Positions 1 through 64,000 of a DNA stretch of 64,000 nt are shown here, one piece after another. The notes below the pieces were generated by a model. It was not told where the DNA came from, did not search any database, and saw only the letters and a program-made list of their open reading frames with translations. The DNA lies in assembly GCA_030710605.1 (NCBI GenBank), contig CP092874.1, forward strand, positions 19,377,205-19,441,204. Reading direction: 5' to 3'. Position 1 is the stretch's first letter. Each line of letters starts with the position of its first letter. Made by a program: the position numbers and the translations under genes. The stretch comes from Cordylochernes scorpioides (lineage: Eukaryota > Arthropoda > Arachnida > Pseudoscorpiones > Chernetidae).

Positions 1-110
1 GAGTGGCGTTATATCGAGAAAAGTACATTGATGTCGATTGGGACAAAACGAAAAAGCGGCGTAAGGCGAGGGTGGCGTTATATCGAGTGGCGTTATAACG
101 AGAGTAGACT
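1..110. repeat. Short degenerate repeat (GGCGTTATATCGAG)
   Basis: The motif GGCGTTATATCGAG occurs at about 5-18, 74-87 and, with two changes, 90-102. It looks like the edge of a tandem or dispersed repeat cut off by the window start. No coding potential is seen. Confidence 0.5.
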
Positions 111-119
111 GTATATTAA

Positions 120-1170
120 TTAATTGTTACCACAGAGTGTGTGTAAGCTCACAGGTAAAATAGACGCTAACCGAAAGAAAAAAAAATTCCATTGTTTAAT
201 ATAAGTTTCCCTTTTATATTTTGTTCTCTCTCTTGTAAATCAATATATATAATGTTTGATTAATAATTATTGGAATCATTTTCATTAAAAATTCTAAACA
301 AAGTCAACAATTAGGCACTTTTTTTATTTAAAAGAAATGCTTCTATGGCCTCCGATTCTTGTGTGATTTTTATCTTTGTTGTTTTTTGTCTCTCACTACA
401 GTAAAACGTTCCTGTAGAGAGGTTGCAGAGCCAAACTGTTTTGTTGAGAGGTTGAAACTGATTTATTACAATGTCCATATATGATTATATAAGGTTAAAT
501 ACAGAATAAATATAAATATGAATAAATAAGATTATATAATGATAAATATATGAATAAATAGATAAAAAATATATATAAGAATTGACATAAATATATATAC
601 AAGGTCTTCATTGGTGGCGTCTACCACGGAAAAGACTCCGCCAAAGATGGACTGCGAGAGTTCTTTCCCACAGAGTGGGCAGGTCGATGTGATGGCTGGT
701 GTTACCCACCTCAAGACCAAGATGGTACTTGTAGATGGTAGCCACACTTGTTGTCGATTGTAAATATCTCTCTCCATTCCTACCATTATTATTACCTTAT
801 AACTCCCTTTGAGTGTAAAGATTGACGAGATGTCAATAAAGTTGTTTAATTGTCATTGTCTTGTAGAGAGAGGTATCCTCTAGCAGGAGTGTCCTCACAT
901 GGAGGTTGTTGTACTGTATTTAGATCAGAGATCTATGAAGCTCCCAAAGAGATCCTTCTTTCACTTCCGTTTGTAGATGAGGAGTGTAGGTAAAATATTT
1001 TATTGAACTTCAGATTATTTGATTTCTAGCGAACTTCAATGGATAAATAGCAGAGGCGATAGAAATCCATCAGCTTTCATGTTGACATTTTCTTTCGTCC
1101 TGGTACAACTCCCATGAAGTTGAACATAAGGTAGTGGCCAGGCAGGCGTGAGATGGTATATAGTGTGGAT
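120..1170. repeat. Dispersed ~1 kb repeat, copy 1
   Basis: This stretch is repeated, in the same orientation, at about 29990-33360. The match starts at the block TGTTACCACAGAGTGTGTGT and continues through the CTCACTACAGTAAAACG block to a GGCCAGGCAGGCGTGAGATG block. Copy 2 is interrupted by a LINE at the site corresponding to about position 380 here. Copy 1 is itself interrupted at about 738-862 by a retroposed 3' end. A short block at 330-378 resembles the middle of the tRNA-derived SINE. The type of element is not recognised. In copy 2 the stretch 32999-33187 stays open on the plus strand and ends next to a possible splice donor; in copy 1 the same frame is broken. Confidence 0.75.
738..862 (+). 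mobile_element. 5'-truncated retrocopy sharing a TTGTCA 3' end
   Basis: About 125 bp absent from the second copy of the host repeat at 33050. It ends with GATGTCAATAAAGTTG followed by TTTAATTGTCA, a polyadenylation-signal-like AATAAA 10-20 nt before a common end. The same end occurs at 5008 (minus), 45613 (minus), 51876 (minus) and 61249 (minus) with different 5' truncation points, as expected for retroposition. The parent element is not recognised. Confidence 0.6.
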
Positions 1171-1246
1171 GTGGTTTCAGGAATGTATATTTAGAGGAAA
1201 GAGTTAATAGATATAAATATATTATTTAGAAAGATGTTAATTTAAA

Positions 1247-1333
1247 CCCTCGATAGCTCAGTTGGTAAAGCGGAGGACTGTTGATATATCAACGGTGATC
1301 CTTAGGTCGCTGGTTCAATTCCGGCTTGAGGGA
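1247..1333 (+). tRNA. tRNA-Tyr-like gene with intron; anticodon GTT
   Basis: The sequence folds as a cloverleaf with the eukaryotic tRNA-Tyr body. Acceptor arm CCCTCGA (1247-1253) pairs with TTGAGGG (1326-1332) and the discriminator is A1333; C1-G72 and A73 are the eukaryotic tyrosine identity set. The A box TAGCTCAGTTGG and B box GGTTCAATTCC are intact, and TTTTTT at 1334-1339 is a Pol III terminator. Anticodon stem GAGGA (1273-1277) pairs with TCCTT (1299-1303). The loop holds a 14-nt intron (1284-1297) at the canonical place after position 37. The anticodon at 1280-1282 is GTT (Asn) rather than GTA. GTTG at 1280-1283 is fully complementary to intron CAAC at 1290-1293. One D-stem pair is C-A. 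It could be a functional gene, a pseudogene, or a misreading tRNA. Confidence 0.8.
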
Positions 1334-1354
1334 TTTTTTCGATGGCTTGATATA

Positions 1355-1454
1355 NNNNNNNNNNNNNNNNNNNNNNNNNNNNNNNNNNNNNNNNNNNNNN
1401 NNNNNNNNNNNNNNNNNNNNNNNNNNNNNNNNNNNNNNNNNNNNNNNNNNNNNN
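1355..1454. other. Assembly gap (100 N)
   Basis: A run of exactly 100 unknown bases, the usual placeholder for a scaffold gap of unknown size. It begins 21 nt after the tRNA. Confidence 0.95.
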
Positions 1455-1476
1455 TTTTTCAAAAAAGTTTGAACAA

Positions 1477-1738
1477 TTTGTCTTCTCAAAACCCTCCAAT
1501 CTAACATCCCATGATAAACCAAAAACAATGATGATAATAAAATTTCACTGAGGAAAATAGTTCGAAAGATCTTCGTATAAATAGAAAAAAATAAATATCA
1601 TTAGATATTTATTCAATTTAATTATAAATGCACTATTATTTAGAAAGAAAAAAGTATTTTAATTTGTCTTCTCAAAACCCTCTAATCTAACATCCCATGA
1701 TAAAGAAAGACAATGATGATGATAAAAATTTCACTGAG
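1477..1738. repeat. Direct repeat pair (~78 bp, 180 bp apart)
   Basis: The block AATTTGTCTTCTCAAAACCC through GATGATAATAAAATTTCACTGAG at about 1477-1552 is repeated with few changes at about 1657-1738. It lies downstream of the group-7-like exon (which runs on the minus strand), so it could belong to its 3' untranslated region. The spacer is AT-rich. Confidence 0.7.
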
Positions 1739-1764
1739 TCAAAAAAAAAAAAAAATCTCAATAT

Positions 1765-2382
1765 TCACAGAGGGATTTTAATTCTTTCTAAATATGTTTC
1801 AATAATTTGTGTTATATGTTCTTCAATCGCTTTTCTAATTTCCTCATGAAAAACATCATTAACTAAATCAACAAGAATTTTAGTGATACGATTAAGTGGA
1901 CCTAAACCTTTAATAAAAATTTGCATATTTTTTATTTTGTCAAGAGAAAATTGGAGTAATTTACCTTTACCTTTTTTAATAAAGATTTCTTGTGTTATAC
2001 GGATATACTTGACTAAAGCTCGTATTTTCACTGTAGGACCAAAATTCATAAATTTGACATCAGCAAAGGAATTAAAATCTAGGTTTATAGCATCTAGTAC
2101 AGTTTTGATTTTAGTACCACATCGTGGTAGTATTGTCACGTGACTGTCTCCACGTCGTTGTAAGGTTTTTAAGCCTCTAAGAATACACTTTTTTAATACT
2201 AAATGTCCTGAAGGTTCAAAGATAAAATGCCTAACTGAAAAATATCGGCTGATTTCTTCGATTAAAAATGGATCTAACTTGTCGAGGAATTGTGTTCGGG
2301 CGACTTTCAGCATGAAATCCACAATTTGGTTGCCGTTTGAAGTTACTGCATCAAACAATGGTAGTATTTCAGTACCTTGCAT
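1765..2382 (-). CDS. Group-7 allergen-like lipid-binding protein, probably a 3' exon
   Basis: The open frame encodes 205 residues that resemble the arthropod group-7 mite-allergen family (Grp7_allergen, related to JHBP/BPI-type lipid carriers). The supporting features are the segment RGLKTLQRRGDSHVTI at about residues 69-84, matching the family's central L-K-x-x-x-R-x-G-D block, and an amphipathic C-terminal helix region LGPLNRITKILVDLVNDVF plus EEIRKAIEEH. Family members are secreted proteins of about 200-215 residues. No signal peptide is visible, so an upstream exon probably encodes it. A possible splice acceptor TTTGATGCAG ends at about 2346, which would drop the first 12 residues. The nominal ATG lies at the edge of an AT-rich satellite, which argues against it being the true start. 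No poly-A tract follows the stop, so a retrocopy is unlikely. Ligand and role are unknown. Family assignment is from motif similarity only. Confidence 0.6.
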   Translation of the reverse strand: MQGTEILPLFDAVTSNGNQIVDFMLKVARTQFLDKLDPFLIEEISRYFSVRHFIFEPSGHLVLKKCILRGLKTLQRRGDSHVTILPRCGTKIKTVLDAINLDFNSFADVKFMNFGPTVKIRALVKYIRITQEIFIKKGKGKLLQFSLDKIKNMQIFIKGLGPLNRITKILVDLVNDVFHEEIRKAIEEHITQIIETYLERIKIPL

Positions 2383-2820
2383 ATTTCATATATATTTATT
2401 TTCAAATAATACACTACATATTTCATATATATTTATTTTATAATACACTGCATATTTCAATATCATTAATATTTAAAATATGTATATAATAATGTGTATA
2501 TAAAAATAGTATTTATCATCAATTTATTATCCTAATACTCCTGTTAAAGGACTGACAAGTCCGAAAGATTGAAAATAAAAATTTGAACAAGAAACTTAAC
2601 CCTGGAAGCTTTATTTATTTTATAATATCATATCTATATTTATTTAAATACACTGCCTGCTTCATATATATTTATTTTTAAATATACACTGTCAGCTCCA
2701 TACATATTTATTTAAATAACTTACACTATATATTTCATGAATATTTTTTTTAAATACACTGCATGCTTCATATATATTTATTTTTTTAAAATACACTGCA
2801 TATTTCATATATGCGCCGCA
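2383..2820. repeat. AT-rich satellite with hammerhead-like block inside
   Basis: Degenerate tandem units of about 35-45 bp contain CATATTTCATATATATTTAT followed by ATACACTG (about 2383-2465 and 2625-2815). The array is split at about 2490-2625 by a block nearly identical to 59140-59320 and, reversed, to 62640-62770. That block carries the motif CTGTTAA, hairpin AGGACT/AGTCC, GAAAGATT at 2541-2570. Confidence 0.7.
2541..2570 (+). ncRNA. Hammerhead-like hairpin, CTGTTGA family (copy a)
   Basis: Core CTGTTAA, then stem II GGACT/AGTCC with a short loop, then GAAA. The short arms on each side (CTC before, GAA after) can form two base pairs of stem I. See the copies at 14184, 15341, 15395, 25097, 27268, 58250, 59230, 62715 and 63733. 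Activity is doubtful because the A6 of the classical CUGAUGA core is replaced. Confidence 0.45.
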
Positions 2821-4085
2821 CACGCGCAAATATTTTAGGATTTTAAAACAAAATTACAAGGTTTAACAATTACATATATCAAAGTATAATATCAACGTTT
2901 GAAACTACATTTTTAAAAAATACCAATATTTTAACATTTATAAATATACCATTAGTAACTATTTACCAAATATTTAAATTAAATAATGTTTTTTTTTTTC
3001 GATTTTTATTTAAATTTCATATTAAAACCTCCACCGCATTTTAACACAACTTTCTATTAAAATAAAAACTTTCTATATTCATTTTATTATATTTCAATAT
3101 TTTCCATTTTCCACAAATGATTAAAACTTAATACGTATCTATAAATGATAAGTGCAAGAAAGTTTTATTGAATAAAATAGATATTAAAAAGTATATTAAT
3201 AGGGTTGGGGTGGGGGGGTGTAAGGGGAAGGTGTTAATAATAAAATTTTCAATTTAAATCGAAAATGTTATTTTTAAACCTCAAAATATTGTTAATCAAT
3301 ATATAGGTTTATTTTAAAAGTATAAAATATTGTTTTTTACATTAAATATAGTTTTGAAACATTTAACCAATGATATTATACTTTGATATGCCATTGTTAA
3401 ACTCCAAAATTATGTTTTGATATCTTAAATAAATCCCATTTGAATTATAATTTGTTGATATTTTACCATAAAATTTAATGATAACAACCTATTTTACCAT
3501 GAAATAGCTTTTAAATATTTTTATTAAGAGTTCAAAACCTTCATTATGAGTACAAAAATAAAATAGGCACTTATTAGAATCAAAAATGTGCTTATATACG
3601 TATATATATATATATATATATAGAATCAAAAATGTGTTTTTTTTTAATCAAAAATGACCTTAACAAAAATACTTATATACACTAATTACTCTTTTAAATA
3701 AATGTGTTTCTAAATAAAAAATTTCAAAAAGAAAACATATTACAGTTAAACTTCTAAATAAAATCGACAAATATAGCTTGAAAATAAAAGAAAGGTTATT
3801 ATGAAAGTGTAAAATGTGGTTATTAAAATGAAAATTGTTGTCATTAAAGTGTAAATGTTATTTTAAAATGTAAAATATTGTAATTAAAGTGGAAAATGTG
3901 TGCGTTTGTCTTAGAAGGGAAAAACCTATATAAACACAAACATATATTATTCGTTTGGCAAGTATTCATTCGGGCAGAACCCGGGTGAAGCCATATCATT
4001 TGGCTTGTTTTCCATATTAACCCTTTTCAAATGTGTTTATAAAAATTAATAAGAAATATTGCAATATATTTGATATAACATTCCT
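2821..4085. other. AT-rich DNA, no gene seen
   Basis: Homopolymer-rich sequence with no supportable coding region. A (TA)n tract lies at about 3600-3622, a G-run at 3206-3218, and a CCCGGGTGAAGCC block near 3978, which resembles the terminal GC palindrome of the Helentron-type elements at 19740-19785 and 50140-50175. Confidence 0.6.
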
Positions 4086-4090
4086 TAATA

Positions 4091-4645
4091 TTTTACACAA
4101 ATAAATTTACTGGCAATGCGTTTCTTTTAAATATCATCAAATATTATCTCTACAGACCTTACTGCAATGATATGAGTTATTGAATGAGAGGGCTTGGCTC
4201 ATCAGTAGTGAACCCTCTCAGCGGTTTCGCAAAATTAATCTCTAGACCGCTCTACTATTGTATTGGATTGGTTTGGAATATACCCTGTATTTTCTATGGA
4301 AGGCAGCTTAGGGGTGTTTAGTGAATTATGGACATAAGCTTATAGGTCTGTAGAGGTACATACATATAATTTCAAGGTATTGCATCGAGCAAAGCTTATG
4401 TCCATAGTTCACTAAACACCCCTAAGCTGCCTTCCATAGAAAATACAGGGTATATTCCAAAACAATCAAATACAATAGTAGAGCGGTCTAGAGATTAATT
4501 TGGCGAAACCGCTTAGAGGGTTCACTTCCGATGAGCTAAGCCCTCTCATTCAATAACTCATATCATTGCAGTAAGGTCTGTAGAGATAATATTTGATGAT
4601 ATTTAAAAGAAACGCATTGCCAGTAAATTTATTTGTGTAAAATTT
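4091..4645. mobile_element. Foldback element with ~250-bp inverted arms
   Basis: The left arm 4091-4345 and right arm 4388-4645 are near-perfect reverse complements, for example AAATTTACTGGCAATGCG on the left and CGCATTGCCAGTAAATTT on the right. Each arm contains the family core: GCGAAACCGCT, then GAGGGTTCACTNCNGATGAGC, then CCCTCTCATT, then CATTGCAGTAAGG. Related copies are at 15700, 20505, 21040, 29505, 54715, 55080, 55670, 59550 and 59850. No transposase is encoded. Confidence 0.85.
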
Positions 4646-4849
4646 TAACGATAGATGTCAATTAAATTTATAAATATAACATTCCTATTTAAATACTTTG
4701 AAAACTGTTAATATGTTTCATTTCATAATATGACTTTGGTGTGCTATATGAATACTTAATATTTAGCAGTATTTTAGTATATTGTTATTAAAAGTTTAAT
4801 AACTGAAAAAACAATAGAAAAAATAAAAGATAAGTGGGTCAGGTGTTGA

Positions 4850-5140
4850 TATTAAAAATAAATAAGGCATTTCCTGACAACGAGCATATGTACTTTTTAG
4901 ACGGCAAATCCCCTAAATAAACGTTTAGTTTATTTTTGATCCACTAGATGGCGCTTTGCCATCTAAAAAGCACATGTGCTCGTGGTCAGGAGAGAGAGAG
5001 AGAGAGACAATTGACAATTGACATATTTTTATTGACATCTTGTCAATACATGTAAAGTGCACAGTCCGCACTAATTATGAGAAAATGAGAAATTTACAAT
5101 GAGGAGAGAGAGAGAGATATGCCTTCTTTATTTTTAGTTT
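4850..5140. mobile_element. Foldback element (GAGCACATGTGC family) with nested retrocopy
   Basis: Inverted arms around CATTTCCTGACNACGAGCA (4870-4890) and TGCTCGTGGTCAGG (4977-4990). The far arm is split at about 4990-5117 by a (GA)n-flanked insert containing the TTGACAATT / TATTGACATCTTGTCAATA retrocopy end (minus strand). The arm resumes with ATGCCTTCTTTATTTTTA at 5120. Related elements lie at 6715-7030, 54955-55075 and 55250-55360. Confidence 0.7.
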
Positions 5141-5630
5141 AATAACTATTATAAAGGTTATTAATGATATAGAATAATATATTCTAAACATTGTATTTTC
5201 GCTTGGTTTTATTTGTGTTATAAATTAAATTTGCAGGTTTAAACTATATAAGATTAATCTCTATTTCTTTCTCTTTTTAAAAGAAATTTCCTCACAGAAA
5301 AACAAAAATGCGTTTCTCAACATTTATTCAGCTTTAATCAATTTCCAATTAATTTTACTTTTCGAATTTAATTTTTTCACATTTTAAAACTCAAATTCGA
5401 TGTGTTTTTTTTTTTAGTATTTAATTTTATTTATCTGTGAATTTTAATTAATTGAGTCGTAGCCAGACGATTTATTATTTTTTAATAAATAAATTAGTTG
5501 ATAAAATATCTCTCACTTTATTATTTTATATGTTTATTTTAAATATTAAATGTCATAGAACCTTTTTTGAAATTTATTTTTTATATAATTTTTACTAATT
5601 ATTTATATAAATTTTTCACTTTTGTGTTAT
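5141..5630. other. AT-rich DNA, no gene seen
   Basis: Low-complexity AT-rich sequence with stop codons in all frames and no recognised repeat. Confidence 0.55.
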
Positions 5631-5635
5631 AATAT

Positions 5636-5876
5636 TGTAGTGTTGAAAATAATTAGCCAGTCGGTTAATTAACTTAACAAACAAAAAGATAGTTTTTATT
5701 ATTCTATCTAAAGAGAAGGAAGGAAATATCTAAAAGATTAAATAGTAAACAACGAGAGAAGAAAAAGGAATCAGTCTCGTGCCCACGCGGCCTTGCACGG
5801 GTTACTTCCACAGGCAGTGACGTCAGCTCCAGAGTTGCCGAGCCAGCAATTTCACTATGAAGTCGGCTTTGGTACA
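5636..5876 (-). mobile_element. Short LTR-like element (TGTA...TACA), copy 1
   Basis: About 241 bp, the reverse complement of 51213-51454. Ends are TGTA and TACA, and the flanking 4-bp target duplication is ATAT at 5632-5635 and 5877-5880. TG...CA ends plus a 4-bp duplication are those of LTR retroelements, so this is probably a solo LTR or a terminal-repeat miniature element. The interior is more GC-rich than the surroundings (CACGCGGCCTTGCACGGG). No coding function is supported. Confidence 0.7.
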
Positions 5877-5993
5877 ATATTACCAATATATTTGACACAC
5901 ATTTATTAAATGTTACTTTTTAAATGTCGATTAATAAATTTATTTTTAATCAATCATATTTTTAAATCGTAGTTAAATTTACTGTGTATTTTT

Positions 5994-6272
5994 TGGGGGG
6001 TTCGTTGGAAGGCTGGTTAAACCGTTTGGTTTTTCCACCACTACGACCTGGGTTCGATTCCCGCCTTGGACACCTTTTTCTGTTTAAAAAAAAAATGCTC
6101 CAATGGCCCCCGATTCTTGCAAAAGTCCAACCCCACCAGCGAGTGCAAGTAACCAAACGGGGCTCTGGCTCATTTGTAATTGCAAAGTCGAACTGCTTTC
6201 ACATGTGTGTAGACATGTGGTGTACTTACAGTAAAAGCAGTCGCTAACTACCCACCATGATTATCATTAAGC
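5994..6272 (+). mobile_element. tRNA-derived SINE
   Basis: The head (5994-6072) is tRNA-like with B box GGTTCGATTCC at 6051-6061 and a TTGGACAC end. It is followed by an A-run, then the family body: GCTCCAATGGCCCCCGATTC, CCCCACCAGCGAGTGCAAGT, AACCAAACGGGGCTC, ACATGTGTGTAGACATGTGG, CTACCCACCATGATTATCAT, and an A-rich tail. Other copies: 18870, 19305, 23095, 27905, 28420, 29895 (head only), 33362, 46135 and 60271. Confidence 0.85.
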
Positions 6273-6714
6273 AAAAAAAAAAAACTATGTATTTTATATA
6301 TACAACAAAATCATAATATTGTCAAGAAATTGGTTTATGTAAATCAAATGTAAATCAAATGTCTCTATTAGTAAATATGTAAATACTTTTATGTTTAATG
6401 TTATATAAGGAAGGTATGTAAATTCTGTAACTGATTTTTCATTTTCTTGTTTTGTTGTGAGGAAAACATCACTCACAAAGTTTATCAATTGATCAATAAA
6501 ACTCTAAATTGATATTGCGATAATATTATTGGGTAAAAACTTAATCATTTTTATTTTAAAATGTATATCGTGGCATACACATATAAATCTGAGCTTGCAC
6601 GATTTGCACAGTGAATATAGAAATTTTCATGATTTTTTAATGTTTGTTGAAGTTATTTGAACAAATTTTCTCAAAGCTAATATAATGGTTATATTATTTA
6701 AAATATACATAAAT

Positions 6715-7030
6715 ATTAAAAATGGCATATCCTGACCAGGAGCACATGTGCTTTACAGAAGGCAGAGCGCCATCTGGTGGAACAGAAATCAACTAAACAT
6801 TGATTTAACCTGTTCCCTGATATTTGGCCAACCCAATTTATTGATAAATCAAGAAAAGCCATCCACGATTTATCAAGAATTGATTTATCAATAAATTGGG
6901 TTGGCCAAATATCAGGGAACAGGCTAACTCAATGTTTAGTTGATTTCTGTTCCACCAGATGGCGCTCTGCCTTCTGTAAAGCACATGTGCTCCTGGTCAG
7001 GATATGCCATTTTTAATATTGATTTCAACA
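6715..7030. mobile_element. Foldback element (GAGCACATGTGC family)
   Basis: Arms of about 125 bp: 6715-6840 and 6896-7022 are reverse complements (AATGGCATATCCTGACCAGG on the left, CCTGGTCAGGATATGCCATT on the right). Both arms include CAGAGCGCCATCTGGTGG. The centre holds a smaller palindrome around AATTGATTTATCAA. No coding content. Confidence 0.85.
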
Positions 7031-7600
7031 CCTGATCTTTTTATCTTTTTTTTTCTTTCGTTTTTTAATATACATAAATGCGATTTTGAGTCACAGTTAT
7101 TTTATTCACTATTTTATATCACGATCAAGGGAAGAATTTAAAATATTAAAATGGCCAAATATTTTTAAAAACAACACAAAAGCAATTTATAGAATAAAAT
7201 AATATGTAAATTTTTCCCGTTTCTACTTTTTTTTCCTTTCTATATGAATATATAAGTCATCTTACTTTTAAAACATCTATCTAGCTACACGGATGAAACA
7301 AATGGCTTTTGACCTGAAAAAACATGACGTATATCAAACTTTGTTTTAAAGTGTCACTTTCAACTTTGCTTAATAAGCTAAAACTTTTATAAAATAATAA
7401 ATTTCTTACCTAATTAAATTAGTTACCTAGATGAGAAGAGAGAGGATTGAAAACAAACCAACCAGGTAAGTTATTTAAATATGTACTTATTCGCGTTTTA
7501 AATACTCATTTAATAGTTGGAAACACACACACATAAAAAACATATGCAATCTTACGCATTTAAATTTCAATGTAACACATTTTAAGGTATTTAATTGAAA
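7031..7600. other. AT-rich DNA, no gene seen
   Basis: Low-complexity sequence with a short CACACACACA tract at about 7525. No supportable gene. Confidence 0.5.
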
Positions 7601-7832
7601 AGGCATATATTGGATCAAAATATCATTTATTTTACCAATATTTCAGTTGGCTGAACGCCAACCTTTATCTAGATGTTATAACATTTAAAAGTGTGTCAAC
7701 AACAACTGTTACAACACCTTGATAAAGGTTGGCGTTCAGCCAACTGAAATATTGGTAAAATAATTGATTTTTTGATCCAATATATGCCTTTTTAATTAAA
7801 GATTTATTTATGGATTGCTCTATTTTCAATAT
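7600..7832. mobile_element. Foldback element carrying TTGATAA hammerhead-like motifs
   Basis: Inverted arms start GGCATATATTGGATCAAAAT (7602) and end ATTTTTTGATCCAATATATGCC-like near 7790. Each arm has the hairpin GTTGGCGTTCAGCCAAC. Reading the right arm (7717-7760), the order is CACC, TTGATAA, A, hairpin GGTTGGC-GTTCA-GCCAACT, GAAA, TATT, GGT. Copies: 11200-11310, 18976-19070, 22558-22735. Confidence 0.75.
7717..7758 (+). ncRNA. Hammerhead-like motif with U3-A8 core
   Basis: ACC and GGT can form stem I. TTGATAA replaces CUGAUGA, which changes C3 to U and G8 to A together. Stem II is seven pairs closed by G-U (GGTTGGC/GCCAACT). GAAA is intact and ATAT can form a palindromic (dimer) stem III. 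Related copies vary mainly in stem I. Confidence 0.45.
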
Positions 7833-9282
7833 TTTAAGGTATAATATATATACGAGTGTGAAAACGGATGCAAATTTTATAGCTTATACATTATTAAATT
7901 ATAGTAATATATCAAATAAGCGCGTAAAATTATGTTTAAAAATTAATTTTAAACTATACCTGCTGTTTTATTTTCTAAATGGCATTTTACAGCTGGAGAT
8001 TCCGAAGTAATGCCTAAAAAAATGACAAAAACAATTAGATTTTATATTTAAATATTTTTATATTAATTAGAAAAAAATATGCATATATGAAATATCACAT
8101 TATTTTAAGTTATTAAAAAGAAAAAGAAAATTAAAAAACATTCTCGTAATTTACAAAATTCCTTAAATTAATCTTTTTATATAATAATTACAAAATAAAA
8201 CTTTTATATAAATTTAAAAAATTCGTGCATTTATAATAAAAAAAATTATTAAAATACTCTAGATTATAATATTCGTTATATATAAAAAATCTATATACAT
8301 TAAATTTTAGAGGTATATTTGTGCACAAAAATGTTTTAAAGATATAAAAACAAAATACTTATTTTTTATTGAACATTCATATTTTAAAAATTAATTTCTT
8401 AAATATTTGTTTGTAAGTTTAATTTATTTTGTAACTTTATATATCCTCACAAATAGTTCTTTAATAATTGTTTATTTTTATAATTTATTAATATAGTAAA
8501 TATATTTTTATATGATATATCTTTTGATAATAAATACTAATATAAAAATAAATATTATATATATATATATATACATATTAAGGATTCCTCCCGTTTTTTA
8601 GGTTATTTGACTTAAAAAAAAGTAATTAAGTCTATTTTTTGTTTAAAATTTTTAAAATGTCTTACCCATTTTTAATATATTTTCGCCTCAAATTTATTTT
8701 GTTTTTAATAGCGTTTTTATAAAATAGTAAATGACACTTTTAAAATATATAATGGCTATACCTTTTATAATTATCTTTTGGTTTTAATTTATCACTAACA
8801 AGCTCGTAATAAATTTGAAAATTAAAAACAAAAATTTATAAATATAAATATAAATATAAATAATTATAAATATATTTTTCATTATTTTAAAATATTTACA
8901 GATATTGTTTTTTTACAATATTCATAGAAAATATTTTATTTTTTGATCTCAAAGAAAAATATGCTTGGCGTAAAATATTTTCCCCGCAATGAAACCTGTC
9001 TACCAATATGACAAATTTGATTATAGAAAACTTTTCATTTCTCATGAAAAATAATATAAATTTTAAAATATTTATTTCAAAAATTCCTTTTTCCACAAAC
9101 AATTTTTGAATTTATAATATGCAGTGGTTTGTTTTGTTAATGCAGAGAGGGAGGGGATATTTAATATATAAATTACATAATCCTCTGAAATATTATAATG
9201 AATAAAATGTGAATTTGTTTGCTTTTATAACCTTAAAATTAAATACCCGGGTATTATCATTGTTGCATAGCTCCGTTTTTTT
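7833..9282. other. AT-rich DNA, no gene seen
   Basis: Very AT-rich; (TA)n at about 8557-8572. The open frames here are short and of low complexity and I do not support any of them as genes. Confidence 0.55.
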
Positions 9283-9283
9283 T

Positions 9284-9520
9284 GCATAAAAATACACTCA
9301 TAGACAAAACTTAATGAAATTGTATCTTTTAGCATGTATATTGGGATTCAGACAATAACTCTGAAAGATATTACAGTGACCTTTATTGAAGATAAACGAG
9401 ATAACCAAGTGGAAATAAAATTGTCTCTATCTCCTTAGAAAAAAATAAAAAATAAACAGACGACCGGCGATATCAAAGACTTTCCACTACCTTAAGTTTT
9501 ATCCATAAGTATATTTATCT
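9284..9520 (+). mobile_element. MITE, ACACTCATGGACAAAACTT family
   Basis: Terminal inverted repeats ATACACTCATAGACAAAACTT (left) and AAGTTTTATCCATAAGTAT (right) flank the family body: GATTCAGACAATAACTCTGA, GTGACCTTTATTGAAGA, CGAGATAACCAAGTG, and AGACGACCGGCGATATCAAA. Other copies: 17123, 21624 (minus), 23563, 35097, 62105 (minus) and the arrays at 46551 and 53814. Confidence 0.8.
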
Positions 9521-9521
9521 T

Positions 9522-9800
9522 CTTATATATAAAAGTTAATGTCTGTTGTCTGTTTCGCGATAAACTCAAAACCTACTGAACCAATTGGTACCAAATTTTG
9601 CATGTCGCTTTTTAAAACCCCGAGGAAAGTTTTCGGCTACATTTTGATTAGTATTTTTGGCTATTTATTTTTTAATCTGAAGAACTTTTTTTATGCGGAG
9701 TAAATACGAGGCGAAGTAACAATACCAGGCTAATTAAGCGACCAATGAGCGTTCTGCATTTTTTTCAAGTTCAAGCCGGGTCATTCGTTTAGTTAGATAA
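9522..9800. mobile_element. Non-autonomous Helentron-type element (HINE-like)
   Basis: Contains the widespread arthropod Helentron-derived pattern TATATAAAAGTTAATGTCTG, TTCGCGATAAACTC, AAAACCTACTGAACCAATTG, GTACCAAATTTTGCATG. No protein coding. Family call rests on recognising this pattern, not on an alignment. Confidence 0.5.
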
Positions 9801-10302
9801 TAAAAAGATATATATGTATTTAATTATTTAAGTATGGATTGTGTGTGCTCTATTTTCATTTATTTTATATTTTAGGCTTCTGCTTAATTATAATAATACA
9901 TTAAGAGGTCATTGATTGCCCCTTACATCAGGCTAAGAATTTAGAGGATGTCTGAACCAACCGAATCCACAACTTATTTGAAAGTTCCATTTAACTTTGT
10001 TTTTTTGTTTTAAAAAATCATTTTTAAACTAGACGTGTCATAAGAAAATGACTGAGGCTGTCAAGAAAAGCTGAAACACATAAAAGTGAAACCGTGTATA
10101 AAAATAACAAAGTTTATTCTATTGAAAAAGTTAGTATATACATGACATTAGATACTTACTATGGCAGAAGATTCCACCAATCAGAAGAGAGAACAATAAA
10201 CACCAAACGATCATAACTTTATCTGCACATACGACCATTTATTTACATACTAGCTTTTCTCACTTATGCAAATATGTTAGAATTTTTAACCAATACGGAT
10301 AT

Positions 10303-10510
10303 TGTAAAACTACATTTGAAAACTATACCGCATGTGTTTCTTTTCAACGAAAAATCTAAATTTATTTCAAGGAGAAATAACGATTATTTCTAACCTTAAG
10401 GATGAAGTATGAAAAGATGAATTGTGAAGAGTAATAATAAACGGACAAAATAAAAGTGTCCAGGGATGGGAGATTCCACACATGCGGTATAGTTTTCAAA
10501 TGTCGTTTTA
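10303..10510. mobile_element. MITE with ~24-bp terminal inverted repeats
   Basis: ACATTTGAAAACTATACCGC at about 10309 is matched inverted by GCGGTATAGTTTTCAAATGT at about 10484-10503. The interior (GGAGAAATAACGATTATTTC, TAACCTTAAGGATGAAGTAT) is shared with the palindrome at 12255-12562 and, more decayed, with 30170-30350. Confidence 0.75.
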
Positions 10511-11195
10511 CAATCACAAGTCGCATATACTCGTATATTATATTCTATTATAAAATAGTTCCAAGTCAAGCTTCCGTAGATAAGTTAATTTGTTTTAAAA
10601 AATTAATTCATATCTTTAGCTTTAGGGCATTAAAATTTTTATTTATTTATTTAACAGTTGGGAGAGACACGCCATATCCACAATTTGGATAATTGCGTGT
10701 ATATTTTAAATTATATACAATTAATACAATTGAACATTAAAATTAAACGTTCAATGTCAAATTTTACATATAGCAATTATAAGTAGTAGCTTGAAATATG
10801 TACAGTCAACGCTTTCGCCTCAAAATATACATTCTGCAGAATCTATTAAACTTGATGTATTGCTCTTTATTGCAAGCAGCTTGTTTTGTATTAGTCAGGT
10901 GAAGTTGGTTTTCTTCCCTTTGATCAGAAGTTAATGGACAGTCTAAAAATGCTAGAGATATTTTTTAAGATTAATATTATAAAAATAAACTTATTTCAGA
11001 AAACTTAAAGTTTGTTTTTCACCTAAAATATTAATACATGGGTTTAATTTATTGAATATTTAATATTATATTGGGGGAATGAAATAAAGGATATTTTTCT
11101 AGTTTTTTTCTAGTTTTTTTTTTTTGGAAATTGCTGAGTTTGAAGTATATTAGTTCACTTCCCGGTATCACAGGTTTATTGTTTAAATATTTTTT
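10511..11195. other. AT-rich DNA, no gene seen
   Basis: No recognised element and no supportable reading frame. Confidence 0.5.
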
Positions 11196-11199
11196 ATTT

Positions 11200-11310
11200 A
11201 ATTAAAAAGGCACATATTGGATCAAAAATATCATTTATTTTACCAATATTTCAGTTGGCTGAACGCCAACCTTTATCAAGGTATTATAACATTTTAAAGT
11301 GTGTCAACAA
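11200..11310 (-). mobile_element. Partial TTGATAA hammerhead-like element
   Basis: One arm of the 7600 family: AAAAAGGCACATATTGGATC and then the hairpin GTTGGCTGAACGCCAAC. On the minus strand it reads TACC, TTGATAA, A, GGTTGGC-GTTCA-GCCAACT, GAAA, TATT, GGTA, with four potential stem I pairs. Confidence 0.65.
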
Positions 11311-11985
11311 CAACCTCAGCGCCACATAACGTCAACAGCATTAAGTTTTAAAAATATTTTGTTATATTCAATGGGAAGAATATACTATTTATATATTATA
11401 AACATACTATTATATATACTATTATATACAATTTTTATACTTTGACGTTCAGAAATAAATACCCCCTATTGAAGAATAAGCGTTTAGATGCTATTAAGGC
11501 AAAAAATATCAGTCCTGCGTGTTTTATCCATGTCTGGTGATCTCCTCGCATACCTTGTGGCCCCGGTCCGATCCCTACCAACGCTACAATAAAGTACTGT
11601 TTTGTTTTTATATAGCAAATTGTGAAGTTTTTTTTTTTTCTCTTTATTTATCTCCTTTTTGTTGTTGGTGTTGTACTCTTGAGTGTACGTTTTTCTGTGT
11701 ATTAAGTTACTCTTACGGTAGGCCCTAGTTTATTGCTTTTTGTGTGATAACCCGTAAAAGTAACTTTTGTTATCCAGTTCTCAGTGGATAAGTTTCTTTT
11801 AAAACATTTTAATTTGCATATCTCCAGCTTTCAGGCATCAAATACCTTCTGCAGGAGAAACCACTCTGCAATATATCGCCAATAGGACAAGACTTGACAA
11901 TATAATCAAATACAGAGGATTCTTATAGTATAGATTCGGAATTACTATATATAAGCGCCCTATGTATTTGATTTTATTATTTATA
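11311..11985. other. AT-rich DNA, no gene seen
   Basis: A short segment near 11540-11580 (CCCCGGTCCGATCCCTACC) recalls a tRNA B box but no fold was found. Confidence 0.4.
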
Positions 11986-11989
11986 AATT

Positions 11990-12245
11990 TATTAATTTTA
12001 TTATTTTTATTAACAGAGTGGTCATTTTTATATTTTGCTACTTTTTGTAAATTTCCCTCGTGGCTTATCTTTTGTTTACCATTCTTAGTTTGCATATTAG
12101 ACATGAGCTGATTAAAGTGAGTTAAACTCTGTTTCGATATTGTATTCATAATCATTCATAGTTTGTTCTTGCCTCAAATAAATTGTTGTCTCATCTCGAA
12201 GTTGGTTTTCCCTAATTTTCCACGTGGCAATATTGTAGCAAAGTA
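11990..12245 (+). repeat. Dispersed repeat ending CCACGTGGCAATATTGTA
   Basis: Starts TTTATTAACAGAGTGGTCAT and ends with TTTTCCACGTGGCAATATTG. Closely related copies are at 23385-23550 and 63345-63515, and one in reverse at 13550-13665. The phrase AAATAAATTGTTGT, followed by GAAGTT and CTTCCCTAATTTTCC, is common to all. Class unknown. Confidence 0.65.
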
Positions 12246-12254
12246 TTTATTACA

Positions 12255-12562
12255 AAGTTTGACAATTATACCGCAATTTTTTCTTTTTTGAACGAAAAAT
12301 CGAAATTTATTTTTAAGGAGAAATAATGATTATTTCTAACCTTAAGGATGAAGTATGATAGAATGAATTGTAAAGAGTAATGATAAACACGGAAAAATAA
12401 AAGTGTCCATGGATGGGAAATACTTTATTTTTCCGTTTATCATTACTCTTCACAATTCATCCTTTCAAACTTCATCCCTAAGGTTAGAAATAATCGTTAT
12501 TTCTCCTTAAAATAAATTTCGATTTTTCGTTCAAATGAAACATTTGCGGTATAATTGTCAAA
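12255..12562. mobile_element. Palindromic MITE-type element (~150-bp arms)
   Basis: GACAATTATACCGCAA at about 12260 is inverted at TTGCGGTATAATTGTC (about 12545). Arms share TAAGGAGAAATAATGATTAT and AACCTTAAGGATGAAGT with the 10303 MITE. Nearly the whole interval folds back on itself. Confidence 0.8.
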
Positions 12563-12847
12563 CTTCGTTCTACAATCATAAGCCGCATTATTTTGTATTA
12601 TAAAGTATTTATTATTTAATTAACAAATTATTAATTATGATAATTATATATTTTATTACTCTGCGTATATAAACTTCCTTCATTTCTTCTCTTGTATTTT
12701 TTTTTTATCAATTTTAGTTTATGTCTTAAATAAATTGCTGTGTCATACTGAAGTTTGTCTTTCCCATAATTTTATACGTTACATTTTGGTTGAGATGCTG
12801 GGTAGATTAGGGAAGATAAACTGAAGATTGCCGAGAAGACCTTGAAG

Positions 12848-13460
12848 ACATGGCTGTTATGATCTACATTTTCAGAGATTGGTTCCAGGATTCCACCGCC
12901 TTGTCAAAGCCAAGATTTCCTTCCGAGATGACGATGTAGACGATATGAGGACAAAGCCGCTCTTCACTGTCTCTCCACTCCGTACTGACTTCTGACCGTG
13001 AGCTATCTACCGAGGGTTGCCTAATGACCAATCAGATGATGATACGTCATAGTAAAATGGCTGACATATTAGCATGGTCAAGAAGCATCTGATTCTAGCT
13101 GTGAAACCCCTTTGTTTCCCCACCTATGTCATGTAACCGACTTACTTCTTGTGTGAAACCATGGCTGCTATGATCTACAATTTCAGAGATTGGTTCCAGG
13201 ATTCCACCGCCATGTCAAAACCAAGATTTCATTCCGAGATGAGGATATAGACGATATGACGACAAAGCCGCTCTTCACTGTCCGTACAGACTTCTGAACC
13301 CTAGCTATCTACTGAGGGTTACCTAATGACCAATCAGATGGTGACACGTCATAACAAAATGGCTGACACGTTAGGATGGTCAAGAAGCATCTGATTCTAG
13401 CTGTGAAACCCCTCTGTTTCTCACCCATGCGATGTAACCGACTTACTTCCTGTGTATCTT
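12848..13460 (+). repeat. Tandem duplication, period 311 bp, with conserved frame
   Basis: ATGGCTGTTATGATCTACAT at 12850 and ATGGCTGCTATGATCTACAA at 13161 begin two copies about 90% alike. In one frame both read FQRLVPGFHR, then K-KISFRD and DDM-TKPLFTV before a stop. In another, both read an ATG-led 27-29 residue segment ending SEM. Neither resembles a domain I recognise. The unit is less AT-rich than its surroundings. Confidence 0.7.
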
Positions 13461-13549
13461 TGTCAGAGATTTACAAACTTGAGATTTATGAATTAAAATG
13501 TTTTAAAAGAAACTTATATTCCTGGAGGTCTAATATTTTTACCTTGATA

Positions 13550-13665
13550 TTGTCACATGGAAAATTAAAGAAGACCAACTTCGGGATGAGACAACAATTT
13601 ATTTCAGGCAAGAACAAACTATGAGTGATAAACAAAAGATAAGCAAAAAAGAGAAGTGTACAGAG
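13550..13665 (-). repeat. Reverse fragment of the CCACGTGGCAATATTG repeat
   Basis: ACCAACTTCGGGATGAGACA and ACAATTTATTTCAGGCAAGA match the 11990 repeat on the opposite strand. Confidence 0.6.
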
Positions 13666-14150
13666 TATAGCAAAATATAAACATAAAAAAAAATACTTTT
13701 TTTTTACAATTTTACAATTCTTTTATTTTCAAAGTGCTATATCCCGCAAGGGATACTTGCGTCAAACAAGGAGAAAAGTTTATTTACATAAGTTATTTAC
13801 ATTATTCAACGCATGAAAACATTAGAGATCCAGATTTTGTAGAAAGTTTAGAATGTATTTACAAAATGTGAATTGAACTATAAATATAATACTTTGCTAA
13901 TAAAATAATAAATACTTTGTTACCATATTGATACAAGGATTTATTCTATTGAACTGTTCAGTGGTTATATTGTTACTTATAATGACACTTTACTAACTTG
14001 TGTGTCTAGTTGATCTATTATGTTAAATTGTTTTGTAGTGTTTAAACACACTAGAAAAATCGCTAAAAACAATATTTACCTTCTATTTTGTATATAGATA
14101 AAGAATTCTTCCTGATTTGAAATTAAACGAAAAAAACATGGTGAAGGAAG
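13666..14150. other. AT-rich DNA, no gene seen
   Basis: Low-complexity sequence with no recognised repeat or coding region. Confidence 0.5.
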
Positions 14151-14183
14151 ACGAGTTTCTTTTATTGATGTATAGGTACAAGC

Positions 14184-14207
14184 TTTCAGGTAAAAACCCT
14201 TCAACAG
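14184..14207 (-). ncRNA. Hammerhead-like hairpin, CTGTTGA family (copy b)
   Basis: On the minus strand: GC, CTGTTGA, A, hairpin GGGT..ACCT, GAAA, GCTT, GT. Stem I is only two pairs (GC/GT). Confidence 0.4.
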
Positions 14208-14825
14208 GCGAGAAATAAAGCGCGACTTATAAGAACTATGGTACAAATGGTAGGAAGGAATATATATATGTCATAATTTGTATAGTTAATGACAAGAGAT
14301 ATAATTTATTTTCGTCAAACTAAGTATGTAAATATGTTACGCTTGTGTTAAAATGTAAATATGTAAATTCATCCATGTATAAAAGCTGGACAAAAAATAA
14401 AGGTGGCAGACATCGCGGGTGCGCTGTTCGCTTGGCATAACGGCTGCGCCTCTTCATTTAGCTACGACATATATATATATATAAAAGGAAAGTTTTTAAA
14501 CTATTTATATATGTTAATATATGTTAAAATTCTAATTTGTGTGTATATGTGACTTAAACTCCTTCGCAATCTTATCTTTTCGGCAGTAATTATTGTTGAA
14601 ATAAAAAGAAATTATAGAGAGCGGTGAAAAAATGGCACAAAAGTGAAATTGTACTGAGATCAGGTGGAACAATTAAGAAAAAGACATCTTCTGGTCGTGC
14701 AACTAAAAAACTTGTTAATGGCTTGCGAAATCTATCGGAATAAATATCAACTAATCATTGATTTTTAATTAGTTCAGAATTGGCCAAATACCCATTCTTG
14801 ATTAATCAAGAAAAGATAACAACGT

Positions 14826-14853
14826 ACGCTTTCGGGCTGTTGGCCCTCATCAG
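14826..14853 (-). ncRNA. Hammerhead ribozyme core (relic)
   Basis: Minus strand: ACG, CTGATGA, stem II GGGC-CAACA-GCCC, GAAA, GCGTA, CGT. The CUGAUGA and GAAA boxes and stem II are intact; the cleavage-site side differs from the copy at 18304 (GCGTA instead of CGCGTC). Stem I ACG/CGT is preserved. The flanking 14715-14825 matches 18335-18440 in reverse, so these are two copies of one element. Confidence 0.6.
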
Positions 14854-14895
14854 CGTGATGCAAAATGTATGTCAACGACCAAAATAATCTAAATA

Positions 14896-15236
14896 CAGTG
14901 GACCCTCGGTTTGCGAGCATAATCCGTTCCAGAGCCATGTTCGTACTCCAAAACGCTCGTAGTGCGAAACTAATTTCTTATTTTTAATAATTGAAACTCG
15001 GGCAATTCTTCTTGCTACGAACAATTGCACAGTTTCCCACATTTTACATATTTCCCGAATCTGATCTGAAGGGAGGGATCCCAGTGAATTTTCATCCATC
15101 ACGATTACGGGCAACCATCACGAGTTGCTCGTAATGCGAAATTTCACTCGTAATCCGAGGTAAAATTTTTCAAAAAATTTTGCTCGTACTGCGAAAAGCT
15201 CGTACTCCAAGGTGCTCGTAAACCGAGGGTCCACTG
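14896..15236 (-). mobile_element. pogo/Tigger-type short transposon with transposase tail
   Basis: Terminal inverted repeats CAGTGGACCCTCGGTTTGCG and CGTAAACCGAGGGTCCACTG with TA on both sides (14894-14895, 15237-15238). The minus strand across 14990-15114 encodes MDENSLGSLPSDQIREICKM followed by WETVQLFV, which resembles the C-terminal tail of pogo/Tigger (CENP-B-related) transposases. The 341-bp length shows that most of the transposase is deleted. Confidence 0.75.
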
Positions 15237-15304
15237 TATATACAATTAGTTTCTATTCATGATATAATTGTGAAAAAAAGTATTAAAATTACAAATATAT
15301 TCTT

Positions 15305-15480
15305 ACAATGAGTATCTTTTTTTATTTAAAAAACGCTAGCTTTCAAGCGTTATTCGCTCTTCAACGGTGGGATAAAGTCGATATTATAGTAAGCCCGTTG
15401 AAGAGCGATTAACACTTGAAAGCTAGCGTTTTTTAAATAAAAAATATACTCATTGTGAGAATATAATCGTAATTTTAATA
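15305..15480. mobile_element. Foldback carrying two hammerhead-like hairpins
   Basis: Arms ATTTAAAAAACGCTAGCTTT (15323) and AAAGCTAGCGTTTTTTAAAT (15419) are inverted. Each arm carries CCGTTGA, A, hairpin GAGCG..CGCTT or GAGCG..CACTT, GAAA, GCTAGC, at 15341-15367 (minus) and 15395-15421 (plus). Confidence 0.75.
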
Positions 15481-15699
15481 CAATTAGTTTATTTTTATCC
15501 CGAAAGATGGCACAAGCCATCAGTAACTTTTAGTTAAACGATCAATTATTTTCTTAATAGAGAGTGGTGTTAACGTGGCTATTTCCAATAGTAGAAATGT
15601 TTATTAACAATCAATCGTAGAGGGTTAGAGAGCGCCATCTGTATTCAAAATTAAGACCTATTTTGCGCGATTATATATTTTTATAATAATGCAATTTCC

Positions 15700-15815
15700 T
15701 ACTTCCCTCACTGCAATACTGAGGCTAAACAGCTTACTATAATATTAAAGATGTATAATGGATTAAACTGGCGAAACCGCTGGGAGGGTTCACCACTGAT
15801 GAGCTAGGTACTTTT
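15700..15815 (+). mobile_element. Fragment of the GAAACCGCTGGGAGGG foldback family
   Basis: Contains TTAAACTGGCGAAACCGCTG, GGAGGGTTCACCACTGATGA and GCTAGG. It lies directly upstream of the LINE end at 15820. The opposite arm is absent. Confidence 0.65.
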
Positions 15816-15825
15816 AATAATATCT

Positions 15826-16180
15826 CGAAAGAGACCTCCTCCGTACCATCAAAACCCAATGCCTGCAGGAATGGAAATCTAATGCTGCACATGAGTGGTA
15901 CAGAGCAGGAGGGACAAGCACCGGTTCTGTCCTCCCAAGAGAACAACAGTCTTTGATTTCCAGACTTAAGTCTGGTCATCTAAGGACAATGACAGAATGG
16001 TTGCAAGGTTTTCTACTATGTACTAAGTGTCAACCTGCAACCCCAAGACATATTATTGACTGTATTGACTCATCCATTGATGAGCTCTACTCTTCCCCGG
16101 CAGACACCATCAACAAGCTTTACAAGCTTGATACCTTAGTGTGATTGAGTGGAGATAAGAAAGAAGAAGGATAATAATAA
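15826..16180 (+). pseudogene. LINE 3' end: RNase H tail and zinc-knuckle-like C-terminus
   Basis: An open frame from about 15826 to 16144 reads through LISRLKSGHLRTMTEWLQGF and then CTKCQPATPRHIIDC, the Cx2C...Hx4C-type terminus of Jockey/I/R1-superclade LINEs, preceded by the R-L-R/K-S-G-H block that ends their RNase H region. It closes before an AT-rich tail (GGATAATAATAATAT). The RT is missing; this is a 5'-truncated insertion. Confidence 0.65.
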
Positions 16181-16750
16181 TATCTAATCGCATTAAAGTC
16201 AGTACGAAATATTTGTATTTGAAAAAAACAAAAAAAAACAATATCTCTATTAATAATTTAACATTTTGAATTTTTTGCCGTTCTATCCGATTAAGAAATG
16301 AATGCTTATATCGTTTTGGAATAAAAAAAAAGGAATGTAAAAATGCTACGACAGGTGATATAACAACATAGAACTAGACTATGCACATTGCCCGATTCCA
16401 TAAATAAACACTAACTAAGAAATGAAGAAGTACCTGCTCGCCGCCCCAAAGTTGCATAAGGCATCCTTATTTACATAGCTAAGAAACATCAACGACAACA
16501 GACTTGTTTATCTCAGCTTCCTATTGGACGATTAGAAGGAAGATATACCTTCCAAAATAGGTGACGTCATCAGAATGTTTAGAAAGTTTCTAATTTGCTC
16601 TTTATTTCTTTCTTCTCTTTTTTTAATTCCCACGGAATATAGAGTTCGCCGGATACGCATTTCGTGGTTGTTGGTCCACACTAATGGCTCAGGCTGAGAC
16701 AATTAGATATTTAAAAAAGCATAGAAGTAGAAGTTGATGTAGAAGCTCTA
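16181..16750. other. Intergenic, no gene seen
   Basis: Moderately AT-rich with no recognised repeat. Confidence 0.45.
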
Positions 16751-16756
16751 AGAGAA

Positions 16757-17040
16757 AACTGACAAAATCTATAACAAGACTTAGAACAAAACACTATAAA
16801 GGAATGACAATACATCCAGATGGCACAAAAACCTATAGGACATGTAACAATTGTCCTGGTGTGGAACTAACACCTACCCACATATTCTCATGCCCAGCAA
16901 TGGCCGCAGCCTTGCAGAAAATTGACATGGACTCAGAACAACAGCTTTACATACCCAAGATAATAGACATTGCTGCTGCTGTGATGGAGATGCATGAAGA
17001 CATCTGAGGCTCTTCATTGGACACGACAACAACAACAAAA
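16757..17040 (+). pseudogene. LINE 3' end (RTCNNCPGVELTPTHIFSC family)
   Basis: An open frame (about 16757-17007) reads LTKSITRLRTKHYKGMTIHP, then RTCNNCPGVELTPTHIFSCP, a Cx2C...Hx4C LINE terminus. It ends EMHEDI, a stop at 17005-17007, GAGGCTCTTCATTGGACACG, and a (CAA)n tail. It is a sibling of the minus-strand copy at 56358-56618, whose last 115 bp have been tandemly amplified. 5' truncated; no RT domain. Confidence 0.7.
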
Positions 17041-17122
17041 AAAACATAACCTCTCGTTGAACTGATATTGTGAAATTGTGATGATTCCTAACAGCTAATT
17101 GACCTGTTTAATCAAAATAAAA

Positions 17123-17345
17123 ATACACTCATAGATAAAACTTATGGAAGTTGTTCTTTTTAACATCTATATCGGGGGATTCAGACAATAGTTCTAAAAG
17201 ATATTATAGTGACCCCTATTTATTGAAGACACCCGAGATAACCAAGTATGAAAAAAATTGTCTCTGTCTCCTTCAAAAAAATAACAGACGACCGGCGGTA
17301 TCAAATTGTGTCCACTTCCACTTAAGTTTTGACCATGAGTGTACA
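17123..17345 (+). mobile_element. MITE, ACACTCATGGACAAAACTT family
   Basis: Ends ATACACTCATAGATAAAACTT and AAGTTTTGACCATGAGTGTA. Interior matches the 9284 copy. Confidence 0.8.
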
Positions 17346-17379
17346 TAAACTTGTTCATCATTTTTTTAAAATAAAGTGA

Positions 17380-17800
17380 TGATAACAATATTTTGTGTGT
17401 ACTGTAATGACAATCGTGACGTGTGCAGACTTCGGAATAGGCTGCCCACAATCCATCGGTGTGATAGAAACACTCCATTGGATATATTGAATATATATGA
17501 TATAAAAATAAAAAAGATTTTCTGCCTGAATTTAGATCATGTTGAGGATTATGGTGATGTAGTCGTGGCAAAAATATTTAAAAGAGTTTTAATTAGTGAT
17601 TTCTTTAATTGAGCTAAGGAATATATATATATAACATAATTTGGTAAAAGTACTGCCTGGCTTAAGGCGTAATAATCTAAAAAATGAAAAACTTATTTAC
17701 ATAATGTACAAAAGATTTGAGCAGGCCAACGGGAAAGAACAACAATGAGTTTTTAAAGGGGAAGCCTGACCTCTGGTGGTCGATTTAACAGAGTATTTGA
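17380..17800 (-). mobile_element. Retroposon-like repeat, TTCCCGTTGGCC family (uninterrupted)
   Basis: On the minus strand: CGACCACCAGAGGTCAGGC (17770s), then TTGTTGTTCTTTCCCGTTGGCC, TTTTGTACATTATGTAAATA, CGCCTTAAGCCAGGCAGTAC, then a region starting GCCACGACTACATCACC shared with 43660-43700. Relatives: 19960-20445, 22800-22985, 43130-43760. Class uncertain; probably a LINE 3' end or its derivative. Confidence 0.6.
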
Positions 17801-18109
17801 ATCTATGAAATTATAATTTTAAATAAAATGATATTTTAATATAACATATATTTGTTTTATTTTTTTAAATTCAATATGGTAAAAATACAAACGCTTGCGT
17901 TGTTCTTTAATGGACGCCACTTGTGGTTTAAAAAGATTTAACCGGCAAGATCATGTGACAATTTGTACATGCAAATCTGTGAATCATCCACCATCCATTT
18001 GTGCACAAGCAACGGCTCTAGAAAGGAAATGAACTGCGCACGCGTTACCAAGATAACGCTAGGAAGTAGGTAAAAGCCGATAAGACAGGCAATAATAAAT
18101 ATAAAAAAG

Positions 18110-18490
18110 TTTCAGTTGCACGATAAGGAGATGCCTTTTTCATAATTTATACACCTTATCCCAGTACAATATCTCATTTGTACTATTTTTTTTCACATTG
18201 TGTCGCGGTCTCACGCAATTCTGGCCTTAACTACCTGTTTCATGATTTTTCAAGATGCCTGAAGGACCAGTTTTTTGGTCGTTGAGGTACAATTTGCACA
18301 ACGCTGATGAGGGCCAACAGCCCGAAACGCGTCCGTGGTTAGCTTTTCTTGATCAATCAAGGATGGGTAATTGGCCAATTCTGGAATAATTAAAAATCAA
18401 CGAGAATAGTTGATATTTATTACGATAGATGGCACAAGCCATCAGCAACTTTCAGTTGCAGGATAAGGAGATGCCTTTTTCATAATAATA
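18110..18490 (+). mobile_element. Hammerhead-bearing element (PLE terminal-repeat-like)
   Basis: Bounded by two copies of TTTCAGTTGCANGATAAGGAGATGCCTTTTTCATAAT (18110-18148 and 18448-18485), a direct repeat pair about 340 bp apart. Between them lie a hammerhead core (18304-18336) and the strand TTTTCTTGATCAATCAAGGA. This layout, terminal direct repeat plus ribozyme, fits a PLE terminal repeat or retrozyme-like unit; the identification is inference. Confidence 0.55.
18296..18340 (+). ncRNA. Hammerhead ribozyme, canonical core
   Basis: Order: ACG (18301-18303), CTGATGA (18304-18310), stem II GGGC-CAACA-GCCC (18311-18323), GAAA (18324-18327), CGCGTC (18328-18333), CGT (18334-18336). ACG/CGT gives three stem I pairs, and ACGCGT is self-complementary, so stem III can form between two copies as known for minimal hammerheads of Penelope-like elements. 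Predicted cleavage follows GUC at 18333. All invariant core bases are present. Confidence 0.7.
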
Positions 18491-18509
18491 AATATAGGTT
18501 ATAAAAATA

Positions 18510-18730
18510 AAGGTTGCCTCTCCCGTCAAAATATACTCTAAAACTAATCGTCATATATTGACCGTCTCCGCAAACTGGTGAATTCAGGTCGTTGACAAAG
18601 CCACAACATCAGTTTTGGAAAACTGAGAAGCGTCCACCTAGAAACAATGGTTTCGGGATAATGGCCCTAGTCAGTTTAGAGCGGACTTTATTATTCTGGT
18701 TTCATGGCTTTGTCACCGATAGGCTATGTA
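18510..18730 (-). mobile_element. Degenerate hammerhead-bearing repeat
   Basis: The interval matches 58450-58640 (shared CCGTCAAAATA, ACTAATCNNCATATATTGAC, TTTCGGGNTAATGG). On the minus strand 18651-18674 reads CTGACTA, GGGCCATTATCCC, GAAAC; core position 8 is mutated. Confidence 0.55.
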
Positions 18731-18867
18731 AAAATACCCGGGTATTTGATGTACTGGTATGTAAATAAGTTAAGACGTACATTATGAGAGATGTGACTAT
18801 TCTATTTCTTCCTTTTTTATTTTAATTTTTGAATGGAGACATCGGTAAACGAGTATTATAAGCCGTC

Positions 18868-19150
18868 GTACACGTTTTTTTTCTGAAAAAAAATAATTGC
18901 TCCAATGTGGTCCCCGATTCCGGTACGCTTTCAATGGCAAAAGTCGAACTGTTTTTTACATCTGTAGATATTCAAATAAAAAAACATATATTGGATCAAA
19001 ATATCATTTATTTTACTAATATTTCAGTTGGCTGAACGCCAACCTTTATCAAGGTATTATAACATCTTTTAAAACTTTGAAATTTGTAGATATGTGGTGC
19101 ACTTACAGTTAAAGAAATCGCCAACTTCTACCCATCATGATTATTATGGA
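18868..19150 (+). mobile_element. SINE interrupted by a TTGATAA hammerhead-like element
   Basis: The SINE body (CCCCGATTCCGG, AAAGTCGAACTG) is cut at about 18975 and resumes at 19080 (GTAGATATGTGGTGCACTTA). The inserted block 18976-19070 is one arm of the 7600 family, with the GTTGGCTGAACGCCAAC hairpin. This gives relative ages: SINE older, ribozyme-like element younger. Confidence 0.7.
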
Positions 19151-19304
19151 CTCGATTGCTAAGGATAATATACAAAAAAGACATCGACTATTTCCTAATG
19201 TTAAAAGACTTTTTAAAAAAACAATTTTAAAATAGGATACCTATATGTATTACTAACTGTACAGGAGCCACCACGTACAGATATCCCCAACTACTGGACT
19301 TATT

Positions 19305-19400
19305 GACTGTTTTCTAACATGTGTAGACATGTGGTACACTTACAGTAAACGCCAACTACTACCCACCATGGTTATCATGGTCTATACCACGTGTGTATTA
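19305..19400 (+). mobile_element. SINE 3' fragment
   Basis: ACATGTGTAGACATGTGG, CTACTACCCACCATGGTTAT and the CCACGTGTGTATTAGG tail match the SINE. Confidence 0.7.
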
Positions 19401-19409
19401 GGAATAATA

Positions 19410-19786
19410 TATATATATTATTTTTTATAAATATATAAAAATCAATGTTTGTATGTTTGTTTGTTTGTATTTCCGGTATACAAATTCGCAGTAGTTCACT
19501 AATTCAAACCAAAATTTCAATACATAGGTAAAAAAAATACGGGGAAGACGATAGGCTATTTTAAAAAATATATAAATAATTTATTAAAACTATATATTCA
19601 AATTATTCTACTTAGTTCGCGAACAGCGCCCTCTATCAAAGATTAGATTAAATTATAGTGATGCAAACAAATAGATAATGCTAATAACAAACAATTATAA
19701 AAAAAAATCTTATATAAATATATATCATTCGGGTAGATATGCACACGGGTCAATCCCGGGGTGAAGCCCGGGTCACCCGTCTAGTA
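19410..19786 (-). mobile_element. Helentron-type non-autonomous element
   Basis: Read on the minus strand it starts ACTAGACGGGTGACCCGGGC followed by a CCCGGG palindrome and ends near AAACATACAAACATTGATTT, the mirror of the TATAAAAATCAATGTTTGTA start common to HINE elements. Same terminal signature as 50137-50586. Confidence 0.6.
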
Positions 19787-19959
19787 TATTATAAATAAAA
19801 TTATTTTCTGCTGTTGACTTTGGAATATTATTTTCTAATTTTTTTTTTTTGATACATGAGCATCATTATGATATTGTTTTGCAGTCATGGGAAAGATAAT
19901 AAGAGAGAACAGTTTAAATCATTATTGCTTTAAATAAGGCTTATAAAACACAAAATAAA

Positions 19960-20445
19960 TAATCTGAGAAAATATTGCCTGATTTTAGGCGTAAGAATAA
20001 AAAAAGAAAAACGTATTTACATAATTTACAAAAGGTTTGAGCCGGCCAACGGGAAATAGAGAAATAAGAATAACCCAGGCTCCTGGAGCGCAAGAAACGC
20101 CAACTGCCCGGGCTGTCCAGCTAACTAGTATAAACCAGATTATATTTACATAGAGCCAATTGCAGAGCAGAACCAGCTGGTCAAGAAGTTCCATGCCTGC
20201 AGAGAACCCGGGAGTTCAGCCAACGAGACTGGGTCGAAGGAGGTCTTCTCAAGCAGCAGGGCTGTCTGCATTCTGTGTCGCATGAAAGCAGGGCATCTGA
20301 ATAGAAGGTGATCCACAATCTGTTGTTCCTCCATACAATGTGGGCAAGATGAGTCAGGATGCCAGAGAACCAAGTCTGCCCAGAAAAAACGGGAAACAAC
20401 AACAATGGGTTATATAAAGGGAAGTCGTGACATCTGGTGGTAGAA
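19960..20445 (-). mobile_element. TTCCCGTTGGCC-family repeat interrupted by a LINE
   Basis: Shares both flanks with 17620-17800, but 339 bp (20057-20395) are inserted at the AACGGGAAA block. That 9-bp block is duplicated at 20048-20056 and 20387-20395, a clean target-site duplication. Confidence 0.75.
20057..20395 (-). pseudogene. 5'-truncated LINE inserted at TTTCCCGTT
   Basis: The minus strand (20146-20385) encodes a LINE C-terminus: LWHPDSSCPHCMEEQQIVDH then LLFRCPAFMRHRM, a Cx2C...Hx4C zinc-knuckle-like motif. About 100 bp of 3' untranslated sequence follow. No RT remains. Flanked by a 9-bp target duplication. Confidence 0.7.
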
Positions 20446-20504
20446 TTAATAGAATAGTTTAATCTATGAAATATAAATAATATTTTTATATAACATATAT
20501 TTAT

Positions 20505-20815
20505 ATGATGCACTAGCGCGCCATCTGTTATCAAAATTCGAAACTATTTTAAAGGCGTAAGATTCTTTTTGATATTAAACAATTTCTACTGTCCTTACTG
20601 CAATGAAAAATTAATAAGAGGGCCTGGCTCATCAGTGGTGAACCCTCTCAGCGGTAATTGGTAGATTAAACTGGCGAAACCGCTGGGAGGGTTCACCACT
20701 GATGAGCCAGGCCCTCTCATTAATTTTTCCATTACAGTAAGGGCAGTAGAAATTGTTTAATATCAAAAAGAATCTTACGCCTTTAAAATAGTTTCGAATT
20801 TTGATATATTTATAT
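20505..20815. mobile_element. Foldback element, GAAACCGCTGGGAGGG family
   Basis: Arms of about 125 bp: AACAATTTCTACTGTCCTTA (20578) and TAAGGGCAGTAGAAATTGTT (20736) are inverted, as are GAGGGCCTGGCTCATCAGTG (20618) and CACTGATGAGCCAGGCCCTC. The right arm contains CTGGC-GAAA and CTGATGA-GCCAG, hammerhead boxes in swapped order. Confidence 0.85.
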
Positions 20816-21039
20816 ATTAAAGGTTAATTGGCAAATTAAAACGAAGTTTTACATTTCAGTTTAAATGTCTTCGAAATCTTACGTATGACGGGCAGATGTT
20901 TTGGAGCACTATATTTAAAATGTTTTATGCAGTTCTTCAAGCTTATTTCTGTCAATTCATTAAGTAACTTAATCAAGAATGTCTTCCTAGGGCTGGGGCT
21001 ATAAACACAGAAAAGCCCAATATCATATTAGATGGATGC

Positions 21040-21140
21040 ATGTAATATCCCAGCGGTCTGGTGAATTACATTGACGAAACCATTGGAAGGGTCCCCCACC
21101 GATGAGCCAGGCCATTCCATTATGTTTATCATCGTAATAA
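21040..21140 (+). mobile_element. Decayed GAAACCGCTGGGAGGG fragment
   Basis: GACGAAACCATTGGAAGGGT then CACCGATGAGCCAGGCC keeps the family pattern with several substitutions. Confidence 0.5.
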
Positions 21141-21207
21141 GTACACTAATATGAAGTTTTAGCTTTATCATTTTCTTATAATAAAGGTAATATATCACAC
21201 ACACAAA

Positions 21208-21500
21208 AAAAAAGCTTTATTAAGACCAGCGGTCTTATACAGATTCATCACAGGAAGAAATAATAGATGGAGCTCCTATACTCCAGACAACGCAGCACCC
21301 AACAACAGCCTCCTGGTCCGACGCATGTCCAATAGCCACACAGTACATACGTCATGGTTAGCGTATCACTGAACAGGCGAGTGTGGAATCAGCCGTGTTC
21401 TAGTCTTCGCTTTCCTCATCCAAATGGACCACGACATTCGGCGATTCTATTAAATCTAATCCGAACGGTGACTGCGGTCTTGTAGAATTTATATAAACCA
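21208..21500 (-). mobile_element. LINE-like 3' end: hairpin plus AATAAAGC
   Basis: On the minus strand: CTGTATAAGACCGCTGGTCTTAATAAAGC split as a GACC..GGTC hairpin followed by AATAAA and an A-to-T rich end. The same layout with different hairpin sequence is at 60885-60910. Compensated hairpin plus AATAAA is typical of some LINE 3' ends. No protein is readable. Confidence 0.5.
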
Positions 21501-21623
21501 AAAAATAAGATCTAAAGGTAATATATTAATTTACGTAAAATATTAAATTCAGCAAAGTTTATGTGTCAAATTGAAGTTTGACTAGGGCATTGTCCATCTT
21601 GGAGAAAATTATAGATGGCCAAC

Positions 21624-21848
21624 ATATACACTCATGAACAAAACTTAAGGAATTGCAAAGTCTTTGATGTCGCCGATCGTCTGTTTTTTTTTTTTTTTTG
21701 GAAGAGACAGAGGCAATTTTGTTCACACTTTGTTATCTCGTATGTCTTCAATAAAGGTCACTGTAATATCTTTCAGAGTTATTATCTGAATCCCGATATA
21801 CATGGTAAAAGGTACAACCTCCTTAAAGTTTTGTCCATGGTTGTATAT
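21624..21848 (-). mobile_element. MITE, ACACTCATGGACAAAACTT family (reverse)
   Basis: Starts ATACACTCATGAACAAAACTT and ends AAGTTTTGTCCATGG. The interior is the reverse complement of the 9284 copy. Confidence 0.8.
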
Positions 21849-22555
21849 AAAAAGTTTTTTTATTTTTTTATTTTGGATGTCCGTATTATTAAAATGGTTT
21901 TCAATTGGTGCCCTACACTTTCTCTATCTCTTTCACTTCTTTTTTTTTTAAGTCAATATTGTTTTTATAAAAAGTAATATATAATTAAAAGGTATCTGTA
22001 ATTTCTCTTTACTCCGCGGTATGATACAAAAGAAAATAAAGACTATTATTTAAACATTTGATTTAGATTTTTTTTAAGGGATTAAAAATCCAATTCCCCA
22101 TTATTATTATTATTTTTTTGTTTTAAAAAAGTTTGTTTTGAAACCTGAACAAATAGTCTCTATATCTCGAAAATAAGTAATTTACTTTTTAATTATCTAT
22201 GACCCTATTTACATATCCCCTTTAAATATCTATTTTCTATCCATCACACCGATACATTTACATAAATAATGTTTTTTATTCCATTCTATAAGTTTTCAAG
22301 GCAACGCTGAAGTTTTGCTGGTTCTTTTTTTACATCCTCTCTTTCTTACTTGTGTTGGAAAAATTAAATAAAAAACAAATTGGAAAGAATCCTAACCTTT
22401 AATAAAATGTTGGTTTGACCGTTTCTAACACTTTTCAATTTTATATTACAACTCCTGTAATATACTGATTCCTTATTATCTTTTTTTTAGAATTATCTAT
22501 ACTATATATATATGTGTGGTTTTTGAAAATAGAGCAATTCATAAATAAATCTTTA
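21849..22555. other. AT-rich DNA, no gene seen
   Basis: Low-complexity sequence; no gene or recognised repeat. Confidence 0.5.
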
Positions 22556-22557
22556 AT

Positions 22558-22740
22558 TAAAAAAGACATATATTGGATCAAAATATCATTTATTTTACCA
22601 ATATTTCAGTTGGCTGAACGCCCTTGATATATAACACCATAATGTTATAATACCTTGATAAAGGTTGGCGTTCAGCTAACTGAAGTATTGGTAAAATAAA
22701 TGATATTTCGATCCAATATATGTCTTTTTTAATTAAATAT
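22558..22740. mobile_element. Foldback, TTGATAA hammerhead-like family
   Basis: Arms ACATATATTGGATCAAAATA (22565) and CGATCCAATATATGTC (22710). The left arm hairpin is deleted; the right arm keeps TACC, TTGATAA, GGTTGGC..GCTAACT, GAAG, TATT, GGTA (22653-22694). Confidence 0.7.
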
Positions 22741-22799
22741 GCATGTGTGTGTGTTATATACAAATTATTTGATTTAAAATTATATTGTTTTATAAAATA

Positions 22800-22990
22800 C
22801 AAAATACTCTGTAAGGTCGACCGCCAGACGTCGCAGCTCTCCCTATATAAACCTATTAGTTGTTGTTTCCCGTTGGCCGGCTCAAATATTTCTGTAGATA
22901 TGTAAATATGTGATGTTTTATTTTCTTCATTCTTCTCGCCTTAAGTAAGGTAATACTTCCTCAAATTATGTATTCAATATCTCTTTAGCA
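22800..22990 (+). mobile_element. TTCCCGTTGGCC-family repeat (uninterrupted)
   Basis: GGTCGACCGCCAGACGTCGC, then TTGTTGTTTCCCGTTGGCCG, then CGCCTTAAGTAAGGTAATAC. Here the TTTCCCGTT/GGCC junction is intact, giving the empty site for the two LINE insertions at 20057 and 43198. Confidence 0.65.
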
Positions 22991-23094
22991 CAATTAAAGC
23001 TAATTCTGATCTAAATTATTTTTATCATTCTGTTCACGACTGCATTTCAATATCTCAATAATATTCCAAAATCACCAGAAATAGTTTTTGTAAT

Positions 23095-23365
23095 ATATAT
23101 ACATGTAGTACAGGCCATGATAATCATGGTGGTTAGTAGCTAGCGATAATTTACTGTAAGTACACCACGTGTCTACACATGTTAGAAAGCAGTTCGACTT
23201 TTGCGATTTGAAAATGTGCCAGAGCCCCGTTTGGTTACTTGTTTGGTTACTCAATGGTGGGGTTAGACTTTTTCAATAATTAGGGGCCATTGAAGCAATT
23301 TTTTTTTTTTTCAGAAAAAAAAAAGTGTCCAATGCGGGATTTGAACCCGCGTCGTGGTTGGATAT
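23095..23365 (-). mobile_element. tRNA-derived SINE (reverse)
   Basis: Ends with GTCCAATGCGGGATTTGAAC and CCGCGTCGTGGTTGG, the reverse complement of the tRNA-like head. Flanking 23025-23095 (TTCTGTTCACGACTGCATTT) is also found beside the SINE at 28420, so the two belong to a duplicated locus. Confidence 0.8.
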
Positions 23366-23384
23366 ATATTGTAAGAAAGTATTT

Positions 23385-23550
23385 ATTATTTTATTAGCAG
23401 AGTATTATTTTTTTTATATTTTGCTATACCCTGTACACTTCCCTCTTTTGCTTATCTTTTATTTATCATTCATAGTTTGTTCTTGTCTGAAATAAATTGT
23501 TGTGTCACCCCGAAGTTTGTCTTTCCTAATTTTCCACGTGGCAATATAGA
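23385..23550 (+). repeat. CCACGTGGCAATATTG dispersed repeat
   Basis: Matches 11990-12245; ends TTTTCCACGTGGCAATATAG. Confidence 0.6.
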
Positions 23551-23562
23551 ATTGAAGACATA

Positions 23563-23780
23563 CACTCATAGACAAAACTTGAGGAAGTTGTACCTTTTAG
23601 CATGATATATCGGGATTCAGACAATAACTCTGAAAGATATTACAGTGACCTTTATTGAAGACACACGAGATAACCAAGTGTGAACAAAATTGCTTCTAAA
23701 TCCTTCAAAAAAAAAAAAACGACGACTGGTGATATCAAAGACTTTCCACTTTCGTAAGTTTTGTCCGTGAGTTTATATTT
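23563..23780 (+). mobile_element. MITE, ACACTCATGGACAAAACTT family
   Basis: Ends ACACTCATAGACAAAACTTG and AAGTTTTGTCCGTGAGTTTA. Full-length, with an A-run in place of the AACAGACGACCGG block. Confidence 0.8.
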
Positions 23781-24181
23781 TATCTCTATATTTGGGTGTC
23801 AAATTATAATTTGACAGATAAATATCTTTCGATGCTACAAAAAGAAAAAAAGAGGATATTTTGGAGAGAGAGAAAGATAATCTCTATGTAATTTCAAATT
23901 GAAGAATATAGATTTTCTCCGAAAGCTTTATATATATTTTTTCTTTTAGAACATTGGAATGCGCGCATTTGGCATAAACAGAGGTAAGACTATATGTATA
24001 TCTTGTTGTCAGTGTCTATCAAGTTCGACTTTTGGTGACACTATATGAACAAATATTCTCCATCTGTCAGTGACCATCACTCTCATCTAGTGACCTTCTG
24101 GTAGCTTTCTTGACCTCTTCTAGCCAGCTTATTGCAGGTCTTCCTCTATTCTCCTTCTTCCTACAATTTTGAAAAGGTGTA

Positions 24182-24460
24182 CACCAATACCTCGCTTTGC
24201 GTCGTTTCGTTTTGCGTTTTTTTCGAAGTTGCGTCGCTGCTTAATTTTTACTGATTTTTACTGTGCGTCGTTAGATTTTCGAAGTTGCGTTGTTTTGGAT
24301 TCGAGTATTTAATTTTTTATTTTTTTTTATATTTTTTTTCCCTAAAATATGGCAACACCTTTGTTTTTGATTGCCCCTTCACATATTTTCAATTTGCGTC
24401 GTTTCAAATTGCGTCGTGTTTTTTTGGAACGTAACCCCGACACAAAGCGAGGTATGGGTG
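24182..24460. mobile_element. pogo/Tigger-type MITE
   Basis: Terminal inverted repeats CACCAATACCTCGCTTTGCG and CACAAAGCGAGGTATGGGTG flanked by TA on both sides (24180-24181, 24461-24462). The interior repeats GCGTCG-type words. No transposase remains. A different family from the one at 14896. Confidence 0.7.
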
Positions 24461-24479
24461 TATATACACTTTATTTATT

Positions 24480-24605
24480 TAATTAAAAGGGCATATATTG
24501 ATTAAAAAAAATCATTTAAAAATGATTAAAAATCATTTAAATGTTTTTTTTTCGATCCAATATATGCCTTTTTAATTAAAGATTTATTTATGGATTGCTC
24601 TATTT
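24480..24605. mobile_element. Decayed foldback of the 7600 family
   Basis: AATTAAAAGGGCATATATTG at the left and CCAATATATGCCTTTTTAAT at the right are inverted, but the hammerhead-like hairpin has been lost. Confidence 0.6.
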
Positions 24606-24767
24606 TCAAATTTTTTTATATATATCGAACAATATTGAAAAATATTTTAGGCTTAAAACACTTGAAAAACATATTTTTATGTATCAAATGAGACACCGCT
24701 CCCTTTAATTGTACATCAAAACAATGCACTGTGTGCAACAATAACAATACGCCAATAGAGTGATTGA

Positions 24768-24890
24768 TAAAGAATAAACCACAACACCAGTTTTCGCTAA
24801 ACTCAGATAAAATGCATACCTGTATACCACGGTTTCGGTCTTTCTCTCTGAGTTTACTTAAACTGGTGTTGTGGCTTATTCTTTTTATCA
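24768..24890. repeat. Inverted repeat (ACAACACCAGTTTTCG...)
   Basis: GAATAAACCACAACACCAGTTT is mirrored by AAACTGGTGTTGTGGCTTATTC about 75 bp later, with inner CTAAACTCAG/CTGAGTTTAC also paired. Similar inverted arms occur near 18600 (ACAACATCAGTTTTGG). Confidence 0.65.
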
Positions 24891-25096
24891 TCATTAGTAA
24901 AGTTTTTTATTAGGATGATGAACAGTGCATCGTTCTGATGCATAATTAAAGGGAGAGGTGCCTTTTTGGGTATATACAAATACGATTCTCCTGCAACTTT
25001 ATGCTGTACATATTTGTATATAAATACTTACTATATTAAATAAAAACAAACGATAGCAATGCGTCTCTTTATACATAAAATTTTTAATATGCTAGC

Positions 25097-25123
25097 TTTC
25101 GGATCTTATCGATCCTTCAACAG
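25097..25123 (-). ncRNA. Hammerhead-like hairpin in PLE 3' region (copy e)
   Basis: Minus strand: GGC, CTGTTGA, A, GGATC-GATAA-GATCC, GAAA, GCTA, GC. Identical to 27268-27294 on the other arm. Confidence 0.5.
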
Positions 25124-25329
25124 GCCAAGCTGTAAATTGAGAGAAAGAATATATATATAAATGTAAAAAATTATTTATATGCACCAACGAAGATAGAGAA
25201 TAAAATATAAAATAAAATAAATATAAACACATTTCACGAGTTCACGTTTTCTCGTGGCCAGGCTGCTGTTGTTTCATCTCTGTCCAAAGCCCAGTTTGTT
25301 TTCTTTTATAGTCAATTGGTCCTTTTATT

Positions 25330-26402
25330 CTAATGGCTGGGCTGTTTTTTGAATGAGTGGTACTGAGATGGTAGTTCTATACGCCTGTTGATACTGTTTA
25401 AATCTTGAGAGACGAAGGATTCTATTAATAATCTTTGATATTTGGATTTGATGTTGTGGTAATGACAGGTTGGGTCGGAAAGGTTAAAGGCATGGCCGGT
25501 TTTAGAGGTATGCTGAAAGATCAAAGATTTGGGATCTTTGTTTATTATATTTCTGTTGTGCTCGGAAATTCTGTTGTAAATGAAACGGCCAGTCTCACCC
25601 ACATATTTAGCGTTGCAATCTTGGCAACCTATGGAGTAAATGGCATATGGTTGCTGGTCGGGACGTTTCTTAATATTAGATTTGGTGATGGGGTTCCGGA
25701 GTATTTGGCCTATTGAGAGGTGGTTGGTAAAAAAGGTTCTTAAACCAAATTTCTTGAGGGAGAGGGCTATTGATTGATTTTCAAAGGAATAAGGTATAAT
25801 ACAGGTGTTACGGTTTACTACGGGCTGAGTGTGTTTGGAAGGGTTGAAACTATGTCTAAGTATGAAGGGAAGTGGATAGCCACTTGCTGTTAGATTACTG
25901 ATGATGGTTGTCTTTTCTAATTTTTTGAAGGCTGGGGTGGAGCAGTGTGTATGTATTCTTTTCGTGAGTGTTCTGACGACTGTGAGTTTGTGGCCTATTG
26001 GGTTATATGAATCAAAAAGGAGATAGGATGGTTTTATGGATTTTTTGTAATAAACTGTTGTGTGGTATGATTCATCAGTTTTGATAAAAAGAATGTCCAA
26101 ATATGGCAAAACTTTGTGGGACTCATGTTCTATTGTGAAAGTGAGGCGTGTATGGTAAGAGTTTAGGGTTTCCAACACCAATAGGACGTCATCCTTGTGA
26201 CATATGCAAAAAATGTCGTCCAGGTACCTTTTCCAAACTTCTATTCGGAGATGTTTCTGTTCCAAAATCCAGCTGTCAATGGCGCTCATGACGAGCTCTG
26301 CCGCAATGTTGGATAAAGGGCTACCCATAGGAGATCCACAGATTTGTTTAAAAAACTGACCTTCGAAGCTGAAGTTAGATGTTGCCAAGCATGATTCAAA
26401 CA
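25330..26402 (-). pseudogene. Penelope-like RT and GIY-YIG endonuclease, 5'-truncated (left copy)
   Basis: About 357 residues of PLE polyprotein are open from 26402 down to the stop at 25330. Visible motifs in order: GSPMGSPLSNIAAELVM (RT motif B), KRYLDDIFCI (catalytic YxDD), LPYLDILF (RT D/E), then a linker, then YAIYSIGCQDCNAKYVGETG with R and EH further on. That is a GIY-YIG nuclease with the CxxC insertion found in PLEs. RT motif A and everything before it are missing. The open frame continues upstream to an ATG at 26490, but those 29 residues are antisense to the right-hand copy, so the frame is a chimera and the ATG is not genuine. Confidence 0.85.
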
Positions 26403-27061
26403 AACTCACAGTCGTCAGAACACTCACGAAAAGAATACATACACATTGCTCCACCCCAGCCTTCAAAAAATTAGAAAAGACAACCATCATCAGTAATCTA
26501 ACAGCAAGTGGCTATCCACTTCCCTTCATACTTAGACATAGTTTCAACCCTTCCAAACACACTCAGCCCGTAGTAAACCGTAACACCTGTATTATACCTT
26601 ATTCCTTTGAAAATCAATCAATAGCCCTCTCCCTCAAGAAATTTGGTTTAAGAACCTTTTTTACCAACCACCTCTCAATAGGCCAAATACTCCGGAACCC
26701 CATCACCAAATCTAATATTAAGAAACGTCCCGACCAGCAACCATATGCCATTTACTCCATAGGTTGCCAAGATTGCAACGCTAAATATGTGGGTGAGACT
26801 GGCCGTTTCATTTACAACAGAATTTCCGAGCACAACAGAAATATAATAAACAAAGATCCCAAATCTTTGATCTTTCAGCATACCTCTAAAACCGGCCATG
26901 CCTTTAACCTTTCCGACCCAACCTGTCATTACCACAACATCAAATCCAAATATCAAAGATTATTAATAGAATCCTTCGTCTCTCAAGATTTAAACAGTAT
27001 CAACAGGCGTATAGAACTACCATCTCAGTACCACTCATTCAAAAAACAGCCCAGCCATTAG
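26403..27061 (+). pseudogene. Penelope-like 3' fragment with GIY-YIG domain (right copy)
   Basis: Starts inside the RT thumb region (KLTVVRTLTKRIHTHCSTPA) and stays open to the stop at 27061, carrying the GIY-YIG domain (YAIYSIGCQDCNAKY, ETGRF, EHNRN). The protein is identical to the corresponding part of the left copy, so the duplication is recent. It lacks the RT catalytic core and cannot act alone. Confidence 0.85.
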
Positions 27062-27267
27062 AATAAAAGGACCAATTGACTATAAAAGAAAACAAACTGA
27101 GCTTTGGACAGAGATGAAACAACCGCAGCCTGGCCACGAGAAAACGTGAACTCGTGAAATGTGTTTATATTTATTTTATTTTATATTTTATTCTCTATCT
27201 TCGTTGGTGCATATAAATATTTTTTTACATTTATATATATATTCTTTCTCTCAATTTACAGCTTGGC

Positions 27268-27294
27268 CTGTTGAAGGATCGATAAGATCCGAAA
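27268..27294 (+). ncRNA. Hammerhead-like hairpin in PLE 3' region (copy f)
   Basis: GGC, CTGTTGA, A, GGATC-GATAA-GATCC, GAAA, GCTA, GC. Five-pair stem II, two-pair stem I. Confidence 0.5.
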
Positions 27295-27359
27295 GCTAGC
27301 ATATTAAAAATTTTATGTATAAAGAGACGCATTGCTATCGTTTGTTTTTATTTAATAAT

Positions 27360-27900
27360 TTATAGCAATTCTTTTGTCTACTTACTATATTAGTCTATAT
27401 GTGATCGAATTTTCTTAAGGAATTTTTCGATTACAGCGTTTTAAAAACTAACGAGAAATTCCTATTATATAAAAAATTTATATTTTTCTTCCAAGGCGTT
27501 ACGATTTGAATTCCCATCAATACGCTATGCAAATTGATTCCGAGCAAGCACATTTCTCTCTTAATATATTTGGTCCTAATGGAAACTCTTTTTTTTTTCT
27601 TCTGCATTCAAAGATTTTTTTTTTTTATTTCCTGTTTAAATTGATTCTCGGGACACAGGAATTTAATGGCAATTCTCCCCCGGCAATATATGTATTTCAA
27701 TGAATGAGATCTTTGGTAGAATTGGAACATTTTACAAATGTTTTTAAACATTTTAAAAGGGGAGTTTATATAAAAAATCGTTTTTTTTTTCTTCCTATTT
27801 GGGTTTATTTGTATTAAAGAATTTTGTAAGTTTGACCTTTTCGAATCTTTAGATTTGAAGATCCCCTTTGGGCAATTTTTTTTTCTAATTTAAAATTTAA
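27360..27900. other. AT-rich DNA, no gene seen
   Basis: Long T-runs. The open frame near 27506 is low complexity and I do not support it as a gene. Confidence 0.5.
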
Positions 27901-27904
27901 AAAA

Positions 27905-28025
27905 GGCTTCAATCATGGTGGGTAGTAGTTAGGGAATGCTTTTACTATAAATGCATGATCGAATTTTTTTTTTGCACTTTCAAGCGTGTTAGAGCCCTGT
28001 TTGGTTACTTGCACTCACTGGTGGA
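27905..28025 (-). mobile_element. SINE 3' fragment (reverse)
   Basis: AATCATGGTGGGTAGTAG, AGCCCTGTTTGGTTACTT and CACTCACTGGTGG match the SINE; the tRNA-like head is missing. Confidence 0.65.
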
Positions 28026-28104
28026 ACAGAATGATTTCTGTTCACGACTGCATTTCAATATCTCGATAATATATTCCAAAATTACCAGAAATAGTTTTTG
28101 TAAT

Positions 28105-28415
28105 ATATATGTGGCAATATAGTGGTAATGATGTGGTGAGTTGAGAAATAATCACACGATGAGTTGTTAGAGCTAAAAATCCAGGCAGCCAGCCGAGAGA
28201 GAAAGTGGTGGCGAGTGAGACGTTATCTGCTGAACGACTGTTTTTCCCTGTGTACACAAGCGGGGCTAACAAAAGATAAGCGCCAGGTGGTGACGCCCCC
28301 CTCAGGAATGTGACCAAAAAATGGTCGTAAGTTAGTTTTCTTAGCTTTAGCTGCCCATCTCTCTCTCGTTGGCTGTTGGATTGTTTTATTAATCCTGGAA
28401 GAGCATATATTATGA
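28105..28415. mobile_element. Unknown ~300-bp insertion
   Basis: Compared with 23060-23110, the flanks (TAGTTTTTGTAATATATAT and ACATGTAGTACAGGCC) are adjacent there but separated by about 305 bp here. The insert is less AT-rich than its surroundings. No terminal repeat or coding region is clear. Confidence 0.55.
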
Positions 28416-28417
28416 CA

Positions 28418-28725
28418 TGTACATGTAGTACAGGCCATGATAATCATGGTGGTTAGTAGTTAGCGACTGGTAATTTGCTGTAAGTACATCATATATCAAC
28501 ACATGTTAGAAAGCATTTCGAATTTTGCGTTTAGAAATTTTATCAGAGCCCCGTTTGGTTACTTGTACTCAATGGTGGGGTTAGACGTTTGCAAGAATTA
28601 GAAGCCATTGGAGAAACTTTTTTATTCAGAAAAAAAAAGTGTCCAATGCGGGATTCGATCCCAGGTCGTAACTGTCAAAAACCGACAGTTTAGACCACTC
28701 GACTAGCTACCCACTAAACCCCAAA
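28418..28725 (-). mobile_element. tRNA-derived SINE (reverse, best tRNA head)
   Basis: On the minus strand the head reads GGGTAGCTAGTCGAGTGG (A box), a perfect CTGTC/GACAG anticodon-stem-like hairpin, and CTGGGATCGAATCCCGC (B box). The full body follows. This is the clearest evidence for tRNA ancestry of the family, probably from a tRNA with a Ser/Leu-like D arm. Confidence 0.8.
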
Positions 28726-28759
28726 GTTAGAAAGTCGTTATAAACTATTTGTATGAAAA

Positions 28760-29500
28760 AGTGAAAGTTGCATAAGCTTATGATTTATGCTTTGTTTTAA
28801 AAATGAATCGATGTTGGTTCCATATGCTTGAATTGAATATTACACCTTAGTTCTATATATATTTTATTGCTTAAAAAGGTACACAACAAAAAAGAATCTA
28901 CAATTGCAAAATGATTTGATAACTAACTAAGAAAAACAAAAATAATATCATTGATAATGATGATGATAAAAATTGAATATGTCTGCCAGAAAAAAATGCT
29001 TCTATGAATTACAAAAATAAAAATAATTACAAAATTAACATATAAATTTCAAACATTATTTTTAAAAGAAATTCATCCGTGGAAAACGCCTGATGTTTTT
29101 CATCTTTAAAATTCTAAAATGTTTTGATAGAAAAAAAAAACATTTAAAAAAAATAAAATACGCAAAGCAAATTAAATCTGAAAGGTAAAAAGTTTCAAAT
29201 CAAAATTCGAAATGTTTAATTTAAAAGTAACAAGAGCCTATAAGTCAAAACTTCTACTTTGAAATAAAATACCTTTTTTTTATAAATGAAAAATTTTAGA
29301 TTAAAACGTAAAATTCAAGATTAAGAATATATTCACTGAATAATAATATTTACTCTGTTTTATTACTGTTTGACCAAATAGTATTATCGTTGGGTTTGTT
29401 GTTGTTTATATTGAAAAATTGTGGCGCTGCCCTTTTAATAAAAAATATGTTTTTCGCATTAATTTTTAAAAAATAAAATAATCAAATCGAGAGAGACTAC
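28760..29500. other. AT-rich DNA, no gene seen
   Basis: Low-complexity AT-rich sequence. Confidence 0.5.
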
Positions 29501-29509
29501 TTTACGATG

Positions 29510-29825
29510 CATTAGCGCGCCATCTGTTATCAAAATACGAAACTATTATAGACGCGTATGATTCTTTTTAAAATAAAACCATTTATACTGTCCTTACTGC
29601 AATGGAAAAATTAATGGGAGGGCCTGGCTCATCAGTGATGAACCCTCCCAGCGGTTTCGCCAGTTTAATCTACCATACCGCTGTTATATTATATTTTTTG
29701 AACTTCCTTTTATAGTGATACTGATGCTAGATTCTTAGAATGGGTATTTTAGATGAACTATGGACATAAGCTTTGAGGACAGCAGAATTACATATAATTA
29801 TAAATATATAATATGCTTCGAGCAA
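29510..29825 (-). mobile_element. Single-arm element of the GAAACCGCTGGGAGGG family
   Basis: GATGCATTAGCGCGCCATCT, TACTGTCCTTACTGCAATGG, GGGCCTGGCTCATCAGTGAT, CCCAGCGGTTTCGCCAG. Further on, ACTATGGACATAAGCTTTGA and GCTTCGAGCAATCGC match the loop region of the 4091 foldback. Confidence 0.65.
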
Positions 29826-29894
29826 TCGCTCTTCCGCAGAGACTACTTTTTAGATCAATATATTTAATACGATGGCGGAATGTATTTAATTTGT

Positions 29895-29992
29895 CGTTTC
29901 TGTGGAGAGGATTGGTGGAAGGATGGTTTAAACCGTTGGTTTTCGACCGCTACGATATGGTATCGAATCCCGCATTATTGTTGTATATATAT
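29895..29992 (+). mobile_element. SINE head fragment
   Basis: GGTGGAAGGATGGTTTAAAC, CGTTGGTTTTCGACCGCTAC, GTATCGAATCCCGCATT matches the tRNA-like head only. Confidence 0.6.
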
Positions 29993-30487
29993 TAATTAAT
30001 TGTTACCACAGAGTGTGTGTAAGCTCACAGTTAAAATAAGCGCTAACCGAAAGAAAAAAAAGTTCCTTTGTTCAATATTAGTTTCTCTTTTATATTTTGT
30101 TCTCTCTCTTGTAAATCAATAAATATAATGTTACTTATAAATGACTGCGGCGTATAATTATAAAGCTATACAACCAGTTTAACCGCATAAGTTTCTTTTT
30201 ATTTATGAAAAATCATTTTTAATTTCAAAGAGAAATAATTTAATATTTCTAACTTTTGGATGACGTATGAAAAGGTTGAATATATGAATAGTGATGGTCT
30301 ATATATGAATGGATGACGTATGGAAGTGTGAAAAATATGAAGAGTAATGGCGAACGGATAATGTTTAATTAATAATTCTTGGAATCATTTTCATTAAAAA
30401 TTCTAAGCAAAGTCAACAATTAGACACTTTTTTATTTAAAAGAAATGCTTCTATGGCCTCCTATTCTTTTGTGATTTTTTATCTTTG

Positions 30488-32589
30488 TTTCGAAATCTAT
30501 ATTATCGGGGTAAACGGTCTAATAGACAGCTAGTTGATGAAAAAATGTATAAGGAAATACGAAATAAGTATATGAATATTATTGAAAAAACAAGAAATGT
30601 AAGCTGGAGGGTATTCCTGGAGGAAGTTGAAAATACATCTCCTTTTGGTAATACTTACAAAACTTTTAAACAAAAAATTTCTCCTAGGTCTTTTGATTTA
30701 CCAATTCTAGATGTATCTCAAGATGTGCTCGAATCAGAAATGAAAAATCTTTTATCTTCTCTATTTCCGAATGACTGTCAATCTTCTGACACAAACTATC
30801 ATAAATTAATCAGAGACAAGAGTTATACTTTTTCTAATGATAAAATCATTTATTTTGATAATATTCAAATCTGTTCAATAATTAAAAAACTTAAAAATGG
30901 CAAGGCTCCAGGAATAGATCATATAAGCAATCAGATGATCAAAACGGCAGTTCATCATATATCTCCTGTGTTAACAAAATTGTTCAATGCTTGTATGGGA
31001 CTTAATTATTATCCGGAGGCCTGGAGAAAGTCAGCAGTAATGATTATAAAAAACCTAATAAAGAAAATTATAAAGATCCGAAAGCCTACCGCCCTATAAG
31101 CTTGTCTTCTAATTTAGGTAAAATTTTTGAAAGTCTAATTCATATTGAACTTTTAAATCATATTAATAGTAATAATGTTATGCATCCTGCTCAACATGGA
31201 TTTACACAAGAAAAATCAACAATCTCTGCTTTACAAGAAATAACTAAATTAAGTCTTTTGAAAAGAGAAACAGAAAATACGGCAATAGTAACAGTGGACA
31301 TCAGCGGAGCTTTCGACAACGCATGGCATCCGGCAATTCTCCAACAATTGGACAAGGCAAATTTTCCAGCGGTACTTATAAAAATAATTAATTCTTACTT
31401 TGAAGACCGGAGTGTAGAGTTTAAATATACTAATGTAAAGTGTATAAAAAAGATAAATAAGGGATGTCCCCAGGGTGGTATTATTTCTCCTATTCTTTGG
31501 AATATATTACTTAATGATTTCAACTTATCTTTTAACGAAAGTTTTGCTAGAGTGATTGCTTTCGCGGACGATGTGACATTTGTGGTATGGAGTTCAAACA
31601 TCTATGATCTTCAGTATAATATTACCAAATGTTTAATAAAAATCAAAGCATGGTGTGAAAAGGTAAAACTTTCACTAAGTCCAAACAAAACAGGTATACT
31701 CTATCTACATAACTATGAAAAATTGCCCATTAATTTTGATGGAAAAATAATTCAACCATCAGAAACTGTTAAAATTTTGGGAGTTATTTTTAAAAATCAT
31801 AGACAAAGGAATAAGATTAATTTTGGAACACATGTTGACAATATAATTATGAAAGCTACGAAACTTAAGAATATATTATTCTCATTATGTGCACGTACTT
31901 GGGGCATTGATACTCGACGTAGATTGATCTTATATAAAGCTATGATACGCTCTACAATAAGCTATGCATCAAATATTTGGTTTCCTTTTATCACTGCAGC
32001 AAAAAGATCCAAGTTGAATTCTATACAATATCAAATTCTTATTAGATGCATTCATGCTTATAGGACTTCATCTTCTTACATCACACATATACTAGCGAAA
32101 ACCCCTTTACTGTCCGATTATCTTGAATTATTACAAACAAAGTATAATATGACAAATTCTCTCACAGATCGAACACTCAAAAAACCCCTTCAAAAAGAAT
32201 TAAACAAACTATATCTGGATCTAAAATTTAAGTTTTATCTTTCTCAATCTAATGAACTGTTCAAGAAATTCTTTCCAATTGCTGTCCCAAATTTCATTTC
32301 CTCTGATAAATTCACTACATTATTCTTAACTGGCAAAGGACCCTTCTTAAGTTTCCTATTCAAACTGAATGCTATCAATGATCCAACATGTGAATGCCGC
32401 TTAGATGTTGAATCACCAGAGCATCTTCTTTTATCTTGCCCTCTGACTAATCAAATTGTATGTAGATACTTTGAAACATTACCAAATTCTCTTTGTGTAT
32501 ATACTCTATCTTATGAGAACTTTGTTAAGTTTAGAACTATTTGTACAATAATTTACAAAACAATACTAATCCATCGTGTAAATAATTAA
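30488..32589 (+). pseudogene. LINE reverse transcriptase, R1-like, one frameshift
   Basis: The coding sequence covers the linker after the endonuclease, the full RT and the C-terminus. RT motifs: KNGKAPGIDHISNQMIK, YRPISLSSNLGKIFESLI, VDISGAFDNAWHPAIL (motif A), NKGCPQGGIISPILWN (motif B), IAFADDVTFVVW (catalytic FADD), LGVIF. The C-terminus has TCECRLDVESPEHLLLSCPL, the usual CxC...Hx4C knuckle. GCPQG and GAFDNAWxP point to the R1/LOA group rather than Jockey or CR1. One indel in an A-run at about 31047-31053 shifts the frame; the two halves otherwise read without stops (30488-31099 and 31102-32589). No start codon is present because of 5' truncation. This suggests a young copy. Confidence 0.85.
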
Positions 32590-32681
32590 TCATATATATA
32601 TAAATAATACTAGCACAGCACAATAGTCCTTTGGACTTCGTGCTTTTGTAACAATAAATAAATAAATAAAAAATAAATAAA
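30489..32681 (+). mobile_element. R1-like LINE, 5'-truncated, with target duplication
   Basis: Flanked by an 8-bp target duplication ATCTTTGT at 30481-30488 and 32682-32689; copy 1 of the host repeat (about 369) shows the empty site. The 3' end is AATAAATAAATAAATAAAAA-like. The endonuclease and ORF1 are missing. Confidence 0.85.
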
Positions 32682-32998
32682 ATCTTTGTGAATTTTCTCT
32701 CTCACTACAGTAAAACGTTCCTGTAGAGAGGTTGCAGAGCCAAACTGTTTTGTAGAGAGATTGAAACTGATTTATTACAATGTCCATATATGATTATATA
32801 AGGTTAAATACAGAATAAATATAAATATGAACAAATAAGATTATATAATGATAAATATATGAATAAATAGATAAAATATATATATAAGAATTGACATAAA
32901 TTTATATACAAGGTCTTCATTGGTGGCGCCCACCACGGAAAAGACTCCGCCAAAGATGGACTGCGAGAGTTTCTTTCCCACAGAGAGGGCAGGTCGAT

Positions 32999-33187
32999 GT
33001 GATGGCTGGTGTTACCCACCTCAAGACAAAGATGGTACTTGTAGATGGTAGCCTTCTTGTAGAGAGGTGTCCTCTAGCAGGAGTGTCTTCTCATGGAGGT
33101 TGTTGTACTGTATTTAGATCAGAGATCTATGAAGTTCCCAAAGAGATCCTTCTCTTACTTCCGTTTGTAGATGAGGAGTGTAGGTAA
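32999..33187 (+). other. Exon-like open stretch in the dispersed repeat
   Basis: Reads ERCPLAGVSSHGGCCTVFRS then EIYEVPKEILLLLPFVDEEC before AG/GTAAAATAT, which could be a splice donor. In copy 1 (about 850-990) the same segment has a frame-breaking change. No family is recognised. It may be an exon captured by the repeat or a chance open frame. Confidence 0.3.
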
Positions 33188-33361
33188 AATATTTTATTGA
33201 ACTTCAGATTATTTGATTTCTAGCGAACATCAATGAATAAATGGCAGAGGCGATAGAAGTCCAACAGCTTTCATGTTGACATTTTCTTTCGTCCTGGTAC
33301 AACCCCCATGAAGTTGAACATAAGGTAGTGGCCAGGCAGGCGTGAGATGGTAGTGTGGATG

Positions 33362-33662
33362 GGTAGTGGTGTAAACTGTCTTTTTTCCTACAGCCACGAC
33401 TCGGGATTAAATACCGCATTTTTTTTTTTCACGAAAAAAAAACAAAGGTTCAATAGCTCCCGATTTCTTGCAAAAGTCCAACCACACCAATGAGTGCTAG
33501 TAACCAAACGAGACTTTGGCATATTTGTAAGTGCAAAAGACGAACTGCTTTTCACATGTGTAGAGACATATGATGCACTTACAGTAAAAACATTTGCCAA
33601 TTTCTACCCACCATGATTATTATGGCTTGTACAACGTCTATTTTGAGTAATAAAAAATATAT
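33362..33662 (+). mobile_element. tRNA-derived SINE (copy A of the duplication)
   Basis: CCACGACTCGGGATTAAATA (head end), then CAATAGCTCCCGATTTCTTG, AACCAAACGAGACTTTGGC, CTACCCACCATGATTATTAT. It pairs with 46135-46445 in copy B; the two share variants (GAGTGCTAGTAACC) not seen in other SINE copies, supporting duplication of the whole locus. Confidence 0.8.
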
Positions 33663-33667
33663 ATATA

Positions 33668-34986
33668 CGAGGTGTGTTCAAAAAGTATCGCGAATTTTGG
33701 ATTTTCGCGTGTTACGTATATTCGAATTTCGATCTTTTGTGGCTTTATGTTGGTACTAATGTCTCTCACTTATGCCGACAAGCTCGGCCATTTTGAATGT
33801 TTACTTAATTGTTGACAGCTGCTTTGCTTGCAGGTGTTTTGGATCGTCTTCGATTTTTACCTATTTAAAAAATGGATCAAAGAACCTGTATCAAATTTTG
33901 TGTGAAAAACGAAATTAAGTGCGCGGATGCATTCCGAATGTTGACTGTGGCATACGGAGAAGCTACCTTGAACCGAAGCAACGTTTATCGGTGGTACAAA
34001 ATGTTCTCAGAAGGCCGAGAAGATGTGAACGACGAAGAGCGTGCCGGACGCCCGAGCACTTCAACAACAGACGAAAAAATTAATGAAGTGGAGAAAATGA
34101 TATTTCCCAATCGTCGAATCACCGTTAGAGAAGTTGCTGAGGACCTAAACATATCGATTGGCTCGTGCCATTCGATTTTTATCAATGATTTGGGCATGAG
34201 ACGGGTCGCCGCGAAATTCGTACCAAAATTGCTCAATTGCGACCAAAAACAGCATCGCATGAACATTGCTAATGAGATGTTGGACTCTGTCCGCGACGAC
34301 CCAAATTTGTTCCAGAGGGTCATAACTGGTGACGAAGCGTAGGTTTATGGTTATGACGTGGAAACCAAAGCTCAATCATCTCAATGGAAGCTGCCGCACG
34401 AACCAAGACCGAAAAAAGCGCGCCAAGTTCGGTCGAATGTGAAAGTTTTGCTGACAGTTTTCTTCGATTACAGGGGCGTGGTGCATCATGAGTTCTTGCC
34501 ACAGGGTAGAACGGTCAATAAGGAATATTACCTGCAAGTTATGCGCAATTTGCGCGAACCAATCCGCCAGAAACGCCCGAATTTGTGGAAGAACAAAAAT
34601 TGGATTTTGCACCACGATAACGTCCCTGCTCACACATCGTTGCTTGTGCGCGACCTTTTGGCCAAAAACAACACACTAATGATGCCGCAGCCACCGTATT
34701 TCCCAGATCTGGCCCCCCGTGACTTTTTCTTGTTCCCTAAACTGAAGAGGCCCATGAAAGGACGACGTTACGCTACGCTTGACGAGATAAAGACGGCATC
34801 GAAGGAGGAGCTGAAAAAGATTTTAAAAAATAATTTTTTGAAGTGCTTCGAAGATTGGAAAAACCGTTGGCACAAGTGTATAATATCTCATGGGGATTAC
34901 TTTGAAGGGGACAAAATAGGTATTCATGGATAAATAAATATTTTTGAAAAAACACAAAAGTCGCGATACTTTTTGAACACACCTCG
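33668..34986 (+). mobile_element. mariner transposon, full-length
   Basis: Perfect terminal inverted repeats of 26 bp beginning CGAGGTGTGTTCAAAAAGTA, flanked by TA at 33666-33667 and 34987-34988. Copy B of the duplication has the empty site near 46447. Length 1319 bp is typical for mariner. Confidence 0.95.
33872..34933 (+). pseudogene. mariner transposase, one nonsense codon
   Basis: The DD34D cut-and-paste transposase of mariner elements would be about 353 residues. The N-terminal helix-turn-helix region starts MDQRTCIKFCVKNEIKCADA and includes NRSNVYRWYKMFSEGRE. The three catalytic aspartates are visible in TGDE (about residue 154), HHDNVPAHTS and YFPDLAPRDFFLFP. A TAG at 34340-34342 sits where this family has tryptophan, right after the first catalytic aspartate block. 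The frame before and after is the same, and no other stop or frameshift is seen. The copy therefore looks recently inactivated, or the assembly carries one base error. Confidence 0.95.
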
Positions 34987-35096
34987 TATACCACTCGTTC
35001 ACTAACCTCCTAGTTGATGTTTCTTGATATAAACTTGAGGATGAACAATTTTTACTTGAAAGCTTGTATTTCAAATTTTAAATATATATATGTTAT

Positions 35097-35305
35097 ACAC
35101 TCATGGACAAAACTTAAAAGGAAGTTGTAACTTTTAGCATGTATATCAGGGAATTCAGACAATAACTCTGAAAGTTATTACAGTGACCTTTATTGAAGAC
35201 ACACGAGATAACCAAGTGTGAACAACCTCTGTCTCCTTCAAAATAACAGACGACCGGCGACATAAAAGACTTTCCATTTCCTTAAATTTTGTTCATGAGT
35301 GTATG
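35097..35305 (+). mobile_element. MITE, ACACTCATGGACAAAACTT family (single unit)
   Basis: One full unit here. In copy B (46551-47260) the left 123 bp of the same insertion are repeated five times, so the array grew after the duplication (or shrank in A). Confidence 0.85.
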
Positions 35306-36098
35306 TACTCATTCTGAATATATATATTTTATAATTTTACTTTTATAATCATGATTTAACTTTGAATCTTATTTATTTTATTACGCTTTATATATTCTCT
35401 TAATGATATCATTTGTTTTTTGTTTGTTTTTTACTCTATAAGAATGATATTTTATATAATATCTTGTGTGTGTGTTTTACATTATATTGTGTGTGTGTTT
35501 TAAATATATAGCCATATTTTTATCAAAAAAAATAATTCAAATAAGTAAATGACAAGCTATAATAAAAAAATAATTTCAGTAAAGGGAATAAAAATGTAGA
35601 ATAAGTAGATTTTTGTTTTTTAAGTTGATTTTTGTTAATTAATTTAATTAATTTGGAATGTTTCAACTTTATATACGTAAGATGAAACATGATTCCTCGT
35701 TTAAAAATCAAATTAAAATTTTATAATTACCAGAGTCTTTTATTATGTGAGGCAGACAATGTTCTAATATTGTATTCGACAACCCTGGAATTTTTGGCGG
35801 GAAAACAATGGAATCCAAATTGTAAACAACCCGATAAGCCTTAATTTCTGCCTGAATAGAATAAAAGACCTTTATACTTAATTAAATATTAAAATGGTTT
35901 AATTAATTAAAATCTCTCTCAGCGTCTCTTATTAATTTCCATTAAATGACAAGAAACTTCTATTTTTTAGGAGTCTTTTTTTCAAATATACCATCTTTAA
36001 TATTGTTATAATTAAATTAAAAGAGAAAAAGATGTCTATACAAATGTTAAGCATGCCTAAAAATTGTGAATTAAAATTTAATTTGGTATATATATATA
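35306..36098. other. Duplicated AT-rich spacer
   Basis: Matches 47255-48055 in copy B almost base for base apart from short indels (for example TTAATTAATTTAATTAATTTGG against TTAATTAATTTGG). No gene is seen. Confidence 0.7.
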
Positions 36099-36850
36099 TG
36101 TGATATCTTGGGACCTCTGGGACCAGTGTTACCTGATGCTAGACGAACCTCGATGTCAACTCTACCGTGCAGTCGTGGTGGAAGGCGACACAGCTGGGCC
36201 AAAGGTGAAATAAGCAAACAGAGATTCCACTAAGAAGCGTCTGAACGTCAAGAAGGAATAGGACGAGGAGAGAGAGATCTTTAGAGCAAGTGTTACCTCG
36301 GTGAGATCCAAGCGAAGACTGCCTATTCTAGGTTCTCGATTTAACACCAAGACCTTTCTTCTTTCTAATTGGTTGACCTATTTAGGTGATTCTTTCCTAA
36401 TTGGTGGGACTATGTCACGTGGCCGTTGGCTATTGGTTGACCTACTTAGGTCTTGTCTCCTAATTGGTAGGAATATGTCTTTTGTCGGAAGAAATATCAG
36501 GTCTTGGCCAGGAAGTACTGGGCGTTAAACTTAGCTTTTATAGTTTCCGCGATCGTAAAATTGACTGTAGATTTATTACTAGTGGTTCTAACTTTAAGCT
36601 TCTTTGCTAGGCCTTACTTCTACTATCACCTAAGCCTGATTAGTTTTAACCTTAATTTTCTCCTGTTAGTCTCCATTCCTTCTATCTGTACAGTTGCTAT
36701 ACTTTATTAGATTCTTACGCGGTACAGATTGATGTTAGTTGAGGCTTTCTATTTGCAGTACATAAGAAGTTATATACAGTCATGGGGTGGAACATGTGGT
36801 AGTAGATATCTATACTATTTACAACAATTCCATGGTCTTAAATCATCACA
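36099..36850 (-). repeat. LTR (3' by gag orientation)
   Basis: Starts TGTGATATCTTGGGACCTCT and ends TTAAATCATCACA. Contains duplicated segments CTAATTGG and TTGGTTGACCTA. The 4 bp before (TATA) and after the element (GATA) differ by one base, so the target duplication is uncertain in this TA run. Confidence 0.9.
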
Positions 36851-39250
36851 GATGGCCCCGGATGTGAGAGGGTTCATATGGAGGGATTTAAGAGAGCGGA
36901 ATAGGAAGACTGTTATTAAGGAAGTAATTTTTTAAAAATTAATTAAAGTGAGTTGGTATATAACATGGGGTTGATTTCTGTATATCCATAAGAGATAATA
37001 AAGCATAAACAACTAATATTAAACATACAATTAAAACAAAAATTGGAATAAAAAATTTAATAGAGAACATATAATGATGATAGGTAAAAATATAAATGAT
37101 TGAATGGGAAAATCATGATCTCTTCTTGATGGGCGTTAGAAAGGGTTGAGGGGTTAGTTATTACTTGGTTGAGGCAATGTCACTTTGACTCAAGTCCCAA
37201 ACCATTTAATGTGCACGGCGCGGAAAACCTAGGCCATGTTTCACATGTAAATTTAAGGACCGAAATAAAGTTACAGTACCACAATCGAAAAGTAAGATAA
37301 GGGGGATTGTTATGGGTTTTAGTAATTAGTCGTTAAGACGTACGCATGCAGGATAAATGAGGGCGAAGATCAGTGACCAGAAATCAAAGTTTTAATTGGA
37401 GTCGTCAGGGGCTTAGCGAGAAAAAGAGTAAAATAAAAAAAAAGATGTGCCAGCGTGTGGCATGAGAGTGCCCTGGAATATATAAAAAAATATACAATTT
37501 GCACGTATCCAAGCCAGAAGTTGGGATAGGTAAATCTGGGGACGGTGTGTCAAGATTGTTAATTACGAAATCAAAGTAGGTCAAGTCTAGCCTGCGAAGG
37601 AGTTAAAAGTTCCTGCGGAAAAGGGTTAGTATTTATTAAGAAGTAACCTTTAAAGTGGTTGTTTAAGAGGTTATTGAAGATTGCCCTGTTTTTAGATCAT
37701 GATTTTTAGTTTGATTATAAAAGAATATATCATTGAGATATGAAATTGCGAAATTAAGGCTTTGCATATAGCGTTAAAGGATTTAAAAAATCGAAAATAG
37801 AATTGCGAAGTTAAATGCAAAGTAATCTTTAAAAAAAGTAAAAATAGTGATGACATGATACAAAGATTTACATACTACAGCAGTATATAAGGGGTAATAG
37901 AAAGTGAAAATATTAAATGAAAAAAAATAAGCAGTAATATACTCGATAGCATTGAACATGGTAGCGGAAGATGAAACAATGTAAATAACATCTAATTTAT
38001 AAAGTGAGAGAAAAGATAAAATGACAAATGCAAATTAGTGATATAAACATGAAATATAAACTTGAGATTATTAGATATGAAAGATAAAATATAAAGTTGA
38101 TTATAGAATAGAGTCATAAAGTAAAAGTAAATAAGTTTTGATAAAGAAAAATAAAATAAAATGACACTAATCTAAACTGATTGGTTGACGTAAAAAAAAT
38201 TATAAGAGCTATATAATGATTATATACAAGATATTAAAATGAAAATTAAAAAAAAAATGTTCATCGAGAAAGAAGAGCAAGTAAGATTATACATAGAAAT
38301 TATATATCGTGAAAGAATGGAAAGTTGTAGGCCAAACGTAATGTTCCTGTTTTTTAGGATGGGTGGAGAGAGCTTTAAATTGTCCTCGATCGCGATATCT
38401 TTGGTCTTGTTGACCTAAGTTTTTCTAACTTATCGAATTTGTTTTATGTTTGACGTGACTCGTGGATCATATTGTTTCCAACTGTGTGAAACTTACTAGT
38501 CCTAATGTTGTCGATTTTTTGTTCCCTGCGCCACGTTTAGGTGAAAACGTGATTCTTCCTGAAGCGGCATTTATTCTGTGTGTGCAGGAGAAACACGGCG
38601 ATCTATTCTAACCGATAAAGGGTTGTTGTTGTTGTTTTTTTTTTTTTTTTTTAAACATGTGTGGGTGTGTGTGATTTTTAGGTAAAATTTTGTCCTTGGA
38701 TCTAAGTGTCGATGTTAAGTGGACAAGTTAATCGAGGGAGAGAGAATGATAGTGACCAGATTTGTTAGTAAATGTAAAATAACGTGTTAAGCAAGTTATT
38801 AGTAGCTAAACGGGATATCGGCGTAGAAATTGGTTAGGGATTAGAACGGTATATAGTAAAAGGTACGCACTAATATTTAATTTAATAGGTAGCGAAAATC
38901 CATTAGAGTGACATCGGGGTGGCGACGGGCGGTAACAAGATGTCGGCTGTTTGTTTGCTCGGGGGGGCGAAGGGGAGCGAACCTATTTTTAATGTGATTC
39001 CGGATTTAGGTCAGGGGGCCTTTTGCGAGGTTGCTTGCTTCTTCCAACTTATTGGATTTGTTAATTCGAACTACGTTCGGAGATATTATTTCTATAATTG
39101 TAAACGCAAAAGCGTTTTGATTTGTCACGTTTGGTGACACGCGTTATGGGATTGACATAGGGAGATACAGAGGTTGTAATTATCCTGTGTGTTCAAGCAT
39201 TTGTTCGATTTGTGTTTGTATTTCGAAAATTCGGATATTGTATCTGTTGA
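36851..39250 (-). other. LTR element interior, pol region not readable
   Basis: About 2.4 kb between the 3' LTR and the last open frame. Stops occur in all minus frames and no YxDD, integrase zinc finger or DDE signature was seen. The segment 37700-38330 is strongly AT-rich. Confidence 0.6.
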
Positions 39251-39252
39251 TA

Positions 39253-39864
39253 TTAAAGCGAATGGTTTTTGGCGGACTTAGTAAAAATGTTATTCATTGA
39301 TATCGGGTTAGAATTGAATGAAATTGCGACTATCGACGTGAACAATGTGTGGTTAAATGTGTCACAGGCGTGATGAAGGCGTCTTTGGCCTGAAAAGTTA
39401 AAGAGTTTTGTGGTGTAGCTTTGTGACACGAAGCGAAAAAATTGTAAATGAAAAGGTGTCACGTGAAGTCTTTGTTTGGTACAAAATCTAACCTGTTTTA
39501 CTAAGAATAACAAATTTACTAAAGTCATGGGTGCTGGTTGTACGAACATATCGATAATTTTTATATTGTTAGTGGATATGACACGTTTAATGTGATTTTT
39601 TTTGTGTGTGTTTAGTAGGGCGACGTTATGGAGCTTGTGTGACTCGAAAGTGGATTTGGGTGTGAAGTCGCGCGCTAAAATTGTTGTCAATTGGAAAAAG
39701 TGATGTGAGAGGGTGTTGTTTATATTGTTGAGAGTGATTTGTCGATATTTAAATATGCATGTAACAGGAAGGAGTGTAGTTATGTGGGAATTTAACGATT
39801 GGAATAGTTTTGGAAGGCTGTGACTTAGGTTATTTCTGTCTAAAGCTATGAAAGAAAAGGACAT
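39253..39864 (-). other. Open stretch of 203 codons inside LTR element, unrecognised
   Basis: The reading frame starts MSFSFIALDRNNLSHSLPKL and has no motif I can name. Its position downstream of the protease remnant would fit the start of pol, but no RT motif is present. It may be a degraded pol start or chance. Confidence 0.3.
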
Positions 39865-39903
39865 AGGGGCGTTGAAAATGGGATTAGGAACATTATAATG
39901 AGG

Positions 39904-40420
39904 TTAAATAAGAGTGTTGGAGTTCACCACGTGTGAGCAACCCGTTCCAGGAGGGGAAAATTTAGTAAATGGGACAGTTGTATTGACCTGTCCATGGGAC
40001 ACGTGTTGCTTGCACGAGGTGATTTTGTACAAGGTAGTTGGTAGAAGTACATTATCTTGATACAGGAGTAGCTGAGGACAGTTTATAATTAGTAGAAATC
40101 TTCTTATGGAGTTAAGGGATAATATGCCAAAAGGCAAGGGGGTATCTATAATATGGAATTTTAGGTTCTGCGTTATGTTACCTATTTTTACGTTTAAAAA
40201 GATATAATCTATGGTGAAAATATTGTTAGCTATGGCGTTAATAGTTAAGTTAAATGGATGGACAGGCATTTTTCTTTTACAAACTGATTTCTATTATTTT
40301 AACAGTATTCTGCCTAATTATAGCGATAGATGCTCCTGTATCAAATAGTAGAGGTAGGTTTACATTATTGGACAGTTCAGCTCGAACGAGCAATTGTTCA
40401 ACGAAAGTGATGTGAGGAGG
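39904..40420 (-). pseudogene. Retropepsin (protease) remnant
   Basis: On the minus strand the peptide NVNLPLLFDTGASIAIIR contains the aspartic protease signature DTGAS (codons at 40342-40328). Past one stop and a frame change, the frame 40269-39904 continues with a protease-like second half (FHIIDTPLPFGILSLNSIRR). Broken by at least one stop and one frameshift, so no active enzyme. Confidence 0.7.
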
Positions 40421-40525
40421 AACCTACTGTTGTGCTGTCTTGGGCGTCGGAACAGGCCTGTTTTGGTGCCGTGGTCGAGGATTCTTGGGACAGTCAGAGT
40501 TCATTGTTTGCGCTGGGCTCGTGGT

Positions 40526-40933
40526 TTAGAGATGGTCGGGGGAGCAGGTAACATACGCTCGCGTGTTGGTAACTCGGAGGGGTGCTTGCAGGAGGTTTGG
40601 TGGCTTTCTCAGTCTTGTAGAGTCTTGTAGTTGGGCCCGATCTGCTTGGGCGTCGTAGTTGGTGAAGAAGCTCTGCGCCTCGTACGAACCATCGTAGCGA
40701 TTCCACCTCTCGCGATGTCCGGTCACGGCAGAAAGCTGATGTAGCGTCGTCGTCAACCTCCCCAGGACATCTGACACCGGCGGCGGGGGCGTGACGTCTT
40801 CCTGGCTGGGGACAATTTCCTCCGTTCTACCGAGAGTGTTTTCTTTCTTTGGAAAAGTGGCGTTTTCGCCACTTTCGGAGTCGGGATCGGACTCCATTGG
40901 TTCCTTTGGATCCTCCTCTCTTCCCTGTTCCAT
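40526..40933 (-). pseudogene. Gag N-terminal part, frameshifted
   Basis: Starts 81 bp inside the 5' LTR with MEQGREEDPKEPMESDPDSE (acidic leader). It continues into RWNRYDGSYEAQSFFTNYDA and QADRAQLQDSTRLRK, the typical start of a Gypsy-type capsid helical domain. The frame is lost shortly after RLRKPPNLLQAP, so the rest of gag and any zinc knuckle are out of frame or missing. Confidence 0.75.
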
Positions 40934-41013
40934 CTTTCTGTACAGACAGTGGTCTATTTGCTTACTTGTACCTTGGCGTCCACAATCCTGTCGACTCTTC
41001 GGACGGGGGAGTC

Positions 41014-41765
41014 TGTGATATCTTGGGACCTCTGGGACCAGTGTTACCTGATGCTAGACGAACCTCGATGTCAACTCTACCGTGCAGTCGTGGTGGAAGG
41101 CGACACAGCTGGGCCAAAGGTGAAATAAACAAACAGAGATTCCACTAAGAAGCGTCTGAACGTCAAGAAGGAATGGGACGAGGAGAGAGAGATCTTTAGA
41201 GCAAGTGTTACCTCGGTGAGATCCAAGCGAAGACTGCCTATTCTAGGTTCTCGATTTAACACCAAGACCTTTCTTCTTTCTAATTGGTTGACCTATTTAG
41301 GTGATTCTTTCCTAATTGGTGGGACTATGTCACGTGGCCGTTGGCTATTGGTTGACCTACTTAGGTCTTGTCTCCTAATTGGTAGGAATATGTCTTTTGT
41401 CGGAAGAGATATCCGGTCTTGGCCAGGAAGTACTGGGCGTTAAACTTAGCTTTTATAGTTTCCGCGATCGTAAAATTGACTGTAGATTTATTACTAGTGG
41501 TTCTAACTTTAAGCTTCTTTGCTAGGCCTTACTTCTACTATCACCTAAGCCTGATTAGTTTTAACCTTAATTTTCTCCTGTTAGTCTCCATTCCTTCTAT
41601 CTGTACAGTTGCTATACTTTATTAGATTCTTACGCGGTACAGATTGATGTTAGTTGAGGCTTTCTATTTGCAGTACATAAGAAGTTATATACAGTCATGG
41701 GGTGGAACATGTGGTAGTAGATATCTAGACTATTTACAACAATTCCATGGTCTTAAATCATCACA
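41014..41765 (-). repeat. LTR (5' by gag orientation)
   Basis: Same 752 bp as 36099-36850 with about five substitutions (for example AAATAAACAAAC for AAATAAGCAAAC; ATATCCGG for ATATCAGG). Confidence 0.9.
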
Positions 41766-43041
41766 GATATATCATAATTTGCATAATATCAAAGATGTAT
41801 AATTTCTTTTCTCCAAAATAAGTATGTAAATATGTTAAGCTTGTGTTAAAATGTAAATATGCAAATTTATCCATCTATAAAAATTGTACAAAAATAAAAA
41901 CGTGGCAGACATCGCGGGTGAATGCTACGGCACGTCGCGGATGCGCTGCTCACTTGGCTGAAACTAATTCTTGGAGATTGTAAGTATAACGGTTGCACCC
42001 TTCCATTAGATCACGACAGATACGAGTATAAACTTGATTTATGGATAGGTAAATTGAATTATAAATTTTCTTAAAGCACTCAAATGTAATAAATATATAA
42101 ATTTTGACTATAATTTTCTCTTTGAATATAAAATCAATATAATACAATAAATAATACACATTCGGCAACACGGTAGCCTATCAATTATTATTTATAGCCC
42201 TAAAAATATAATATTAAAAATAAAATTAATAAATCTGTGGTATAATTGATTTATTTTTCCTTATTTCAATAAGCAAACATAGATATCTTCCCTAAATATG
42301 TTCTAAGTCAATAAAAATCATTCAAAAGAAATGAAAATGTTAGCAGACGATAATGCTCCAGGGGCGGGAACGAACTAATGATCAAATAATGTCTTCTGGT
42401 TTTTCTTCTATGATTTCTCCGGGGAGTATTTCAAATAAAAATGGCGTCTATAACTATCTTTTGGCTTCATAAGGCTCAATACGATACCTCATCCATTTTT
42501 TTTTTCTTGTTTACCTAGTTACATATTTTCAATTTGTATAGGCCGTGTGTAGTTTTTTTTTTTTTTTTTTTTCCACGATGAAAAAAAAAGCAAAATTATT
42601 ATATAGAGTGGTAATATTCATAAATTATAAATATTTATTCTCGCTGTATTTAGAAAACGAAAAAATAGTTATTTGAGTAGAATTTATAAATGTTTATTTA
42701 TTAAATAAAAAAAGCGTAAATAATATTGAATAGCTTGAAAAAAAGTATAAAAAGTTAGTAATGAACAAGAATAAAAAATAGGTAAATAAATGAATAAATT
42801 CAATTCAAAATATTCGAATAAAACTCGTATAAATCATTCAAGATGGAGGCTAATGTTTATTGCGTCGGATTTATTTTATTTTTTATCGAACGAGCGCCAT
42901 CTCTAGGGTTTTAGATAAATTAATTAGTGAGCTGCCGATTTAAAATTAAAGAGGCTTTTTATATATATATTTTTTTATCTTATGGCAATATATTTTCTTA
43001 AAATATTATTTGATATATTTTTGCCTTCTACATTTATATAT
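41766..43041. other. Duplicated AT-rich spacer
   Basis: Matches 48058-49315 closely. Contains GTGGCAGACATCGCGGGTG (41901; also 14403 and 48196), CGCCATCTCTAGGG (42894) and long T-runs that differ in length between copies. The minus-strand open frame near 41950-42171 is duplicated but low complexity. Confidence 0.6.
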
Positions 43042-43760
43042 ATATATATATTATATTAAAATATTTTATTTAAAATTATGTTATATTGGGGTATTATTTT
43101 ATTTTTAAAATATATTTCATGGATACAAATATCCTGCTAAATCGACCGCCAGAGGTCACGCTTCTACTATATAAACTGATTGTTGTTCTTCCCCGTTACT
43201 TCCTTCGGGAGGTCGAAAGGTAAAAGCCAGACCTTTGATCTCTGATGATCCCCTATTTTTGAAGCCTGCGGTGCCGGAGTTGTGCTCGGCGCTGCCTTGG
43301 TTCCCTCAAAACGGCGTGCACTAGCCCTCCTCTCCCCCGGGGCGCCCACGGCCTTGCCGTCGCCTCTCCAGCCCTCTCCTTGGCCCTCCTCTGCGGCGGG
43401 TTGCTCGGAGACACCTAACTATGAGTTATGCCTTAAAAAGCTTACCGAAGCTTGTAGAAGGCACAATAATAGTATATATTGTTCTTCCCCGTTGGTCGAC
43501 CCAAAACTTTTGTACATTGTGTAAATAAGTTTTTCTTTTTTTATTCTTACGCCTTAAGCCAGGCAGTACTTTTCTCAAATTATGTTTTTATATATCTCAT
43601 AAGCTCAATTAAAGCAATTTCTAATCTTTACTATTTTTATTATTTTACTTTCAAGATTCAACCACGACTGCACCACCATTACAATAATCCTCAACATGAT
43701 CAAAATTCAAACAGAAAATCTTCTCTTTTTATTATTTATGTAATATATATATATATATAA
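43042..43760 (+). mobile_element. Copy-A-only insertion: TTCCCGTTGGCC repeat with nested LINE
   Basis: Copy B lacks this at about 49318. It comprises ATCGACCGCCAGAGGTCACG (43141), an interrupted TTCCCCGTT site, GGTCGACCCAAAACTTTTG, CGCCTTAAGCCAGGCAGTAC and a block CAACCACGACTGCACCACC shared with 17560. Confidence 0.7.
43198..43493 (+). mobile_element. GC-rich 296-bp insertion at TTCCCCGTT, 15-bp target duplication
   Basis: Flanked by TTGTTCTTCCCCGTT at 43183-43197 and 43479-43493 (the second copy closes the interval). The insert includes CTCCTCTCCCCCGGGGCGCC and ends AGGCACAATAATAGTATATA, a tail-like end of a 5'-truncated retroposon. It is far more GC-rich than anything nearby. The open frame in it (PSPLQPSPWPSSAAG, ETPNYELCLKKLTEACRRHN) is not recognised. 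Confidence 0.65.
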
Positions 43761-44785
43761 TTACATATAAAAAATATAATTAAAAATATTTTTTTTTAAT
43801 AAAAGCCTGGTATTATTTTATTAAAAAAATCAAAATTTTAAAATAAATATATATTTTATATCAACAGTATTAATTCATTTTTCTTGAATCTATTTTCTAG
43901 AAAGATAATTTTAAGGCAGACGATTTTTTAAAAATGTCAAAACGATTATAATTTTAAAAATGCGTTTCTAAAATAAATATTTTTATAAAAAATATATTAA
44001 AGTTGTGTATATATTTTAAATATAAGAGCGCCAATATTATTAATAATATAAATAAAATCGGTAATACATAAAAGTATTTTATACTTAAAATTTTTTAAAG
44101 CCGAATTATTCTTGTGCAAAAAGTAGGTGTAGTTGACAGAAATTTGAGAAGAGCTTCTTAAATTCAAACATTTTCTCCCCAAAAAGTGAAAAAAAAAAAT
44201 CTTGACAAGAGATCCACGTTAAGATAACACATTTTCCCCAGCAGACGATTTTTTTTTTAAAGCCTTTAGGCTTAAGCCTTTTTTTTTTTTTTTTTACCAA
44301 ATGTGATTTTTATGAGAGTGAAATAAATGTCACCACTTTTAGAGAATTTTTTAAAAAATAATTATTTTACTATATAAAGTTTTTCTATAAAAATGATTAA
44401 ATCGTTATTGCGTGCCTTGAAAAAAAAAAAAGGTAAACGAATTATGAAGCGATATGCGATAATATTTAAAGGCTTAACAATTTTATGGTTTAACAACTGT
44501 AACGGCAGCTGGCATGCCTATAGAGTAAATTATCAGTGAGTACATCACTGATGGTACTCTGTGGAGTTGACTTATTGTAATATATATCACATGTAAACTT
44601 ATGTCTGATATAATTTATATTATGTCTGATGTTAGCCAAAAAGAAATAAAGACTTTATTTTTAAACTTCCAAATACTTCTTGCTGATTAACGTCAACCAA
44701 CAAACACGAGGACGTTACAACAACAATCATAATAAAAGAGTAAATTTCATTAAACCATAGTTTATTCCTGGGAATATAACCGAGT
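43761..44785. other. Duplicated AT-rich spacer
   Basis: Matches 49330-50800 apart from the Helentron-type insertion in copy B. No gene is seen. Confidence 0.6.
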
Positions 44786-44789
44786 ATAA

Positions 44790-44999
44790 TTGAAATTTGA
44801 ATTATTTGACGGATTTCAAATGAGAGCATATTTAGAGGAGAAGGTGTGCTATAAAATATATCATAATATGTATCAATTGAAATCAGCATTGGTGAGAGCA
44901 ATGAAAGAAATACCCTTAGAAAAGCTGCGTGCCGCCATAGATCAGTGGCCTGAACGTTTGAGATCCTGTGTCAAAAATAAGGGAGGACATTTTGAATGA
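44790..44999 (+). pseudogene. Tc1/mariner-superfamily transposase C-terminus (copy A)
   Basis: Reads AMKEIPLEKLRAAIDQWPER then LRSCVKNKGGHFE and a stop, the closing segment of a Tc1/mariner-superfamily transposase. No catalytic region precedes it. In copy B (50838-51003) an indel breaks the same frame. Confidence 0.65.
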
Positions 45000-45605
45000 T
45001 TGTATATATTTAAAATTCTATTGGTTAATAAAATATGTATTTATATTCCATTAGTTTTTGTTCTTAATCTGTAGCGACTCCCAAATATTAACTTTTCATA
45101 TTTTCATTATAAGTTTAATTTGTTTAATAACTATTTAATTCAAATATTAAATTATTCCTCTTATAAATATATAATGCTCATAAAATATACTTTATCAAAA
45201 TTATATGAATTAACATTAATATCATATTTTTTGTTGTCATATCAATATTATAAAATAATTATACATCATTATAAATATAAATCATATAAAATGTAAATAT
45301 TTATCTATAATCTATCAAACATATATATCTAACATTATATAATCTAGAAATGATATTTGACCACACACAGATACAAAAAGAACTTCAACATGTAGTATAC
45401 AACAATACTTCTGATAATTTGTATTAAATAAATGTAATTGAAATTTGATTTTACAATATATAATTTTTTGTCTGACTCCGCCTAGAATTCCATGCCGCCC
45501 ACAAATCATTTAATTTCTAAAATTATTTGTAATAGAATGTATGGTTAGACTGTGTATACACTACGTAACACTGAATTTGTAACACTAAGAATTAGTAGAC
45601 AAATA
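45000..45605. other. Duplicated AT-rich spacer
   Basis: Matches 51004-51870 except for the 242-bp LTR-like element in copy B. The empty target site is at about 45198-45210. Confidence 0.6.
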
Positions 45606-45612
45606 GTTTTTT

Positions 45613-45942
45613 TGACAATTAAAAATGGTTTATTGACATCTAGTCAATGGTCAAGAGAGAGTTTACAGAGTTTAAAATAGTAGAGAAAATATATACACCA
45701 GACGAGAGACCTTCTCCGAAGGTACGTCTGGATCCTATCAGGAACTTAGAATCGTCTTGAGTTCAGACTTGCGAGTTATGGAATCCCCAGCGATGACTGT
45801 GTTGAGGAACTTGACAAGAATTGTGTTTAGGTAAGTCGAGGAAACTCTCCCTAAGATGGGGGTACAGCACCGCATACGCGACATCATTAATTGTTGTGAA
45901 AATCTGTATAGATTGAGTAGCAGTCACTAATAATAAATGATC
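45613..45942 (-). mobile_element. 5'-truncated retrocopy, TTGTCA 3' end (copy A)
   Basis: Minus strand: a peptide resembling KFLNTVIAGDSITRKSELKT precedes a stop, then AATAAACCATTTTTAATTGTC. Related to 61249-61590, where the peptide is LKSVIEHIGDSTTGRSLFKL. The parent element is not recognised. Confidence 0.55.
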
Positions 45943-46042
45943 NNNNNNNNNNNNNNNNNNNNNNNNNNNNNNNNNNNNNNNNNNNNNNNNNNNNNNNNNN
46001 NNNNNNNNNNNNNNNNNNNNNNNNNNNNNNNNNNNNNNNNNN
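45943..46042. other. Assembly gap (100 N)
   Basis: A 100-N placeholder exactly between the two copies of the tandem duplication. Confidence 0.95.
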
Positions 46043-46134
46043 TAGCAAAATTAACATAAAATATATTTACAAAGGATTTTATCAAATTATTTAAAAACTA
46101 CCTCCAGGACAGGATTTTTTACATATATGGTGGA

Positions 46135-46445
46135 TGTGGTGTAAGCTGTCTATTTTTTTTTATACAGCCACGACTCGGGATTAAATCCCGGATTTGGACA
46201 CTTTCTCACGAATAAAAAAAAGTACTTCAATAGCTCCCGATTTCTTGCAAAAGTTCAACCCCACCAATGAGTGCTAGTAACCAAACGAGACTTTGGCATA
46301 TTTGTAAATGCAAAAGACGAACTGCTTTTCACATATGTAGAGACATATGATGCACTTAAATTTAAAAGCAGTTGCCAATTTCTACCCACCATGATTTTCA
46401 TGGCTTGTTCAAAGTCTACTTTGAATAATAAAATAAAAATATATA
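46135..46445 (+). mobile_element. tRNA-derived SINE (copy B of the duplication)
   Basis: CCACGACTCGGGATTAAATC (head end) and body match 33362-33662. No mariner at its 3' end. Confidence 0.8.
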
Positions 46446-46550
46446 TAACACTCGTTCACTAACCTCCTAGTTGATGTTTCTTGATATAAACTTGTAGATG
46501 AACAATTTTTACTTGGAAGCTTGTATTTCAAATTTTAAATATATATATGT

Positions 46551-47260
46551 TATACACTCATGAACAAAACTTAAAAGGAAGTTGTAACTTTTAGCATGTA
46601 TATCGGGATTCAGACAATAACTCTGAAAGTTATTACAGTGACCTTTATTGAAGACACACGAGATAACCAAGTGTATATACACTCATGGACAAAACTTAAG
46701 GTTGTTGTACCTTTTAGCATGTATATCGGGATTCAGACAATAACTCTGAAAGATATTACAGTGACCTTTATTGAAGACACACGAGATAACCAAGTGTATA
46801 TACACTCATGGACAAAACTTAAGGAAGTTGTACCTTTTACCATGTATATCGGGATTCAGACAATAACTCTGAAATATATTACAGTGACCTTTATTGAAGA
46901 CACACGAGATAACCAAGTGTATATACACTCATGGACAAAACTTAAGGTTGTTGTACCTTTTAGCATGTATATCGGGATTCAGACAATAACTCTGAAAGAT
47001 ATTACAGTGACCTTTATTGAAGACACACGAGATAACCAAGTGTATATACACTCATGGACAAAACTTAAGGAAGTTGTACCTTTTACCATGTATATCGGGA
47101 TTCAGACAATAACTCTGAAATATATTACAGTGACCTTTATTGAAGACACACGAGATAACCAAGTGTGAACAACCTATGTCTCCTTCAAAATAACAGACGA
47201 CCGGCGATATCAAAAACTTTCCGCTTCCTTAAATTTTCTCCATGAGTCTATGTACTCATT
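46551..47260 (+). repeat. Tandem array of a MITE left half, 123-bp period
   Basis: Units start at TATACACTCATG 46551, 46676, 46799, 46922 and 47045; the last continues into the MITE right half. Units alternate between two variants (AAGGTTGTTGTACC/AGCATG and AAGGAAGTTGTACC/ACCATG), a 246-bp higher-order pattern. Because 123 is a multiple of three, a frame stays open for 190 codons (46596-47168) with a 41-residue repeat (IGIQTITLK, TFIEDTRDNQVYIHSWTKLK). I regard this as a by-product, not a gene. Confidence 0.9.
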
Positions 47261-50136
47261 CTGAAAAAAAAAATATATATATATATTATAATTTTGATAT
47301 TTTCAAAATTTTACTTTTATAATCAGGATTTAACTTTGAATCTTATTTATTTTATTACGCTTTATATATCTCTTAATGATATCATTTGTTTTTTGTTTGT
47401 TTTTTTTACTCTATAAGAATGATATTTTATATAATATCTTGTGTGTGTGTTTTACATTATATTGTGTGTGTGTTTTAAATATATAGCCATCTTTTTATCA
47501 AAAAAAATAATTCAAATAAGTAAATGACAAGTTATAATAAAAAAAAATAATTTCAATAAAGGGAATAAAAATGTAGAATAAGTAGATTTTTGTTTTTTAA
47601 GTTGATTTTTGTTAATTAATTTGGAATGTTTCAACTTTATATATGTAACATGAAACATGATTCCTCGTTTAAAAATCAAATTAAAATTTTATAATTATCA
47701 AAGCCTTTAATTATGTGAGGCAGACAATGTTCTAATATTGTATTCGACAACCCTGGAATTTTTGGCGGGAAAACAATGGAATCCAATTGTAAACAACCCG
47801 ATAAGCCTTAATTTCTGCCTGAATAGAATAAAAGACCTTTATACTTAATTAAATATTAAAATGGTTTAATTAATTAAAATCTCTCTCAGCGTCTCTTATT
47901 AATTTCCATTAAATGACAAGAAACTTCTATTTTTTAGGAGTCTTTTTTCAAATATACCATCTTTAATATTGTTATAATTAAATTAAAAGAGAAAAAGATG
48001 TCTATACAAATGTTAAGCATGCCTAAAAATTGTGAATTAAAATTTAATTTGATATATATATATCATAATTTGCATAATATCAAAGATGTATAATTTCTTT
48101 TCGCCAAAATAAGTATGTAAATATGTTAAGCTTGTGTTAAAATGTAAATATGCAAATTCATCCATCTATAAAAACTGTACAAAAATAAAAACGTGGCAGA
48201 CATCGCGGGTGAATGCTACGGCACGTCGCGGGTGCGCTGCTCACTTGGCTGAAACTAATTCTTGGAGATTGTAAGTATAACGGTTGCACCCTTCCATTAG
48301 ATCACGACATATACGAGTATAAACTTGATTTATGGATAGGTAAATTGATTTATAAATTTTCTTAAAGCACTCAAATGTAATAAATATATAAATTTTGACT
48401 ATAATTTTCTCTTTGAATATAAAATCAATATAATACAATAAATAATACACATTCGGCAAAACGGTAGCCTATCAATTATTATTTATAGCCCTAAAAATAT
48501 AATATTAAAAATAAAATTAATAAATCTGTGGTATAATTGATTTATTTTTTCCTTATTTCAATAAGCAAACCGAGATATCTTCCCTAAATATGTTCTAAGT
48601 CAATAAAAATCATTTAAAAGAAATGAAAATGTTAGCAGACGATAATGCTCCAGGGGCGGGAACGAACTAATGATCAAATAATGTCTTCTGGTTTTTCTTC
48701 TATGATTTCTCCGGGGAGTATTTCAAATAAAAATGGCGTCTATAACTATCTTTTGGCTTTATAAGGCTCAATACGATACCTCATCCATTTTTTTTTCTTG
48801 TTTACCTAGTTACATATTTTCAATTTGTATAGGCCGTGTGTAGTTTTTTTTTTTTCACGATGAAAAAAAAAGCAAAATTATTATATAGAGTGGTAATATT
48901 CATAAATTATAAATATTTATTCTCGCTGTATTTAGAAAACGAAAAAATAGTTATTTGAGTAGAATTTATAAATGTTTATTTATTAAATAAAAAAAGCGTA
49001 AATAATATTGAATAGCTTGAAAAAAAGTATAAAAAGTTAGTAATGAACAATAATAAAAATAGGTAAATGAATGAATAAATTCAATTCAAAATATTCGAAT
49101 AAAACTCGTATAAATCATTCAAGATGGAGGCTAATGTTTTTTTGCGTCGGATTTATTTATTTTTTTTTTCGAACGAGCGCCATCTCTAGGGTCTTAGATA
49201 AATTAATTAGTGAGCTGCCGATTTAAAATTAAAGAGGCTTTTTATATATTTTTATCTTATGGCAATATATTTTATTAAAATATTATTTGATATATTTTTG
49301 CCTTCTACATTTTTATATATATATATATAATATTTACATATAAAAAATATAATTAAAAATATTTTTTTAAATAAAAGCCTGGTATTATTTTATTTAAAAA
49401 ATCAAAATTTTAAAATAAATATATATTTTATATCAATAGTATTAATTCATTTTCTTAAAGCTATTTTCTAGAAAGATAATTTTAAGGCAGACGATTTTTT
49501 AAAAATGTCAAAACGATTATAATTTTAAAAATAAATATTTTTATAAAAAATATATTAAAGATGTGTGTATATATTTTAAATATAAGAGCGCCAATATTAT
49601 TAATAATATAAATAAAATCGGTAATACATAAAAGTATTTTATACTTAAAATTTTTTAAAGCCGAATTATTCTTGTGCTAAAAGTAGGTGTAGTTGACAGA
49701 AATTTGAGAGGAGCTTCTTAAATTCAAACATTTTCTCCCCAAAAAGTGAAAAAAAAAAATCTTGACAAGAGATCCACGTTAAGATAACACATTTTCCCCA
49801 GCAGACGATTTTTTTTAAAAAGCCTTTAGGCTTAAGCTTTTTTTTTTTTACCAAATGCGATTTTTATGAGAGTGAAATAAATGTCACCTATTTTAGAGAA
49901 TTTTTAAAAAATAATTATTTTACTATATAAAGTTTTTCTATAAAAATGATTAATTTGTTATTACGCTATTGAAAATAAAGGTAAACGAATTATGAAGCGA
50001 TATGCGATAATATTTTAAGGCTTAACAATTTTATGGTTTAACAACTGTAACGGCAGCTGGCATGCCTATATAGTAAATTATCAGGGAGCACATCACTGAT
50101 GGTACTCTGTGCAGTTGCCTTTTGACTTATTGTAAT
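47261..50136. other. Copy B spacer, no gene seen
   Basis: Corresponds to 35306-36098 plus 41766-44578 of copy A without the LTR element or the 43042-43760 insertion. Mostly AT-rich. Confidence 0.6.
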
Positions 50137-50586
50137 ACTAGACGAATGGCCCGGGCAACGCCCGGGTTTTACCCGAGTGCGAATATATTTTAAAAACGTT
50201 GTCTTGGGTGGTCGCTATAGACAGGGTGGTCTGTATAGACAGGTGTATGTATCACACAGCTGATAACAGGGTTGTCTAGAGTGGCCGCTATAGACAGGGT
50301 GGTCTGTATAGACAGGTGTATGTATCACACAGCTGATAACAGGGTTGTCTAGAGTGGTCGCTATAGGCAGGGTGGTCAGTGGTCGCTATAGTCAGGGAGG
50401 TCTGTATAGACAGGTGGATGTAACAGGGTAACAGGGTTGTCTAGAATGGCCGCTATAGACAGGTGTATGTATCACACAGCTGATAACAGGGTTGTCTAGA
50501 GGGGGGCAGGGAGGACACGTGTTCGCCGGCAGCCAATGGGCGCGCATTCTATCCGTGAGCTTCATAAGGCAATTATATATATAGAT
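50137..50586 (+). mobile_element. Helentron-type element with internal minisatellite
   Basis: Inserted in copy B only (empty site GTAATATATATCAC at 44579). Starts ACTAGACGAATGGCCCGGGC with a CCCGGGCAACGCCCGGG hairpin and inserts between T and A without obvious duplication, as rolling-circle elements do. The interior (50210-50500) holds about four copies of a 73-bp unit, GTCGCTATAGACAGGGTGG, TATAGACAGGTGTATG, CACACAGCTGATAACAGGG. No protein coding. Confidence 0.7.
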
Positions 50587-50837
50587 ATATCACATGTAAA
50601 CTTATGTCTGATATAATTTATATTATGTCTGATGTTAGCCAAAAAGAAATAAAGACTTTCTTTTTAAACTTCCATATACTTCTTGCTGATTAACGTCAAC
50701 CAACAAACACGAGGACGTTACAACAAAAATCATAATAAAAGAGTAAATTTCATTAAATCATAGTTTATTCCTGGGAATATAACCGAGTATAATTGAAATT
50801 TTAAAATTATTTGACGGATTTCAAATGAATATATTTA

Positions 50838-51003
50838 GAGGAGAAGGTGTGCTCTAAAATATATCATAATTTGGATCAATTGAAATCAGCATTGGTAAAA
50901 AGCAATGAAAGAAATACCCTTAGAAAAGGTGCGTGCCGCCATAGATCAGTGGCCTGAACGTTTGAGATCCTGTGGCAAAAATAAGGGAGGACATTTTGAA
51001 TGA
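50838..51003 (+). pseudogene. Tc1/mariner-superfamily transposase C-terminus (copy B)
   Basis: Same remnant as 44790-44999, with an inserted A-run near 50898 that shifts the frame. Confidence 0.6.
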
Positions 51004-51212
51004 TTGTATATATTTAAAATTCTATTGGTTAATAAAATATGTATTTATATTCCATTAGTTTTTGTTCTTAATCTGTAGCGGCTCCCAAATATTAACTTTT
51101 CATATTTTCATTATAAGTTTTAATTTGTTTAATAACCTATTTAATTCAAATATTAAAATATTCATCTTATAAATATATAATGCTCATAAAATATACTTTA
51201 TCAAAATTATAT

Positions 51213-51454
51213 TGTACCAAAGCCGACTTCATAGTGAAATTTCTGGCTCGGCAACCCTGGAGCTGACGTCACTGCCTGTGGAAGTAACCCTTGCAAGGCC
51301 GCGTGGGCACGAGACTTATTCCTTCTTCTTCGCTCGTTGTTTACTATTTTAATCTTTTAGATATTTCCTTCTTTCTCTTTATATAGAATAATAAAAACTA
51401 TCTTTTTGTTTGTTGAGTTGGTCAACCGACTGGCTAATTATTTTCAACACTACA
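51213..51454 (+). mobile_element. Short LTR-like element (TGTA...TACA), copy 2
   Basis: 242 bp with TGTACC and CTACA ends, and a 4-bp duplication ATAT at 51209-51212 and 51455-51458. Copy A retains the empty site (TTATATGAATT). Reverse complement of 5636-5876. Confidence 0.8.
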
Positions 51455-51875
51455 ATATGAATTAACATTAATATCATTTTTTTTGTTGTCATATCAATAT
51501 TATAAAATAATTATACATCATTATAAATATAAATCATATAAAATGTAAATATTTATCTATAATCTATCAAACATATATATCTAACATTATATAATCTAGA
51601 AATGATATTTGACCACACACACAGATACAAAAAGAACTTCAACATGTAGTATACAACAATACTTCTGATCATTTGTATTAAATAAATGTAATTGAAATTT
51701 GATTTTACAATATATAATTTTTTGTCTGACTCCGCCTAGAATTCCATGCCGCCCACAAATAATTTAATTTCTAAAATTATTTGTAACAGAATTTATGGTT
51801 AGACTGTGTATAAATTATGCAACACTGAATTTGTAACACAAAGAATTAGCGAGCAAATAGTTTTTTTTTTTTTGA

Positions 51876-52215
51876 CAATTAAAAAAGGTTTATTGACATC
51901 TAGTCAATGGTCAAGAGAGATTTTACATAGTTTAAAATAGTAGAGAAAATATATATACACCAGACGAGGCCTTCTCCGAAGGTACATCTGGATCCTATCA
52001 GGAGCTTAGAATCGTCTTGAGTTCAGACTTGCGAGTTATGGAATCCCCAGCGATGACTATGTTGAGGAACTTGACAAGACTTGTGTTTAGGTAAGGTATC
52101 CGCGAGGAAATTCTCTCTAAGATGGAGGTACAGCAGCGTATACGCGACATCATTAATTATTGTGAAAATCTGTATAGATAGAGTAGCAGTAACGAACAAT
52201 AAATGGTCTTTATTA
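51876..52215 (-). mobile_element. 5'-truncated retrocopy, TTGTCA 3' end (copy B)
   Basis: Matches 45613-45942. The minus frame reads YTLLYLHLRENFLADTLPKH upstream of the conserved peptide region, with disrupting changes. Confidence 0.55.
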
Positions 52216-52228
52216 GAACAGAATACAT

Positions 52229-53029
52229 CTATACACTGAGGGACATCGCTGTCCACTCAATATGTTGTGGGACCACCGCTATGTAAATATGTCTTGGTAC
52301 TGACTCTATGGTGTCTTGAGGTATGTCTGTCCTGTCAACCATAAGCCACCTTCCTACTGAGTCCCTGAAGGTAGTCCTATTGGAGCGTATGACGGGTTTT
52401 TCCAAGTCCGAACGAGAGGACGGCAACCTGGCTAAGTAACTCTGGAAGACGCCTGTGGGTGCCTGGTCAACTCCACTGAGTTGGACCATAAAGGCGGACG
52501 CGAGGGGTCATACAAATAGCCACTCGTTGCATGGAGAATGCATCATTTCTTTGGCTAGACGATAGAGGGGGTTACCGGGATGCAAGGACCTTGGAGTCTA
52601 TATCTTCCCTGGCTCTGCTTTTTGCAGGCCGAATCTCTTTTCTGAGTCCTGCTGGACACAGAAGATAGTTTGCCCTGTTTCGCTATGACTGAAGGACACT
52701 GGGATAGAAATCCTTTCAGACACTTTGTCACTTGGTTTTTCCAAATACCTCTCTAATACTCAGTTTGAATACCGTTCCATGGCTAATGAGCAGAATTAGC
52801 AGCGAAGGCCATGCCAGCTTATGGACCGAAAGTTCTGAGAGTTCTGATTTGCTTCTAGAATGTCAACCATAAGCCACAGTTTATCGTCTGAACATTGCTG
52901 TTGGAGCGCACGCATATGACGTCCAATTAGGTTGAAGACGTGTTCTAAAGGTGAGAGATCAGAAGATATTAGCGGCCATGGAAGCACTGAGGTGTCATAC
53001 AGGGCATGTTGACCGATGTCACAGTTCAT
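52229..53029 (-). pseudogene. Tc1-like transposase remnants, rearranged
   Basis: The minus frame 53029-52796 reads LPWPLISSDLSPLEHVFNLI then GRHMRALQQQ, the region around the third catalytic acidic residue of Tc1 transposases (P-D-L-S-P-x-E-H-V-W). The minus frame 52489-52229 reads WLMVDRTDIPQDTIESVPRH, the usual C-terminal part (I-P-Q-x-x-I-x-x-x-x-x-S-M-P-R-R). Both pieces contain a WLMVD segment, so parts of two overlapping copies are probably present. The N-terminal two thirds are missing. Confidence 0.7.
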
Positions 53030-53079
53030 CTTCTGAACGCAAATGAGTATCTTGCCATCTGAGGGCTTACCTTATGCAA

Positions 53080-53275
53080 ATTTTGAGTAAAAATATCAGG
53101 CCTCCAGGGAAAAGTATATTTTCAAAAACCTTCTTAATCTCTACAATCTCTACTTCGCCCTTTTACAAGAGAAAATATGGTATAATGAGAAAGGTGTTCG
53201 TGCCTGAAAGCTAAATATTAAAAAGTTTTTTTTAAATATACTTTTCCCTGGAGACCTGATATTTTTAATCAATAT
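53080..53275. repeat. Inverted repeat (ATATCAGGCCTCCAGGGAAA)
   Basis: AAAATATCAGGCCTCCAGGG (53083) is mirrored by CCCTGGAGACCTGATATTTT (53249). Between them AAGGTGTTCGTGCCTGAAAGCT (about 53190) is a decayed version of the CTGTTGA-family hairpin. Confidence 0.6.
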
Positions 53276-53444
53276 TGATACAAGGGATTATTTTTATTGA
53301 ATTATGCAAATTTTGTAATCTGAGGTAATATGCTTATAACGAGTCTTTATGTGATAAACATTTCATATTTTCAATTCAAGTTGAAGAGACTCCTTCAAAA
53401 TCGTTTTTATTAAAAGTTTATTGTTATTGAAGTTTTTTTTCAAT

Positions 53445-53545
53445 CCACTGTCGCTCTTTTAAAAAAGTGGAAAACCTATTATTGAAGTATTGTCTCAAGT
53501 TCGTTAATAGGTTTTCCATCGACAGTGGGGTCGCCGAAATTTCAG
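53445..53545. repeat. Inverted repeat (GTGGAAAACCTATTA)
   Basis: GTGGAAAACCTATTATTGAA and TTAATAGGTTTTCCATCGAC form an imperfect hairpin; CACTGTCG/CGACAGTG extends it outward. Function unknown. Confidence 0.55.
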
Positions 53546-53813
53546 GACAATAAACGTTTATAAAAAGGTTTTGATGGAGAATACAACTTTAATTAATCAA
53601 AATCCAACCTACAATTATATGGAATTCTCTTTAATTTATTAATTATTAAATAGTTTATATACGGTGAAATCAATTTTATCTTTTAAGTAGACTTAATTTA
53701 GAAAAAAAAATAGCGATTTTTTAGGAAAGAGGTAAAAAATGTAGAATAGTTACAATTATCGTTCCTAGATGGCGCAACTAACATGGTGGCTGGATAGTAA
53801 ATAAGTTGGGGAA

Positions 53814-54505
53814 GTACACTCATGGACCAAACTTGAGTAAGTTGTATCTTTTAGCATGTATATCGGGATTCAGACAATAACTCTGAAAGATATTACAGTG
53901 ACCTTCATTGAAGACACACGAGATAACCAAGTGTATATACACTCATGGACAAACCTTAAGGAAGTTGTACCTTTTAGCATGTATATCGGGATTCAGACAA
54001 TAACTCTGAAAGATATTACAGTGACCTTTATTGAAGACACACGAGATAACCAAGTGTATATACACTCATGGACAAAACTTAAGGAAGCTGTACCTTTTAA
54101 CATGTATATCGGGATTCAGACAATAACTCTGAAATATATTACAGTGACCTTTATTGAAGACACACGAGATAACCAAGTGTATATACACTCATGGACAAAA
54201 CTTGAGTAAGTTGTACCTTTTAACATATATATCGGGATTCAGACAATAACTCTGAAAGATATTACAGTGACCTTTATTGAAGACACACGAGATAACCAAG
54301 TGTATATACACTCATGGACAAAACTTGAGTAAGTTGTACCTTTTAACATGTACATCGGGATTCAGACAATAACTCTGAAAGATATTACAGTGACCTTTAT
54401 TGATGACATTACGAGATAACCAAATATGAAAAAAAATTGTCTGTCTTCTTCTTAAAAAAAAAAGACTTTCCATTCCCTCAAGTTTTTGCCTATGAGTGTA
54501 TAGAG
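53814..54505 (+). repeat. Second tandem array of the MITE left half, 123-bp period
   Basis: TACACTCATGG begins at 53814, 53938, 54061, 54184 and 54307, and the last unit runs into the MITE right end. Same amplification product as 46551-47260 at an independent site. Confidence 0.9.
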
Positions 54506-54714
54506 TTATTGTGGGCTGTTACAAAATTGTAGGTTAGTGAAAGCATTCTTTACAATACCCCACCGCCGTATTCATGGGTTTATACGCCGACGTTGAGTTT
54601 TGTTCCTAGATAGACAAACTATTCCTGGATATGTCCGTGTGAATGGTGCAACAGCAAATAATATTTTAGTAAATTTTTATTAATACAAATTAATAACGTG
54701 CGTTAAGACGCGAA

Positions 54715-54830
54715 TGTTTCTTTTCATAAATAAATCAAACTTCTACTGTCCTTACTGCGAGAAATAAATATTGGGAGGGCTTAGCTCATCATTGGTGAAC
54801 CCTTCCAGCTGTTTCGCCATTTTTTTTTAC
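54715..54830 (-). mobile_element. GAAACCGCTGGGAGGG-family arm
   Basis: CTTCTACTGTCCTTACTGCG, GGAGGGCTTAGCTCATCATT, GGTGAACCCTTCCAGCTGTT, TCGCC. Single arm. Confidence 0.65.
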
Positions 54831-54953
54831 GACTCCCAGCATATGCTATTCCCGACAGACACGCCCAAGGATCGAAAAAAAATAGAAAGCTATTTTCTAA
54901 CCACCATCAACAAGGAGGACTTGTACACATACACAATTATGACAAAACAATAG
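54828..54953 (+). pseudogene. Unrecognised coding-like tail
   Basis: Reads YDSQHMLFPTDTPKDRKKIE then SYFLTTINKEDLYTYTIMTK and a stop. The composition looks protein-like and it abuts TE sequence on both sides, so it may be a retroelement C-terminus. Family unknown. Confidence 0.3.
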
Positions 54954-54954
54954 A

Positions 54955-55360
54955 AAAAAAAAAAGATAAGTAAGTCAGGTGTTGATATTAAAAATAAAGA
55001 AGGCATTTCCTGACCACGAGCACATGTGCTTTTTAGATGGCAGAGCACCATCTAGTGGATTTATTTTTGTTTAGTTATACACAATGCAAACTTCTACTGT
55101 CCTTACTGCGATGAAAAAATATATTGGGAGGGCTTGGTTTAAATTTTTTCATCGCAGTAAGGACAGTAGAAGTTTGTATTATGTATAAAAGAAACTTTCG
55201 CGCTTTTAAATCCTTTTATTTTATATGTATAGATGGCGCGTTATTGCTTTGTGTTATTTTCGTTTAGTTTATTTTTGCTCCACTAGATGGCGCTCTGCCA
55301 TCTAAAAAGAATATATGTGCTCGTGGTCAGGAAATGCCTTCTTTATTTTTAATACACAAC
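54955..55360. mobile_element. Nested foldbacks: GAGCACATGTGC family around a GCAGTAAGGACAGTAG palindrome
   Basis: Outer arms AAGGCATTTCCTGACCACGA (55003) and CGTGGTCAGGAAATGCCTTC (55322). The inner palindrome is CTTCTACTGTCCTTACTGCG (55091) and CGCAGTAAGGACAGTAGAAG (55155). One foldback family has inserted into another. Confidence 0.8.
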
Positions 55361-55566
55361 TATATATATTCCCCTATATTTTATCTACCCTTTATTTACT
55401 ATTTTATTATATATATTTCCATTTTTGTAACAATAGATTAGAAGAATCAATAAGTTTGTTTAAATTGTCAATTGTCAACAAGAGAGGAAGACACCCGCTG
55501 TACCAGACAAGATAAACAGACTGTTGACTCCACCTTCCTTCTTATCTGAGTTTTCCTGGTGTGGTT

Positions 55567-55583
55567 CCCCCCCCCCCCCCCCC
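55567..55583. repeat. Poly-C tract (17 C)
   Basis: A homopolymer of 17 cytosines (plus-strand) in otherwise AT-rich DNA. Length is probably uncertain in the assembly. Confidence 0.9.
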
Positions 55584-55744
55584 ATCCTGTCACTATCGCC
55601 TGACATGTGGAAGTCACCGTGAGACAATATGTAGTGGGTACCTAAAATATAAGCAGTTATACTCTTTGTAACTCATCAGTAATGAGCCAAGCCCTCTCAT
55701 TCAATAACTTTTATCTTTGTAGTAAGGTCTGTAGAGATAATATT

Positions 55745-56455
55745 TGTTGTTTTTGTTGTTGTTGTGTGTCCAATGAAGAGCCTCATATGTCTCTATACAT
55801 CTCTATCATAGCAATGTTCTCTATCTTTGATGTGTAAAGCTGCTGTTCTGGGTCCATGTCAATTTTCTGTTGTTGTTATCGAGTCCAATGAAGAGCCTCA
55901 GATGTCCCCATACATCTCTATCACAGCAATGTTCTCTATCTTGGGTGTGTAAAGCCGCTGTTCTGGGTCCATGTCAATTTTCTGTTGTTGTTGTCGAGTC
56001 CAATGAAGAGCCTCAGATGTCCCCATACATCTCTATCACAGCAATGTTCTCTATCTTTGATGTGTAAAGCTGCTGTTCTGGGTCCATGTCAATTTTCTGT
56101 TGTTGTTGTCGAGTCCAATGAAGAGCCTCAGATGTCCCCATACATCTCTATCACAGCAATGTTCTCTATCTTGGGTGAGTAAAGCTGCTGTTCTGGGTCT
56201 ATGTCAATTTTCTGTTGTTGTTGTCGTGTCCAATGAAGAGCCTCAGATGTCTCCATACATCTCTATCACAGCAATGTTCTCTATCTTGGGTGTGTAAAGC
56301 TGCTGTTCTGGGTCCATGTCAATTTTCTGTTGTTGTTGTCGTGTCCAATGAAGAACCTCAGATGTCTCCATACATCTCTATCACAGCAATGTTCTCTATC
56401 TTGGGTGTGTAAAGCCGCTGTTCTGGTTCCATGTCAATTTTCTGCAAGGCTGCGG
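55745..56455 (-). repeat. 115-bp tandem array derived from a LINE 3' end
   Basis: Six head-to-tail units spaced 115 bp (TGTTGTTGTNNNGTCCAATGAAG at about 55757, 55870, 55985, 56100, 56215 and 56330). On the minus strand each unit starts with AAAATTGACATGGACCC, codes for the last residues of the LINE protein (LQKIDMEPEQRLYTPKIENI in the first unit), then the stop, GAGGCTCTTCATTGG and the (CAA)n tail. Each unit is thus the terminal 115 bp of the LINE including its tail. The other family member (16757-17040) has only one. Confidence 0.9.
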
Positions 56456-56618
56456 CCATTGCTAGACATGACAATATGTGGATAGGTGTTAGTTCCACAC
56501 CAGGACAGTTGTTACATGTCCTATAGGTTCTTGTGCCATCTGGATTTATTGTCATTCCTTTATAGTGTTTATAATATTTAGAGTTATAATATTTGATGCT
56601 ATTATTAAAAATAAACAT
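56440..56618 (-). pseudogene. LINE 3' end, RTCNNCPGVELTP family
   Basis: Minus strand KHYKGMTINPDGTRTYRTC then NNCPGVELTPIHILSC, close to the 16757 copy. 5'-truncated near 56570; the frame above that is not LINE. The last part of the frame runs into the first tandem unit and stops at 56358. Confidence 0.7.
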
Positions 56619-56658
56619 ATTGTTCCAGTATATTTAATTGTTACCAATTTATTGATAG

Positions 56659-57873
56659 ATGGCAATTGAATTTATAACCATGATATCTTTTGACGTAGTT
56701 AATATGTACCCAAGCCTACCACACCATCTAATAATAGATAACACAATAGAATTTTTAGCATTAAACAATATTCCTCCAGATACTTCTTCTAAAATTATTT
56801 CATTAGTTAAGCTCAGCCTACAATACAACATATTCTCCTTCAATAGTAATTTTTATAAACAAACCAAAGGCTCCCCCATGGGAAGTCCTCTCTCTTCACC
56901 TTTGGCAGAAATAGTAATGAGAAAAATAGATAAAACAATAACCAACCTTTTTCCCACAGATATCATCATCTGGCAGAGATACATAGACGACATCTTTTGT
57001 ATAGCCAACTCTGCCAAAATAGATACCATTTTTACCCAACTAAAGTCCATACATAATGATATTGATTTTACCATAGAAACAGAAAACAATAAGACCTTAC
57101 CATTTCTAGATGTACTTATACTAAAAACACAAAACCAATATACAACAGAAATATACCACAAGCCAAACTCCACTCCAGATTATATACACTTTTCCTCTTA
57201 TTGCCCCCTCAGTCACAAGATCAACACTGTAAAAACCCTCTCAAAACGAATATATACACATTGTTCCACCCAACTCTCAAAAGATACAGAAACCCAATTT
57301 TTGATCAATAAACTCACTTCTAGTGGATATCCGAAAAACTTTATATTAAGACATTTCCATAATCCCTCTCTTATAAGAAATAATCATGTTTATAAATCAA
57401 TATGTATATTCCCCTATTCCCATAGTAGTACCAATATAGCCAGAATTTTAAGCAAACACGGTATAAGAACATACTATGAAAGCAACCCGAGTATAGCAAC
57501 CATAATAAGAAACCCTATTACAAGAAACAGTATTCCTATAACAAAACTATACAATAGCAAAGCAGTATATTCCATACCATGCAACCAATGTAATAATGTA
57601 TATGTAGGTGAAACAGGCAGACATATAAAAGATAGAATAGACGAACATAGAAGAAATATTAAAAACAAAGACCCCAAATCTCTAATAGTACAACATATTA
57701 GAAACACAGATCACGATTTCAACCTAGCAAACCCTAATATTCATTATACAAACATAAGTAGTAAATACAAAAGATTAATACTGGAAGCACTGATTTCTTC
57801 AAAATATAATAGTATAAATAGACACATAGATATCCCGGAGACATATGATAGGCTGGTCCAAATACTAAAATAG
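56659..57873 (+). CDS. Penelope-like RT plus GIY-YIG endonuclease, 5'-truncated
   Basis: A 404-codon open frame that encodes the C-terminal part of a PLE polyprotein. RT motif A is ISFDVVNMYPSLP (about residues 9-21). Motif B is KGSPMGSPLSSPLAEIVM, motif C WQRYIDDIFCI (catalytic YIDD), then LPFLDVLI and the thumb. The endonuclease domain is AVYSIPCNQCNNVYVGETGR with DRIDEHRRN, a GIY-YIG with the CxxC insertion of PLEs. Full PLE proteins are much longer, so the fingers and N-terminal part are missing and the ATG at 56659 is incidental. No stop or frameshift interrupts the rest, which implies a recent insertion. It is clearly diverged from the PLE at 25-27 kb, so two lineages are present. Confidence 0.9.
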   Translation: MAIEFITMISFDVVNMYPSLPHHLIIDNTIEFLALNNIPPDTSSKIISLVKLSLQYNIFSFNSNFYKQTKGSPMGSPLSSPLAEIVMRKIDKTITNLFPTDIIIWQRYIDDIFCIANSAKIDTIFTQLKSIHNDIDFTIETENNKTLPFLDVLILKTQNQYTTEIYHKPNSTPDYIHFSSYCPLSHKINTVKTLSKRIYTHCSTQLSKDTETQFLINKLTSSGYPKNFILRHFHNPSLIRNNHVYKSICIFPYSHSSTNIARILSKHGIRTYYESNPSIATIIRNPITRNSIPITKLYNSKAVYSIPCNQCNNVYVGETGRHIKDRIDEHRRNIKNKDPKSLIVQHIRNTDHDFNLANPNIHYTNISSKYKRLILEALISSKYNSINRHIDIPETYDRLVQILK

Positions 57874-58330
57874 AATTATCCGTTTTCTCTTCATTACACC
57901 ACTTAACAATTTTGCATATAATAATATAAACCAATTAAAAAAAAATTACATAGCAATAATTTTTCTTAAATAATAAAATATAAAACTACATAAATAATCT
58001 TAGATATGCAAAAAATAGCTTATATATATATATGTATAGATAAATATAGGGCATATACTGGATATAAATTATTGGCCAACTAGTATTTCTAGGGGCAACA
58101 CATCTCTTTATCAGGGCTTTTCTTTGATTTAAACTGATTCACGTGGGTATGCGATCCACTCGCGCTGTGCAAGACCAAAGCGAGAAACCATTTAAAGAAA
58201 ATATTTATAACTGTAAATACACGACTACTTAAAATTATATCCATTATTCCTGTAGAAGGGCAGCTTACGCCCGAAAGCTCGAATTTATTCTTCAAATAAA
58301 GAAACTTATCCTTTTTGAATCTTTTCGTTA
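57874..58330 (+). mobile_element. PLE 3' region with hammerhead-like hairpin
   Basis: AT-rich 3' untranslated region. At 58250-58276: ATTC, CTGTAGA, A, GGGC-AGCTTAC-GCCC, GAAA, GCTC, GAAT. Here stem I is four pairs (ATTC/GAAT) and cleavage would follow CUC. The position about 380 nt after the stop mirrors the other two PLE copies. Confidence 0.65.
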
Positions 58331-58449
58331 TTATAATTATACTCTTTGTTCAATAAAATAATTCCTTGTTTTCAATATCAAGGTGGAAATATCAGATTTT
58401 GTCCATTGAGTCGTTCTGGTACTACGGGCATTCTCCTTTGTCAAGAAAG

Positions 58450-58720
58450 GTCACCTCTACCGTCAAAATAGACGCTAAAACTAATCACCATATATTGACC
58501 GTTTCTGCAAACTGGCGGACTCGGGTCAGTGCTACAACATCATCTTTTCCAAATTCAGAAATCCTAATTGGAGACCATGATTTCGGGCTAATGGTCATCG
58601 TCAGTCCAGTGCGATTCCATGAGATCCACGAGGGTTTCGTGAAAGTTTCTGAATTTTTCAAAGAGGTGTTGATCTGGCCAAGTGTCTAGGCTTATTGTAT
58701 GACCGAAGATTTGAGATTTT
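58450..58720 (-). mobile_element. Hammerhead-bearing repeat, CTGACGA family
   Basis: Related to 18510-18730. On the minus strand 58604-58570 reads TGGA, CTGACGA, TGACC-ATTA-GCCC, GAAA, TCATGGTC, TCCA: core CUGANGA and GAAA are intact, stem I is TGGA/TCCA and cleavage would follow GUC, but stem II is largely mispaired. Confidence 0.5.
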
Positions 58721-59139
58721 GTTTCGAGGATGTACCAAAATAGGCCCACAAACTGTTCGTCCTCTATTGGCCTAGTTACTTACCCAGCTAAACACCTTTT
58801 CTTAAATTCTGAATATTTCATAAATCCCTTGGGGATCTCACAAAATAAAGTTTTATACCCTTAGAGAGAATATCAAAACTGAACTTGGTTTTTGTGAATT
58901 TCATAGCTGCATGTTTATAGGTTTTCCTTTTAATACTTTGTTGGTGGTTTCACCGGACAACAGAAGCTATAGGCTTCGTGTATATGACAAATAGGCCGTG
59001 GTAAAATATACTTCCAAGGTCAGCAAGACCAAGTTGTAATCCGTTTAGTGTTAAATAGGGTTATGGAAGCGGAATAATAGTATTTATGTAAATATGTATA
59101 CACACATAAGTATCTACCTATTTCAGTATAAGATCTCCT

Positions 59140-59325
59140 CCTTTCAATATAATTAATATTTAAATATGTAAAAATTAATTTGTATATAAAAATAGTATTA
59201 TATATCATCAATTTAATATTGTGATACTCCTGTTGAAGGATTGACAAGTCCGAAAGCTTGAAAATAAAAATTTGAACAAGAAACTTAACCCTGGAAGCTT
59301 TATTTATTTTATAATAGTATAAGAG
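59140..59325 (+). mobile_element. CTGTTGA-family block (copy i)
   Basis: The motif CTC, CTGTTGA, A, GGATT-GACA-AGTCC, GAAA, GCTT, GAA lies at 59227-59262, followed by AACAAGAAACTTAACCCTGG. The block is almost the same as 2490-2640. Confidence 0.65.
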
Positions 59326-59544
59326 TGTAAGTGAAAAATCCAAATGGGATACATCAAAATTCGAAGTGTCATAATTGTGAACATCATTTGGTTTGGAAGT
59401 TTCATTTGTTGGTTGGGAAGTTTGTTTGTGGAAAATATATATATGACTACATCAACCAGTTTTTTTTATTTAGTTCTTGATGTTTCAGTGACTCACCTGT
59501 CACTTTCCTCAGGCGAATGATTTTTTCTGAATTCCAATCTTTTA

Positions 59545-59935
59545 CTTTTTTATGATGCATTAGCGCGCCATCTGTTATAAAAAAAAATTAACTACTTTTG
59601 GACGCTTATGATTCTTTTCGAAATAAAACAATTTTCTACTTCCCTTACTGCAATGATAAAATAATGGGAGGTTTCGGGTTCATCATCTGGGAGGGTTCAC
59701 TACTGATAAGCCAGGCCCTCCCATTATTTTATCATTGCAGTAAGAGCAGCATAAAATTGTTTTATTTCGAAAAGAATCATAAGCGTCAAGAAGTATTTTA
59801 ATTTTTTTTATAATTGTTTTGGTTTAGCACTTGTGTGAGATAAAATTTTCTACAGCATATCAATGGAAGTAATAGGGAAAAATATTGGAAGGGCCTGGCT
59901 CATCATTGGTGAACCCTCCCTTCAGTTTCGTCAGT
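59545..59935. mobile_element. Foldback of the GAAACCGCTGGGAGGG family plus a decayed arm
   Basis: Inverted arms TTCGAAATAAAACAATTTTC (59618) and AAAATTGTTTTATTTCGAAA (59751). The GCATTAGCGCGCCATCTGTT edge matches 20509 and 29510. A second partial arm at 59850-59935 has GGGCCTGGCTCATCATTGGT. Confidence 0.75.
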
Positions 59936-60270
59936 TTCAATAAATGAACCTATTGTATCTCGATTTTTTTTTTTTGACAAAAATAAAACATTTACTTACT
60001 ACTAGTTCGTCAATTTAAAACAAGGTAATTATTTTAGAATAATAATTGAGCGCCTAAAATATTTCCAATTTTGGGATATTTATGGCGCTATTATGTTTAG
60101 GACTAAGCAAGTGGTAAAACGGCAAGTTACCGCCAATCGATTTGATGAGGTGTGGGTGTCATGTAGTAAGTAGTCTGCTATATACAAATTGATTTGCATA
60201 GCGAGGGGGGAAATATGCAAATTGTATTTAAAAAAAAAAAACATCTACCCTTTATCTTTATAATTTTAAT

Positions 60271-60575
60271 TGGGGGGACGGTGGAAGGCTGGTTAAACCG
60301 TTTGGTTTTCGACCACTAGGACCCGAGTTCTATTCCCGTATTGGACACTTTTTTATGATTTAAAAAAAAATGCTCCAATGGCCCCCGATTCTTGCAAAAG
60401 TCCAACCCCACCAGCGAGTGCAAGTAACCAAACGGGGCTCATTTTTAAGTGCAAAGTCGAACTGCTTTTCACATGTGTAGACATGTGGTGCGCTTACAGT
60501 AAAAGCAGTCGCTAACTACCCACCATGATTATCATGGCCTGTACCACGTGTACTAGGGATAATAAAAATAAATAA
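60271..60575 (+). mobile_element. tRNA-derived SINE, nearly complete
   Basis: Head GGTGGAAGGCTGGTTAAACC, body CCCCACCAGCGAGTGCAAGT and AACCAAACGGGGCTC, 3' part CTACCCACCATGATTATCAT, tail GGGATAATAAAAATAAATAA. The longest copy in the window; good reference for the family. Confidence 0.85.
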
Positions 60576-60884
60576 ATAATAATTTTAATTGCCATTCACA
60601 TAATTCAACTTGAATCATGAACAATTTCACAACACGTTTGTAAAGGATTTTTCTTTTTAGCCCAATTTCTATTAGTGTTCGATATGCAGATTGATTTGCA
60701 TAACGAGGGGGATTATATGCAAATTGTCGCTATATGATAGCCACCGTATCGTCCAATCATTAATAACTACGTCGGCACTTAATAACATTTTGACTTTAGA
60801 GTTCCTTGGGTTTCTCTTAGTCGCTGACTGATCTTTCTTTTGATCTACAAATTCAACATAGTTAAAATTTCAAAACAACAAAAA

Positions 60885-61065
60885 GCCTTTATTCAGGGTC
60901 ACTGACCCTATACAGGATTCACCAGAGGTATGCATAAGAACAAAGCAGTGAGACAAAGAAAATAACGATATATACAGAAGAAAAGGGAAAAAAAAAACAA
61001 GAAAAAAAAACAAGAAAGAGAAAGAGGGAAGCAAGAAAAACAACACAAAAAGAGTACAGTTAAAA
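60885..61065 (-). mobile_element. LINE-like 3' end: hairpin plus AATAAAGG
   Basis: Minus strand: CTGTATAGGGTCAGTGACCC then TGAATAAAGGC and an A/T-rich end. The hairpin GGGTC/GACCC differs in sequence from GACC/GGTC at 21230 but keeps pairing. Confidence 0.5.
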
Positions 61066-61093
61066 TTTCTTTAATTCATTTTTCATAAATAAA

Positions 61094-61249
61094 ATGGCCA
61101 AGCGCACCAAGAAAGTTGGAATCGTTGGAAAGTACGGCACTAGGTATGGTGATTCTCTGAGAAAAATGATCGAGAAGATTTCCCAGCACAAAAAAAAAAA
61201 TACACCTGCAGCTTTTGCGGGAAGAATACCCTGAAGAGGAAGTGTGACA
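61094..61249 (+). pseudogene. RpL37A: Ribosomal protein eL43 (RPL37A) retrocopy, broken
   Basis: Begins [40 protein letters not shown], then SLRKM and ISQH. This is the start of the 60S subunit zinc-ribbon protein eL43/RPL37A (92 residues in animals). An expanded A-run at 61189-61200 shifts the frame; past it YTCSFCGK resumes in another frame, the first zinc CxxC pair. The copy ends at about residue 57, where another retrocopy's 3' end abuts. No intron interrupts it, so it is a processed pseudogene. Codon use is GC-richer than the surroundings, as expected for a recent copy of an expressed gene. Confidence 0.85.
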
Positions 61250-61590
61250 ATTGACAATTAAAACAGCTTTATTGACGTCTTGTCAATATCTATACACTCA
61301 AGGAGAGTTATAATAGTAAAATTAATTAGATTTAAAATAAAGAGAAAATATTTACAACAGACGGAGCCTTCTCTGAAGGGACATCTGAATCTTATCAGGA
61401 GTTTAAAGCCTTTATGAGTTTAAACAGGCTCCTGCCAGTCGTGGAGTCCCCAATATGCTCGATGACAGACTTGAGGACAAGAAAATTTTCAGGCAAGAGT
61501 ATAAGATCATCCCTATTAAAGTCTTAATAGATTGCAAGTATGATATCCTCTCTGGTTGTATTACCCTCATACAGGGGGCTCAGGAGAGTT
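61249..61590 (-). mobile_element. 5'-truncated retrocopy, TTGTCA 3' end (longest readable)
   Basis: The minus frame reads DDLILLPENFLVLKSVIEHI then GDSTTGRSLFKLIKALNS and a stop, followed by TGACAAGACGTCAATAAAGC and TTTTAATTGTCAATTGTCA. The conserved ending GDSxTxxS-K is shared with 45613 and 51876. I do not recognise the protein. Confidence 0.55.
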
Positions 61591-62100
61591 GTATCGTTCA
61601 GTTGGTGGAATATTTAGGATAGCTGCTGATGGGAAAGCTTGTTCTTAGAGGTATGGGTCGAAGACGAAGTGTGTTGGAATCTCGCATTGTCGTACCTGCA
61701 CCAAGACTGTCTCTGGTGATGTCCCAATCACCTCCCACTCTGTCAGGAGCGCCATCAGGAGGGAAATACAGTAATCCTGTACTCACGTGGATGATATGTT
61801 TCACGCACACAAGTTATATAAGATTTTAGTAATATTTGTTTAATTCAAGAAATGCTAGATTGTGTGTAGAGTTAAATGGAGGACTGGACACGGATTTAAT
61901 TATTCTTTATTTTATGTAAGCATCCCTTTTTTTAACACTTTAAAAATAAAGCTATAATAAATATAAAACTTTTTTTAAATTTTAAATAGATATAAAAGAC
62001 TCTAAATATACATAAACAAATATATATAAACTCTTAGATAAATATATATGTTTAAATCCATAATAAATAACATTTATATACATACTTTCAATTTGTATAT
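61591..62100. other. No gene seen
   Basis: 61630-61800 is less AT-rich with both strands open for about 65 codons, but no recognisable motif; the rest is low complexity. Confidence 0.45.
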
Positions 62101-62104
62101 TTGA

Positions 62105-62305
62105 TGGGCAAAACTTAAGTGGAAAGTCGTTGATATCTACCTTCGTCTATATATATATTTTTTTTGAAGGAGACAGAGGCAATTTTGTTCACATTTGGTT
62201 ATCTCATGTGTCTTCAATAAAGGTCACTGTAATATCTTTCAGAATTATTGTCCAGATATATATGCTAAAAGATACAACTTCTTCAAGTTTTGTCCATGAG
62301 TGTTT
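62105..62305 (-). mobile_element. MITE, ACACTCATGGACAAAACTT family (reverse)
   Basis: GGGCAAAACTTAAGTGGAAA on the left, TTCAAGTTTTGTCCATGAGTG on the right; interior GTCTTCAATAAAGGTCACTG. Confidence 0.75.
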
Positions 62306-62309
62306 TTTT

Positions 62310-62635
62310 TTTATTATTCATAGTTATTTTAAATTGAGACAAATGTGTTTATTTTTTTAATATAAAATTTATTTTGAAAGATTTATTAGTGCCAATAGCG
62401 TTTGAATTACATATATTTACATATAATGCATACAGGTGTATAAAATGTGATATAGCTTTTAAATAATCTCTTTTTTAAAGATATATTTATATTATTAAGG
62501 GTATATATAATAAATTCATAGAAAGTTTATTTTTATAGCTGTTTTATATTTTAAAATATAAAATTTAATGTTGGATTGACAACCAAATAGCGTAATATAA
62601 TATATATAACATTTTAATTTAATTGTTTTATAACA
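62310..62635. other. AT-rich DNA, no gene seen
   Basis: Low complexity. Confidence 0.5.
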
Positions 62636-62639
62636 GAGA

Positions 62640-62770
62640 TTACATCATGTATATATTATAAAATAAATGAAGCTTCCAGAGTTAAGTTTCTTGTACAACT
62701 TTTTATTTTCAAGCTTTCGGACTTGTCAGTCCTTTAACAGGATTATCACTTTAACAATTTAATATTAAAT
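62640..62770 (-). mobile_element. CTGTTGA-family block (copy j, reverse)
   Basis: Minus strand: ATC, CTGTTAA, A, GGACT-GACA-AGTCC, GAAA, GCTT, GAA at 62708-62743, then AAGAAACTTAACTCTGGAAG. Confidence 0.65.
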
Positions 62771-62774
62771 TGTA

Positions 62775-63285
62775 TTAAATTAATAATGTATTTACATATA
62801 AAATAATAAAATCGTATATTTTTACACAGGAAAAAAATGCATATTAAATTGCATATTTATTCAGGAATAAATTTTGCACTATATATGCATATTTACGTTA
62901 ATAAATGATTATTTGTGTGCTTGTTTATATATATATAAATATAATATATAAAACTATAAAATATATTAACATATATATTTATCCACGTAGCTAATTAAAA
63001 TTGCAGACGAAAAAAAAAAAGCCAAACGATAATTTTTCAAAATAATACTATATCAGACGATAATATGATCAATGCTCATATAAATATTTGATATAGAATA
63101 TATATATATTTTAAATATTTACAATGAGATAACACACCTTTTTTAGCCCTTAACTAACAGAAAAAAAGCATTCTAAAGAGAAGTGCTTGATATGTGATTT
63201 TTAAAAATGGATAGAATTAAAGAGATGAGTAAAAAAAGAATGTAGAAAATCAAGTATAGCCAGAGTTGGCAACACATTAATATTG
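62775..63285. other. AT-rich DNA, no gene seen
   Basis: Low complexity with several (TA)n stretches. Confidence 0.5.
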
Positions 63286-63289
63286 TAAC

Positions 63290-63515
63290 ATAGTATTTAG
63301 TAATTTTATTTATGTAACATAGTATTTATTAATATTTTCATTTTTTATTAACAGAGTGGTCATTTTTATGTTTATATCTTGCTACTCTGTAAATTTCCTT
63401 CGTGGCTTATCTTTTGTTTACCATTCATAGTTTGTCCTTCCCTGAAATAAATTGTTGTTTCCTCCTGAAGTTTTTGTCTTCCCTAATTTTCCACGTGGCA
63501 ATATTGTATCGTAGA
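63290..63515 (+). repeat. CCACGTGGCAATATTG dispersed repeat
   Basis: TTATTAACAGAGTGGTCATT to TTTTCCACGTGGCAATATTG, matching 11990-12245. Confidence 0.65.
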
Positions 63516-63664
63516 AAATGAATAAAGACAAACTTCAGAATGACAATATATTTAATGTAAAAACCAAATTAAAACTAATAAAATAGAATAGAGGCAATGA
63601 GAAAATTTTACATCAAAATAAAAATATTTTCATATAATAATATTGACTAAAATAAAATCTTCGA

Positions 63665-63825
63665 GGTAAAATAGAAAAATAAAACGGAGATTGAAGAGAA
63701 GTATCTTGTGTGGATTTTAAGCGTAAAAAAGCCTGTAGAAGGACGCATGCTTCCGAAAGCTTGCTAATAAAAAAATCGCATGATACTTCTCTTCAATCTT
63801 CGTTTTATTTTTCTATAGAATAATA
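63665..63825. mobile_element. Foldback with CTGTAGA hammerhead-like hairpin (copy k)
   Basis: AATAAAACGGAGATTGAAGA (63679) and TCTTCAATCTTCGTTTTATT (63792) are inverted. Inside, 63730-63763 reads AGC, CTGTAGA, A, GGA-CGCATGC-TTCC, GAAA, GCTT, GCT with three stem I pairs. Confidence 0.6.
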
Positions 63826-64000
63826 TATAATCTGATACAATATATTTACTTACAGAAAATAGAAAATTCAAATAAAAGATGGAGAAGTGATATTTGTCAA
63901 AGAAAAGGAAGAAATTGGTGTAAAGAAGTAGGGAACATCTTTTTTTAAAGGGTGATGAGAAAACAAGGGAGATGTCCTTCGTTCAACAATGTAAGCCGAA

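Follow-up and report, generated by a model that had tools for sequence, protein, structure and literature searches.

The window, by which we mean the whole 64,000-nucleotide stretch of the Cordylochernes scorpioides genome that was analysed, contains coding pieces from two lineages of Penelope-like elements (PLEs):

25333-26511, minus strand: PLE coding piece of 393 amino acids, with reverse transcriptase (RT) and GIY-YIG
26360-27061, plus strand: shorter PLE coding piece of 233 amino acids, head-to-head with the piece at 25333-26511 (95.7% identity over 233 amino acids)
56659-57873, plus strand: second PLE lineage, 404 amino acids, with RT and GIY-YIG (48.6% identity to the first PLE over 350 amino acids)

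Pfam searches found RVT_1 and GIY-YIG in both PLE proteins searched, the RVT_1 match of the first protein scoring 26.6, under the cut-off of 29.6. RT and GIY-YIG lie in one frame and copies are arranged in tandem or head-to-head, as is characteristic of PLEs. Elsewhere, the window holds a Group 7 allergen domain (PF16984) at 1768-2385 on the minus strand, suggestive of an arthropod host, another reverse transcriptase (RVT_1) at 31006-32586 and a Mos1-like mariner transposase in two frames at 33869-34933, both on the plus strand, and open frames of a repeated peptide unit (DTRDNQVYIHSWTKL) at 46575-47168 and 53841-54209.

A short motif follows the three PLE stop codons (25330, 27061 and 57873) after 206, 206 and 376 nucleotides, respectively, which bears out the PLE linkage claimed in a preliminary description of this DNA. 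All ten motif places given there were recovered:

25091-25125 (place 25123-25097), minus strand: U6 motif at the left end of the head-to-head PLE pair; stem I GC/GC, CTGTTGA, inserted A, stem II GGATC/GATCC, GAAA, AGCT, A17
27266-27300 (place 27268-27294), plus strand: U6 motif at the right end of the head-to-head PLE pair, of the same type as copy 25097
58246-58284 (place 58250-58276), plus strand: U6 motif 376 nucleotides past the PLE stop; stem I of 4 bp, stem II GGGC/GCCC, C17
59228-59261 (place 59230-59255), plus strand: U6 motif of the GGATTGACAAGTCC type, U17
63730-63765 (place 63733-63758), plus strand: U6 motif within a palindrome at 63686-63801
14178-14209 (place 14207-14184), minus strand: U6 motif of the GGGTTTTTACCT type, close to the PLE-linked copies of loci L004, L022, L025 and L031
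15335-15367 (place 15367-15341), minus strand: U6 motif with U4C (CCGTTGA), left arm of an inverted pair
15395-15427 (place 15395-15421), plus strand: U6 motif with U4C (CCGTTGA), right arm of the inverted pair
2541-2569, plus strand: decayed-looking copy with CTGTTAA (G8A) and GAAAGAT
62712-62740 (place 62740-62715), minus strand: decayed-looking copy with CTGTTAA (G8A)

The U6 motif consists, in order, of stem I, CUGUNGA, one extra A, stem II, GAAA, AGCU and H at position 17. Copies 25097 and 27294 are not independent, being the two ends of one head-to-head element. U stands in place of the core A6 in 10 of the 10 copies, as had been claimed. The core strings proposed for the two halves are less general: CTGTTGA or CTGTAGA (CTGTWGA) occurs in six copies, with CCGTTGA in two and CTGTTAA in two, and the 3' half proposed as GAAA-GCTN reads GAAAGCT in nine copies and GAAAGAT in copy 2541. 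A relaxed pattern (C[ACT]G[AT]NGA..GAAAGCT) is found eight times in the window, whereas 60 first-order Markov simulations gave it 0.017 times on average and once at most. Hammerhead motifs with A6 and without the extra nucleotide, partly decayed, also lie in the window, although the preliminary description is silent on them, at 18304-18327 (plus strand), 14853-14830 and 58604-58581 (both minus strand).

At the gathering threshold, Rfam returned one tRNA and no hammerhead from the window, and its hammerhead models matched none of seven U6 copies at E values up to 10 (regions 57,800-64,000 and 14,000-18,600). This is a weak test: the no-insert copies 14853 and 58604 went unmatched too, and copy 18304 reached 19.3 bits where the threshold is 52, the HH9 match at 18286-18356 thereby staying below it.

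Stems were analysed in 104 families, less than 85% identical to one another over about 60 nucleotides and collected with patterns in which GAAAGCT was fixed. All fetched loci are on contig C1, and eight of them, fetched purposely for G17, supply all seven G17 among the U6 families; copies lying within 40 nucleotides of the end of a locus were left out, as were identical contexts, and site L064 counts in both of two registers. The hammerhead rule that stem II directly follows A9 is broken by one extra nucleotide on the 5' side: in this register a stem II of at least 3 bp forms in 74 of the 104 families, versus 15 of the 104 without the extra nucleotide, and the register without insertion was rejected. 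In stem I, pair 2.1:1.1 is present in 86 of the 104 families (shuffled mean 69.4) and pair 2.2:1.2 in 77 (shuffled mean 42.5, maximum 57).

The covariation of stems I and II that the preliminary description had reported was checked in 41 families of equal length and is upheld. The covariation score is 0.425, versus 0.263 ± 0.021 in shuffled data (reached by 0 of 500 shuffles), slid pairings give at most 0.193, and cells changed on both sides number 33 versus 14.2 ± 2.9 (0 of 500 shuffles as high). Unexceptional in the same families are the number of pairs with both sides changed (6 versus 5.0 shuffled, with 162 of 500 shuffles as high) and of further pair types (16 versus 14.1, with 83 of 500 as high), making three of five measures that lie beyond all 500 shuffles and two that do not. 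The palindromic AGCT that had been noted is likewise present in place of stem III. This stem III consists of AGCU only, without a loop, and is possible between two copies, not within one; in two-copy cofolding, the AGCU dimer was not seen for U6 copies.

The genome (2.62 Gb in 24 contigs) was searched with patterns, of which the counts are lower bounds, very common words being skipped; reversed patterns served as controls. At least 69,948 matches have U6 (CTGTNGA..GAAAGCTH, control 438), versus at least 18,031 with A6 (CTGANGA..GAAAGCTH, control 200), breaking the U4-G5-A6 U-turn rule of the hammerhead at A6. C6 and G6 together account for at least 3,556 (CTGSNGA..GAAAGCTH, control 343), but many of the listed rows are two or three unrelated repeats, and since these repeat few short sequences without a plausible stem II, true C6 and G6 copies must be rarer. 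Position 6 is A or U, not free.

The changed letter U6 almost never occurs without the added nucleotide between A9 and stem II, and this extra nucleotide, given no weight in the preliminary description although listed there, is the telling feature of the lineage. With patterns of equal specification, at least 36,255 copies have U6 and the insertion (control 1), at least 212 have U6 without it (control 7), at least 5,443 have A6 and the insertion (control 4) and at least 21,550 have A6 without it (control 3). The insertion is carried by 99.4% of the U6 copies versus 20.2% of the A6 copies, and U6 makes up about 1% of the no-insert copies; the odds ratio of about 700 is per copy, counting copies and not events, and common descent contributes to it. 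The replacement of A6, around which the preliminary description was built, is indeed kept and is not random decay, but A6 also occurs within the lineage, in about 13% of the insertion-bearing copies. What is listed for each pattern is its first 100 places, which lie for the most part on contig C1 and do not form a random sample. Among them, U6 rows without insertion look like scattered mutants of CCATGG, CGCG and AGCU families and form no more than small groups, and five of the A6 rows with insertion look, by hand count, like no-insert copies read in another register. In IMG/VR, the U6 pattern with insertion matched no stretches and the no-insert pattern matched two.

At the inserted position (9a), 68 of 69 U6 families have A and one has U, whereas 26 of 32 A6 families have A and six have U (L064, L074, L122, L126, L134 and L135), a difference with a Fisher p of 0.004 when families are treated as independent, which may not hold. 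Judging from this sequence pattern, a contact between positions 6 and 9a is possible.

Because the 104 families had been found with a fixed core, sampling was redone with one half of it left free. With the 5' half free there were 38,176 matches (control 30), and in the first 100 listed the core reads C3 in 93, U4 in 89 (C in 7, A in 4), G5 in 93, U6 in 97 (A in 3), G8 in 90, A9 in 97 and A at 9a in 94. Position 7 is A in 45, T in 39, C in 11 and G in 5 of these, and position 17 is T in 69, C in 17, A in 14 and G in none. As in hammerheads, C3, G5, G8 and A9 are conserved and N7 is variable; U6 is as conserved as C3, G5 and A9. A second sample with the 5' half free (2,162 matches, control 0) contained amplified families with CCGTCGA and CAGTAGA, in which U4 is changed too; position 4 is relaxed in the lineage.

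Leaving the 3' half free gave 568 matches (control 0), with 38 distinct strings in the 100 listed, 24 of which have GAAAGCT whole. The hammerhead 3' core is kept in these first 100, with G12 in 95, A13 in 98, A14 in 99, A15.1 in 97 and U16.1 in 97. The inner G and C of AGCU, free in this sample, stand in 95 and 94, from few families; AGCU seems nearly invariant, which a bare dimer contact would not demand. GAAAGCT is whole in 85 of the 100, none of them with G17, and both rows that do have G17 have A15.1 changed as well. Genome-wide, CTGTNGA..GAAAGCT is followed by H17 in at least 69,948 places versus G17 in at least 997 (1.4% G), the reversed-pattern controls giving 438 H and 65 G (65 of 503, 12.9%), so the hammerhead rule of H and not G at the cleavage position is followed. 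Designed hammerheads with G at position 17 did not cleave, according to the available text of PMC4191386, and the H17 bias therefore looks like a catalytic rule rather than one of a plain stem-loop.

Among PLE rows for which a motif is listed, in elements with U6 and in those with A6 and the insertion, the motif lies 119-451 nucleotides downstream of the protein, counted from the end of the protein alignment and not from the stop codon; one PLE piece of L031 has no motif within 900 nucleotides. A tandem PLE at L060/L061 has the motif between ORF pieces, recurring 2,709 bp on; its frames are interrupted (pieces of 169 and 291 amino acids), and the L060 motif at 1501-1529 lies between a stop at 1284 and an ATG at 1649. 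The head-to-head form of copies 25097 and 27294 recurs in the first 100 U6 places listed, where 14 of 17 neighbouring pairs less than 4 kb apart are in minus-then-plus orientation. An AATAAA is found within 40 nucleotides past H17 in 66 of the 104 families (shuffled mean 9.8), and in three multicopy families the copies diverge only 54-59 nucleotides beyond H17. As integrated copies extend this far, their template was not cut at H17.

PLE hammerheads are already known and, in the available text of PMC7761336, may cleave as dimers; the core with U6 and insertion would be a variant of them. The minimal PLE-associated hammerheads of Cervera and de la Pena (2014) and of Lunse, Weinberg and Breaker (2017), thought to be dimeric in the available portions of later papers (PMC7761336, PMC6155905, PMC6466107), are alike in lying in PLEs, in having a reduced or palindromic sequence where stem III would be, in being type I and in their tandem arrangement. 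Compared with those later descriptions, the present lineage differs in U6, the extra nucleotide after A9 and the relaxed U4. The PAc Poseidon element of Anolis likewise carries, in a tandem array, a PLE hammerhead close to the start of the ORF, which cleaves only with the PLE protein and is dispensable for insertion in vitro; unlike here, it has the usual C3 and G8, and the available text mentions neither U6 nor an insertion (PMC11167929). The no-insert A6 families belong to the same genome, and one of them (L139) lies at the same locus as a PLE reverse transcriptase of the same kind, 44-49% identical to the window PLEs, but they differ from the U6 lineage in having A6, no insertion and a stem III of CCATGG, CGCG and similar.

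A natural change at position 6 is also found in the A6C hammerhead of phage Bcep176 (PMC3088659, PMC7151607). That is one natural example, with C6 and favoured by Mn2+, for which the available text mentions no insertion after A9, whereas U6 occurs here in many families and nearly always with the insertion. In the accessible parts of the mutant work, A6C cripples cleavage in Mg2+ (PMC7151607), with 0.18 per min in Mn2+ versus 3.55e-6 in Mg2+ at 300 µM for a mouse-gut A6C hammerhead (PMC7151607), a natural A6C hammerhead has a kobs below 0.1 per min (PMC3088659), and the CUGA turn is not rescued by up to two substitutions, a C-G swap excepted (PMC9901934). These data make U6 alone unlikely to work well; no insertion after A9 was found in the same accessible parts. 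A literature search for an A6U hammerhead ribozyme found none, two primary PLE hammerhead papers being beyond its reach. A CUGUAGA in the discussion of PMC4191386 was set aside as an apparent slip, the results section available there printing CUGAUGA, as were core strings in the available text of other hammerhead papers, which belong to a target site, a substrate RNA and an aptamer.

We think it probable that the motif marks a PLE hammerhead lineage, probably dimer-acting, with a core re-tuned by an insertion that tolerates the loss of A6; this reading draws on sequence, copy number, covariation, the H17 rule, PLE linkage and the near-absence of U6 without insertion. The hammerhead architecture noted in the preliminary description agrees with the core, the H17 rule and the covariation of stems I and II. 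The motif would be a hammerhead-derived self-cleaving RNA of PLEs in type I arrangement, with an open stem I and with stem III reduced to the palindrome AGCU. Because AGCU lacks a loop and cannot fold into a hairpin by itself, two copies, in tandem units or in two transcripts, would pair through it; paired copies would cut each other after H17, which would release unit-length PLE RNA, and cleavage may depend on metal or protein. With one nucleotide, nearly always A, placed between A9 and stem II in the lineage, A6, the U-turn purine, could have become U on this background, the insertion functionally compensating for the change, and U4 would drift as well. Several observations speak against this reading: the missing Rfam matches for the seven U6 copies searched, the two unexceptional covariation measures, the crippled A6C and unrescued CUGA mutants, a PAc hammerhead that needs the PLE protein and is dispensable for insertion in vitro, the integrated copies that extend beyond H17, an odds ratio swollen by common descent, and the near-invariance of AGCU.

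The motif may instead have lost catalysis and survive as a rod-like hairpin that the PLE protein recognises close to where reverse transcription starts. With the insertion, G5-C16.2 and U6·G15.2 could pair, leaving a symmetric 4 × 4 loop of N7-G8-A9-A9a and G12-A13-A14-A15.1, and the minimum-energy folds of two window copies do pair G5 and U6 with the AGC strand. Such a role would also suit an AGCU that seems nearly invariant while stems I and II vary, a tail with AATAAA that is retained in integrated copies, and PAc hammerhead mutants which, in the available text, are without effect on insertion in vitro (PMC11167929). Nevertheless, with G15.2 as partner C6 would make a better pair than U6, yet it is scarce even when counted together with G6; G17 would be allowed, but is rare; and A6 with the insertion is common. 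We regard the loss of catalysis as improbable. Of the two alternatives offered previously, a ribozyme with a changed core and a structure kept for another purpose, the first is favoured by the H17 rule, by a position 7 that varies freely and by the rarity of C6.

That ordinary PLE hammerheads are simply decaying, with U6 a mutated remnant spread by chance, would account for the decayed copies 2541 and 62715 and is otherwise very hard to credit. U6 is nearly fixed in the listed rows with the 5' half free, it occurs in 69 distinct sampled families (a number that counts as such and not as a share, position 6 having been preset by the patterns) and in amplified near-identical families, it lies beside PLE frames open over 393 and 404 amino acids, and it is nearly absent from no-insert copies. 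On the U6 families and the free-half samples, plain decay was rejected. The preliminary description had allowed for intact A6 as the norm; A6 turns out to form a separate no-insert class and a minority of the insertion class, and the U6 copies are not simply decayed. A different question is whether the link between insertion and U6 reflects pure common descent from a founder with both changes and no compensation, which would be compatible with the other steps of the re-tuned hammerhead explanation. The per-copy counts are uncorrected for descent, and a PLE tree of 12 rows is weakly supported, with strong support on only one of eight inner branches. In this tree, however, elements with A6 and insertion interleave with those with U6 and insertion, the U6 label needing 3 changes against a shuffled mean of 3.5 (195 of 500 shuffles as low), and sequence relationships of this kind suggest repeated switching between A6 and U6; moreover, the U6 rows without insertion in the first 100 listed come in small groups only. 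Descent without compensation is unlikely in our judgement, while carrying real weight.

The re-tuned core could be a second natural solution of the hammerhead active site, in which a nucleotide inserted beside the A9-G12 pair makes A6, and in part U4, dispensable, and which PLEs have long used; we put this forward tentatively, with doubt slightly outweighing belief. If true, it would amount to a natural double-mutant cycle beyond the reach of substitution-only mutagenesis. A6 belongs to the supposedly invariant core of a ribozyme that ranks among the best studied. One genome in which U6 copies with the insertion number in the tens of thousands, next to more than 21,000 no-insert A6 copies, offers a ready test of how a catalytic RNA core can be rebuilt via an indel, and the insertion motif provides a pattern with which to look for copies that went unmatched by the Rfam hammerhead models here.

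Outside the window, some motif pairs are arranged head to head so closely that only about 30-50 nucleotides separate their starts, and they comprise little more than the motif and its tail. Sequences like a 3' splice site lie between the motif and the next ORF at about 1580-1595 of L060 (TTATTAACTTTCAG) and between the motif and what follows at about 1574-1590 of L001 (TTTGAATCTTACAG); by their sequence, they perhaps belong to a 5'-UTR intron.
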